From the IMG/VR virus record IMGVR_UViG_3300011126_000039, positions 1 to 41,269 of that record: DNA of 41,269 bases, one strand, 5' to 3'. The position numbers and the translations under genes were made by a program. This DNA comes from a virus. Positions 1 to 41,269 of the stretch are shown here, piece by piece (the first letter of the stretch is position 1; every line of letters begins with the position of its first letter). The notes under the pieces were generated by a model, which worked only from the letters and a program-made list of their open reading frames with translations, was not told where the DNA came from and ran no database searches.

Positions 1-4
1 GTTT

Positions 5-13
5 ATTATATCA
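5..13 (-). promoter_or_regulatory. Extended -10 promoter pointing off the left edge
   Basis: On the minus strand the bases read TGATATAAT, an extended -10 element, just downstream of the endolysin terminator. No -35 is visible. It points towards base 1. If base 1 joins base 41269, the first gene downstream is the 41253 gene, whose ribosome binding site AAAAGGAAATAAC lies in the last bases of the window. The motif recurs as TGATACAAT at three other gene starts (7961, 12005, 19457). Confidence 0.55.
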
Positions 14-16
14 TAA

Positions 17-50
17 AAAGAACTAAAAGCAGTAAGCTACTTAGTTCTTT
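17..50 (-). terminator. Rho-independent terminator after the lysis cassette
   Basis: On the minus strand a 10-bp stem, AAAGAACTAA paired with TTAGTTCTTT, encloses a 14-base loop and runs straight into a T-tract. The upstream arm overlaps the last codons of the endolysin gene. It would end the transcript carrying the tail and lysis genes. Confidence 0.75.
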
Positions 51-420
51 TATCCCATCTTGCATGAGCCAATCTATCATCTATATGTACAAACGTATCA
101 TATATACCAAGTCCTAAACTATTAGGAAATACTCTATCTAAGAACTCATGCACATCTTCTACGCTCTCATCTACAACATGAAAGTCTATAGCATGACATC
201 TATTATCTTCTTTGCCTAGCTTATGTTGTGAGTGTTCTGCTCCACCAACAGCTTCGTTATGTTTGTCACATCTACAAGCACTATGTATAGATACTGGCTT
301 ATCAAAAGCATCTCTAACCATTTGTACTATGTTAAGAGTACCTCTAGACATTCTGTTCTCTCCACAACCACATTTACAAGCTATCTCCCAAGAAGATATA
401 TTCTTAGTTACATCACCCAT
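37..420 (-). CDS. Endolysin, M15-family peptidase
   Basis: This 127-residue protein has the M15A (peptidase M15_3) pattern of small phage endolysins, which cut peptide bonds in peptidoglycan. Probable zinc ligands are His66 or His63 in the EHSQH stretch, Asp79 in CHAIDF and His112 in FVHIDD. An N-terminal cysteine cluster (CKCGC, residues 15-19) precedes the catalytic part. There is no signal peptide, so it should need the adjacent holin for release. Its start overlaps the holin stop by one base (TAATG) behind a clear AAAGGAAAG ribosome binding site. Family assignment is strong; the exact bond cut is inferred. Confidence 0.88.
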   Translation of the reverse strand: MGDVTKNISSWEIACKCGCGENRMSRGTLNIVQMVRDAFDKPVSIHSACRCDKHNEAVGGAEHSQHKLGKEDNRCHAIDFHVVDESVEDVHEFLDRVFPNSLGLGIYDTFVHIDDRLAHARWDKRTK

Positions 421-809
421 TACTTTCCTTTCTTAATACTATCTACTAATCCACCACCAAAGTAAAACGATACAATAGCAATCATAATCTCACCTAACCA
501 CATATCATTAGCAAATGCTTTGGCTTCTTCTACTGCTTGAATATCTATCCAACCATATAGTGTTCCTAATACACCATTCATCATAATAAATATGAATACA
601 AATGTAAATGCAAATGCTAAGTACCTCTGTGCTAGTTTAAAGGGTGCATAAGCTCCCATAAGGTCAATCTTAGCTCTAGCCTTACTCTCTATGGCCTTTC
701 TCTTATCTTCTGCTTCTTCGCTATCTGAGTAGTGTATAGAGTCTATTAAATCCATACCCTTCTCAATGATAGTATCAGCTCCAAATATCTTACCTAAAAA
801 TCCTAACAT
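420..809 (-). CDS. Holin-like membrane protein
   Basis: This 129-residue protein has a charged N-terminal helix (residues 20-50, rich in E, K and R), then hydrophobic segments at about 64-88 and 104-122, and ends in a basic tail (KKGK). That layout, next to an endolysin gene, matches phage holins of the GTA-type 3TM family, although only two clear membrane segments are visible. Its role would be to permeabilise the inner membrane and release the endolysin. It overlaps its neighbours by single bases in a compact lysis operon. Confidence 0.75.
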   Translation of the reverse strand: MLGFLGKIFGADTIIEKGMDLIDSIHYSDSEEAEDKRKAIESKARAKIDLMGAYAPFKLAQRYLAFAFTFVFIFIMMNGVLGTLYGWIDIQAVEEAKAFANDMWLGEIMIAIVSFYFGGGLVDSIKKGK

Positions 810-1243
810 TATCTATCCTTCATCTTTTCTAGTTTACTTGCCATATCCATTTGATTACTTAATACCATACCTAGTGACTTCTCTATAGACTTTCCCAAGC
901 TATCAATCTTCTCGTCCATATGTTTCTGCATTTGAGCAAACATCTCTTTAGATACGAACTCGTTTCTTACTTGTTCCATATTAGGAGCATTATGTAACCT
1001 TACTTTATGTTGAGCTTGTTCTTCTGATAACTTATCAATCTTAGCAAAGATAGCACCATGTACTTTTACATCTTCTTTATCATGCTCTTTGGAACATTCT
1101 TCTATCTTTTTCATTCTATCATTAAACTCTCTTTTGTGTTCAACAATAGTCTTCTCATTCTGTTCTGTTTTATACTTGCCTATTACTATCATACCTATAA
1201 AAGATATTATAAGACCAGCAAGTGTTATCATCCAGCTTTCCAC
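809..1243 (-). CDS. Membrane-anchored coiled-coil protein, possible spanin-like lysis protein
   Basis: About 144 residues from a GTG start that follows GGAG by six bases; an ATG lies four codons later. The longer reading from 1282 would overlap the upstream gene by 38 bases and has no better ribosome binding site. One transmembrane helix (MITLAGLIISFIGMIVIG) is followed by a long charged, coiled-coil-like region. The topology, one N-terminal anchor and a helical domain, is that of inner-membrane spanins, and the gene precedes the holin. No outer-membrane spanin lipoprotein was found, so the spanin role is a guess. Confidence 0.6.
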   Translation of the reverse strand: MESWMITLAGLIISFIGMIVIGKYKTEQNEKTIVEHKREFNDRMKKIEECSKEHDKEDVKVHGAIFAKIDKLSEEQAQHKVRLHNAPNMEQVRNEFVSKEMFAQMQKHMDEKIDSLGKSIEKSLGMVLSNQMDMASKLEKMKDR

Positions 1244-1244
1244 A

Positions 1245-1505
1245 CTACTCTCCTCTTGATTTATAACAATGATTATATTCAAGCTTACTTAATAAACAAC
1301 ATAGTTTATCATCAAACTTTGTTGATGTTCCAGCTAATTGTCGCCTATGTATATGTGAACTTATAGTTTCATCTTGGCTACCATTGTATAGCAACACATT
1401 AAAGAGTTGGTCTAAGGCTAATGCTAACCTCATACCTTTGCTCTTTTCTATCATGTCTTTATCGTACTTAGCGTATAAGACTTTTAGTTCTTCGTCAGTT
1501 CTCAT
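1245..1505 (-). CDS. Hypothetical protein, 86 residues
   Basis: I do not recognise this protein. It begins MRTDEEL at an ATG; an upstream in-frame TTG would add three residues. It is mostly helical and charged, with a middle segment NVLLYNGSQDETISSHIHRRQ. It sits between the membrane/lysis genes and a short tail-cluster gene, and its TAG stop lies inside the ribosome binding region of the next gene. Transcription with the lysis cassette is likely, and its function is unknown. Confidence 0.6.
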   Translation of the reverse strand: MRTDEELKVLYAKYDKDMIEKSKGMRLALALDQLFNVLLYNGSQDETISSHIHRRQLAGTSTKFDDKLCCLLSKLEYNHCYKSRGE

Positions 1506-1523
1506 TATATACAACCAACACCA

Positions 1524-1967
1524 TTAAACGAAGAAAGCATTTCTTTTTTCTACGAACCATAAAGCAAAGGCTGGAAAGTCCTCTGCTGCTATAGGCATCT
1601 TAGTACCATTCATAAAATGTATTACTGTTGATATAAGTCCTAGTTCAAAACCAGCTTTAACTTGTAACATACCATCAGCATCATCTTTTTGAAAAGAGAT
1701 AAGATAATCTTTTGTATTTAGAGTATATACCTCTCCAATGTTCTTTGCATCTTCTAAATCCTTAGCATCTATTAACTCTTGTTCTTTAGCTAAGTTAGGT
1801 GTACCATCTGTGTTGTAGTATGTGTACAGTGTACCATCTTCTTTTGTTTGAAAGATTGATATATCTACATCTACCTCTTTTCCTTCAACTGTAAAAAACT
1901 TAAAGCTTTTACCTTTAGTCATATTTGTTACAGTTGTATAAACTTGTTTAACTATATCTAATGTCAT
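1524..1967 (-). CDS. Hypothetical protein after the tail fibre gene
   Basis: This 147-residue acidic protein begins MTLDIVKQVYTTV, has an AGGAG ribosome binding site six bases upstream and almost abuts the tail fibre gene. It has no membrane segment or signal peptide. A phenylalanine- and tryptophan-rich C-terminus (FPAFALWFVEKRNAFFV) follows a mixed alpha/beta core. Genes directly after a tail fibre are often fibre-assembly chaperones, but nothing in the sequence proves that here. Confidence 0.6.
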   Translation of the reverse strand: MTLDIVKQVYTTVTNMTKGKSFKFFTVEGKEVDVDISIFQTKEDGTLYTYYNTDGTPNLAKEQELIDAKDLEDAKNIGEVYTLNTKDYLISFQKDDADGMLQVKAGFELGLISTVIHFMNGTKMPIAAEDFPAFALWFVEKRNAFFV

Positions 1968-1968
1968 C

Positions 1969-4008
1969 TTATGCTCCTATCTCTGTTAGTGTAATTGTTG
2001 CTATACTTTTTGCTTTCTGTCCAGCTGATGAGTCATTTATTTGACCAATTCCTGCTTCCACGTTACCATATAATTGATACGTATTAGCTCCATCAACAGG
2101 ATTCTTATCAGTAAATGTAAAACTAGTAGCATTATAGTCTGTACTGCTTGATGTCCTAACAGCAAATGTACACTCTCTATTCCCATTTCCAGTACCTATC
2201 GCACTTTCAAGTCTTACACCATTTCTATAGATACTAAAATATACACCATAGCTTGATGATGTATTTGTAACAGTACCTAGAGCAAAAACAATCTTAACTT
2301 TATTTGAAGCTCGTTTAGGCTTTATTGTTGCGACAATACCATTCAAGGGTGTATCAGTAGCACCCGTAAAATTTACCGAGTCAGGTTGTACAACTTGCAC
2401 CTCATTAACTGATGCACCTTTTGCTTGTAGACTATCAACTTGAATACAATCTTCAACAATACTTGGTGCATCATCTTCTAGTGTGATTGTACTTGGTACT
2501 CCACCACTTGCAGTTACTTTAACTAACTTACCATTTTCTGATAAGTATGTTTGTTGTGGGTTGTAAGCTACATCATCTTTGTCATACAATAACCCATCTA
2601 AATAATAATCAGCAGTAGGCTCTGACTTTGTATATATTTTACTTTCTGTTAATGTTGTTACTGAACTCCCAGCATAAGAAGTAAAAACATACTTTAGTCC
2701 TAAAATTGGTAACGTATTATTCATAATTGTATGCTCATATACTGTTAAGCTTGTAGTTACTTGGCTAAATGTACTATCTAAAACATAATCAATTCCATTT
2801 AATGTATAGTATATATCAAGTGTTTTTGTACCAGCATAGTACCAGCTAAGACTGATTTTCTCAACTTTTCTTAATTCAGTAAAGTCATACTTAATCCAGT
2901 CACCACTTGCATAGTTTGTAAGTTTTTGCCACTCTATACCAAGTAAATTATTATTATCAAAAGCTTTCCAAGATTGATGAGATGCTTCTTCTGAAATAGC
3001 ACTAACAGTTCCTGTAATAGATGTGTATGTAGTATGTATAGCATTTACATTAAATAAACCATCTACTATTCCCCAATTATCTATACTTACTTCTCCAAAC
3101 ACTGGTTTAACCAAAGTAGAAGTTACTGTGCCACTTGCACTAGTTTTTAAATAGTTATCTCCATCAGCATATCCATTTGTAGGAGTTATAATACCATCAG
3201 ATAAAGTAAATACTTCATTGTTACTACCAGTTGAGTTCATACCGTTACTGATACTACCAGCCACTCCTGATGCTACTAAGTCTGTACCTACTATTGAAAA
3301 TGAACCGTCTAGTATAGTAGACATATTTATACTTGCTTTCTTATTAGCTAAGGCTTCTATTGCATTAACATCTATACTACCAGCACTTATAGCTGCAGCA
3401 CTAGCACTAGCTGCTGCTGATGTTGCTGAACCACTAGCACTTATAACTGATAATGATGCTGATGTAGCATATCCACTAGCACTTGATGCTGAACCACTAG
3501 CACTTATACTGTATGATAAAGCATTAGTTTCAGATGTAGCTGCTGCTAAAGCACTAGCGGCAGCATTGGTTTCCGATGTAGCTGCTGCTAACACACTGTC
3601 TTCTGCTATACCAGCATTAGTACCAGCATCTAAAATAGATTGTTTCATAGGTTCTGTATTTATATCAACAACATCTTGTGCTATGAACGCAACATCTGCT
3701 ATATCTTGTGCGATACCAGCAAGAATAGCGACATCGCTTGGTGAGTCAATCAACTCATCAGGAGTATCAGCTACTCTAATTTCAATCTTTTCATATTGTG
3801 TTAATACTACGCTTGTTTTAACAACAGCTGAGTTATTAATAAGACTGAACTCACTTTGTTGAAGTTGTATCCATTGGTCAACTTCAGGTGTTATGCCATC
3901 ATCAAAAATCTTAACCCACACAGCCATATGGTCTTTAGCTGGTATTGGTTTGGTTGCCAAGTAAGTCCTAGAAGCACTTACTACATATTCATTACTTTGA
4001 ACTGCCAT
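1969..4008 (-). CDS. Tail fibre with T7-type N-terminus and discoidin-like domain
   Basis: This 679-residue receptor-binding protein starts with a T7 gp17-like attachment domain (residues 1 to about 125, with the typical VKIFDDGITP and KIEIRVADTPDELI stretches). An alanine/serine-rich repeat shaft follows at about 125-215 (for example AAATSETNA twice, SASGSA, TSASLS). Residues of about 335-430 (AFDNNNLLGIEWQ, DWIKYDF, KISLSWYYAGTKTLDIYYT) resemble an F5/8 type C, carbohydrate-binding discoidin fold. The C-terminus is probably a trimeric tip. The first domain would dock on the tail tubular proteins encoded just upstream. Fibre identity is secure; the discoidin call is by motif resemblance. Confidence 0.88.
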   Translation of the reverse strand: MAVQSNEYVVSASRTYLATKPIPAKDHMAVWVKIFDDGITPEVDQWIQLQQSEFSLINNSAVVKTSVVLTQYEKIEIRVADTPDELIDSPSDVAILAGIAQDIADVAFIAQDVVDINTEPMKQSILDAGTNAGIAEDSVLAAATSETNAAASALAAATSETNALSYSISASGSASSASGYATSASLSVISASGSATSAAASASAAAISAGSIDVNAIEALANKKASINMSTILDGSFSIVGTDLVASGVAGSISNGMNSTGSNNEVFTLSDGIITPTNGYADGDNYLKTSASGTVTSTLVKPVFGEVSIDNWGIVDGLFNVNAIHTTYTSITGTVSAISEEASHQSWKAFDNNNLLGIEWQKLTNYASGDWIKYDFTELRKVEKISLSWYYAGTKTLDIYYTLNGIDYVLDSTFSQVTTSLTVYEHTIMNNTLPILGLKYVFTSYAGSSVTTLTESKIYTKSEPTADYYLDGLLYDKDDVAYNPQQTYLSENGKLVKVTASGGVPSTITLEDDAPSIVEDCIQVDSLQAKGASVNEVQVVQPDSVNFTGATDTPLNGIVATIKPKRASNKVKIVFALGTVTNTSSSYGVYFSIYRNGVRLESAIGTGNGNRECTFAVRTSSSTDYNATSFTFTDKNPVDGANTYQLYGNVEAGIGQINDSSAGQKAKSIATITLTEIGA

Positions 4009-4017
4009 GTTTATTCC

Positions 4018-6267
4018 TTATCTTGCTTTAGCTCTACGGTTTAAATTACCTTCAAAAGAAACAGTGTTTATTCTAAATCCTTTTTCTTCTTCAGCTATTA
4101 TACCAGTTTTTATCCATTTTGCATCACCATATATCATTGGTTTTCTACCATCAATATATTTAAATGCGACTTCTCTAATAGTATTTCTATTAGTATCTTG
4201 AACCCACAGTCCATACTCTGAACCAGCCTCAGCTGAGAACTGAATAGTCTTCCACTTTAATGAACCTCTAATCTCTTTGTTACCATCAGTACCAGCAACC
4301 CATTCACCAAAGTTTACAAATGCTGGTATGACTGTTGTACCATCATCTAAGAATGTTTCGGTATGTGGTTGAGGAAAAATATTAAGAGACTCAAACTGAG
4401 GTAAACTTTCTATTGAGTCAGGTGACATTATCCAAGGGGAAGCCATTTTCCATACTTCGTCCATTCTCCATTCACCAGTACCCATAATCCAATCACCACC
4501 AACAACACCACCAATCCTATCAATCATAATATGAAACTTTTTACCAAGTGCAAATGTTGCAAACAAACTACCATTGAAAGTCCATTTGAACCATGCGGAT
4601 TGTTGTCTAGTGTTACCAGCATCATAATACTTATATACAAATGCTGTATCTCTATTCGTTCTTGAACTAATAAACAACATATTGTTAACTGGTGATGTGG
4701 TTAATCTGTCTAACTCACCATCAATATAAGCTTGACAATGTGCAGTTATATCTATTGCCTCAGAACTTTTAGTAGAACTATTAGATATGTACATCTCATT
4801 TACAGCCGAATAGCTACCACGTTTAGATACAAAGAATAATTTATCATTAACTGACACTGGTCGTATTGTTAAGTCAACCTCATAATAAGTTATCTCAGTA
4901 ACCTTATAACTACTTGGACTTAATACATCACCACCTTCAAATCTAAACTGTGACTTATCTGAAAAGATTACAACAGAGTCATCAAATACTAATGAGTATT
5001 CCATATTAATAGCTAATCTACTCTCAACAGCAGTATCAATTCTATCACTATCTAATAGTGTTGCTACGGATGTTCTAAAGAAATTACCATACTCACCAAC
5101 TTCTGACATGGTTATTGATGAGGATGTTATTAATCCCATTCTATTTCTAAAAAAGTATATGTCTTTTATTGGTGAAACAAATGTTGGGTCTAAAAACCTT
5201 GGTACTTTATTTGTTTCTTCATTGCCTATTTTTCTATTATCCCAACTAAACGTATCAACATAGAACTCAATATACCCACTAACTTCATTTAATTTTAAAC
5301 TTATAATATGAGGCATTGTTGTAGCATCCACCTCAACATTAATACCAACCTCGTAATGCTCTTTCCATGCTCCTGATGTATAAAGCATCCAGTAAGAGTC
5401 TCTATCGTTTTGACCAATCTTAACAAGTGGTTGATATGTTGCCATGTTCTTAGGTAAGTCACTTATAACCTCAACGTTATGTCCCCATCCAAACGATGCA
5501 GAGTTACCGTACGAGTCACTTGCATTAACAGACTCTATCTGATACGAACCATTGGCTATAATCTCAACTATAGAACCATTAGATGTAGCTGTTAAGTTAG
5601 CAGATGCTGATGTTATTCTTGAAGCTAAGTCTGATGCCGCTGCTTGTGATGTTGTTTTAGCTGCACCAAGAGCAACATCAATAACTGGTTGAGAAACACC
5701 ATCAAGTGTTAAGTAAATACTACAACCATAGTTATACCCATCAATAGGGTCTATCCGTTTAACCCAAATGTAACCTCTTTGTTTATATGGATGAGACTCT
5801 ACAGAGTCAGTCATTTGAGGATTAACTGTTTTGTTAGTAATGAAAATAGTATCTTTAATTGTTGTAGCAGAGTAGCCATTTCTACCAGCAAAAGTTGACA
5901 TTAGATAATCTTCAGATGTACCGTTATAATTAATACCTGAGATACTATTATACAAAACACCACTATTAACGTTTAGTATTTGTAGTCCATCAGTAGGAGT
6001 TATTGACATAGAGTATTCTGATAGCGTACCATCGTTAGAACCTTTGTCATACTCATAAGACCACATCTCATTATCAAAACTAAGTTGTGCATCTGAACCA
6101 TCTAAATAAGTTATTGGTAAACTAACAGTTGGATTACGTTTAAGCAATCCTCTATCAAGTGTTGGTAAGCAGTTTATCATCTCTTCTACTTGTGATGATA
6201 ACCGATGCTCAGGTGCTTGTTGGTTTACACCACCAGCAAGTGAACCTTTCTTTTCAGTTATAAGCAT
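4018..6267 (-). CDS. Tail tubular protein B (T7 gp12-like nozzle)
   Basis: At 749 residues it is close to T7 gp12 in length. It begins with the family hallmark: a glycine/glutamine stretch (GGVNQQAPEHRL), then QVEEMINCLPTLDRGLLKRNPT. In T7-like phages this protein forms the hexameric nozzle below the gp11 ring and carries the fibre docking sites. Its place between tail tubular protein A and the fibre fits that role. It is beta-rich throughout, with no membrane segment. Confidence 0.93.
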   Translation of the reverse strand: MLITEKKGSLAGGVNQQAPEHRLSSQVEEMINCLPTLDRGLLKRNPTVSLPITYLDGSDAQLSFDNEMWSYEYDKGSNDGTLSEYSMSITPTDGLQILNVNSGVLYNSISGINYNGTSEDYLMSTFAGRNGYSATTIKDTIFITNKTVNPQMTDSVESHPYKQRGYIWVKRIDPIDGYNYGCSIYLTLDGVSQPVIDVALGAAKTTSQAAASDLASRITSASANLTATSNGSIVEIIANGSYQIESVNASDSYGNSASFGWGHNVEVISDLPKNMATYQPLVKIGQNDRDSYWMLYTSGAWKEHYEVGINVEVDATTMPHIISLKLNEVSGYIEFYVDTFSWDNRKIGNEETNKVPRFLDPTFVSPIKDIYFFRNRMGLITSSSITMSEVGEYGNFFRTSVATLLDSDRIDTAVESRLAINMEYSLVFDDSVVIFSDKSQFRFEGGDVLSPSSYKVTEITYYEVDLTIRPVSVNDKLFFVSKRGSYSAVNEMYISNSSTKSSEAIDITAHCQAYIDGELDRLTTSPVNNMLFISSRTNRDTAFVYKYYDAGNTRQQSAWFKWTFNGSLFATFALGKKFHIMIDRIGGVVGGDWIMGTGEWRMDEVWKMASPWIMSPDSIESLPQFESLNIFPQPHTETFLDDGTTVIPAFVNFGEWVAGTDGNKEIRGSLKWKTIQFSAEAGSEYGLWVQDTNRNTIREVAFKYIDGRKPMIYGDAKWIKTGIIAEEEKGFRINTVSFEGNLNRRAKAR

Positions 6268-6268
6268 A

Positions 6269-6847
6269 TTAAGACCTTATTCTATTTGTTAGACCATATT
6301 GAGACGTTAACATATTAGGTTTTTTAGTCCTAGTTTCACTTCTTCTAGCAGCTAATCTTGCATCCTCTTCATCATACTCATTAATTTTCAATGCGTTAAT
6401 ATCTTGTATAGTTCTACCTTGGAATACTCTACAAGCTCTTACAGTTATGTAATGTCTTATAGGGTGTGTTAAAGTATTAAAATCTAAATCCCAAATAACT
6501 TTACACGTTACTTCTTCATCGAATACAAATGATTGATTTGATTTAGAATATAGTCTGTTGCCTCTTGCGATAACATCACCATCAGTAGATGCAATATCTA
6601 AAATGTTACTACTAAGTGGTATCTCACCATTTGAATTAACTGACATTACCCATTCTGCATCAGTATTAAAATCCCAACCTTCAGACAATACAGCTCTCTT
6701 AACTTCTAATACTTTATTCCTAGCTTGTCTAGCCTCAACAATAAAGTCATAAGCCTCTTCATCTTCTATCGGTTGCTCATTAATAGACTCTAATAAAATA
6801 TTAACAGCATCTAACAATAAGGTTTCAGTGTTTAGTGGGTCTTCCAT
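6269..6847 (-). CDS. Tail tubular protein A (T7 gp11-like)
   Basis: This 192-residue protein has the gp11/TTPA family layout: an N-terminal helix pair (DAVNILLESINEQPI), VLSEGWDFNTDAEWVMSVN, then the conserved aromatic and proline positions around IWDLDFNTLTHPIRHYITVRACRVFQGR and an acidic/basic C-terminal helix. In T7 it forms the dodecameric adaptor between portal and nozzle. It lies between capsid and nozzle genes as in T7, with AGGA six bases before its start. Confidence 0.93.
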   Translation of the reverse strand: MEDPLNTETLLLDAVNILLESINEQPIEDEEAYDFIVEARQARNKVLEVKRAVLSEGWDFNTDAEWVMSVNSNGEIPLSSNILDIASTDGDVIARGNRLYSKSNQSFVFDEEVTCKVIWDLDFNTLTHPIRHYITVRACRVFQGRTIQDINALKINEYDEEDARLAARRSETRTKKPNMLTSQYGLTNRIRS

Positions 6848-6870
6848 GATTAGTCCTTATAAATTTAAAC

Positions 6871-6893
6871 GAAGACTCTTAAAAAGAGTCTTC
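6871..6893 (-). terminator. Hairpin after the major capsid gene
   Basis: A perfect 10-bp stem, GAAGACTCTT paired with AAGAGTCTTC, closes a 3-base loop between the capsid stop and the TTPA start. On the minus strand it is followed by GTTTAAATTT rather than a clean T-run. It may be a leaky terminator, an RNA processing site or a 3' stabiliser that lets some transcription reach the tail genes. Confidence 0.5.
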
Positions 6894-6901
6894 TATTAAA
6901 C

Positions 6902-7819
6902 CTAAACGTTTTTAATTGAAACCGCACATTGTGGTCTAAGAGCTGCTACACCATTAGAGAAATATGCATTAATTAACTTAGCGTTAAGGTAATCAGCTTG
7001 TTCGTTAATGTCAACAGTTACATCCCAGAACTTAGACATACCAGCTGCTTCAGTAGTAAACACTAACGCTTTAAGTCCAGCTGTTGCTGGTAAATTGTTA
7101 GAAGTAAATACTCTCGCACCACCAACCATTTTACACTCACCGATGTCATAACCACCATTACCATTTGTATAGTCAGAGTCAATCGTAACTAATGCTTGTG
7201 GTAATGTAGAATATAAAGAAGGAGAACAAGCAACAAATGCTTCATCTTCAACGTCATTTTCTCTCATAGCAGCAACAGCAGCGTAAATTGCTGCAGCGAA
7301 CGCTTTACCAACAGCTTCAGGGTCTGCAATTACATTAGTAATCCCAGCATTAACAACAACTGTACCATCACCATTAGCAACTAAACCAGTAGCTAAAGAC
7401 GAAGCTTCAATTGCAGCAGAACATTTTCTATCGATAGCGTTAGCTAATCTCGCACCAAGTTGTCTAACATTCATTGCAATTGTGTCGTATCTTGCAATAG
7501 CTTGTTTCCATTTGTCAACTCTTCTTGACTCATATTGAGGTCTATCAATTGGTATGATAATCTCATCTTGTGTACCGTTTGAAACGTTAACTTGTGTACC
7601 AGCTGGGTATTCAGTTAATGCACCATTAGTTGTATCTTCTTTACCTTCAATGATAAATGAACCAGCAGCAGAACCTTCAGGTATTGTATCTACTCTGATT
7701 AAGTCCATAAATCTAACTTTTCTTTCGAACGCTTGTAACACGTCAAGTGTTATGTCCCTTGTAAGGTCGTTAGTTGAGTCTGACCCAATGTTAGGTGTTG
7801 TATTTCCAGTATATGCCAT
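6902..7819 (-). CDS. Major capsid protein (T7 gp10-like, HK97 fold)
   Basis: This 305-residue protein begins MAYTGNTTPNIGSDSTNDLT. It shows a T7-type capsid pattern: an N-arm, a LQAFERKVRFMDLIRVDTIPEGSAA segment, IPIDRPQYESRRVDKWKQAIARYD, and an alanine-rich spine helix AAAIYAAVAAMRE. It is shorter than T7 gp10A (about 345 residues) and shows no gp10B-type extension. The gene follows the scaffold gene, as in T7. A strong terminator and its own promoter insulate it from that gene, and a 141-base leader precedes it, which should allow high independent expression. Confidence 0.94.
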   Translation of the reverse strand: MAYTGNTTPNIGSDSTNDLTRDITLDVLQAFERKVRFMDLIRVDTIPEGSAAGSFIIEGKEDTTNGALTEYPAGTQVNVSNGTQDEIIIPIDRPQYESRRVDKWKQAIARYDTIAMNVRQLGARLANAIDRKCSAAIEASSLATGLVANGDGTVVVNAGITNVIADPEAVGKAFAAAIYAAVAAMRENDVEDEAFVACSPSLYSTLPQALVTIDSDYTNGNGGYDIGECKMVGGARVFTSNNLPATAGLKALVFTTEAAGMSKFWDVTVDINEQADYLNAKLINAYFSNGVAALRPQCAVSIKNV

Positions 7820-7960
7820 TTTGTTTTCCTTTTAATGTTTGTTTTTTTAGGTTGTGGGTGAGCCTAGTATGTGACAAACCTCAAAATGGCTAACCTGAAG
7901 AGGATAGTTTTTGTGGATGTTATAATAAGTCAGGCTTTCGCCCAACGCACCAGTAACACC
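7820..7960 (-). promoter_or_regulatory. Structured 5' leader of the capsid mRNA
   Basis: The 141 bases between the capsid promoter and its ATG contain no ORF worth calling. Read on the minus strand, the leader holds a GGC-GAAA-GCC hairpin with a GNRA tetraloop near 7934-7943. Further complementary words follow (AGCC and GGCT; AGGTT and AACCT) before the AAAAGGAAAAC ribosome binding site. The leader is long compared with the rest of this genome and may affect stability or translation of capsid mRNA; that is inference. Confidence 0.4.
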
Positions 7961-7989
7961 ATTGTATCAAATTATTTTTTATAAATCAA
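7961..7989 (-). promoter_or_regulatory. Capsid gene promoter
   Basis: On the minus strand TTGATT is followed after exactly 17 bases by TACAAT, and the -10 is extended (TGATACAAT). It is preceded by a terminator and followed by the long capsid leader. This is the best -35/-10 pair on the late strand. Its -10 is identical to those at 12005 and 19457. Confidence 0.7.
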
Positions 7990-7993
7990 GAGG

Positions 7994-8026
7994 TTTTAAG
8001 GAGTTTTTTGAAAAAACTCCTTAAAA
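7994..8026 (-). terminator. Strong hairpin terminator after the scaffold gene
   Basis: The bases form a perfect 16-bp inverted repeat around one central base (7994-8009 with 8011-8026). The GC-containing part is AAGGAG/CTCCTT, flanked by A and T runs. It can act in either direction and lies just after the scaffold stop codon, so it separates scaffold from capsid transcription. Confidence 0.75.
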
Positions 8027-8032
8027 ATGTAG

Positions 8033-8887
8033 TTATCTTCCGTAGATTACAGAGTCAGACGTTGCATTTAGCCTAGCTTTGTACATTTTTTGAGCCGCAG
8101 TGTCTCTTCTACCTTTAGCACTTTGTAAGTAATCTCTATCTGCATAAAGTTCTTTTCTGTCTGCATAAGGTTTGATACTATTGTTTGCTGGTCTTCCTTC
8201 AATTCTATTAGTATCACCATTAGCTATAGCTGCTTTATAGTCTGCATACAGACCTTTAATCGCATACTCACCCAAGTTAGGATTAGTAACGTTCATATCA
8301 AAAGCTTTCATTTGAGCTTCGCTCATATTAGCTTTACCCCACTCTAACATTGCACTGTACTCTTCAGTACCACCAACAACATTATGTGCAGCTGTTACTT
8401 TTTCTTTGAACTCTAATGCTCCAAGCTTTAAATCTCTAATATCAATACCAACTTCTGTTGCTGCTTTCTCCATTTCAGGTGTTAACTGCATACCATTTGC
8501 CATAAACTCAGGTAAAAGTGAATTGATAGTTTCTTGTTGAACTGTTTGCTGTTCAGCTTTTTGTTGCTCAGCAAGTTGTTCTTCAGTCATTTGTTGTTCA
8601 GTTTGTTTAACTTCTCTAACAGTATTCGCATATTTATCTTCAGTCTCTTTCAACTTATCAAGAACTTCCTGAATATTTGAAAACCTACCGTTTAACTTAC
8701 CATCTTTAAATTTAGCCTTCAACTCATCATTGATTTCAAACCCTGATATATCTAATGGCTTATTATCAGATGGTAGTCCTGATTGCGGAGTTGTACCCGC
8801 CACTGTCGTTTGCGTTTCAGCCACCGCTGGTTTCTCACCTTCGTAAGCCCCAGCTGGTGGTGTATATTGTGCGTCCATATTTTCCAT
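8033..8887 (-). CDS. Scaffolding protein (T7 gp9-like)
   Basis: This 284-residue acidic, glutamine- and glutamate-rich protein has a coiled-coil-like centre (residues of about 85-125, EQQMTEEQLAEQQKAEQQTVQQ). It has a proline-rich N-terminus, a disordered linker, and a basic C-terminal helix (AAQKMYKARLNATSDSVIYGR). In T7-like phages the gp9 scaffold sits between portal and capsid genes and drives procapsid assembly through its C-terminus. The motif KPLDISGFEINDELKAKFKDGKL fits the family. GAGGGG eight bases upstream supports the start. Confidence 0.88.
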   Translation of the reverse strand: MENMDAQYTPPAGAYEGEKPAVAETQTTVAGTTPQSGLPSDNKPLDISGFEINDELKAKFKDGKLNGRFSNIQEVLDKLKETEDKYANTVREVKQTEQQMTEEQLAEQQKAEQQTVQQETINSLLPEFMANGMQLTPEMEKAATEVGIDIRDLKLGALEFKEKVTAAHNVVGGTEEYSAMLEWGKANMSEAQMKAFDMNVTNPNLGEYAIKGLYADYKAAIANGDTNRIEGRPANNSIKPYADRKELYADRDYLQSAKGRRDTAAQKMYKARLNATSDSVIYGR

Positions 8888-8892
8888 AACTA

Positions 8893-9402
8893 TTACCCCT
8901 CTCTACCGAAGAAATCTCTTTTAATATCTAACTTAATAGGTTTAGCTCTAAGTTCTCTTTTAGATAACTGCCAAACAAGTTGTTGCAACTCACCTTCAGT
9001 GATACCGTGTTTCTCCATAACCATTGATGGTGTCCATTTAGAGTTGATTAATGCTCTTAGTTCTTCAATACTACAAACAGTTTTTTGATTAGGTAATCTA
9101 CCCATAACCATACCCTTAGATTTAGAATACTCTCTATACTCATCAGGAGTTAACACTTTAATGTTAGTACCAACAACTTGACCATTAACAATACTTACTT
9201 CTTTCTCACCCATAGCTTCAATCTCTGACATAAGTCTAGCTTCTGAAGCCTCTTTTTGTTCCTGAGTTTGAGCAAGTTGTTCTTTTAACTTATTGTTTTC
9301 TTCAACTAATTCTGTTGGTACAGTTGTAGTTGCAGCAGCCTCTAACTTTTCTTTTAACGCTTTGTTTTCTAGCTCTAAATCAGCTACAGTTTTTCTTCCC
9401 AT
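8893..9402 (-). CDS. Coiled-coil protein upstream of the scaffold
   Basis: About 169 residues starting MGRKTVADLELENKAL. I chose this ATG because AAGGA lies six bases upstream; an in-frame ATG six codons earlier overlaps the preceding stop but has no ribosome binding site. The first 70 residues form a leucine/glutamate coiled coil. The rest (YREYSKSKGMVMGRLPNQKT, then ELRALINSKWTPSMVMEKHGITEGEL) looks like a small helical, HTH-like domain. Its position between portal and scaffold suggests head assembly, but I do not recognise the family. Confidence 0.65.
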   Translation of the reverse strand: MGRKTVADLELENKALKEKLEAAATTTVPTELVEENNKLKEQLAQTQEQKEASEARLMSEIEAMGEKEVSIVNGQVVGTNIKVLTPDEYREYSKSKGMVMGRLPNQKTVCSIEELRALINSKWTPSMVMEKHGITEGELQQLVWQLSKRELRAKPIKLDIKRDFFGREG

Positions 9403-9419
9403 GTGTGTTCCTTCGTTCA

Positions 9420-9569
9420 TTATTTTGCAATTTTTTCTTTAACAGTTTTAAATGGTTTCGCAACCACACCTTCGTCTTGTACTAACTTACTTTGTTTAGC
9501 CTGAGACTCACCCTTACCATACTCTTTCGCACCAATCACTTTAGGTGCTTCAACAGTTTCTTTAGCCAT
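9420..9569 (-). CDS. Small basic hypothetical protein, 49 residues
   Basis: The frame begins MAKETVEAPKVIGAKEYGKG and ends KPFKTVKEKIAK. It has a good AAAAGGAAAAAC ribosome binding site, and its stop TAA overlaps the next ATG (TAATG). It is lysine-rich with no membrane segment. It lies between portal and scaffold and is compactly coupled to its neighbour, so it is likely a real head-cluster gene of unknown function. Confidence 0.6.
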   Translation of the reverse strand: MAKETVEAPKVIGAKEYGKGESQAKQSKLVQDEGVVAKPFKTVKEKIAK

Positions 9570-9588
9570 AGTTTTTCCTTTTAGTTTG

Positions 9589-9622
9589 AAGTTTAGAGTA
9601 GTATCATACCTACTCTAAACTT
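9589..9622 (-). terminator. 13-bp hairpin between portal and the next gene
   Basis: AAGTTTAGAGTAG pairs perfectly with CTACTCTAAACTT around an 8-base loop. No T-run follows on the minus strand, so a simple terminator is unlikely. It lies in the 58-base gap between the portal stop and the 49-residue gene. An RNase processing site or mRNA stabiliser separating portal from scaffold messages is plausible. Confidence 0.5.
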
Positions 9623-9627
9623 AATCT

Positions 9628-11151
9628 TTATTGAGCTTGTCCAGCAACAGCTTGACTTGCTACATTAGCCGCACCACTTGCAGCACCACTTGCAGCACCA
9701 TTAGCAACAGCATCTTGTTGTGCTTGTTGTCTTTGTTGTGCAGCTTCTTGTTCAACCTCATCAGGTGTCTTCATAAGGTTAACTGTATTAACACTTTCAA
9801 ATGAAGCGTATCTATTAAGAACTTCAGACTCTTTGAACCAATGTAGTTTCTCCATACTTGCGGCTCTTTGTAACAGACGGTCAAGCTTTTGAGCTTCTTG
9901 TGAACGACCAAGTGCATCTAACCCAGTTAAAATCTCAACTTCAATAGACTCAAACTTAATCTTAAGTTCTAACATAATCTGATTAACGTTCCATTTAGAC
10001 CATTGTAATGACAACTTAGAGTATATACCAGCTAGTGATGATGACTCTAACTCTTTAGCCATGAACATAATCTCTTCTGCTGTAACTCTTTCTGCGTCTC
10101 TTGTTACTGAGTCGTTCATTAAGAACGCTTGTGACAATGTCTTTTGTAGTTTAGCTTCTCTATCAGCTGCTACTTGGAAGTCAAAGTTTTTACCTAGTGT
10201 AAATGCAGTTACATCATCAGCCACACCATCTATAACATCACCGTTAACCGAGTCTGTTACATCATCCTTACGTGTTCTTCCACCACGCTCATTAACAAAA
10301 ATCAAAGACTTCGCTGCAATGATTGAACCATCTGTTAATAGTTGTGCTAACTTATCTAACTGCTCTAAGTCTTTATAATAGTCTTCTGTGTATGGTCTAT
10401 GGTACGCATCCCCAGTCATCCATGTCCAACCTAAATAGTTGTATGGCATATCCTGATAGTTTTTGTACGTAACTTCGTTACCTACCAACTCACCATCTAT
10501 CTCTTGTACTCTTACCCATACGTCAAGGTCAGTGTCTTTATAGACCATTGTATATAAATCATACTCATCCTTTTCCTCTTTAACTGTAACATCTTTTGGT
10601 AACTGTTTCAACTTCTCAACGAACACCATCTTTAATGGATAACCCTGAGAGTCTAAGTCAACAACGAACGTTTGAAGCTTGTGGAGTATCATACCTTTAC
10701 GACCAGTCTTTTTCTTCTCAACTATTACTGAACCTACAACAAGCAGTTCTGTAATAATATCGAATAATTGTGAACGTATCTGTTGTAGCTCAATCTCAGC
10801 ATTAACAACTGAGACGTTTGATGACAACACTTGGTACACCTTAGCAATGTTCTCAGGAGAGTCACCAGTAAGTGCAAGTAGTTCTTCAGGATTAGGTACA
10901 TACCTAAAACTAGATGTGCTTGGTGGCAATAGTGCCATACCCATCTTTGCTTTAAGTGTATTAATCAGCCTACCACCGAACGACTGGTTAGTCGAGTCAG
11001 TCATCTCAGTTGTACCTGAGTCTGAGTCTGACCTTATTACATATGGTAGAGTTAACTTTGCTATAAGCTTCGCTCTATCCTCATAGGGTTTACGGTCACT
11101 AAGCTTAAGTGAATAAAACTCACTAGGCAACTGTTCTACTGTTTCTGCCAT
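9628..11151 (-). CDS. Portal, head-to-tail connector (T7 gp8-like)
   Basis: This 507-residue protein matches the T7 gp8/head-to-tail connector family in length and pattern. Examples are LTLPYVIRSDSDSGTTEMTDSTNQSFGGR near the N-terminus, then LKAKMGMALLPPSTSSFRY, and ERVTAEEIMFMAKELESSSLAGIYSKLS in the stem/crown part. The C-terminus is a glutamine- and alanine-rich tail. It forms the dodecameric ring through which DNA is packaged and to which TTPA binds. AAGGA supports the start, which overlaps the upstream stop. Confidence 0.95.
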   Translation of the reverse strand: MAETVEQLPSEFYSLKLSDRKPYEDRAKLIAKLTLPYVIRSDSDSGTTEMTDSTNQSFGGRLINTLKAKMGMALLPPSTSSFRYVPNPEELLALTGDSPENIAKVYQVLSSNVSVVNAEIELQQIRSQLFDIITELLVVGSVIVEKKKTGRKGMILHKLQTFVVDLDSQGYPLKMVFVEKLKQLPKDVTVKEEKDEYDLYTMVYKDTDLDVWVRVQEIDGELVGNEVTYKNYQDMPYNYLGWTWMTGDAYHRPYTEDYYKDLEQLDKLAQLLTDGSIIAAKSLIFVNERGGRTRKDDVTDSVNGDVIDGVADDVTAFTLGKNFDFQVAADREAKLQKTLSQAFLMNDSVTRDAERVTAEEIMFMAKELESSSLAGIYSKLSLQWSKWNVNQIMLELKIKFESIEVEILTGLDALGRSQEAQKLDRLLQRAASMEKLHWFKESEVLNRYASFESVNTVNLMKTPDEVEQEAAQQRQQAQQDAVANGAASGAASGAANVASQAVAGQAQ

Positions 11152-11324
11152 TATCTATCCTTCATTTTGGTTTTAGGACGTACTTCTGCTAAAGTTTTGA
11201 TGTATTCTATCATACTTAACTTAGCAAGATATACTTTAATCTCTTCAGGCGACTTATCTTTAAGTGCTGATATTTTATCAGGATAGTCTTTCTCTAATCT
11301 ATCTATTATTTCTAAGAGGTTCAT
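11151..11324 (-). CDS. Small hypothetical protein, 57 residues
   Basis: The frame begins MNLLEIIDRLEKDYPDKISA and ends RPKTKMKDR. Its ATG overlaps the upstream TGA (ATGA) and its TAA overlaps the portal ATG, so the three genes are translationally linked. The protein is charged and helical with a basic C-terminus. It may be a small head-assembly protein; no family is recognised. Confidence 0.65.
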   Translation of the reverse strand: MNLLEIIDRLEKDYPDKISALKDKSPEEIKVYLAKLSMIEYIKTLAEVRPKTKMKDR

Positions 11325-11653
11325 ACGTTGAACCCTAACCCAGTTGACGATGTCCTACCAGTTGTGTTAGTTATACCCAGTCCTGAGCTACGTTTATTAG
11401 TTGGTGAGATAAACTCATCGAACGTACCGATTGATGTGTCCTCATCCTTACTACCAAACGTATATGTTGCTGTTTCAGGTGCAGCGGACGCATCCCTAAT
11501 CAGCTTATCATCCCTTTTAGCCTCTTCTTGAAGTCTTTGTGCCGCTGCTCTTGACTTACTAGCTTGTTTCTTTTGTTGTTGTGCTGAATATGCCGCTGTA
11601 CCAGCACCAATAGCAGCAGATATTAACAACGCTGTTCCCGTTTCTATACCCAT
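11321..11653 (-). CDS. Small virion-type protein, possible gp7.3/gp6.7 analogue
   Basis: This 110-residue protein has an N-terminal hydrophobic glycine/alanine helix (TALLISAAIGAGTAAYSA), then a basic glutamine-rich stretch (QQQKKQASKSRAAAQRLQEE) and a disordered Ser/Thr/Gly tail ending SSTGLGFNV. T7 gp7.3, encoded just before the portal gene, also ends in a Ser/Gly stretch with a short hydrophobic terminus. Position and tail suggest a small ejected or tail-assembly protein. The similarity is too weak to assign a name. Confidence 0.55.
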   Translation of the reverse strand: MGIETGTALLISAAIGAGTAAYSAQQQKKQASKSRAAAQRLQEEAKRDDKLIRDASAAPETATYTFGSKDEDTSIGTFDEFISPTNKRSSGLGITNTTGRTSSTGLGFNV

Positions 11654-11995
11654 TTACAGTCCTTTATAAAAACATTTGTTCTTTTCGTCATATTTTCCAA
11701 ATCGTGCAATCGCACTATCCTTCATTATTGAACTTAGAACAACCTTATCGTTAGACAAAGCTGCTTTAAGGATTACTCTACGCATACCAACAGTAAAAGG
11801 TTGATTTTTAACTGTACCCGAGTTTATCATTAAAACATCATTGTCATCATATCCCATGGAAATTATACCATAAACCTCACCGTCCTTATGATATACCTCA
11901 TGTTTCCAATTTGGCATATTAAGTGCAGCTACCCAGTCGTCTGAAATACCATCGGGAAATAAAATTTCTTCTTCATGTTTAGTTAATTTTTCCAT
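11654..11995 (-). CDS. Hypothetical protein at the head of the late cluster, possibly acetyltransferase-like
   Basis: This 113-residue protein is the first gene of the minus-strand late cluster. The pattern VYGIISMGYDDNDVLMINSGTV followed by GMRRVILKAALSNDK and a C-terminal FGKYDEKNKCFYKGL loosely recalls the small GNAT-like fold of T7 gp13-type virion proteins. The acetyl-CoA motif is not clear. No Shine-Dalgarno lies before the ATG, and a TGATACAAT -10 ends ten bases upstream, so the message probably has a very short leader. Confidence 0.55.
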   Translation of the reverse strand: MEKLTKHEEEILFPDGISDDWVAALNMPNWKHEVYHKDGEVYGIISMGYDDNDVLMINSGTVKNQPFTVGMRRVILKAALSNDKVVLSSIMKDSAIARFGKYDEKNKCFYKGL

Positions 11996-12004
11996 AATGT
12001 GCCA

Positions 12005-12013
12005 ATTGTATCA
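12005..12013 (-). promoter_or_regulatory. Extended -10 promoter for the late cluster
   Basis: On the minus strand the bases read TGATACAAT, ten bases before the ATG at 11995. No -35 hexamer lies 17 bases upstream. Initiation six to seven bases after the -10 would leave a leader of only three or four bases. Confidence 0.5.
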
Positions 12014-12028
12014 TAAATTTTGAAAATA

Positions 12029-12037
12029 TGCTATACT
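12029..12037 (+). promoter_or_regulatory. Extended -10 promoter for the 12043 gene
   Basis: TGCTATACT is an extended -10 placed five bases before the ATG at 12043. No ribosome binding site is present, so a leaderless mRNA is the simplest reading. It is back to back with the minus-strand -10 at 12005. Confidence 0.45.
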
Positions 12038-12042
12038 AACTT

Positions 12043-12603
12043 ATGAAAAAATTAAATAATTACTTCGATTACAACGTACCATACACTTCTCAGTTGAGGC
12101 AGATGTACATTACGCCATACCGTTTCTCTCAGGAGTTGAGAGACTACACCTACTATATGTTCACACACCCAGTACACAATAAGAAATACTGCAAAATCTT
12201 TGAAAAACATTGTCGTCCTTGGGATACTAACGATATGTTGAAGCGTGTTTACCTTATAATAAGATACTATCAGGACTATCCACAGCAGTTCGGACACTCA
12301 ATGGATAATGTAGTTCCGCATATGATAGTAGCAATGTGGAAAACGTTTATCGGTATCAACAAAAAGTTTAGGGGTGCAGAGTTTAAGAAATACTATCCAG
12401 CTGATATGCACTTACTAATGCTTGGTAAGAATAAGTTTTTAGACATCTTCCTTTCGGACATTGAAACAATGAACATTATAATGCACTCTGATGATATGAT
12501 TAAAGACAGAGGTGATGATGTGCCGCTCAAAGGTCGAAGAACGACTGGGTTATCAATGCAAGAAGGTGGTAAAATGTTTGAATGGTTATGCACTTTAGAT
12601 TAG
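12043..12603 (+). CDS. Unknown 186-residue protein, first plus-strand gene
   Basis: I do not recognise this protein. It is rich in aromatic residues (many Tyr, Phe and Trp, for example YYMFTHPVHNKKYCKIF and HMIVAMWKTFIG), basic, and has no signal peptide or clear membrane segment. It stands alone: 47 bases from the divergent late gene on one side and about 1 kb of non-coding DNA on the other. There is no Shine-Dalgarno before the first ATG; starting at the Met of MYITPYRF would lose about 20 residues. Its own promoter and position suggest early or regulatory expression. Confidence 0.65.
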   Translation: MKKLNNYFDYNVPYTSQLRQMYITPYRFSQELRDYTYYMFTHPVHNKKYCKIFEKHCRPWDTNDMLKRVYLIIRYYQDYPQQFGHSMDNVVPHMIVAMWKTFIGINKKFRGAEFKKYYPADMHLLMLGKNKFLDIFLSDIETMNIIMHSDDMIKDRGDDVPLKGRRTTGLSMQEGGKMFEWLCTLD

Positions 12604-12942
12604 AGTGTACCTATGAGCGTAGGAGTACCGCCCATAGGATGAACACACAAGTCCCGTTTCGCTTACGGGCAGAACACTATATCCAATGCAACATTAATCA
12701 AAGCTTTCATACTCACCTACTGTTACCTTAAGGTTGATATTTTGCATGGCGATTACGAATATGGGGTTCCCCGCACGAACAGCTTTTCAATTTCCCCCAT
12801 AGCTCTGTATATTCCAGCCCAAAAAGATTAATTTTTAGGACTGTTGAAGGCAAATGTAACCACACTCAACACATCAAAGCCCACAAAACTAAGCCTAAAA
12901 TGTTAATAGATAATAACTTTTAGCGTTATTTAGTAGTATAGT
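12604..12942. other. Foldable, relatively GC-rich non-coding island
   Basis: No convincing ORF. The first 230 bases are clearly less AT-rich than the genome around them. Pairings seen include GTGT (12605) with ACAC (12643) enclosing CCTATG (12610) with CATAGG (12633), a hairpin CCCGT/ACGGG (12653-12669), ACCTTAAGGT near 12725, and GGG-GTTC-CCC near 12764. Further on, TTTTAGG near 12834 can pair with CCTAAAA near 12894, enclosing TGTTGA/TCAACA. It may be a structured RNA or part of the phage's physical end. No tRNA fold was found. Confidence 0.4.
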
Positions 12943-13014
12943 TTGAGGCGTTGAGGCGTTGAGCCTTTGAGGTGTTGAGCCTTTGAGCCTTCCAGCCTTC
13001 CAGCCTTCCAGCCT
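12943..13014. repeat. 8-bp tandem array 1, nine units
   Basis: Nine consecutive 8-bp units without a phase break. They read TTGAGGCG twice, then TTGAGCCT, TTGAGGTG, TTGAGCCT twice and TCCAGCCT three times. The 8 bp on either side do not fit the unit. This is the first of three such arrays in 336 bp. Confidence 0.85.
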
Positions 13015-13081
13015 TTATAATGCACTTATCACCGCTTTAAACGTGCACACGATATTAACTAATAAAGATAAAATAATCCTT

Positions 13082-13153
13082 TTAAGCCTTGAAGGCGTTC
13101 AAGCGTTCAAATCTTTAAGCGTTCAAATCTTTAAGCGTTGAGGCGTTGAAACG
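13082..13153. repeat. 8-bp tandem array 2, nine units
   Basis: Nine consecutive 8-bp units: TTAAGCCT, TGAAGGCG, TTCAAGCG, then TTCAAATC and TTTAAGCG alternating twice, TTGAGGCG and TTGAAACG. The consensus is near TTNAAGCG. A 53-bp stretch made almost only of A and T follows. Confidence 0.85.
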
Positions 13154-13206
13154 ATATAAAATAAAATATATAAAATAAAATATATTAAAGCAAAACTTTT
13201 TTATTC

Positions 13207-13278
13207 TTGAAACGTTTAAGCCTCCAAGTGTTGAAACATTAAAGCGTTCAAGTGTTGAGTCGTTTCAAGGTTGAAACT
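13207..13278. repeat. 8-bp tandem array 3, nine units
   Basis: Nine consecutive 8-bp units: TTGAAACG, TTTAAGCC, TCCAAGTG, TTGAAACA, TTAAAGCG, TTCAAGTG, TTGAGTCG, TTTCAAGG, TTGAAACT. These are the most diverged of the three arrays, but period and unit number are the same. The array is separated from array 2 by AT-rich DNA. Confidence 0.8.
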
Positions 13279-13314
13279 AATATATTAATATAAAAGCAAG
13301 TTTCACCACTGAAA

Positions 13315-13362
13315 AACATTAAATAAAAACATTAAATAAAAACACTAAAAACATTAAATAAA
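13315..13362. repeat. AT-rich 13-mer repeats
   Basis: The unit AACATTAAATAAA occurs at 13315, 13328 and 13350, with a 9-base shortened unit AACACTAAA at 13341. Tandem AT-rich 13-mers resemble the DNA-unwinding element of bacterial origins. From 13363 to the promoter at 13561 the DNA is AT-rich and I see no gene or further repeat. Confidence 0.75.
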
Positions 13363-13560
13363 AAGTATTAATTGCGATTATATAAATAACTTTTATCATT
13401 ATTAATACCTAAAAACGCTTATTTTTTAATGATTTGTTCCAAAAAAGTTTAATAAAAAATACCAAATTTTAACAAATTTTGAAATTTAGCGTACGCCCGA
13501 TATTGTCGAACGTGTAGAGTTTTATTTTATTAAATTTTATGCAATAATTCCAAAAGTACC

Positions 13561-13589
13561 TTGACAAATAATCCGAAAAAGAATAAAGT
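13561..13589 (+). promoter_or_regulatory. Strong sigma70-type early promoter
   Basis: A perfect TTGACA -35 is followed after exactly 17 bases by TAAAGT, about 30 bases before the ATG at 13620. It has the best -35 in the window and should be read directly by host RNA polymerase on infection, opening the plus-strand early arm. Confidence 0.8.
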
Positions 13590-13619
13590 TTCACTACAAA
13601 TTAACACAAGGAAAACAAA

Positions 13620-14066
13620 ATGAAAAATATCCAAGAAACAAACGGGACACTAGTTAAAATGAGTGCTAATATTAAATTAGCTAAAGAAGTAAGAAATGCA
13701 AGTGTGAAAAGTGCAATTGATTTAACGATTGAATTTAGTCAAGAAAATAAAGAAGTATTCTCAACTAAGAAAAACGCTATATCTACATTTATTAAAAGCA
13801 TGTTAGGTGATGCAACGGTTGACGCTTATACAAAAAGAGCGGTTAAAGTTGCGAAAACTATTTTAGTGGACGGTTACAAAATGAAAAAAGAATTATTAAC
13901 TATTTCACAAATGGAACAATTAGCAAAATTCAAAAAAGAGACAGTTAATGAATTGATGGACTTAGAAGAAGAGTTTTATATTGATGCGGTTAAAGAGCTT
14001 ATAAATAGTGCAAAAGTTATTAAAAATACAAAAGTTTTCAATGGGACAAAAGCGTCTAAAATCTAA
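13620..14066 (+). CDS. Early hypothetical protein, 148 residues
   Basis: This lysine-rich, largely helical soluble protein is not recognised. It starts MKNIQETNGTLVKMSANIKL, has an AAGGAAAAC ribosome binding site and follows the strong 13561 promoter. It is likely among the first and most abundant phage products. A hairpin overlaps its stop codon, so it may be a separate transcription unit. Such positions often hold host-takeover proteins, but no domain supports a specific role. Confidence 0.75.
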   Translation: MKNIQETNGTLVKMSANIKLAKEVRNASVKSAIDLTIEFSQENKEVFSTKKNAISTFIKSMLGDATVDAYTKRAVKVAKTILVDGYKMKKELLTISQMEQLAKFKKETVNELMDLEEEFYIDAVKELINSAKVIKNTKVFNGTKASKI

Positions 14067-14084
14067 GGGTTACGCCCTTAGATT
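14060..14084 (+). terminator. Hairpin overlapping the stop of the first early gene
   Basis: AATCTAAGGG pairs perfectly with CCCTTAGATT around a TTACG loop. The stop codon TAA lies in the left arm. The following bases (AAATATTTG) are AT-rich but not a clean T-run, so termination may be partial. Confidence 0.6.
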
Positions 14085-14100
14085 AAATATTTGATTAAGT

Positions 14101-14195
14101 CTTATTTTGTTGCTTTCAGTGGACGGCATAAAAGCAAAATAAGATTTAACAAAATATTTACTTGCCTTCAGTGGACGGCATAAAAGCAAATATTT
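14101..14195 (+). ncRNA. Tandem hairpins with identical loops, candidate structured RNA
   Basis: An exact 24-base repeat at 14115-14138 and 14167-14190 contains CAGTGGACGGCATA. In copy 1 it is enclosed by a perfect stem, CTTATTTTG (14101-14109) with CAAAATAAG (14135-14143). In copy 2 it is enclosed by AAATATTT (14152-14159) with AAATATTT (14188-14195). The outer stem sequences differ yet both pair, while the loops are identical. That is the pattern expected of a conserved RNA fold. No ORF covers it. The motif is not one I can name. Confidence 0.6.
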
Positions 14196-14432
14196 GAAAA
14201 TCATAATAATGTTACGTGTAAAAGTCACGTTAAAAATAGGTTTGATTACTTTAACCGTAATAAGGTAGCAACGTTCGCAAGATTAAGGGCGGTAAAACAT
14301 TAAATAAAATAAAAATTTTCATAGCATAACTTTTAAAACGTGAAATTTAAAAGTTACTTGAAAAATTTTTATTTAATTGTATAAGCATAAATTTTATTTT
14401 ATGTTTACTAAATTAAATAAAAAGGATAAAAA
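14196..14432 (+). repeat. Non-coding stretch with nested inverted repeat
   Basis: No gene. ACGTG/CACGT form a small hairpin near 14214-14230, and ACCG (14254) can pair with CGGT (14290). An inner inverted repeat, TAACTTTTAAA (14327-14337) with TTTAAAAGTTA (14346-14356), lies inside an outer AT-rich pairing of about 14307-14321 with 14358-14373. It could be a transcript leader, an attenuator or a cruciform site. The region ends at the AAAAGGATAAAAA ribosome binding site of the next gene. Confidence 0.5.
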
Positions 14433-14585
14433 ATGGTAATAGCAATAATTACAAATTTAAAGACGAGATTGTTCAAAGTGGTGGATTGTTCATGGTACGA
14501 TATGGGACAATTTAACAAATTATTAAAAGCATATGGTGAAAATATGGATTATGAAATAAAAATAACTAGAAGAAGGGAATGTTAA
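14433..14585 (+). CDS. Small hypothetical protein, 50 residues
   Basis: The frame reads MVIAIITNLKTRLFKVVDCS and ends EIKITRRREC. AAAAGGATAAAAA precedes the ATG, and the stop TAA overlaps the next ATG. It is basic with a short hydrophobic start. This is the first gene of a tightly packed early operon running to about 19135. No family is recognised. Confidence 0.6.
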   Translation: MVIAIITNLKTRLFKVVDCSWYDMGQFNKLLKAYGENMDYEIKITRRREC

Positions 14586-14710
14586 TGGACTTAATAATCA
14601 ATTTAATAATGGGTGAAAAATATATCTCTTCAGAAATGGGACTTGGATTAAATCTTGTAAGTTTAATTACTGGGATTTTAATATTAATAATAGTGAAAAA
14701 AGGATTATAA
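14585..14710 (+). CDS. Small membrane protein, 41 residues
   Basis: The frame begins MDLIINLIMGEKYISSEMGL and carries one C-terminal transmembrane helix (LNLVSLITGILILIIV) followed by KKGL. Start and stop are coupled to the neighbours. Short single-span proteins in early phage operons often act on the host envelope or exclude other phages, but that is only a possibility here. Confidence 0.6.
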   Translation: MDLIINLIMGEKYISSEMGLGLNLVSLITGILILIIVKKGL

Positions 14711-14711
14711 A

Positions 14712-15788
14712 ATGGAAAATGATTTACTAGGAAAAGCATTATTACCTATAATTAGTGGGGCAGTTACGGACGAAATGAAAAAGTTAGATATTGAAGGGCA
14801 AATTAAAACCCTTTTAAATGAGGTGGCGGAAAATGCTGAAAAGGTTATTACCGTAAAATTAGAAGGTGCGGAACGTAGGGAAAAATTACCATTAGTACAT
14901 AAGCAATTTGAAGATTTGCTACAAATTACACAAATTAAAGGTTTAAATGTACTTTTAACTGGTGGTGCGGGATTAAGCAAATCTACTGCGGTGGAACAAT
15001 GTGCAAAAGCGTTTCAACTAGAAATGGGTAGCATATCTTTTAGTAACCAAACAACAAAAACGGACTTATTAGGTTTTGTGGATGCAAACGGTATCTATAG
15101 AAAATCTAGTTTTGTGGACGCTTTTCAAACTGGAAAAGTATTTTTAGCGGATGAAATGGATGCGTGTTCGGCAAATGTACTGGTGCTTTTAAATAGTGCA
15201 ATATCAAATGGTTTTATTGAAACGCCTGACAATAAAGTTATACACGCTCATGATAACTTTAGATTTATTGGGACGGCGAACACAAACTTAAGGGGTGCTA
15301 AAAATGGATTTAGTGCTAGAAATAAATTAGACAGTGCAACTATAGATAGATTTTGTGTTATTGAGTGGGAACTTGATGAAGACTTAGAAGAAAAGTTGAC
15401 AAATAACAAAGGATGGTTAACGCTAGTTAGAAAATGTCGTGAGGTAGCAAATAAACAATTGGAAGGTGTGACAATTACTCCAAGAAGCAGTTATGATGGT
15501 GCAAAATTGTTACGTGCGGGTATCGGTATTGATAAAGTTATTCAAATGACTATCATTAAAGCTATGGGCGAAGATGAAAAAGATGTTTTACTAAAAGCAG
15601 TGACTGAAAATATGAAAATCCAAGCAGTTAAAGGTGCTGGACAAGAAAAACCAAAACCAAAAGTTGAGGCTGAAAAGGTTGAAGAGGTTGAGCTAGATGA
15701 AATGGCTATGGATGACGTGCAAACGTTCGAACAAGCAAAAGAAGATGACTCACGCGGTGAAGCTGGTGATGATGATTTTGAGTGGTAA
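14712..15788 (+). CDS. MoxR/CobS-type AAA+ ATPase
   Basis: This 358-residue protein has an AAA_5-type ATPase core. Walker A is GGAGLSKST (84-92), Walker B VFLADE (143-148), and the sensor-1 region FIGTANTN (185-192) is followed by SATIDRFCVIEW with a likely arginine finger. The N-terminal helices and the acidic C-terminal tail (EEVELDEMAMDDVQTFEQ) lie outside the core. MoxR-family ATPases remodel partner proteins and usually pair with VWA-domain proteins. The next gene, 10 bases downstream, may be such a partner. Cobalamin synthesis is unlikely in this setting. Confidence 0.88.
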   Translation: MENDLLGKALLPIISGAVTDEMKKLDIEGQIKTLLNEVAENAEKVITVKLEGAERREKLPLVHKQFEDLLQITQIKGLNVLLTGGAGLSKSTAVEQCAKAFQLEMGSISFSNQTTKTDLLGFVDANGIYRKSSFVDAFQTGKVFLADEMDACSANVLVLLNSAISNGFIETPDNKVIHAHDNFRFIGTANTNLRGAKNGFSARNKLDSATIDRFCVIEWELDEDLEEKLTNNKGWLTLVRKCREVANKQLEGVTITPRSSYDGAKLLRAGIGIDKVIQMTIIKAMGEDEKDVLLKAVTENMKIQAVKGAGQEKPKPKVEAEKVEEVELDEMAMDDVQTFEQAKEDDSRGEAGDDDFEW

Positions 15789-15798
15789 GGGGTAAATA

Positions 15799-16602
15799 AT
15801 GGAATTAAAATATGTACCAAAAGCGTTGGAAAATGACGCAACTAAAAAAGATTTGATATACGATTTTGGAACGTTGAATACTTATAAAAAGTTCATGGTT
15901 GAAAATAAGGACTTTAAAGGACGATATAACCATTCAATGTCAACTGGTGATTGGAGTGGTGTAAAAACCTATGACAAATATTTAGAGTTACTTGAAAATG
16001 GTGATGAAGCGGTTATGAAAAAAATCAAACTTGAAACTACAAAGCAAATCGCTGAGTTGGGTAAAAAGTATGTCGAAGTTATTGACAATTATAAGTTTGA
16101 TGTGACGGGACAATTTTTCGATGTCGGTTTGGTTATGACGGGTGTACCTGAAACGTGGTTAGAACCTGAAATAAAAGAAGAGGAACAAGTGCAAGTAGAA
16201 ATAGTTGTAAATGGTTCATTCCCTGACGGAAGCGATTTAGATATTGTGGTTGAAAATGCTGGACGTGTTTTAGCAATGGTTAAAATACTTGAAGACCATG
16301 GGGTTGAAGTTAAAATAATACAAGTAGCAACGGCTAAAAACTTTAGAAAAACTGGTGAGACTTTATTTGCAATGGTTAACATTAAAGATTATGACGAACC
16401 TATAAATTATAAAAAATGTAGTGCTTTAATGTCTCCTACGTACTTAAGAAGGGGATGTATGAAAATGATGGAAGTATTTGGCGGAAATACTTTAAGCAGT
16501 GGTTATGGAAAAAGTTTAAATATGGAAGGTGCGGTTAGATTGTTAGATACTAAACAAGTTGATGCATTAGAAAGAAAACTATTTAAAGGGGGTAAAAAGT
16601 AA
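15799..16602 (+). CDS. Putative MoxR partner, VWA-like (DUF7192-like) protein
   Basis: This 267-residue protein follows the AAA+ gene. Its N-terminal half contains STGDWSGVKTYDKYLELLENG, a pattern I associate with phage DUF7192 proteins. The C-terminal half (VEIVVNGSFPDGSDLDIVVENAGRVLAMVKILEDHGVEVKIIQV, then YLRRGCMKMMEVFGG) has the strand-helix-strand rhythm of a Rossmann or VWA fold. A classical MIDAS DxSxS is missing. Taken with the adjacent ATPase it may be the substrate-binding half of a MoxR-VWA chaperone pair. Pairing is from context. Confidence 0.6.
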   Translation: MELKYVPKALENDATKKDLIYDFGTLNTYKKFMVENKDFKGRYNHSMSTGDWSGVKTYDKYLELLENGDEAVMKKIKLETTKQIAELGKKYVEVIDNYKFDVTGQFFDVGLVMTGVPETWLEPEIKEEEQVQVEIVVNGSFPDGSDLDIVVENAGRVLAMVKILEDHGVEVKIIQVATAKNFRKTGETLFAMVNIKDYDEPINYKKCSALMSPTYLRRGCMKMMEVFGGNTLSSGYGKSLNMEGAVRLLDTKQVDALERKLFKGGKK

Positions 16603-16883
16603 TGGTTAAATTAAGAAGCGGTGCTACGTACCTTATAAAAGTACGTGATGCTTGGTATATCGTGCGACAAAGTGGGATGAAGAGTTGGGAAGCTATGATA
16701 TTTTCTCACTGTATACCTACATATCCAAATAAAGCCTACTTACACGGTAACGCTATAGGATTATTAGAAGAGTTTAAAAAACTCAATGGTGACAAGGCTT
16801 GTGATTTTGTGATTTGTACGGACAATGTGCAATTAAGAAGGGCTATGTTTGAAATTTTAAAAACTGGAACATTCAATGGATAG
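16602..16883 (+). CDS. Hypothetical protein, 93 residues
   Basis: The start overlaps the previous stop (TAATG). The protein begins MVKLRSGATYLIKVRDAWYI and is a small alpha/beta protein with two cysteines near the C-terminus (KACDFVICTDN). There is no membrane segment or known motif. It is part of the early operon; function unknown. Confidence 0.7.
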   Translation: MVKLRSGATYLIKVRDAWYIVRQSGMKSWEAMIFSHCIPTYPNKAYLHGNAIGLLEEFKKLNGDKACDFVICTDNVQLRRAMFEILKTGTFNG

Positions 16884-17112
16884 ACCACTAATGACTTTAC
16901 ACGCAAAGGAACGTTTGCTGGAACGATGTATGGGGATGGAAGCCCCGTACTCACAAGAGATGTTAGATAGGGCTGAAGAGTATTTCTTTTATGCTGTTAA
17001 AATATGTACATTTACAAAGAGATATTTTTTAGATGATTTTGACGCTGAGGCTGTGGTAGTAAATAACCACGTATTGACAATAAAAATAAATGAGGTAAAA
17101 GAAAATGATTAG
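16876..17112 (+). CDS. Small protein with DUF4258-like N-terminus
   Basis: This 78-residue protein overlaps the previous gene by 8 bases. The start MTLHAKERLLERC (an alternative Met at residue 6) followed by a beta-rich C-terminus (EAVVVNNHVLTIKINEV) resembles the HA-x-E-R-x-x-E-R pattern of DUF4258/RelE-like small proteins. It could equally be an unrelated phage fold. No antitoxin-like partner is obvious next to it. Confidence 0.55.
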   Translation: MDRPLMTLHAKERLLERCMGMEAPYSQEMLDRAEEYFFYAVKICTFTKRYFLDDFDAEAVVVNNHVLTIKINEVKEND

Positions 17113-17452
17113 AGCGGTTGTAAATAAGGTTTATCCTACGTGTGGACAAAGTTATAGTCTTGTTGAGATTGAGAATTATAAAGACTATTATGAGCATTTA
17201 GAGGCTAGTTTATTTGATGTTATTTACGTAACATATAAGGGACATAGACTTAGTGTTTTTGTTGATGATGAAGGTATGTTGAAAAGTGGTAATTATGGTA
17301 GACTTATTGCAGATTATCCAAATCCTATTTTTGGCAATGTGGTAATTGTTGGTGATGTAGATGAAGAAGGCGAAACGTTAGGGTTACCTGATGATTTAAA
17401 TTTGACAGATATGTTTGATTTTTCGGGAGATATACAATGGAGAACAAAATGA
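17105..17452 (+). CDS. DUF3846-like protein
   Basis: This 115-residue acidic protein overlaps its neighbours at both ends. Its C-terminal pattern, a short beta-strand segment VFVDDEGMLKSGNYGRLI followed by FGNVVIVGDVDEEGETLGL, matches the layout of DUF3846 (residue-number strand, N/L-x-R segment, then G-x-VVIVG-x-x-D-E-G-E). DUF3846 proteins are common on phages and plasmids, with no firmly known function. Confidence 0.6.
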   Translation: MIRAVVNKVYPTCGQSYSLVEIENYKDYYEHLEASLFDVIYVTYKGHRLSVFVDDEGMLKSGNYGRLIADYPNPIFGNVVIVGDVDEEGETLGLPDDLNLTDMFDFSGDIQWRTK

Positions 17453-17670
17453 TTAAAAAAATTGATGGTAGGTTAGAAGGACATTATAATACAAAGCAGT
17501 TGTTGAAACTTTTAAATAAAAGGTACGGTTTAAATCAGTTAGGTATTAAAAAGCTTTTAGAGATTAATACTACTAGGTTTAGAAAGATTAGTAGTGGACA
17601 AGACGAGTTTAATAGTGTTGAACGTGAGATAATATGTATGGCGTTTCAAGAATTAGAAGGGAGATATTGA
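17449..17670 (+). CDS. Small HTH-like hypothetical protein
   Basis: About 73 residues from MIKKIDGRLEGHYNTKQLLK. I chose this ATG because it overlaps the upstream TGA (ATGA) and has GGAG five to six bases before it. An in-frame ATG four codons upstream also has a GGGAG site, so the start is not settled. The segment LLKLLNKRYGLNQLGIKKLLEINTTRFRKI looks like a helix-turn-helix, suggesting DNA binding, possibly early regulation. Confidence 0.6.
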   Translation: MIKKIDGRLEGHYNTKQLLKLLNKRYGLNQLGIKKLLEINTTRFRKISSGQDEFNSVEREIICMAFQELEGRY

Positions 17671-17671
17671 T

Positions 17672-17893
17672 ATGACAACTAGAAAACTTAGAGAACTAGA
17701 ATTAGAAGCTAAACATATGCAGAGAATGGTAGCTTCATTTGGAGATAATTGTACAAAAGCTATAAATGAAAGAGATAATTTAATAGCTGAATTAATAGCT
17801 AGAAACAAGAGGTTAGAGAGTGATAATATGATGTTAGCAGATAAGATAATTAGACTTAAAAGAGAGTCTAATAAATTAGAAATAAGGGTATAA
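17672..17893 (+). CDS. Small coiled-coil protein, 73 residues
   Basis: Almost the whole protein is a heptad-rich helix (MTTRKLRELELEAKHMQRMV to LADKIIRLKRESNKLEIRV). It follows the HTH-like gene by one base and precedes a small membrane protein. It probably oligomerises; function unknown. Confidence 0.65.
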   Translation: MTTRKLRELELEAKHMQRMVASFGDNCTKAINERDNLIAELIARNKRLESDNMMLADKIIRLKRESNKLEIRV

Positions 17894-17894
17894 A

Positions 17895-18005
17895 ATGACT
17901 AAAGTGCAAGAACTATTAATAGCAATAGGAGTAGGTGTAAGTTTATTTACACTATGTATGGGTAGCATAGTTATTTATGCTTATAGTATTATAGGAGATT
18001 TATAA
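17895..18005 (+). CDS. Small membrane protein, 36 residues
   Basis: The frame reads MTKVQELLIAIGVGVSLFTL then CMGSIVIYAYSIIGDL. One transmembrane helix covers most of it. It is one base from the previous stop, and its own stop overlaps the next ATG. It is a second small early membrane protein besides the one at 14585; role unknown. Confidence 0.55.
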   Translation: MTKVQELLIAIGVGVSLFTLCMGSIVIYAYSIIGDL

Positions 18006-18049
18006 TGAGATTACAAACGTATGAAGAATTTAGCCTAAATAGGTTATAA
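18005..18049 (+). pseudogene. Ghost 5' end of the 18676 gene, left of an HNH gene
   Basis: A 14-codon frame, MRLQTYEEFSLNRL, resembles the start of the 18676 gene (MKLMTQSEWYNEI). Both share M-K/R-L-x-T-x-x-E-F/W, and both DNA copies end in AAATAGGTTAT (18037-18047 and 18710-18720). The upstream copy is two bases shorter over this stretch, which brings a stop codon into frame. I read it as the remnant of the gene start that the HNH gene displaced. Confidence 0.5.
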
Positions 18050-18078
18050 TTAAGATAGCTAAAACAAAGGAAAATAAA

Positions 18079-18675
18079 GTGAAAATATTAAAAGACTTAG
18101 GCATGATGATTACCGAAAATGGGAGCAAGAGAAGATTCTATATTATGGAATGCGAAACTTGCAAGAGTGAATATACAGTTAGGTCTGACTTTAAAAAAAG
18201 CAATTGCAATAAATGCTCATGGAAAGAAAGAGGATTAAAATCTAGGAAGTGGAAAACAAAAGAGGATAGAGCTTTAAAACAGACATGGAGGAATATGATT
18301 GACAGATGCTATCTTGAAACAGATAAAAGATACAGATTATATGGTGCAAAGGGGGTGACTGTCTGCAAAGAATGGAAGGAAGACATTTATTCTTTCATAT
18401 CTTGGGCAAAAGACAATGGGTACGAAAAAGGACTACATCTAGATAAAGACATATTATCAGACGGATTAAAGATATATAGTCCAGAAACTTGCAAATGGGT
18501 GACTCATAAGGAGAATACTAATTGCACATCTAGAAGTAAATATATAACTCATAACGGGAAGACTCAAACTTTAGCAGATTGGGCAAGAGAGCTTAAGTTT
18601 AATTATTCAAGAGTAAACACAAGGCTTCATCTGGGTTGGAGTTTTGAAAAAGCAACAAAAGAAAAGGGGAGTTAA
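18079..18675 (+). CDS. HNH-type homing endonuclease with zinc finger
   Basis: This 198-residue protein uses a GTG start with AAAGGAAAATAAA upstream. Cys25, Cys28, Cys43 and Cys46 form an N-terminal zinc ribbon. The centre, TWRNMIDRCYLETDKRYRLYG then VTVCKEWKEDIYSFISWAKDNG and SPETCKWVTHKENTNC, is the pattern of free-standing phage HNH homing nucleases and parallels the 25241 gene. The C-terminus (GKTQTLADWARELKFNYSRVNTRL) is an HTH-like DNA-binding tail. It is inserted just before the 18676 gene, with a degenerate copy of that gene's start on its left side. Confidence 0.8.
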   Translation: MKILKDLGMMITENGSKRRFYIMECETCKSEYTVRSDFKKSNCNKCSWKERGLKSRKWKTKEDRALKQTWRNMIDRCYLETDKRYRLYGAKGVTVCKEWKEDIYSFISWAKDNGYEKGLHLDKDILSDGLKIYSPETCKWVTHKENTNCTSRSKYITHNGKTQTLADWARELKFNYSRVNTRLHLGWSFEKATKEKGS

Positions 18676-18888
18676 ATGAAATTAATGACACAATCAGAAT
18701 GGTATAACGAAATAGGTTATGCAATAGAAGAGGCATATACAGAATGGCTAGATAGTTGTCCTGATGTTTCGTTGGTGGATATGTTACCTTCAGTGCAAGA
18801 ATATTTAGAAGAGGAATACGAAGCGTTGAGAGGTTTATATGAAGACATTACTTACGAAACTTACAGAGATGAACAAAGGGAGAAGTAA
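18676..18888 (+). CDS. Acidic hypothetical protein, 70 residues
   Basis: It begins MKLMTQSEWYNEIGYAIEEA after a GGGGAG ribosome binding site that lies at the very end of the HNH gene. It is strongly acidic and helical, rich in Glu and Tyr. A partial copy of its 5' end survives upstream of the HNH gene, so its ribosome binding site is now supplied by the insertion. Acidic small phage proteins can mimic DNA, but nothing here proves that. Confidence 0.65.
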   Translation: MKLMTQSEWYNEIGYAIEEAYTEWLDSCPDVSLVDMLPSVQEYLEEEYEALRGLYEDITYETYRDEQREK

Positions 18889-18889
18889 A

Positions 18890-19135
18890 ATGATAAGTGA
18901 ATATTTAGGAGCAGAGGTTTATAAAATAACCTTGACAAGTGGTAAAGAATTAGAATTGGATGTGAGAGAATTAGCTGAATTATCTTCAGCTAATGATGCA
19001 GAATATGAAGAAAAGATTTCAGACCTCGAAAAAGAAAATCTTTTTTTAGATGAAAAAAATGGAGAATTAGAGGAAAAAATATTAAAAATAAAAGTTTTAT
19101 TATCAGAATTAACACTGATAATGGACGAAATATAG
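18890..19135 (+). CDS. Coiled-coil hypothetical protein, 81 residues
   Basis: The start MISEYLGAEVYKITLTSGKE is chosen because GGAG lies seven bases upstream and one base follows the previous stop; a longer frame would overlap the preceding gene by 50 bases. A small beta-like N-terminus precedes an acidic coiled coil (residues of about 40-75). It is the last gene of the early operon before the origin-like region. Confidence 0.65.
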   Translation: MISEYLGAEVYKITLTSGKELELDVRELAELSSANDAEYEEKISDLEKENLFLDEKNGELEEKILKIKVLLSELTLIMDEI

Positions 19136-19149
19136 CCCAAAAAGGGCTT
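19133..19149 (+). terminator. Short hairpin ending the early operon
   Basis: AGCCC pairs with GGGCT around AAAAA, overlapping the stop of the 18890 gene, and is followed by TATTTG. The stem is short and the T-run weak, so it is a possible terminator only. Confidence 0.4.
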
Positions 19150-19150
19150 A

Positions 19151-19425
19151 TTTGATACCGTTTGATACCGCTTTGATACCGCCCTTTGAACCGCTTCAAA
19201 GCACCATAAAATGGTACAAAATCCCTATATTTATATATACGGTTCAAAGGTTCAGAGGGTATAGCCTATATACAAATTTTTATTTTTTTAATTAAAATAA
19301 ATTAATATAAATAAAAAAATAATATATTATAAAGGTGGGTGAGTGGGTGAACCTTTGAACCTTTTTCAAGAAACACGTTAACCGTGGTAGCTAGAGGCGG
19401 TTCAGAGGCGGTTCATTTGCGGTTC
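19151..19425. repeat. Inverted iteron arrays around an AT-rich core, candidate origin
   Basis: On the left TTTGATACCG occurs at 19151, 19161 and 19172, then TTTGAACCGC at 19185. On the right the same word in reverse orientation, GCGGTTC, ends 11-bp units at 19393, 19404 and 19415. Between them lie CGGTTCAAAGG (19241-19251), TGAACCTTTGAACC (near 19348) and a nearly pure A/T stretch of about 19270-19332. Iterons flanking an AT-rich core next to a primase-helicase gene are typical of phage and plasmid origins. Whether it works as one is inference. Confidence 0.6.
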
Positions 19426-19456
19426 AAGGCGATTTGCTTTATTTAAAGGGTAAATC

Positions 19457-19465
19457 TGATACAAT
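19457..19465 (+). promoter_or_regulatory. Extended -10 promoter for the replication operon
   Basis: TGATACAAT lies 29 bases before the primase-helicase ATG, followed by a proper leader and AAGGAG. It is identical to the -10 motifs at 7961 and 12005 on the other strand. Confidence 0.55.
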
Positions 19466-19494
19466 TACTGAAGTTTAATTAAGGAGTAACATGA

Positions 19495-21849
19495 ATGTCG
19501 AATGATATTTTAAAAGATGCCTATAACAAATATAGACAATTGGGTTTTGTATTGCACAAGTCAGCTAAACATAAAAAACACGCTTACAGAGAAGGTGCAT
19601 ATATAGAACGTGAAAATGAGGAGTGGGAAGATAGTGCCACTGGTTATGTTGGTATTATTCCACCTAACTTAATCATCGTTGATAATGACGCATACAATGA
19701 TGAAGGTAAGTCTTTCAAAAAATTACTTAAAGATTTAGATTTAGATTATATTCCTGAGCCGTTTGCAATAACACCAAGCGGTGGAGAGCATTACGCTTTT
19801 AACAATCCAAATGAAGATATGGTTATTGGGAACGTATCTAAAATTTATGAGAGTTTAGATATTTATGCTGGTTATCAATCTGTTTTACCTATCGTTGGTA
19901 CTACTGTTTATAATAAGCAAAACGAATTAGCAAGTTACACATGGGGAACGTTTGACGATGAATTTATAGTTAATGAATACACACCTAAAATGGCTGAGGT
20001 ATTTAAAATGAGAGTTCGTGCAGAAGGTTCTAATACTGAGTACGAAGATGATATGGGTTTGAGTGTTGCGGTTAAAGCTGGTGAAATGTCGGACGAAGAG
20101 GTTGTCGCTCTGTTGGAAAATGTACCACCTGATGTTGACTATGATACATGGTTGGCAATTGGTATGTGTTTATACGACAGATATGAGGGTGGTGATGATG
20201 GGCTAAAACTATTTTTAGATTTCAGTGCTAAGTCTCTTGAAAAAGATGACCCTTCATTCACTGAAAAGAAATGGCGTAACGGAAACTTTAAACCTACCTC
20301 AACAACTTACACAAGACTGCGTTCAATATCACATGAGTTTGAGTTGAATAACTTTGAGCATGAGATTAAGACTGCTGATGTTAAGAAAATTAAAAAGATA
20401 ATTAAAAAGATTTCGGACACTCCGCACTTGAACACAAGGGGTAAACTTGACCAAGATGTACGGGAAGATTTATCTCACAAATTAAATGAGCGTTTTAAAG
20501 AACTTAAAAAAGAAGACCCTACTGTGAAAGTTTTACAAGCTAGAACATTAATCAAGGACATTCAACACGTACCTACTGTTGAGCAACTTGAAGAAAAGGG
20601 TGGTGGTGCTAACATGGAAGTTTTCCTTGATGGTAAATCTTTTGTGCTTAGAGTTGGTAAAAAGGTTAGTGTCAATTTAGCTGAGTCTTCAATTATAAGA
20701 CACTGTTCGGCTTCAGAAATACCACCACAAGTAGCAACTGCATATATAAACAAAGCGTCACCTATCAGTGGTGTTAAAGTTGAGTCAGATTATTTAATTG
20801 AAAGTGACATAAGTTTTGAAACCTTAGACTCAGGTATGGAGCATGAGTATCCATTTTTACATATCAAAAGTAACCCTACGGTTAAAATGAAAATCACTCA
20901 CGAATATGATGAAGAGATTATAAACGATTTCTTTAATAACATTTGGCAAGGTACGTTTGAAGATATTATTAAACTTGTTGCACTTACAATTAGATTTAAA
21001 GAGGGTAAGAAAAACCAACTAATGTTAGTTACTCCTACAAGTTTTGGTAAGACACAAGCTATGAAGCACATGGGCTTTAATGAAATAGGTATGTCACTAC
21101 TTCTTGGTGCAATGCAAAATGATGGTATCGGTGGTGAGGTTTTAAACCCTATCAAAGAGACGGGACTAATGCTAATCAATGAAGTTGATACAGCTATTCC
21201 AAAAGCACTAAAAGAATTAGAAAATAGGATACAAGTTAAAGAGTTTGGTATGGGTGGTGGTACACGTTCAATACCTTTACATTTTTTGATTATGACTTCA
21301 ACACATAGGACTGCTATTTTAAAAGCAAGTGATGAAGTTGCTGAAAGAACAATGTTTATGGAACTCAAAGAGTTTGAGTCTAAATATAGACTTACGAAAA
21401 GTCCAATATTTAAACGTGACAAAGAGTATTATTCAAACGTACTTAAATCACATACGGTTAGACAGTTTAAACATTATCTTTACGATGGTGAGTTTACGGC
21501 TAACGACCTTTACGAGTTGCAAGAAAAATATAACCTGGAAACTTCTGAAGACTTAGACGGGATAATCGAAGACGTTTTCTATACTACACGTGAGGCAATA
21601 CGAAGTGGACTTGGTGTAGAAAAAGATGGTAACTGGTACGTTAAACGTAAAACAGATGTTAGAGATTTAATCAACTCTTTGCTACAAGACTACTCAGGTG
21701 TAGATACTGGTAAATATGTTGAGTTAATCGCTGATAGATTAATTGAAGACAAACGGGTAAAAGTTAAAGGTGAGTTGCTTTATAGAGTCAATGAAAAAGT
21801 TAATAGTGTCATTGATGAATTTGATGATTTAGATATTGACGACCTTTAG
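19495..21849 (+). CDS. PrimPol-helicase replication protein
   Basis: This 784-residue replication initiator/primase-helicase has three parts. The N-terminus holds a bifunctional primase-polymerase domain with acidic motif LIIVDND (59-65) and TPSGGEHYAF (about 93-102). A PriCT_2 domain follows at about 195-265 (VPPDVDYDTWLAIGMCLYDR). The C-terminal SF3/D5-like ATPase has a variant Walker A, TPTSFGKTQ (about 513), Walker B LMLINEVD and sensor FLIMTSTHRT. It should prime and unwind DNA at the adjacent iteron region. The start is fixed by AAGGAG eight bases upstream. The first-position Walker A glycine is not conserved. Confidence 0.88.
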   Translation: MSNDILKDAYNKYRQLGFVLHKSAKHKKHAYREGAYIERENEEWEDSATGYVGIIPPNLIIVDNDAYNDEGKSFKKLLKDLDLDYIPEPFAITPSGGEHYAFNNPNEDMVIGNVSKIYESLDIYAGYQSVLPIVGTTVYNKQNELASYTWGTFDDEFIVNEYTPKMAEVFKMRVRAEGSNTEYEDDMGLSVAVKAGEMSDEEVVALLENVPPDVDYDTWLAIGMCLYDRYEGGDDGLKLFLDFSAKSLEKDDPSFTEKKWRNGNFKPTSTTYTRLRSISHEFELNNFEHEIKTADVKKIKKIIKKISDTPHLNTRGKLDQDVREDLSHKLNERFKELKKEDPTVKVLQARTLIKDIQHVPTVEQLEEKGGGANMEVFLDGKSFVLRVGKKVSVNLAESSIIRHCSASEIPPQVATAYINKASPISGVKVESDYLIESDISFETLDSGMEHEYPFLHIKSNPTVKMKITHEYDEEIINDFFNNIWQGTFEDIIKLVALTIRFKEGKKNQLMLVTPTSFGKTQAMKHMGFNEIGMSLLLGAMQNDGIGGEVLNPIKETGLMLINEVDTAIPKALKELENRIQVKEFGMGGGTRSIPLHFLIMTSTHRTAILKASDEVAERTMFMELKEFESKYRLTKSPIFKRDKEYYSNVLKSHTVRQFKHYLYDGEFTANDLYELQEKYNLETSEDLDGIIEDVFYTTREAIRSGLGVEKDGNWYVKRKTDVRDLINSLLQDYSGVDTGKYVELIADRLIEDKRVKVKGELLYRVNEKVNSVIDEFDDLDIDDL

Positions 21850-21877
21850 GTAAACTTAAGAAACCTAAAGGTATAAT
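21842..21877 (+). promoter_or_regulatory. Hairpin followed by a possible -10 element
   Basis: ACCTTTAGGT (including the primase stop) pairs perfectly with ACCTAAAGGT around an 11-base loop. The right arm runs directly into GTATAATTAG, a TATAAT -10 at 21872. It could be a terminator plus a new promoter, or a hairpin regulating the next gene. No -35 is visible. Confidence 0.4.
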
Positions 21878-21905
21878 TAGAAACACAAAAATAAAAGGAT
21901 TTAAA

Positions 21906-22280
21906 ATGAAAATTAGTATTGAAATTGACACACAAAATAAGTCAAATGTTGCAGAAGTTATAACTTACCTAGGAACTTTTTTAGGAAGTGCTGATAGCGT
22001 AACGGAGAAAGCCGTAGAGGCTCCTAAAAAGAAAAAGGTGACACCTAGTAAGGCTAAAGAAGAAAAAGCCGTAGAAGCTCCCGTAGAAGAAAAACCTAAA
22101 ACTGAAAAAGCTGGAAAAGTTACTTTAGAGATGGTTAAATCATCTGCTCAAAATGCAGTGCAAAGAACGGACAGAATTAAAGTTAAAGAGGTTATTGGTG
22201 AGTACGCTAATAAATTAGCTGAGGTTAAGCCTTCAGACTTTGAAGACTTATATATTAAACTTGAAAATTTAGGTGCGTAA
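21906..22280 (+). CDS. Lysine-rich replication-cluster protein, 124 residues
   Basis: A beta-like N-terminus (MKISIEIDTQNKSNVAEVIT) is followed by a disordered Lys/Glu/Pro/Ala linker (residues 38-75) and a helical C-terminal module (VTLEMVKSSAQNAVQRTDRIKVKEVIGEYANKLAEVKPSDFEDLYIKLENL). That C-terminal pattern recurs in many small phage proteins beside recombination and ssDNA-binding genes, with unknown role. The next gene starts at its last base. Confidence 0.65.
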   Translation: MKISIEIDTQNKSNVAEVITYLGTFLGSADSVTEKAVEAPKKKKVTPSKAKEEKAVEAPVEEKPKTEKAGKVTLEMVKSSAQNAVQRTDRIKVKEVIGEYANKLAEVKPSDFEDLYIKLENLGA

Positions 22281-23383
22281 TGCAACACGCTAGACTAAGC
22301 CCATCTAGTTCATCTAGATGGCTGAAGTGTACGGCTTCAGTTAAGGCTTCAGAACCTTATGGTAACTCTACTAACAGTGCCGCCGAATGGGGTACTGCCG
22401 TTCATGGGATAGGTGAGTTAATGTTGAAGAACAAAGACATACCTGACATAGTTGAAGGTGTCAAAGTCGATAAAGAAATGTTAAATTGTGCTGAAGAGTA
22501 CGCTGACTACTGTAGAAGCCTTATGACTAAAGGTTCGGTTGTTTTAATAGAAGAGAAATTTGATTTATCTTTTATTGCACCTGATACTTTTGGTACTGGT
22601 GACTTCAGTGTTTTAAATGATACACACTTGGACATAGTTGATTTAAAAACTGGACATGGTATTGTAGATGCTAAAGAAAACTCACAACTTATGTTATATG
22701 CACTTGGTGCTATACATGAGTTAGAAGACTTGTACGACATTGAGACTGTGACTTTACACATTATGCAGTCACGGGCTGGACATATAGATACATGGGATAT
22801 AACGGTTGACGAGTTATTAGAGTTTGAAGAGTTTGTTGTTGCACAAGCCACTAGAATTTTAAACGATGACGTAACTTTTAATCCTGATAAAAAAGCGTGT
22901 AAATGGTGTCCTCATCAAAGTAATTGTGAAACACTTAAAACTCATGTTGATAATATTGTTAAAGGTTCGTTTGACGACCTTGAAGATATTGACGGTAAAG
23001 CTGACTTGATAGATACTGCACATATGAAAAAGATTTTAGATAACGCTGACTTGATTGAAGGTTTTATCAAAGCTGTTAAACAAGTGGCTTTAGAGCGTAT
23101 GCAAGATGGTGTTGAGATAGAAGGTTACAAGCTTGTTGAGTCTAAGACTAATAGAAAATGGGCTGATGAAGAAGAGGTAGCTAAATATCTTAATAGGAAA
23201 ATAAAAGCTGATGACTTATGGGTTAAGAAGTTAATCCCTATGACTAAGATTTTAAAGATGCGACCTAATGATAAAAAGTTAGAGTCTATGTTGGTTAAGC
23301 CTGAAGGTAAACCAGTTATTGCTCCAAGTAGCGATAAGAGACAAGCGATTAGTTCTGTTACTGATTGTTTTAAAGAGATTTAA
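22280..23383 (+). CDS. DUF2800 Cas4/RecB-like nuclease
   Basis: This 367-residue protein starts with the DUF2800 hallmark HARLSPSSSSRWLKC, then AAEWGTAVHGIGELML. The PD-(D/E)xK core is TFGTGDFSVLN followed by LDIVDLKTGHG (Asp and DxK). A C-terminal cysteine cluster (CKWCPHQSNC, with an earlier Cys) probably binds an iron-sulfur cluster as in Cas4 and AddB. Such proteins accompany DUF2815 in phage replication modules and probably process DNA ends or help recombination. It ends in a strong terminator. Confidence 0.88.
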   Translation: MQHARLSPSSSSRWLKCTASVKASEPYGNSTNSAAEWGTAVHGIGELMLKNKDIPDIVEGVKVDKEMLNCAEEYADYCRSLMTKGSVVLIEEKFDLSFIAPDTFGTGDFSVLNDTHLDIVDLKTGHGIVDAKENSQLMLYALGAIHELEDLYDIETVTLHIMQSRAGHIDTWDITVDELLEFEEFVVAQATRILNDDVTFNPDKKACKWCPHQSNCETLKTHVDNIVKGSFDDLEDIDGKADLIDTAHMKKILDNADLIEGFIKAVKQVALERMQDGVEIEGYKLVESKTNRKWADEEEVAKYLNRKIKADDLWVKKLIPMTKILKMRPNDKKLESMLVKPEGKPVIAPSSDKRQAISSVTDCFKEI

Positions 23384-23415
23384 TAATACCTTAAGCTTAC
23401 TTAAGGTATTATTTT
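23384..23415 (+). terminator. Rho-independent terminator after the DUF2800 gene
   Basis: TAATACCTTAAG pairs perfectly with CTTAAGGTATTA around CTTA, followed by TTTT. The 12-bp stem begins right after the stop codon. Confidence 0.75.
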
Positions 23416-23436
23416 ACTAGAAGAAATATTTTGTCC

Positions 23437-23474
23437 CTGACATTGGTTACACAAACAGACTACAAGGCTATAAT
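23437..23474 (+). promoter_or_regulatory. Possible promoter of the ssDNA-binding protein gene
   Basis: Two readings are possible. CTGACA (23437) and TACAAG (23461) are 18 bases apart and would leave a leader with the full ribosome binding site. TATAAT (23469) alone would start inside it. A promoter is expected because a strong terminator lies just upstream. Confidence 0.4.
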
Positions 23475-23488
23475 TAAAAGGATTTAAA

Positions 23489-24001
23489 ATGGCAAATATT
23501 ATGATTAAAAACGCAAGACTTTCGTTCCCAAGTCTATTCTCAAAATCGTCTTTCGATGGTAAAGAAGGTAAGTATGAGGCTACATTGTTATTCCCAAAAA
23601 CTGATACTAAAACTTATGACGCAATTATGAGTGCTATAGAAGCTTGTAAAACTTCTAACAAGTTAAAAGTTGGTGCTGATAAAATTTTTATCAAAGATGG
23701 TGATGATATTGAGTATGATGGTTATGAGGGTATGTGGGCTGTTAAAGCATCTAACAACAAAAGACCTACTGTAATCAATAGAGATAGAAGTCCGTTGGTT
23801 GAAGAAGATGAAATTGTTTATGCTGGATGTTATGTTAACGCAATCATTGAACCATGGGGTCAAAATAACCAATATGGTAAAAGAATTAACGCTAACTTGT
23901 TAGGTGTTCAGTTTGTTAAAGACGGTGAACCTTTTGGTGATGGTGGTAAATCTGCTAGTGTTGATGACTTTGCTGACATTGAAGACGATGACGATTTATA
24001 A
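23489..24001 (+). CDS. DUF2815 single-stranded DNA-binding protein
   Basis: This 170-residue OB-fold protein has the DUF2815/Enc34 pattern: KNARLSFPSLFSKSSFDGKEGKYEATLLFPK at the N-terminus, then YDGYEGMWAVKASNNKRPTVINRD, and YAGCYVNAIIEPWGQNNQYGKRINANLLGVQFVKDGEPFG. It ends in a highly acidic tail (DIEDDDDL), as expected for an SSB that contacts partners. It should coat ssDNA during replication and recombination, like T7 gp2.5. The gene is bracketed by terminators, consistent with separate high expression. Confidence 0.9.
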   Translation: MANIMIKNARLSFPSLFSKSSFDGKEGKYEATLLFPKTDTKTYDAIMSAIEACKTSNKLKVGADKIFIKDGDDIEYDGYEGMWAVKASNNKRPTVINRDRSPLVEEDEIVYAGCYVNAIIEPWGQNNQYGKRINANLLGVQFVKDGEPFGDGGKSASVDDFADIEDDDDL

Positions 24002-24026
24002 TATCTTTAAACGATAATTGCTAGAA

Positions 24027-24056
24027 GGGCTGTGAGTTTTCTCATAGCCCTTTTTT
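24027..24056 (+). terminator. Strong rho-independent terminator after the SSB gene
   Basis: GGGCTGTGAG pairs with CTCATAGCCC (one G-T pair) around TTTT and is followed by six T. It is the most canonical terminator in the window. Confidence 0.9.
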
Positions 24057-24112
24057 GGAGTTATTTAAAAATTAAGAATAAGTGTCGCTCCACACTTTAA
24101 AAAAGGAAACTT

Positions 24113-25222
24113 ATGAAAAAACTAATTTGTTTAGACATAGAGGTTTTACCCAACTATTTCCTAATCGCTGTTAAAGGTTTAGAAAGTGGTAAGCTTTTAA
24201 CTATGGATATGTACGGTGAACACTCTTCACTTACTATTGAACAACGTAGGAAACTTACAACACTGCTTTTAAAATATACATCATTTGGTTTTAATTCAAC
24301 AAAGTACGATATGCCGATTATCAATTATGTATTACAAGGACGAACTTGCTCTGAGATACATAAGATGTCTAAGGTTATTATTGAAAAGAATATGCCTGAT
24401 TGGATGACGTATAGGGAATACAACCTTACACCAAAACCATTTGACCATTTTGATATTTGTGAACCCTCACCAGCTGTTATGATTTCACTAAAGAATTATG
24501 GTACAAGAGTTGGTTCTAAAAAACTTCAAGAGTTTTATCTTGACCCACATAAACCTATAAGTGTTGATGAAAAACAAGACCTGATAGGTTATTGTGAGAA
24601 TGATTTGGATGTAACTATTGATTTATACAATGCAATAAAAGATAGGATAGATTTGCGTATTAATATGGGTGAACAATATGGGCTTGACCTTAGAAGTAAA
24701 TCAGATGCACAAATAGCTGAGACTGTTATCACGTCTGAGTTGGATAAACAAAAGATTAAGGCTGTTAAACCTACACTATCTAATAATTACAGAGCTAAGT
24801 ACGTTGCACCTGAGTTTATAAAGTTTGAAACTTATGATTTAAACAATCTATTACAAGTGGTTGAAGACATAAGATTTACACTTGCTGCAAACGGTGCTGT
24901 TAAAATGCCTAAAGAGTTGGCTGATAGGAAAATTGTCATTGGTGATACTACATACAAAATGGGTATAGGTGGTTTACACTCACAAGAAAAGAGTTTGAGT
25001 GTTGTTTCTAATGATACGTATGTTATGCGTAATGCTGACTTCACTTCATATTATCCATTTATAATTTTAAATCTTGGTTTATATCCTAAACATTTAGGTG
25101 AAAAGTTTTTAAATGTTTATAGAAACATCGTTGAAGATAGGGTTAAGTCCAAAATGAGAATAGGTGAAATTAAAAAAGAAATTAAAGAGCTTAAGTCACA
25201 TTTAAATAGCAATACGGCATGA
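24113..25222 (+). CDS. Family B DNA polymerase, N-terminal part (exonuclease and motif A)
   Basis: This 369-residue fragment has 3'-5' exonuclease motifs DIEVLPN (8-14), FNSTKYDMPIIN (about 61-72) and YCENDLDVT (about 160-168). Palm motif A follows as NADFTSYYPFIILNLGLYP near residue 310. It stops after EIKELKSHLNSNTA, before motif B. The remaining motifs are in the 25833 gene beyond an HNH gene. Its last 15 or so residues resemble the first residues of the C-terminal part (EIKKEIKEL against DIKLRITEL, then HLNSN against HQLIANS). The two chains may assemble into one enzyme. Confidence 0.88.
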   Translation: MKKLICLDIEVLPNYFLIAVKGLESGKLLTMDMYGEHSSLTIEQRRKLTTLLLKYTSFGFNSTKYDMPIINYVLQGRTCSEIHKMSKVIIEKNMPDWMTYREYNLTPKPFDHFDICEPSPAVMISLKNYGTRVGSKKLQEFYLDPHKPISVDEKQDLIGYCENDLDVTIDLYNAIKDRIDLRINMGEQYGLDLRSKSDAQIAETVITSELDKQKIKAVKPTLSNNYRAKYVAPEFIKFETYDLNNLLQVVEDIRFTLAANGAVKMPKELADRKIVIGDTTYKMGIGGLHSQEKSLSVVSNDTYVMRNADFTSYYPFIILNLGLYPKHLGEKFLNVYRNIVEDRVKSKMRIGEIKKEIKELKSHLNSNTA

Positions 25223-25240
25223 TTGGTAAAAGGATATATC

Positions 25241-25876
25241 ATGAAAAACAAACGCGAACATTATTTGTATAGTACATGGGCTGGGATTAAGGATAGATGC
25301 TTAAACCCTAAATCTTACGCCTACGCCAATTACGGTGGTAGAGGTGTCACAATGTGTAAACGATGGCGAAATTCTTTCACATTGTTTATTGAGGACATGG
25401 GAGATAGACCCGACGGGACTAGTATAGATAGGATAGATAATCAGGGTAATTATGAACCTTCAAATTGTCGATGGGCTACAAGAGAGGAGCAATCTAGGAA
25501 TAGAAGGGTTTATAAAACTTCTAAGACTGGTTATAGCGGTATTAGAAAGACAACCTCAGGAACGTATCAAGTTAGAACACGTAATGATAGGCTTATATTG
25601 GGGTGTTTTGAAACCTTAGAAGACGCCTATGAGGCTCAACAAAAAGGTGAAAAACAAACTAAACCTAGAATTAACAACACAACTGGTCACAAAGGCATAA
25701 TAATACAAGGGGGTAAATACCTTGTTAGAAAAACAGTTGACGGTAAACGTATTTATTTGGGTAATACAAAAACCTTGAAAGAAGCTATTGCTTTATATGA
25801 AAGTGGTATTAAAAAGAAAAAGGATATGAACAATGAAAGAGATGAGTTCGGAAGATATAAAGCTAAGAATAACTGA
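25241..25876 (+). CDS. HNH homing endonuclease with two AP2-like domains
   Basis: About 211 residues from MKNKREHYLYSTWAG, chosen because AAAGGA lies six bases upstream; a longer TTG-start frame is less likely. The HNH core is typical of phage homing nucleases: YGGRGVTMCKRWRNSFTLFI, then DMGDRPDGTSIDRIDNQGNY and EPSNCRWATREEQSRNRR. Two AP2-like DNA-binding modules follow (TGYSGIRKTTSGTYQVRTR and TGHKGIIIQGGKYLVRKTV). The gene separates the two halves of the DNA polymerase and overlaps the start of the second half by 44 bases. Confidence 0.9.
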   Translation: MKNKREHYLYSTWAGIKDRCLNPKSYAYANYGGRGVTMCKRWRNSFTLFIEDMGDRPDGTSIDRIDNQGNYEPSNCRWATREEQSRNRRVYKTSKTGYSGIRKTTSGTYQVRTRNDRLILGCFETLEDAYEAQQKGEKQTKPRINNTTGHKGIIIQGGKYLVRKTVDGKRIYLGNTKTLKEAIALYESGIKKKKDMNNERDEFGRYKAKNN

Positions 25877-26645
25877 GCTTGAAAAAGAAAAAGAAAGACA
25901 TCAGTTAATAGCCAATAGTTATAAAATTATCGTTAATGGTTCTTTTGGGAAGTTTGGTAGCAAATACTCTAAACTTTATTCACCTGACTTATTACTTGCC
26001 ACAACTATCACGGGACAACTTACATTATTAATGTTGATTGAACAAATGGAAAAGAATGGTATTCAAGTTATAAGTGCAAACACAGACGGACTAGAGTATT
26101 ATTGCCCTAAAGACAAAGTTGATTTAGCTGAAGCGATTATATTTGACTTAGAGTTAAACACTGGTTTTGAAATGGAACACGGTGAGTATAAAGCACTTCA
26201 TGCTAGAGATGTTAATAATTATGTTGCTGTATATGATGGTTATACTAAAGCCAAAGGTGTTTATGGTGACACGACTTTAAGTAAAGGTCGTTCAACTCCA
26301 ATTATTTATGAAGCTGTTAGAAAGTATTTGCTTGATGGTGCTAGTCTATCCAAGACAATTACAGACTGTACAGATATTAACCAATTTGTTTCAGCACGTA
26401 CAGTTAAAGGTGGTGGAGTTTATGATGGTGAGTATCTTGGTAAGATGGTTAGATGGTATTACTCTTTGGAAAGTAAAGGTTATATAAGCTATAAGCTTAA
26501 TGGTAACAAAGTACCTAAGACCGATGGTTGTAAACCAATGATGGACTTAACCAATACTATACCAAAAGATTTAGATTATGAGTGGTACGTGAATGAAGCG
26601 GTATCTGCACTAAAAGATTTAGGAGTTAGTTATGAACAAAAATAA
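25833..26645 (+). CDS. Family B DNA polymerase, C-terminal part (motifs B and C)
   Basis: This 270-residue fragment carries motif B, NSYKIIVNGSFGKFGSKYS (about 28-46), and motif C as SANTDGLEY, where the usual DTD is TDG as in related phage polymerases. Thumb-like sequence follows. It has its own start (MKEMSSEDIKL), with AAAGGA upstream lying inside the HNH gene, so it seems to be translated separately. With the 24113 product it supplies a full set of polymerase motifs. No group I intron signature was seen. Confidence 0.85.
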   Translation: MKEMSSEDIKLRITELEKEKERHQLIANSYKIIVNGSFGKFGSKYSKLYSPDLLLATTITGQLTLLMLIEQMEKNGIQVISANTDGLEYYCPKDKVDLAEAIIFDLELNTGFEMEHGEYKALHARDVNNYVAVYDGYTKAKGVYGDTTLSKGRSTPIIYEAVRKYLLDGASLSKTITDCTDINQFVSARTVKGGGVYDGEYLGKMVRWYYSLESKGYISYKLNGNKVPKTDGCKPMMDLTNTIPKDLDYEWYVNEAVSALKDLGVSYEQK

Positions 26646-26721
26646 TTTACATGGTTATCAGTTCTTGACAAATAGAAATGGATACAGTACAATATTAGAA
26701 AAGGATATTGTATGGATGTAG
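26632..26721 (+). pseudogene. Ghost 5' end of the SNF2 helicase gene
   Basis: The 29-codon frame begins MNKNNLHGYQFLT; the intact helicase has MLHGYQLKAV at the same relative place. The DNA word TTACATGGTTATCA is identical at 26647-26660 and 27253-27266, flanking the HNH gene. After this word the upstream copy diverges completely. It is best read as the original helicase start, cut off by the insertion. Confidence 0.55.
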
Positions 26722-27200
26722 ATAAATTGAAAAAAATGTTTGAATATAAAAAGGGTAAATTATATAATAAGTACACTCGTAACCCAAGAGCTTTAAAAGG
26801 CTTAATGGTTGGTTCTAAACATCATTCAGGATACTATCAAGTTCAAATAGATGGAAAGTTATATATGGTGCATAGGTTAATATGGATAATGTTTAATGGT
26901 AATATACCTGACAATATGGAAATAGACCATATCAACCATATACGTGACGATAATAGATTGACCAACTTGCGTTTAGTAACGAGACAAGATAATCGTAGAA
27001 ATCAGAAACTTACAATTAGAAATAAATCAGGGGTTATTGGTATTTATTATATTAAAAGGTTAGGTAAATGGGGTTCTCAGATTAAAGTTGACGGTAAAGT
27101 CATATGGTTAGGTTCTTTCGTTAAGAAAGATGATGCAATCTCAGCTAGAAAAAAAGCTGAGATTGAATACGGTTTTCATAAAAACCACGGAGGTAAATAA
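26712..27200 (+). CDS. HNH endonuclease with AP2-like C-terminus
   Basis: This 162-residue protein has an HNH_3 core: MVHRLIWIMFNGNIPDNMEI, then DHINHIRDDNRLTNLRLVTRQDNRRN, with metal/catalytic His and Asn in DHINHIRDDN. A C-terminal AP2-like module follows (SGVIGIYYIKRLGKWGSQIKVDGKVIWLGSF). The N-terminus (FEYKKGKLYNKY) is typical of this family. It sits between a truncated and an intact copy of the helicase start, and its end provides the GGAGG ribosome binding site of the helicase. Confidence 0.9.
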   Translation: MDVDKLKKMFEYKKGKLYNKYTRNPRALKGLMVGSKHHSGYYQVQIDGKLYMVHRLIWIMFNGNIPDNMEIDHINHIRDDNRLTNLRLVTRQDNRRNQKLTIRNKSGVIGIYYIKRLGKWGSQIKVDGKVIWLGSFVKKDDAISARKKAEIEYGFHKNHGGK

Positions 27201-27201
27201 T

Positions 27202-28576
27202 ATGAGTAAAAATTCAACACAAGGAGGTCGTCCCATTCTAACTAAAGATATGTTACATGGTTATCAATTAAAAGCTGTTAAGCACATAATTGATAAACCA
27301 AACTCAGCTCTTTTTTTAGATATGGGACTTTGACCTAGGGAAAACAATATCAACTTTAACAGCTATAGAGGACTTGAAGTTAGATAGCTTTGAAGTTAGT
27401 AAAGTATTAATTATTGCACCATTGAGAGTTGCTAATAGTGTATGGAAACAAGAGGCTCAGAAATGGGAACACACTAAAAAATTAAAATTCTCTATTGTTA
27501 CTGGTAGTTTGAAAGATAGAGTTACCGCACTACAAAGAACAGCTGATGTGTATGTTATCAATAGAGAAAATACAGCATGGCTTGTTGAATACTATAAAAG
27601 CAAATGGTGTTTTGATATGGTTGTTATTGATGAGTCTTCATCTTTTAAATCGTACTCTTCACAAAGATTTAAAGCTTTGAAGAAAGTATTACCATATATA
27701 ACTAGAATGGTGCAACTAACTGGTACACCAGCAACTAATGGTTATATGGACTTATGGAGTCAGTTCTATTTATTAGACCAAGGTAAGCGATTAGGTCGTA
27801 CTATTACAATGTTTAGGACTAGATATTTTGATAAAGATTTCATGGGTTACACTTACACTATCCGAGGTGGTGCTAAAGAGATTATTCATAGTCAGATACA
27901 AGACATAGTTTTATCTATGAACGCAGATGATTACTTAGAGTTGCCTAAAATGTTACCATCTGTACTTGGTAATAAGCTAGAGGGAAAACTATTAAAAGAG
28001 TATGAGACATTTGAAAAAGACATGGTGTTAGCTTTTAAATCTGAAGACCACATAACTGCAATGACAGCCGCTACTTTAAGCAATAAATTGTTACAGTTTT
28101 GTAGTGGTAATATTTATGATGAAGCTGGTAACGTTAGACACATACATGATTTAAAGATTGAAACATTAAAGGAGATTATAGATGAAAACCCGAACGACAA
28201 TATCCTCGTCGCCTACAACTACAAACACGAACTTGCAACACTTAAGAAAGCGTTTCCTGATGCAGTGGTTCTTGACAAAGAGGGGAAAGCAGTTGTTGCG
28301 TGGAACAATAAAGAGATACGCATATTACTTGCTCACCCAGCCTCAGCTGGACATGGACTCAACTTACAAGGTGGTGGGTCAATCATCGTATGGTACGGAT
28401 TTACATGGTCACTTGAACTCTACCAACAATTCAATGCAAGGTTACATAGACAAGGACAAACTTCCATCGTTAGGTGTTTCCACATTGCTGTTGGAGAAAT
28501 AGAAGAAAGACTTATGTCAGCATTAGCTAAGAAAGAGTTGACACAAGATATATTATTAAGTTCATTGGAGAAGTAA
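27202..28576 (+). CDS. SNF2-type DNA helicase interrupted by an in-frame stop in Walker A
   Basis: Read with one +1 shift at about 27331 this gives about 457 residues. The first frame (27202-27333) has the Q-motif-like LHGYQLKAVKHIID and ALFLDMGL, then TGA. The second resumes with DLGKTIST and runs through VLIIAPLRVANSVWKQEAQKW (motif Ia), VVIDESSSFKS (II), VQLTGTPATNG (III), ILVAYNYKHEL and HPASAGHGLNL, and LYQQFNARLHRQGQ (VI). The stop context is CTT TGA C, the RF2 programmed +1 site. Removing 7 bases would instead give the standard DMGLGKT. So it is either programmed frameshifting or a 7-base insertion that breaks the gene. Confidence 0.75.
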
Positions 28577-28858
28577 ATGGAAAGTAAAGAGTTTGCACTT
28601 GTAGATTATCTAAATCATTTAGATAGAACGTCCCTACGTAAGCACATGAGGAAAGCTGGTATCAAACTAAAGCTTAAACCTCATCCAAAACATAGGGTTA
28701 AAGTTAGTTACACAAAACTTGAATGTGTTGGTGATGCAGTAGTCAAAGCCTATGAGAGATATATCAGTAGGGGTAAAGACTTTAAAAATAAACGTGGGTT
28801 AAATAACCTGATAAGAATTAAAAATACTATTAAAAAGGCTATGGAAAATGAAATGTAA
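28577..28858 (+). CDS. Basic hypothetical protein, 93 residues
   Basis: It starts immediately after the helicase stop, with GGAG in the helicase end. The protein is strongly basic (KAGIKLKLKPHPKHRVKVSY) and helical, which suggests nucleic-acid binding. No family is recognised. The next gene overlaps its end by 11 bases. Confidence 0.65.
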   Translation: MESKEFALVDYLNHLDRTSLRKHMRKAGIKLKLKPHPKHRVKVSYTKLECVGDAVVKAYERYISRGKDFKNKRGLNNLIRIKNTIKKAMENEM

Positions 28859-29339
28859 ATGTGGAGTTAGTTTTGAACGTACTGGCACAACTGATAAATA
28901 CTGTGAAGATTGTAGAGAGAAGATATATAGAAAAATGTATGAAGATGATGGTAAAAAGAAGCGTGATGATTTGAAACAAATGAAAGAGAAAGCACGTAAA
29001 AATATACCTAAGACTTTGTCGTTATCTAAAGAGAAATTCGCAAATGTACAATTTGCTATGAATGATTTTTTTCCACATGAAGATAGGGCAGTGATTAGAA
29101 ACGCTTTAAAGTCTTGTGATATTCCAACACGTTATACAACTAGCGGTGTAGCTAGAAGCGATAGAAAAGGTGTTGTTAAAAAACGTGTCATGGCTTTGAC
29201 TTTATCAGATTTAGATGATGCAATTAGAGGTAAACATAAAGAGTTTAGAGAAACCATTAATACTAATACTAGAAACATGGTTACAAAATTACTAAGATAT
29301 AGAAAGATTATCATAGAAAGGTTCAACCATGCTTCGTAA
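28848..29339 (+). CDS. Zinc-finger protein, 163 residues
   Basis: The N-terminus, MKCKCGVSFERTGTTDKYCEDC, holds four spaced cysteines that likely bind zinc. A basic helical linker (KKKRDDLKQMKEKARKN) and a mixed C-terminal domain follow, containing YTTSGVARSDRKGVVKKRVMALTLSDLDDAI. A DNA-binding role in replication or regulation is plausible. I do not recognise the family. Confidence 0.65.
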   Translation: MKCKCGVSFERTGTTDKYCEDCREKIYRKMYEDDGKKKRDDLKQMKEKARKNIPKTLSLSKEKFANVQFAMNDFFPHEDRAVIRNALKSCDIPTRYTTSGVARSDRKGVVKKRVMALTLSDLDDAIRGKHKEFRETINTNTRNMVTKLLRYRKIIIERFNHAS

Positions 29340-29832
29340 AACTACACGTGGTATGCTATCTGTATTTGGTGGTAGTTCTATGCACAAAAGAAAGTGGACA
29401 GACGAAACTATTGCAGATTGGGAAAAGAAAAGAGAAAGCGGTATGACTTACCGTGCAATAGGTGCTGAAAGAGGTGTGTCGGGAAGCTCAGTTAGAAGTG
29501 CTTTAATCAAACACGGTACAAAACCCATACACGATAACATGACTGTACCAAAAGGTTACATATCGATTAAAGATTATTGTGATAAATATGGATACACATA
29601 CGGTGCAGTATATCATTACGTGCATCTTAACTCTATTGAGTTTATTAAAATATCACGCAATGTCTATATTAAAGAGGACTCTGAAATAAAACGCAGAACC
29701 ATCGAGGATATGAAGATTGAAGCTATATTAATTTTAAGAGAAGGTGGTATGACACAAGCCGACATTGCTAATGTTTTAGGTTTGAATAGAAATACCGTTG
29801 TTACATATCTAAATATGTTTAAGGAAGATTAA
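29329..29832 (+). CDS. Putative HTH DNA-binding protein
   Basis: This 167-residue protein has two helix-turn-helix-like segments. WTDETIADWEKKRESGMTYRAIGAERGVSGSSVRSALIKHG (about 23-63) is homeodomain-like. LREGGMTQADIANVLGLNRNTVVTYLNMF (about 137-165) is a resolvase/sigma-like HTH. The centre (YISIKDYCDKYGYTYGAVYHYV) may be a third, degenerate one. It lies between a zinc-finger gene and a nuclease gene. It may regulate late transcription, given the lack of a phage RNA polymerase, but direct evidence is absent. Confidence 0.7.
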   Translation: MLRKTTRGMLSVFGGSSMHKRKWTDETIADWEKKRESGMTYRAIGAERGVSGSSVRSALIKHGTKPIHDNMTVPKGYISIKDYCDKYGYTYGAVYHYVHLNSIEFIKISRNVYIKEDSEIKRRTIEDMKIEAILILREGGMTQADIANVLGLNRNTVVTYLNMFKED

Positions 29833-29840
29833 GGAAGATT

Positions 29841-30125
29841 ATGTCAAAATTAAATGATAAAACGGAACAGCAGATACAAAAAGAGATACAAGACTATCTT
29901 GAAAAGCAGAATTACTACGTTGTAAAAGTGGTTAGAGCCAACAAGAGTGGTGTCCCTGACATCTTATTTTGTAAAGATGGAAAGTTTTGTGCGATTGAAG
30001 TTAAACGTAAAGGTAAAAAGAGTAACGTTACAGAACTTCAAAAGGTGCATTTAAACATGATTAAACAAAGTGGTGGAAGTGCGATTGTTGCTGACTCTCT
30101 TTGGGACGTTATTGAATGTTTTTAA
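29841..30125 (+). CDS. VRR-NUC family nuclease
   Basis: This 94-residue minimal VRR-NUC PD-(D/E)xK nuclease has Glu15 in KEIQDYL, Pro39-Asp40 in GVPDILF, Glu53-x-Lys55 in AIEVKRKG and a following LQ motif (TELQKVHL). Single-domain VRR-NUC proteins occur in many phages and cut branched DNA, like Holliday-junction resolvases. The ribosome binding site is the second copy of a 10-base direct repeat whose first copy encodes the end of the previous gene. Confidence 0.9.
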   Translation: MSKLNDKTEQQIQKEIQDYLEKQNYYVVKVVRANKSGVPDILFCKDGKFCAIEVKRKGKKSNVTELQKVHLNMIKQSGGSAIVADSLWDVIECF

Positions 30126-30134
30126 GGTTGTAAT

Positions 30135-30215
30135 ATGGATTTGAAAACTTTAGGTTATATTGAAGCTAAAGAAAAATACCATAAAATAAAGGAGAAGGAA
30201 AATGAAAAAAGTTAG
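30135..30215 (+). CDS. Possible microprotein, 26 residues
   Basis: The frame MDLKTLGYIEAKEKYHKIKE ends KENEKS and overlaps the next gene by 14 bases. There is only a weak ribosome binding site (AAGGTTGTAAT). It may be a leader peptide coupling translation of the next gene rather than a functional protein. Confidence 0.35.
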   Translation: MDLKTLGYIEAKEKYHKIKEKENEKS

Positions 30216-30366
30216 ATTTTACAAATGGTATAGACAACCAGTAAGTGGAACTATGTTAGAGGTGACTAAAGATTATTTTGCTGATGATGACAACTACATC
30301 AATGAGGAAAATGGTTGGGTTAGGATAGATGAAGAATATGTTGAATTGGAGATAGACGATGAGTAA
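30202..30366 (+). CDS. Acidic hypothetical protein, 54 residues
   Basis: The frame begins MKKVRFYKWYRQPVSGTMLE and ends EEYVELEIDDE, with GGAGAAGGAAA just upstream. A basic aromatic start and a very acidic end suggest a small beta protein. It overlaps the next gene by 8 bases. Function unknown. Confidence 0.6.
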   Translation: MKKVRFYKWYRQPVSGTMLEVTKDYFADDDNYINEENGWVRIDEEYVELEIDDE

Positions 30367-30505
30367 AAAGATTGTTGAAAAACACATCAGTGTTACGCAA
30401 GAGACACATGATAAGTTAAAGCAGATTGCAGATAAGCAAAGAAGAAGTATGAGAACTGTTGTTACTAAACTAATTGATGATGAAGGTAAGAAAAATGGAC
30501 TTTGA
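30359..30505 (+). CDS. Ribbon-helix-helix DNA-binding protein
   Basis: This 48-residue protein reads MSKKIVEKHISVTQETHDKL then KQIADKQRRSMRTVVTKLID. A basic strand is followed by two helices in the CopG/Arc manner, with the typical alternation of the VEKHISV strand. It should dimerise and bind an operator. No toxin-like gene is adjacent, so a regulator of this arm or of the host is more likely than an antitoxin. Confidence 0.65.
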   Translation: MSKKIVEKHISVTQETHDKLKQIADKQRRSMRTVVTKLIDDEGKKNGL

Positions 30506-30857
30506 AATGTATGTTAGAGGTTGTAGAAGAACATTATCTACACCTGAAGAGTTAGACTTAGAACACTCTATCATTGGGCTAAGCACTGAAGCTGGTGAGC
30601 TGTTGGATGCTCTTAAGAAGCATAAGTATTATGGAAGACCTTTAGATGTACAAAATCTTAAAGAGGAAATTGGTGACTGCTTATGGTATCTTGCAATACT
30701 ATGTGACAGTATTGATTATGATTTTGAAACAGCAATGGATGACAACATGATTAAGTTGTCAGTACGTTACCCTGATAAGTTTCAAGATGTACAGTTTAGA
30801 GACGGTATCAAAGAGCTATCGCACATAAGTGATGAGGTTGGAAGAAACAATGGGTAA
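30495..30857 (+). CDS. MazG-like nucleotide pyrophosphohydrolase
   Basis: About 120 residues from MDFEMYVRGCRRTL; an in-frame TTG-start extension of seven codons is less likely. The all-alpha NTP-PPase motifs are clear: LSTEAGELLDALKKH and EEIGDCLWYLAIL supply the EExxE- and ExxD-type metal ligands, followed by NMIKLSVRYPDKF. Family members hydrolyse nucleoside triphosphates, and phage versions may alter ppGpp or dNTP pools. The gene is coupled to its neighbours by short overlaps. Confidence 0.9.
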   Translation: MDFEMYVRGCRRTLSTPEELDLEHSIIGLSTEAGELLDALKKHKYYGRPLDVQNLKEEIGDCLWYLAILCDSIDYDFETAMDDNMIKLSVRYPDKFQDVQFRDGIKELSHISDEVGRNNG

Positions 30858-31140
30858 GAAAGATGAACCAAAATTTAAGCAAGAGTTTATGCTTGACGCT
30901 GAGGACAAACACCCTCTATTAAATCCTGACTCTACACACTATCAAATGGTAGATGGTGTTGAGTCTATTGAGAGATTAGAGCAAATGTACTCTCTTGAAG
31001 AAATGATGATATGGGCTAAGATAACTGCCATGAAATACAGAATGAGAATAGGCAACAAAGATAACGCTGAAAAAGAAGCTGTAAAGATTAGAGGTTATGA
31101 GAAATATTATAAATGGTTATACAAAAAGGTCAATAAATGA
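30850..31140 (+). CDS. DUF3310-like protein
   Basis: About 96 residues from MGKKDEPKFKQEFM, an ATG overlapping the MazG stop. The C-terminal part, NPDSTHYQMVDGVESIERLEQM, then AKITAMKYRMRIGNKDNAEKEAVKIRGYEKYYKWL, matches DUF3310 (H-Y, then AxKYxxRxGxKDN, then K-x-x-Y). These short phage proteins are sometimes annotated as nucleotide-kinase related; activity is unproven. They often lie next to MazG-like genes, as here. Confidence 0.75.
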   Translation: MGKKDEPKFKQEFMLDAEDKHPLLNPDSTHYQMVDGVESIERLEQMYSLEEMMIWAKITAMKYRMRIGNKDNAEKEAVKIRGYEKYYKWLYKKVNK

Positions 31141-31289
31141 AAGCATTAAAGTTATTAAGACAACATCTAGAGATATTAGAACTATCAAGACAGATGAATG
31201 ATAGTGATGATTTAATTAGTGAGATATTTAAATACAAGGTTGCTATTATAGAACTAGAAGTTATATTAGAAGGAGTAGGGAATGAGTAA
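31137..31289 (+). CDS. Small helical protein, 50 residues
   Basis: The frame MKALKLLRQHLEILELSRQM continues as one leucine-rich amphipathic helix pair to EGVGNE. Its ATG overlaps the upstream TGA (ATGA), and its end overlaps the next ATG. Possible small coiled coil; function unknown. Confidence 0.55.
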   Translation: MKALKLLRQHLEILELSRQMNDSDDLISEIFKYKVAIIELEVILEGVGNE

Positions 31290-31497
31290 AGAAAAAGCTT
31301 ACATAATGGTAGAGTTTGATGATAAAGGTGCTGCAACTTTTGATATTTATACAACAGATGACAGTCAAATATTAATTGCTATGATGGGATTAGAAGGTTA
31401 CTTAGCCTCTAAAACCGGATTAGATAAAGATGATATTCGTTTTTTATTAGACGAAGAAAAAGGGACAAAAATAGTTAGACCAAACGTAGAAGGTTAA
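31282..31497 (+). CDS. Hypothetical protein, last plus-strand gene
   Basis: This 71-residue acidic alpha/beta protein (MSKEKAYIMVEFDDKGAATF, later DDIRFLLDEEKGTKIV) has GGAG upstream. It converges on the terminase gene: their stop codons overlap as TTAA inside a palindrome. No family is recognised. Confidence 0.65.
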   Translation: MSKEKAYIMVEFDDKGAATFDIYTTDDSQILIAMMGLEGYLASKTGLDKDDIRFLLDEEKGTKIVRPNVEG

Positions 31498-31507
31498 AAC
31501 CTTCTAC
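31486..31507. terminator. Palindrome over the convergent stop codons
   Basis: GTAGAAGGTT and AACCTTCTAC form a perfect inverted repeat around AA. It contains the TAA stops of both convergent genes. T-runs are not adjacent on either side (a T-run follows about 15 bases away on the plus strand). It could stop converging polymerases or stabilise both 3' ends. Confidence 0.55.
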
Positions 31508-33251
31508 CAAAGTTTGAATGTTTTTTACCCCTACTTTTACCGCTAAAGTGCTGAAGAGTAAATTCTAAAGTAGCTTTAGCTTCCTTCTCATAATGATACT
31601 CCAACCCTCTATCTGCATCGTCAGACATAAATTCCAACATATGAATAATCGCATTGGCTAATGAGTCAAGTCTATCATCATGTCTTAGTGAGTCACGCTC
31701 TCTAGTTATATGGCTAAGTTGATAGGTAAAACTATAATCTCTTTTACTTGCACCTAAATCATGGTCAAACACTTCTTTATCAATAACAAGTCTGTGTTGA
31801 TTAAGCAATGGTTCTAAAGCTTCTATTATCCTAACTTCTTTTTGACCCTTAACATTTATCTCGACCACTTCAGTAAGTGGGCTAAGTCTTCGTAAGTGGG
31901 GTTCTAACATCTTAGCATACGAACCACCACCCCAGTTCTCTTCTATTAAAAGTGTTGTTATCTTATGGATAGCACATAGATTAGCAATAGCTTCTAACAC
32001 TTCATCTTCAAACCCACCACTTAATCCTAAAATCTTTTTAATAAACAACTTAGAGTTCAAGTGATACACCGTTGAAAGACCTACCTCATCAAGACCTTTA
32101 CCTGATGGGTCAACTGATAGAACTTTATAGTCGTATGACGCTGTTTCACTTGAACGGTACATAGGTTTATATAATCTATCTTTAGCGAAACCATTATGCT
32201 TTTGATATAAAATGTTTTCAGGCATTGACGAGTATGTTAGTTTTAATGGTGCAATCTCATCATCAACATTATCAACAATAAAGTCAGATAACTTAAGAGG
32301 ATAACGCAAGTCGTCTGAGTCAGATACATCTAACTGGTACTGCAACTTAAATTTAGACTTACCAATTCTCATCTTTTTAGACATTAAGAAATCGTAGTCA
32401 AGTCTTTCATCAACCGCTTGACCAACCAAACTAGGATTAGCTTTCATTCTTTCAACCATATAAGGTGCAAGTCCACCAAAGTATGGACTCTCGCTCTCAG
32501 GGTAAAGTGCTGGAATTATGAAGGGTTTAACCCCTTTCTCATCTATCCACTTAATATAAATAGAAGACATACTATGCGGTGTACAAAGTGTTATTGACTC
32601 ATCTTTACCACTCATTAGTAAGTTCTGTGCTTCCATTGCATACGTGTCAATGGCTTCAGACTTAACAGCCGACTCAACAGACTGTGCTGTTTCAATATCA
32701 TCATATACTATTAGCGAGGCTCTAAACCCAGCAATTTGTGTATTAGCACCAACTGCATACACAGATGGAGAGTCAGATGGAGTAGCACCAGCAACATCAA
32801 AAGACTCTCCTGATGTTCTCTCTATATTATGCCTAGGAGCCATATGTTTAGTTATTGGTAAAATCTTAATAAGTTTTTGAACAAACTGCGAGTAGTTACC
32901 AGCTCTTGATTTACCAGCTGACATTACAAGGATATGTTCATCAGGGTCATTAAGTAATCGCCATACAACATAAATCTGTGAAGTAAGCGATTTAGATAGA
33001 CCCCTCTCAGCCATTAACATTCTATGTGGGTTACTACTATCCGATACAAACAACGCCATCTCATACTGTGCTTTAGTTGGACGTGGTAATCCTAAGTATG
33101 CAAAAGTGTACGTATAGAAAATTATAAAGTGGTCTTCTAGTTGGTGGTCTTCAAAATACTTATCATCTTCGTATATGTTACCCCAAGGTTGAGAGCAGAA
33201 ATAATCTACTTGTTGTTTTGGGGACATTAACCCTAATGGTACAGCACTCAT
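31494..33251 (-). CDS. Terminase large subunit (T7 gp19-like)
   Basis: This 585-residue protein has the T7-type packaging ATPase layout. Walker A is AERGLSKS (81-88), Walker B LIVYDDIE, and coupling motif LCTPHS follows. The nuclease domain has VDPSGKGLDE, LLIEENWGGGSYAK and a C-terminal HDDRLDSLANAI, which supply the acidic metal ligands. It pumps DNA through the portal and cuts concatemers. T7-family terminases generate defined terminal repeats, so such ends are expected somewhere on this genome. It overlaps the putative small subunit by four bases. Confidence 0.95.
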   Translation of the reverse strand: MSAVPLGLMSPKQQVDYFCSQPWGNIYEDDKYFEDHQLEDHFIIFYTYTFAYLGLPRPTKAQYEMALFVSDSSNPHRMLMAERGLSKSLTSQIYVVWRLLNDPDEHILVMSAGKSRAGNYSQFVQKLIKILPITKHMAPRHNIERTSGESFDVAGATPSDSPSVYAVGANTQIAGFRASLIVYDDIETAQSVESAVKSEAIDTYAMEAQNLLMSGKDESITLCTPHSMSSIYIKWIDEKGVKPFIIPALYPESESPYFGGLAPYMVERMKANPSLVGQAVDERLDYDFLMSKKMRIGKSKFKLQYQLDVSDSDDLRYPLKLSDFIVDNVDDEIAPLKLTYSSMPENILYQKHNGFAKDRLYKPMYRSSETASYDYKVLSVDPSGKGLDEVGLSTVYHLNSKLFIKKILGLSGGFEDEVLEAIANLCAIHKITTLLIEENWGGGSYAKMLEPHLRRLSPLTEVVEINVKGQKEVRIIEALEPLLNQHRLVIDKEVFDHDLGASKRDYSFTYQLSHITRERDSLRHDDRLDSLANAIIHMLEFMSDDADRGLEYHYEKEAKATLEFTLQHFSGKSRGKKHSNFGRRF

Positions 33252-33487
33252 TGAGGCTTGTTCTCTTTTCTTCTTTTCTTAGCTTCTTCAAGTCTTTTCT
33301 TAACATCTGTTTCAATTGTTGACTTAGGTTTATCAGCCAACACCTGATTGTTTCTTAGATAATTCATAGGGACAGTCAAGTCGCTAAGTGTACGCATCTT
33401 ATCTTCATCCGTACTCTTCATTATCTCTAGCATCTTGTCAAGAACTAAACTATCTAATTGTTCTAACTTTTCCTTTTTACTGCTCAT
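33248..33487 (-). CDS. Terminase small subunit-like protein (T7 gp18-like)
   Basis: This 79-residue helical, charged protein is just upstream of the large terminase, with its stop overlapping the large-subunit start. The order and length (T7 gp18 is 89 residues) and the pattern LDKMLEIMKSTDEDKMRTLSDLTVPMNYLRNNQ fit the gp18-type small subunit, which binds the packaging site. The C-terminus is lysine/arginine-rich (KKRLEEAKKRRKENKPQ). The start is supported by AAGGA. Confidence 0.75.
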   Translation of the reverse strand: MSSKKEKLEQLDSLVLDKMLEIMKSTDEDKMRTLSDLTVPMNYLRNNQVLADKPKSTIETDVKKRLEEAKKRRKENKPQ

Positions 33488-33500
33488 GTGTGTCCTTGTG

Positions 33501-36500
33501 TTATTTTACGTCTATTGCATCAGGTGCTAACATATTAAATACATCGGCTGTTGTTGATAATGTTGCTGGATTTAAAACACCTTTACCCATCCCTAACGCA
33601 CCAAACAAAGGTGTACCAGTAAGTGCATATGTTAAAATATCCTCTTGGTCAACCTCTTTACCCTCTAACGCATACTTTAAGTTTAGACCAATGAACGCTC
33701 CTGAGAATGCGTTGATGTTATTCATAACAGAATGTCTATCTGTATGTCTTAATAATGGTAAACCTTGTTCATTAAATACTGTAGCTGAGTAGTTTAGTAA
33801 TGACGATGTTGCTCTACCAAACGTATTGGTACTTGTCCACAAACCTTTTGTATGCAACATTGTTTCAGGAGATATAGATTGGTTAAGGCTTTTTAGAACG
33901 ATACCAAATCTATTCTTCTTAGCGTTAGTCCAACCATTCATGTTTATTTCATCGCCTGATTTAAGTAGCTCACCAAACTCGTTCATCCAACGTTTAGTTA
34001 TACCATACTCTTCTAATCTGCTTGTAGGTAAACCATTCCCAGTTTTAGCAAACTTTCTAAGCTGCTTCATGTTAGCTTCAATACCAGCTAATTGAACAAC
34101 ATCAGTAATCCAACCTAGCCTATTTATTGTATAAGCCCAGTCTTCAGCAGTCTTAGCGAATTTAGTTAATGCTTTATTTGGATTAAGTTTATCATTAAGT
34201 TCATCATAACCAATATAACCTTTACGATATAGTCTATCATTAAATGACGCTAGACCAGTAACGTTACGTATCTGCATAACTTCACCATCAGGTTTATACG
34301 CTTTTAACATTGATTTAGTTAATGCACTTAATCCAGTAACTAAACCACCTCTTGCTAAAACGTTCATGAACTCAGGTAAAGTTGAAAACCCAACCAAAGA
34401 CAACTTAGCGACACTAACAGCTGCTCTTGACAACGTTATAAAACTTTCAACAAAAGGTGAGTTACTTAGTGTTGGTCGTCCTTCTAATAATCTTTTATAG
34501 TCTGATAAGATATTAAATTCTTGCTCATTACCAGCTACTTTAACTATCTCATCATCCAACATACTTCTAGTTTTAAAACCTTTTTTAGCATATGCGGATG
34601 TTATAGCTAATTCTTTAGATGTGGTATCTACGATTTGCATTAAATCTCTTTCAACAAAACTTGTTTTATTAATATGTAAAACCTCATTGTCAAGAGTAAC
34701 AGTCATATCTTCAAGATACTTAGGATTAAACACAACTCTTCTTTTTGCTCTAGCTGACATTTCACTAGCTGGTACAAGAGACTCTATCAATTCATCCATC
34801 AAATCAACTTCATCAGCTTTAATTATTTTATTGTCAATTAAAAACTTTTTAATATCTTTAACATTAGTGTTAGCACCTTGTTTTGTAAAATTACTAAACT
34901 TATTATTAGTCCATAGTGCAATAAATTTATCAGTATATAGATTAGCTACTTGCTCGTCAGTTTTACCTTTAAACGCTTCTTTACCATCTTCTGCCATCTT
35001 AGCTCTAAAGTCTCTAACGCTTTGTACAAAAGCGTTTCTAAGATTATCTACAACACGATTGTAGTCATCAGAACCTTCACCTAAAGATTGAAGCAAATGT
35101 CGCATTTGGTCAGTTTTCCAAAGTCTTGGTAACATATCTTTTGTATATTTAAACTTTTCAAAACCTTTTGCACCTGAAGCCCTAGCTGAATTATACATTC
35201 TTTCCATAACCGCATGATAAGTATCTACCATTCTAGCTATGTTTGGGTCAACAAACGGAACATTATCCATATTATCAATGTACTCAGAAGCTAACTTATT
35301 AAACTCATCAAGAGTACCATCAGGATTAGACTTGCTCCATGCAGTATAAGTATCTCTCATAGTTCTATTAACTTCAGCCATAGCACTCTCGTACTGCTGC
35401 CTAATGTCCATATCTATAGTTTCACCTTTACCAATAAGCTTGTCAATTAAATCAGACGCCTCTTTATTATCTAAAAATAACGACTTAGTATTAGTTAACT
35501 CTGTATCCATAACATTCGATAATTTAACAGCGGCTTGTCTAATTTTACTAGCTTCAGGGGATGCTTCAAAAGCAGCTTGTTTACTTTTATGTGAAAATGT
35601 TTTATGTAATCTTTCCGCAGATGCTCTTAGCCCACCCGAACTTCTAATAAAGTTATAACCAGCAGCACCAAGTGCTAACATAATAGCACCAGTATAAATC
35701 TCATCTTTAATATCATCATCACTAGCTTCAGCTATAGCTGGTGTTAATATTGCAAGAGCTGCTAACTTCTTTTTACTAAATACAGTTTTTGCTCCTTTAC
35801 TCATATTTTTAGGTACGTCACCAGTTTTGATAGTTTCTGTAAAAGCGTCAAATACTTCATCGCCTAACTCTTTTTTAGCTGTATCAATAATAGCTTTAGA
35901 AGCTTCAGGGTCTAGTTGCTTAACAGTATCTTTAATATTTACAGCCATTTCTTTAACGAAGTTAGTATCGTCCAACATTAATGCAGTCTCTTTAACTGCT
36001 TGTATCTCAGGACTTTTTTCAATAGCATCTAACTCTGCTTGATAAGCTCTTTTCTCAACGTCAGTGGTAGCATTGGCTAACTTTTGTTGTTTAATTCTCA
36101 TATCAGTTAAAACTTTTGATATAGTACCTGATTTATCCATTTTAGTTATTTTCTCAATAGCTATTTTAATGCTTTTAATATGTGTTTGTGAATGTAAAGG
36201 TGAGTTTAAATCTATATTATCTTTAGGTTTTTCAACTGGTTTACCATGCACATCATCTGCTACTTTAGCACCAAGAGAGTTCATATCATCGGCTTTGTTT
36301 CTAAGCTTACCAAATACCCCTGATGTTTTATATGCAATAATACTACTTGGAATTAGACCTAATGTTAAGCCCATGAACACATCGTTAACATCATGGTTAT
36401 CTTTAGTCATATATCTACCAGCCGCTAACCCAGTCTCTAAAGACACATCAGCCATTATAGCCATTGCAGTACCTCTTGATGTACCCAATAATCTAGTAGC

Positions 36501-37007
36501 TAAAGACCCTATCCCACCTGACATTGCACCTATTGTGACATCATCCAATGCTTGTCCTACAAACGCCGAAGTAGAAGCTTGACTAAATGCACCGTCGTAT
36601 GTTAACTGGTTCTCAACTTTAGTTTTAAATTCTAAATCTTGTTTAGCCATGTTAACTCTAAATGATAACTCTTCATCAGATTTAGCACTACGTATATCAG
36701 CGTAGTATTCCATAGGAAGTTGGTGCTGGTTCATAACAAACATTGCACCCTCATCGTCCATTCCAAATTCAGGGTTATCTTTAAAGTCAGTATATACTTT
36801 TTCACCAAGCCATTTACCAGCCTCAGCAGCTACTGAGTTAGCAGCTACATTTTTAAACCAAGTGTCATGTTGTATGTAAGGAGATGTTTCAGCAATGCTT
36901 TTATCTCTAAGCATTTGCTTGTTTTCTGTTTCAGCTTTCTGATAACTATTGGGATTTGGCAATGCCTCTTGTGGTAGAGCCAAATCCGATACTTCAAAGT
37001 CTGCCAT
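33501..37007 (-). CDS. Large internal virion protein (T7 gp16-like)
   Basis: At 1168 residues it is the largest gene. Position after gp14- and gp15-like genes and before the terminase, plus its size, indicate the gp16-type ejection protein that forms part of the trans-envelope channel. The N-terminus (ALPQEALPNPNSYQKAETEN) shows no lytic transglycosylase motif such as T7 gp16 carries. Hydrophobic glycine/alanine segments occur at about 160-225 and 415-445. Long charged helices fill the rest. Start supported by GGGGAAGAATA. Confidence 0.8.
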   Translation of the reverse strand: MADFEVSDLALPQEALPNPNSYQKAETENKQMLRDKSIAETSPYIQHDTWFKNVAANSVAAEAGKWLGEKVYTDFKDNPEFGMDDEGAMFVMNQHQLPMEYYADIRSAKSDEELSFRVNMAKQDLEFKTKVENQLTYDGAFSQASTSAFVGQALDDVTIGAMSGGIGSLATRLLGTSRGTAMAIMADVSLETGLAAGRYMTKDNHDVNDVFMGLTLGLIPSSIIAYKTSGVFGKLRNKADDMNSLGAKVADDVHGKPVEKPKDNIDLNSPLHSQTHIKSIKIAIEKITKMDKSGTISKVLTDMRIKQQKLANATTDVEKRAYQAELDAIEKSPEIQAVKETALMLDDTNFVKEMAVNIKDTVKQLDPEASKAIIDTAKKELGDEVFDAFTETIKTGDVPKNMSKGAKTVFSKKKLAALAILTPAIAEASDDDIKDEIYTGAIMLALGAAGYNFIRSSGGLRASAERLHKTFSHKSKQAAFEASPEASKIRQAAVKLSNVMDTELTNTKSLFLDNKEASDLIDKLIGKGETIDMDIRQQYESAMAEVNRTMRDTYTAWSKSNPDGTLDEFNKLASEYIDNMDNVPFVDPNIARMVDTYHAVMERMYNSARASGAKGFEKFKYTKDMLPRLWKTDQMRHLLQSLGEGSDDYNRVVDNLRNAFVQSVRDFRAKMAEDGKEAFKGKTDEQVANLYTDKFIALWTNNKFSNFTKQGANTNVKDIKKFLIDNKIIKADEVDLMDELIESLVPASEMSARAKRRVVFNPKYLEDMTVTLDNEVLHINKTSFVERDLMQIVDTTSKELAITSAYAKKGFKTRSMLDDEIVKVAGNEQEFNILSDYKRLLEGRPTLSNSPFVESFITLSRAAVSVAKLSLVGFSTLPEFMNVLARGGLVTGLSALTKSMLKAYKPDGEVMQIRNVTGLASFNDRLYRKGYIGYDELNDKLNPNKALTKFAKTAEDWAYTINRLGWITDVVQLAGIEANMKQLRKFAKTGNGLPTSRLEEYGITKRWMNEFGELLKSGDEINMNGWTNAKKNRFGIVLKSLNQSISPETMLHTKGLWTSTNTFGRATSSLLNYSATVFNEQGLPLLRHTDRHSVMNNINAFSGAFIGLNLKYALEGKEVDQEDILTYALTGTPLFGALGMGKGVLNPATLSTTADVFNMLAPDAIDVK

Positions 37008-39073
37008 TATTCTTCCCCTTTATATGCGAGTCCATAAATATTATCTTTATGTATTGTACCAATATCTTTATTAAGTTTTTTAGAAAAAATAGTAACTGTA
37101 TAATCACCATTTTTAAAATCATTCTTTAATATTATATCAGAAAAATCATGTTCTTTAAAAGTTGTTTTAGTAGTGTTCCTAATAACAGCTCGTATTGCGT
37201 TACTCATTCTTTTAGAAGTACCATTTGAAGGCATAACTACTCTAGTATCTTTATCACCTAACATAAGCGAACCAGCGTCGTAAGTTCTTGATGACATAAT
37301 TTCGTCTACATATGCTTCAGCATTATCTTGTTTATTTTGATAATAAATAGCTTTCATAATAGAATGTTCTGTTGCAACGTTGATGTCCGCTTCATTGGTA
37401 AGAATACCGTTACCCTCACGTTGCTCGTTAACTTTAGTTCTAATTAAATTTCTAACATATCCATTTTGCATCTCAGATGTGGCATTACTCCTAAATGATT
37501 TAACAGCAATATTGATTTGGAACTTTTTTTGCATATCTGTCAACTCAGTGTTATTTAGTATATCTTTTAACTTTTCATTATTAGCTTCAAGGACAACATT
37601 ATTTTTATCCCAGCCCATAATAACATCATTATATGCAATTAATTGTTGTGTTTCATTTATACTTTGTATTCCTGAAACTTTAGCTGGTTCAAAATAATCA
37701 CCATACTTTTTAGTAAGTGTTGAGGTCATGTTTGTAACACCCTCTAACTCTAAAACTTTTGTAACATTTTGTTGAAAAGCTTGTACATTATTAGAGTCAG
37801 TCAACTTCATAGACAGTGCTTCTTTAGAACTTGTTTCAATAAAACTCTTAGCAGCTGTTTGATATTTTATAGCTGGTATCTTCTCTTCCCTAAATTTCTT
37901 AAGTCTAGAGTCATAAGTTTTAGCAACTTTACCATCGTATAAATAACCAACGGCTTGATTTGAGTCTAAATCAGCACCAACACCTAAATCAATTTCAATC
38001 ATTTGAGTTTTTGTTATTTCATTCTCTAACTCTTCAAGCTTAATAACCATATTGTCAAGTTGATTACCCGTACTAGGCTTAGTATTGTTAATAGCAATCA
38101 CATCATTATTAGCACTTTGTAACTCTTTTTTCAGTATCACACTTGGTACGTAATTAGAAGACGCATTGCTAGTGCTGTCACTAACCACCTTTCCAATTCT
38201 TTTATAAGGGTCAATGATTTCACCTTTATCATCTTTCATACCTGAGTCGAAGGTACTCCACGCTCTAAGTATTTCTTCTTGTGCTTTATTACCAATATCT
38301 TTTTTCCATACTATTGTACCGTCAATAAGTTCACCATATGCACCAAACTCACGATTGAATAGTGATGTAGCCACTTCTGTTGTATATCCAACATTAGCAT
38401 CAAACCCAACACTATCAAGAACTTGTTTTGGATTAGCGAACACCTTGCTTTGAAAAGAAGTTGTTGACCTATCCGCCATTGCAAACTGTGCATCCTCTGC
38501 TGAATAGAAATTGTTATTAGTCATAGCATCTTGATTTTGTTTTAACATATCATTAGTGAATAAGATACCAGCGTTCAATTGGGTTTCTAAATTCGTATTT
38601 GTTTTATTAAATACGAACTCAGCATCTTTTTTTAAAGCGTCCCTATTTAAAGCCGCTGATTTCTGTGCTACAGTTAATGCACCAGTACGATGATAACTAT
38701 TATCGAAAGCAAGTTGTGCATCTTCATTATCAAAAGTCTTTCTACCGTATTGTTGATAAATAACTTCTATAGCTCTAGCTTCTTCCCTCGGGTCAGTAGC
38801 ATCAGTTCTTTGTGCTTCAATAGCCAATATCTCTTTTGACATTTCTGTTAAACTATCACTAGCAACTCTTTCAGCTGCTTTAACCGATAACGTATTAGAT
38901 TGTTGTACTATCTCAGAAGACTTACCAAGAATACCAAGCAAGTCTTTAGATAACGTATCACCAGCAGCTCTATACTCAGCTGGACGTACTTGTTGAGCAG
39001 ATGATATAGATGTTGATACTGGTAATACTCCACCATCAGTTTGACCACCAGCTTGTGATAATGTTTTAGCCAT
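37007..39073 (-). CDS. Internal virion protein (T7 gp15-like)
   Basis: This 688-residue, mainly helical protein starts MAKTLSQAGGQTDGGVLPVS, is rich in Gln, Asn and Ala, and has no membrane segment. Length and place match T7 gp15 (747 residues), the tubular ejection protein spanning the periplasm. The start lies behind GGGAG and the stop overlaps the gp16-like start (TAATG). Sequence similarity is at the level of pattern only. Confidence 0.78.
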   Translation of the reverse strand: MAKTLSQAGGQTDGGVLPVSTSISSAQQVRPAEYRAAGDTLSKDLLGILGKSSEIVQQSNTLSVKAAERVASDSLTEMSKEILAIEAQRTDATDPREEARAIEVIYQQYGRKTFDNEDAQLAFDNSYHRTGALTVAQKSAALNRDALKKDAEFVFNKTNTNLETQLNAGILFTNDMLKQNQDAMTNNNFYSAEDAQFAMADRSTTSFQSKVFANPKQVLDSVGFDANVGYTTEVATSLFNREFGAYGELIDGTIVWKKDIGNKAQEEILRAWSTFDSGMKDDKGEIIDPYKRIGKVVSDSTSNASSNYVPSVILKKELQSANNDVIAINNTKPSTGNQLDNMVIKLEELENEITKTQMIEIDLGVGADLDSNQAVGYLYDGKVAKTYDSRLKKFREEKIPAIKYQTAAKSFIETSSKEALSMKLTDSNNVQAFQQNVTKVLELEGVTNMTSTLTKKYGDYFEPAKVSGIQSINETQQLIAYNDVIMGWDKNNVVLEANNEKLKDILNNTELTDMQKKFQINIAVKSFRSNATSEMQNGYVRNLIRTKVNEQREGNGILTNEADINVATEHSIMKAIYYQNKQDNAEAYVDEIMSSRTYDAGSLMLGDKDTRVVMPSNGTSKRMSNAIRAVIRNTTKTTFKEHDFSDIILKNDFKNGDYTVTIFSKKLNKDIGTIHKDNIYGLAYKGEE

Positions 39074-39716
39074 TTGTTTCTCCCGTTGTATTTATACCAA
39101 AAAACTTTTCTTTTTGTGATGTGTTTAAAAAGTTTAATCCAGTTTGTAATCCACCAACAGAAGTGTTTAATGCCGATAAAAACGCACCCGTTGTAGATGG
39201 TTGTCCACTGACCATACTGTCAAGTTGATTATTGAAACTTAATCTTTCAGAAACTAACTCACTCAGCTTGTTGGCTTTAGCAATGTCAGCTTCTCTTAAT
39301 ATTGCAGCGTCTCTATGCAATCTATTTACATCTGCTGTCGCAATAGCATCATTAACACTTGTACCATATGAACCAGTTTCGGCAGCGGCAGCTTTTAATC
39401 TACCTTCAGCTTTAAGTGCTTCTAAACCACTAGCAGATAACTTATCTCCAACAACTCTGTTTAAGTCTTCTAACTGTTGCTTCTTAGCGTATTGAGAAAA
39501 CTTCAATGATGTAGCACTACTTTCCATATTGCTTATCATAGCATCTGTACGAGCTTTCATAGCAGAGACATTACCCATTACACCAAGCATACTTGTAAGT
39601 GCTGGTATTAACATTGCTCCACCACCAAAGCCACTAGTATCTGTAGTGGTTGATGCTGTAGGAGCAGTCGTATTGTTAAAATACATATCTGTATATGGTG
39701 TATTAATCATGCTCAT
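39066..39716 (-). CDS. Internal virion protein (T7 gp14-like)
   Basis: This 216-residue protein has a hydrophobic glycine-rich segment near residues 28-50 (GFGGGAMLIPALTSMLGVMG), then coiled-coil-like helices (AKKQQLEDLNRVVGDKL) and NDAIATADVNRLHRDAAILREADIAKANKLSE. The ADVNRLHRDA pattern is typical of gp14-type proteins, which form a pore in the outer membrane after ejection. It overlaps the gp15-like gene by 8 bases and has AAGGATTAAAAA before its ATG. Confidence 0.8.
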   Translation of the reverse strand: MSMINTPYTDMYFNNTTAPTASTTTDTSGFGGGAMLIPALTSMLGVMGNVSAMKARTDAMISNMESSATSLKFSQYAKKQQLEDLNRVVGDKLSASGLEALKAEGRLKAAAAETGSYGTSVNDAIATADVNRLHRDAAILREADIAKANKLSELVSERLSFNNQLDSMVSGQPSTTGAFLSALNTSVGGLQTGLNFLNTSQKEKFFGINTTGETNG

Positions 39717-39726
39717 TTTTTAATCC

Positions 39727-41253
39727 TTATACACCAGTTAAGAAGTTAGGTGACTTAAACGGTGTTGTTTCTCTATCAGACTGATAATGTAAATCAGCCA
39801 TTAACCCATAAATCTTACCTGAAGCTGTTTCACTTAAAAGTGTTACACCAGCCATGATAACTGTATCAGGTTCAATTAAATCAAACGCATCTAAATCTGA
39901 ACACTCAACAACGATATGTTCACCAGCAACTTCTGTACCATCATAAGTATATGTTAATAAAATAGTTGTTCTAGGTGCAGTGATTAAACTATCGCCTTGT
40001 GAATGCCCTTTTGCTATTCTATATGCAAACTCCCAAGTTACTGTTGTACCAGCAGTTTGTGCTTGTTGACATATAAAATGCACATGAGGATACGCTTTAG
40101 TACCAAGTGCGTAGTCATGGTCAACATGAAATTGTACAAATAACTCATCACCAGTTGTGAAGTTCATAGCATAGTTGCCGTTACCAATATCTTCCCAAAC
40201 TGGTTCTGTTGTACCATTACCTTGAGCCGTACTAAATGGTGCAATATTATCTTTCCATCCCAACACAGAAACATTATCAGAAGAGTCAGAACTCTTTTTA
40301 CCTCTAACATCTAAAATACTCTCAATACCCGTACCTTCCATAACTATAATTCTAGCTAAAGGTTCAACCTCTGAACCAGCGTCAGAAAAGTAGTTGTTTT
40401 CAATAGCACCAAGTTGTGCCTGAACCAATGAGTCGTATATTATTCTACCGTACTCCAAATAATATTTACCAGTACCCGAACTTCTGAACAACGTATGGGC
40501 AACATATTTATTGTTAGGTATATTAGCAAGTGATGTACCATCATCATACTGAGTATTAGTAACTACTAATGGTGACTGAGCAGTTCTAATTCCACTAACT
40601 CCACCAATATTATAAACTGGAAATGCATCAATACCATCTACAGATATTATTGACTCTATGTTAAGGTTGGGGTCAGAGATTAATCCGCCTTGTACTGATA
40701 ACTGGTCTGTTAAATACTCTGATACTAAACCAGCACCATCTGCAAATGCAGTTCCTTCAAAAGCTTTAAATCTAATATAAACATTTTGCATAAATTCATT
40801 AGTAAAGAAAGCTGAGTCACCTATTGAAGTAATAGTAGTGCCGTTATCTGTAGCAATTCTACCTATTTCTACTATTGTTTTTAATTCTGTTGGTGTAAAA
40901 AATGTATTTGTTCTAGTAACAATACCTGAAGCATCTAAACCTATAACTTTAAAGTCACCACTAGCTACAAACGCTGCACTTATAACTGATGCTGAAAATG
41001 TATATTTAACACCTTGAATATAGTAAGTTAATGGTACAACTTCATATTTAGTCGTATCAATATTTAATGATAGTATATTTGTATTTGGATTTACAACCCC
41101 ATGTAGTACCAGCTTCGTATCTATTGATGCAAGGTCTGACGTTAATCCAGCTAACCCCGTATCAATGTTTCCAAACGTAGTGTCTAACTTATCTGACACT
41201 TGTTGACCAGTTTGCAACTCGACAATCGGTGTCCAACCACTTTCATAAGCCAT
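39727..41253 (-). CDS. Structural protein, putative tail spike or fibre-related
   Basis: This 508-residue beta-rich protein begins MAYESGWTPIVELQTGQQVS with a short helical region (DKLDTTFGNIDTGLAGLTSDL) typical of attachment domains. The C-terminal 180 residues carry a recurrent phage pattern: GDELFVQFHVDHDY, then YPHVHFICQQAQTAGTTVTWEFAYRI. I associate this with uncharacterised virion proteins of several podoviruses. It lies immediately upstream of the gp14-like gene. Receptor binding or decoration is likely, but no enzyme motif was seen. Its promoter is probably the one at 5-13 across the window ends. Confidence 0.7.
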   Translation of the reverse strand: MAYESGWTPIVELQTGQQVSDKLDTTFGNIDTGLAGLTSDLASIDTKLVLHGVVNPNTNILSLNIDTTKYEVVPLTYYIQGVKYTFSASVISAAFVASGDFKVIGLDASGIVTRTNTFFTPTELKTIVEIGRIATDNGTTITSIGDSAFFTNEFMQNVYIRFKAFEGTAFADGAGLVSEYLTDQLSVQGGLISDPNLNIESIISVDGIDAFPVYNIGGVSGIRTAQSPLVVTNTQYDDGTSLANIPNNKYVAHTLFRSSGTGKYYLEYGRIIYDSLVQAQLGAIENNYFSDAGSEVEPLARIIVMEGTGIESILDVRGKKSSDSSDNVSVLGWKDNIAPFSTAQGNGTTEPVWEDIGNGNYAMNFTTGDELFVQFHVDHDYALGTKAYPHVHFICQQAQTAGTTVTWEFAYRIAKGHSQGDSLITAPRTTILLTYTYDGTEVAGEHIVVECSDLDAFDLIEPDTVIMAGVTLLSETASGKIYGLMADLHYQSDRETTPFKSPNFLTGV

Positions 41254-41269
41254 GTTATTTCCTTTTTTC

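Follow-up and report, generated by a model that had tools for sequence, protein, structure and literature searches.

The window analysed here is an entire IMG/VR viral contig of 41,269 bp, a near-complete podophage genome, with three tandem arrays of 8-bp units in the non-coding region between its early and late genes. The locus raises the question of whether such arrays mark the physical ends of the genome, bind a replication initiator, control early transcription, or are products of replication slippage. The structural and packaging genes of the window, as identified by PHROG and Pfam matches, are of the T7 type, and a large internal virion protein (phrog_342) is also encoded. The replication genes are not of the T7 type, and comprise a PriCT-2 primase/helicase, a DNA helicase, an AAA ATPase, and a phage-type family-B DNA polymerase, which is in two parts. 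At 24113-26645 and 26712-28576, the polymerase is split by a 217-residue open reading frame that resembles a homing endonuclease; the frame of the helicase, apparently without a start, lies after another homing-endonuclease-like frame. Both interruptions are possible mobile intron or endonuclease insertions. The early genes are oriented rightward, from 13.6 to 31.5 kb. The late genes start at 12.0 kb, are read leftward and, in a closed genome, would continue as far as 31.5 kb; the terminase genes come last in this unit (31494-33487). Neither an end overlap nor an end repeat is present in the contig; end overlaps are present in most full-length relatives checked. The genes and the region that frame the locus are:

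9628-11151: portal protein (phrog_449)
12043-12603, plus strand: gene of a 186-residue protein, left border of region A, at a position conserved in alignments of 10 relatives
12604-13619, no strand: region A, non-coding, candidate replication origin, 1,016 bp between the early and late transcription units
13620-14066, plus strand: first early gene, encoding a 148-residue protein of a conserved family with an all-helical model; right border of region A
31494-33251: large terminase subunit TerL, T7-type (phrog_38, PF22530)
33248-33487: small terminase subunit TerS, T7-type (phrog_891, PF11123)

Neither border protein has a PHROG or Pfam match. The predicted model of the 186-residue protein (pLDDT 75) and that of the 148-residue protein do not match known folds, so that the comparison of folds pointed to neither as an initiator. 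Searches with the single sequences of the two proteins found no relative; alignments were needed.

The repeats of region A form three arrays on the plus strand:

12943-13014, plus strand: array 1, nine 8-bp units that change from TTGAGGCG to TTGAGCCT to TCCAGCCT
13082-13153, plus strand: array 2, nine 8-bp units of the TTNAAGCG / GTTCAA type
13207-13278, plus strand: array 3, nine 8-bp units of the TTNAAGCG type

Array 1 is composed of two TTGAGGCG units, TTGAGCCT, TTGAGGTG, two TTGAGCCT units, and three TCCAGCCT units. The units of array 2 are, in order, TTAAGCCT, TGAAGGCG, TTCAAGCG, TTCAAATC, TTTAAGCG, TTCAAATC, TTTAAGCG, TTGAGGCG, and TTGAAACG, and those of array 3 are TTGAAACG, TTTAAGCC, TCCAAGTG, TTGAAACA, TTAAAGCG, TTCAAGTG, TTGAGTCG, TTTCAAGG, and TTGAAACT. 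The first-pass annotation had described three arrays of exactly nine units of one type, separated by 67 and 53 bp. On direct reading, the spacers and the unbroken 8-bp phase are correct, and the coordinates and the in-phase units hold for all three arrays; array 1, however, is not of the TTNAAGCG type. When nine units were scored in phase against TTNAAGCG (maximum 63), array 2 reached 50, array 3 49, and array 1 39, compared with 31 for the next best position on the same strand, 36 for the best on the other strand, and 34 for the best of 60 dinucleotide-shuffled genomes. Arrays 2 and 3 match TTNAAGCG far above chance, and array 1 is built on another 8-mer that is homogeneous within the array; its adjacent units are alike, and its last three match TTNAAGCG at three of the seven informative positions. 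The lag-8 self-identities of the arrays are 0.84, 0.61, and 0.53, and the best of 60 shuffles reached 0.61; array 3 exceeds chance by its consensus and not by its self-periodicity. Since array 1 is not of the TTNAAGCG type, its count of nine rests on tracking its internal repeat. Together with the one poor unit of array 3 (TTTCAAGG, 4/7), this makes the equal copy number partly dependent on where the array ends are drawn. A search for related arrays with positions 12600-14100 gave no DNA match among sequenced phages.

The equal copy number had been taken to suggest selection on the exact number of units, which the relatives do not support. L184 and L185, from two metagenomes, are almost one and the same phage: their alignment outside the array, about 12.8 kb, differs in 4 columns. 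Their homologous octamer arrays are 167 and 117 bp long (50 bp apart), with 11 and 10 ATGTTCAA units and 3 and 1 spacers, a difference to be read with the caveat of short-read assembly of repeats. Unit number thus varies between close relatives, one of three outcomes that the first-pass annotation had named in advance as refuting its interpretation. Three arrays of nine occur in no other relative read, and the relatives found include none as close to the window, for which its own three arrays could be compared in the same way. Nine is probably not a meaningful number, which corrects the idea that the equality of the counts has a meaning.

Tandem repeats cover 26% of region A and 0.9% of the rest of the genome. 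Besides the arrays, region A contains the following elements:

12740-12807, plus strand: conserved element at the head of the region, aligned in 12 relatives, with the consensus TTTTGCTNGGGAAAT..GGGGTATCCACCCC..GATTT..ATTTNCCCCCATAGCCC
12865-12879, minus strand: octamer-like sequence CTCAACACATCAAAG, complementary to part of array 1 and resembling CTCAACACGTGAACAG of relative L223
13154-13202, plus strand: AT-rich block abutting array 2, with 2.6 copies of the 14-mer ATATAAAATAAAAT followed by ATATATTAAAGCAAAACTTTTTT
13312-13398, plus strand: AT-rich block after array 3, with 4.4 copies of the 13-mer AAAAACATTAAAT followed by GTATTAATTGCGATTATATAAATAACTTTTATC
13561-13589, plus strand: sigma-70-type promoter-like site of the early operon, TTGACA-17-TAAAGT, with about 30 bp between it and the first early gene

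The conserved element, which can also be written GGGGTATCCACCCC..TTTCCCCCATAGCCC, ends in TTNCCCCCATAGCCC across relatives. It was rejected as a structured RNA since it has no consensus pairs and no covarying structure; a Rfam scan of positions 11950-19600 gave no match. The ATATAAAATAAAAT/ATATATTAAAGCAAAACTTTTTT block is related to the ATATTAAAGCAAAACTTTT / ATAATGCAACTCTTTTTT blocks of relatives and is the second least stable 60-bp stretch in the genome. Two of the four least stable stretches are located at the AT-rich blocks of arrays 2 and 3; AT-rich stretches are found elsewhere in the genome too. Promoter-like sites, read by eye, are similar at the same place in relatives.

The comparison of the region covered 16 of the relatives located via TerL, the AAA ATPase, and the 186- and 148-residue proteins. 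The order of elements is constant in most: the 186-residue protein gene, the conserved element, repeats, AT-rich blocks that end in ATTAAAGCAAAACTTTTTT or ATAATGCAACTCTTTTTT (often two), the early promoter, and the 148-residue protein gene. Pooled over 13 genomes, tandem repeats cover 13.9% of the region and 1.3% of the sequence elsewhere. The sequence of the repeats at the homologous place differs among the phages. Four genomes with well diverged proteins have octamers with a GTTSAR core at an 8-bp pitch, on either strand: the window and L184 (ATGTTCAA), and G012 and L179, in which they are on the bottom strand (GTTCAGCTGTTGAG). G015 has other 8-mers (GGCGTGTA, GGTGACGC), and in G028 a 22-bp direct repeat in 8.3 copies takes this position. 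Among 17 phages, the regions contain 17 GTTSAR pairs spaced by exactly 8 bp (shuffle mean 0.04), seven of which lie within the homogeneous L184 array and are not independent, and the motif was picked after the sequences had been seen. There are no pairs at 6, 7, 9, 10, 11, or 12 bp, and five pairs outside the regions. Few or no tandem repeats were found in region A of G013, L232, L222, and G033/G037, and the arrays are therefore not essential in these phages. The 8-bp periodicity is strong in about half of the first set of relatives (mean z 3.3 without the window), and weak in four relatives added later (mean z 1.7, second to lag 10). Lags 11 and 22 occur just as widely as lag 8, and the idea of a universal 8-bp periodicity of the family was dropped. 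A stretch of L179 directly after the 186-residue protein gene (3705-3930, minus strand) resembles, when read by eye, several tRNA genes.

The regions of four relatives contain 22 DnaA boxes of the sequence TTATTCACA, with about 0.13 expected: six of the seven in the genome of G012, all four of G011, four in L179, and eight in L223. This sequence agrees with the consensus DnaA box of Arcobacter, Sulfurimonas, and Wolinella (PMC5043019), which belong to the Campylobacterota. The four regions resemble the DnaA-box clusters of Campylobacterota oriC in this respect, unlike the window, which has no DnaA box even when one mismatch is allowed.

Origins of iteron plasmids and of phage lambda combine direct repeats with an AT-rich opening element and often DnaA boxes (PMC10797057, PMC7466680). 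Region A has tandem direct repeats confined to three arrays, and AT-rich elements next to them, as the 14-mers abut array 2 and the 13-mers follow array 3. DnaA boxes, a feature of iteron plasmids and not of lambda, are found in the four relatives. The likeness to lambda and to the plasmids RK2, F, and P1 thus lies in the pairing of direct repeats with an AT-rich opening element and, in some relatives, in DnaA boxes; the AT-rich 13-mers have a counterpart in RK2 (PMC10797057, PMC7466680). In contrast, the 8-bp units of the window are arranged in tandem without spacers and are shorter than usual iterons, and the unit sequence and even the type of repeat vary between relatives. The first-pass annotation had offered an origin with protein-binding iterons as the alternative to genome ends. 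This proposal is now the better supported of the two, on the strength of what relatives have at this position, namely DnaA boxes, 22-bp iterons, the octamer core, and AT-rich repeats; the window itself lacks the boxes. We see nearly an even chance that region A acts as a control region of the replication module at which DNA is bound and opened, most likely as all or part of an origin. The locus as a whole is a rapidly changing repeat array inside a conserved control region, for which an initiator-binding origin region is, at those odds, the best reading.

We hypothesize that an initiator, which may be a phage protein or, where relatives carry boxes, the host DnaA, covers the arrays by cooperative binding, wraps the DNA, and opens the neighboring AT-rich 13-14-mers, at which the phage helicase/primase and the family-B polymerase would start. 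Arrays 2 and 3, each with an AT-rich block after it, could constitute two such modules. The number of arrays would not be critical and could change by slippage and recombination. The GC skew turns at region A. However, the 186-residue protein gene, which lies to the left of region A and points to it, has a mostly positive coding-strand skew (pooled 0.14). The skew therefore seems to track gene direction and was dropped as evidence for an origin.

A candidate for a rival origin lies about 6 kb from region A:

19136-19494, no strand: region B, with TTTGATACCG, GGTTCA, and AGAGGCGGTTC repeats flanking an AT-rich core; the primase/helicase gene follows immediately

Of all 60-bp stretches in the genome, the least stable lies in region B. 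Repeats flank an AT-rich core also in region B of G006, G012, G015, and G031, and those of relatives read GGTAGTAA or GTGGTCAAA. Judged from sequence, region B is at least as origin-like as region A and equally plausible as the origin; the phage may have two.

If replication starts from region B, the arrays of region A may instead control the early operon or titrate a host protein as decoys (DnaA, where relatives have boxes), and so act on transcription or host takeover. The promoter-like site at the end of region A, just before the first early gene, and the repeats flanking an AT-rich core beside the primase gene in several relatives are consistent with such a role. The promoter-like site, however, lies about 410 bp downstream of the end of array 2 and about 280 bp downstream of that of array 3, the combination of AT-rich 13-14-mers and iterons beside DnaA boxes is more typical of origins, and G028 has its 22-bp iterons without an exact DnaA box. 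We regard this role as unlikely, though it deserves to be weighed. Somewhat less likely still are minisatellites, slippage products of little or no function that are tolerated in a non-coding region. The length difference between the L184 and L185 arrays, the variation of repeat type among relatives and the absence of arrays from some, and the similarity of neighboring units in array 1 point in this direction, and (TTNAAGCG)n runs are present in many unrelated bacterial genomes among the matches listed. These bacterial minisatellites share with the phage arrays the unit consensus, the drift between neighboring units, and the length change between close relatives. Here, in contrast, a single phage locus recurs in diverged phages with a shared GTTSAR core and the same 8-bp pitch on either strand, and the arrays adjoin AT-rich repeats. 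Moreover, the other long non-coding stretch of the window (14067-14711) has no lag-8 signal (z 0.2). The (TTNAAGCG)3 matches in bacterial genomes were not used to name a host, as they comprise listed matches only and no other octamer was compared.

Phage T7 has arrays of short 7-bp repeats, SRL and SRR, beside its terminal repeats, and its left end is ordered as repeats, early promoter, and first early gene. The arrays had been proposed as possible marks of the physical genome ends; in this reading, they would act in concatemer processing. The window phage has large and small terminase subunits of the T7 type, its short tandem repeats precede an early promoter and the first early gene in an order like that of the T7 left end, and the early and late units diverge here. 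Nevertheless, the units differ from those of T7 in length and sequence, no terminal repeat was located, and the terminase genes are distant from the locus. Three relatives (G031, G033, and G037, with loci L186, L188, and L194) are siphophages with a tape-measure protein, a phrog_145 portal, and TerL of phrog_10250/979 in those tested. All three keep the 148-residue protein and MoxR-like AAA-ATPase genes behind a non-coding region, which in G033 and G037 is short and without arrays and has a sequence like the conserved element (CCATAGGGGTATACCACCC in G037). The locus, retained in siphophages whose TerL and portal belong to other families, thus tracks the early and replication genes and not those of packaging. 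This weakens the reading as T7-like ends. Break points of contigs are uninformative on the ends, as the majority of the full-length relatives checked are circular with differing break points and the ends of incomplete contigs scatter. The proposal of T7-like ends is not supported and is partly contradicted, and we consider it improbable for the window phage. The siphophages share early genes with the podophages (G031 also the primase), and their head, tail, and packaging genes are unrelated; by sequence, this is an exchange of modules between the two morphotypes.

If region A is an origin, as we prefer to read it, one locus would switch between boxes for a host initiator, long iterons, and 8-bp iterons, and the related phages would lend themselves to a study of how an origin comes to use a different initiator. 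We speculate, with considerable doubt, that it represents an origin class of uncultured podo- and siphophages, in which a putative initiator binds spacerless 8-bp GTTSAR iterons head to tail and the array has been swapped in evolution for DnaA boxes or 22-bp iterons while the flanking genes were kept. Beyond the right border of region A, two copies of TTCAGTGGACGGCATAAAAGCAAA are located after the 148-residue protein gene (14116-14190). Each copy is flanked by mutually complementary stretches, CTTATTTTGTTGC / GCAAAATAAG and AAATATTTACTTGC / GCAAATATTT, and similar paired stretches are present 3' of the same gene in relatives.
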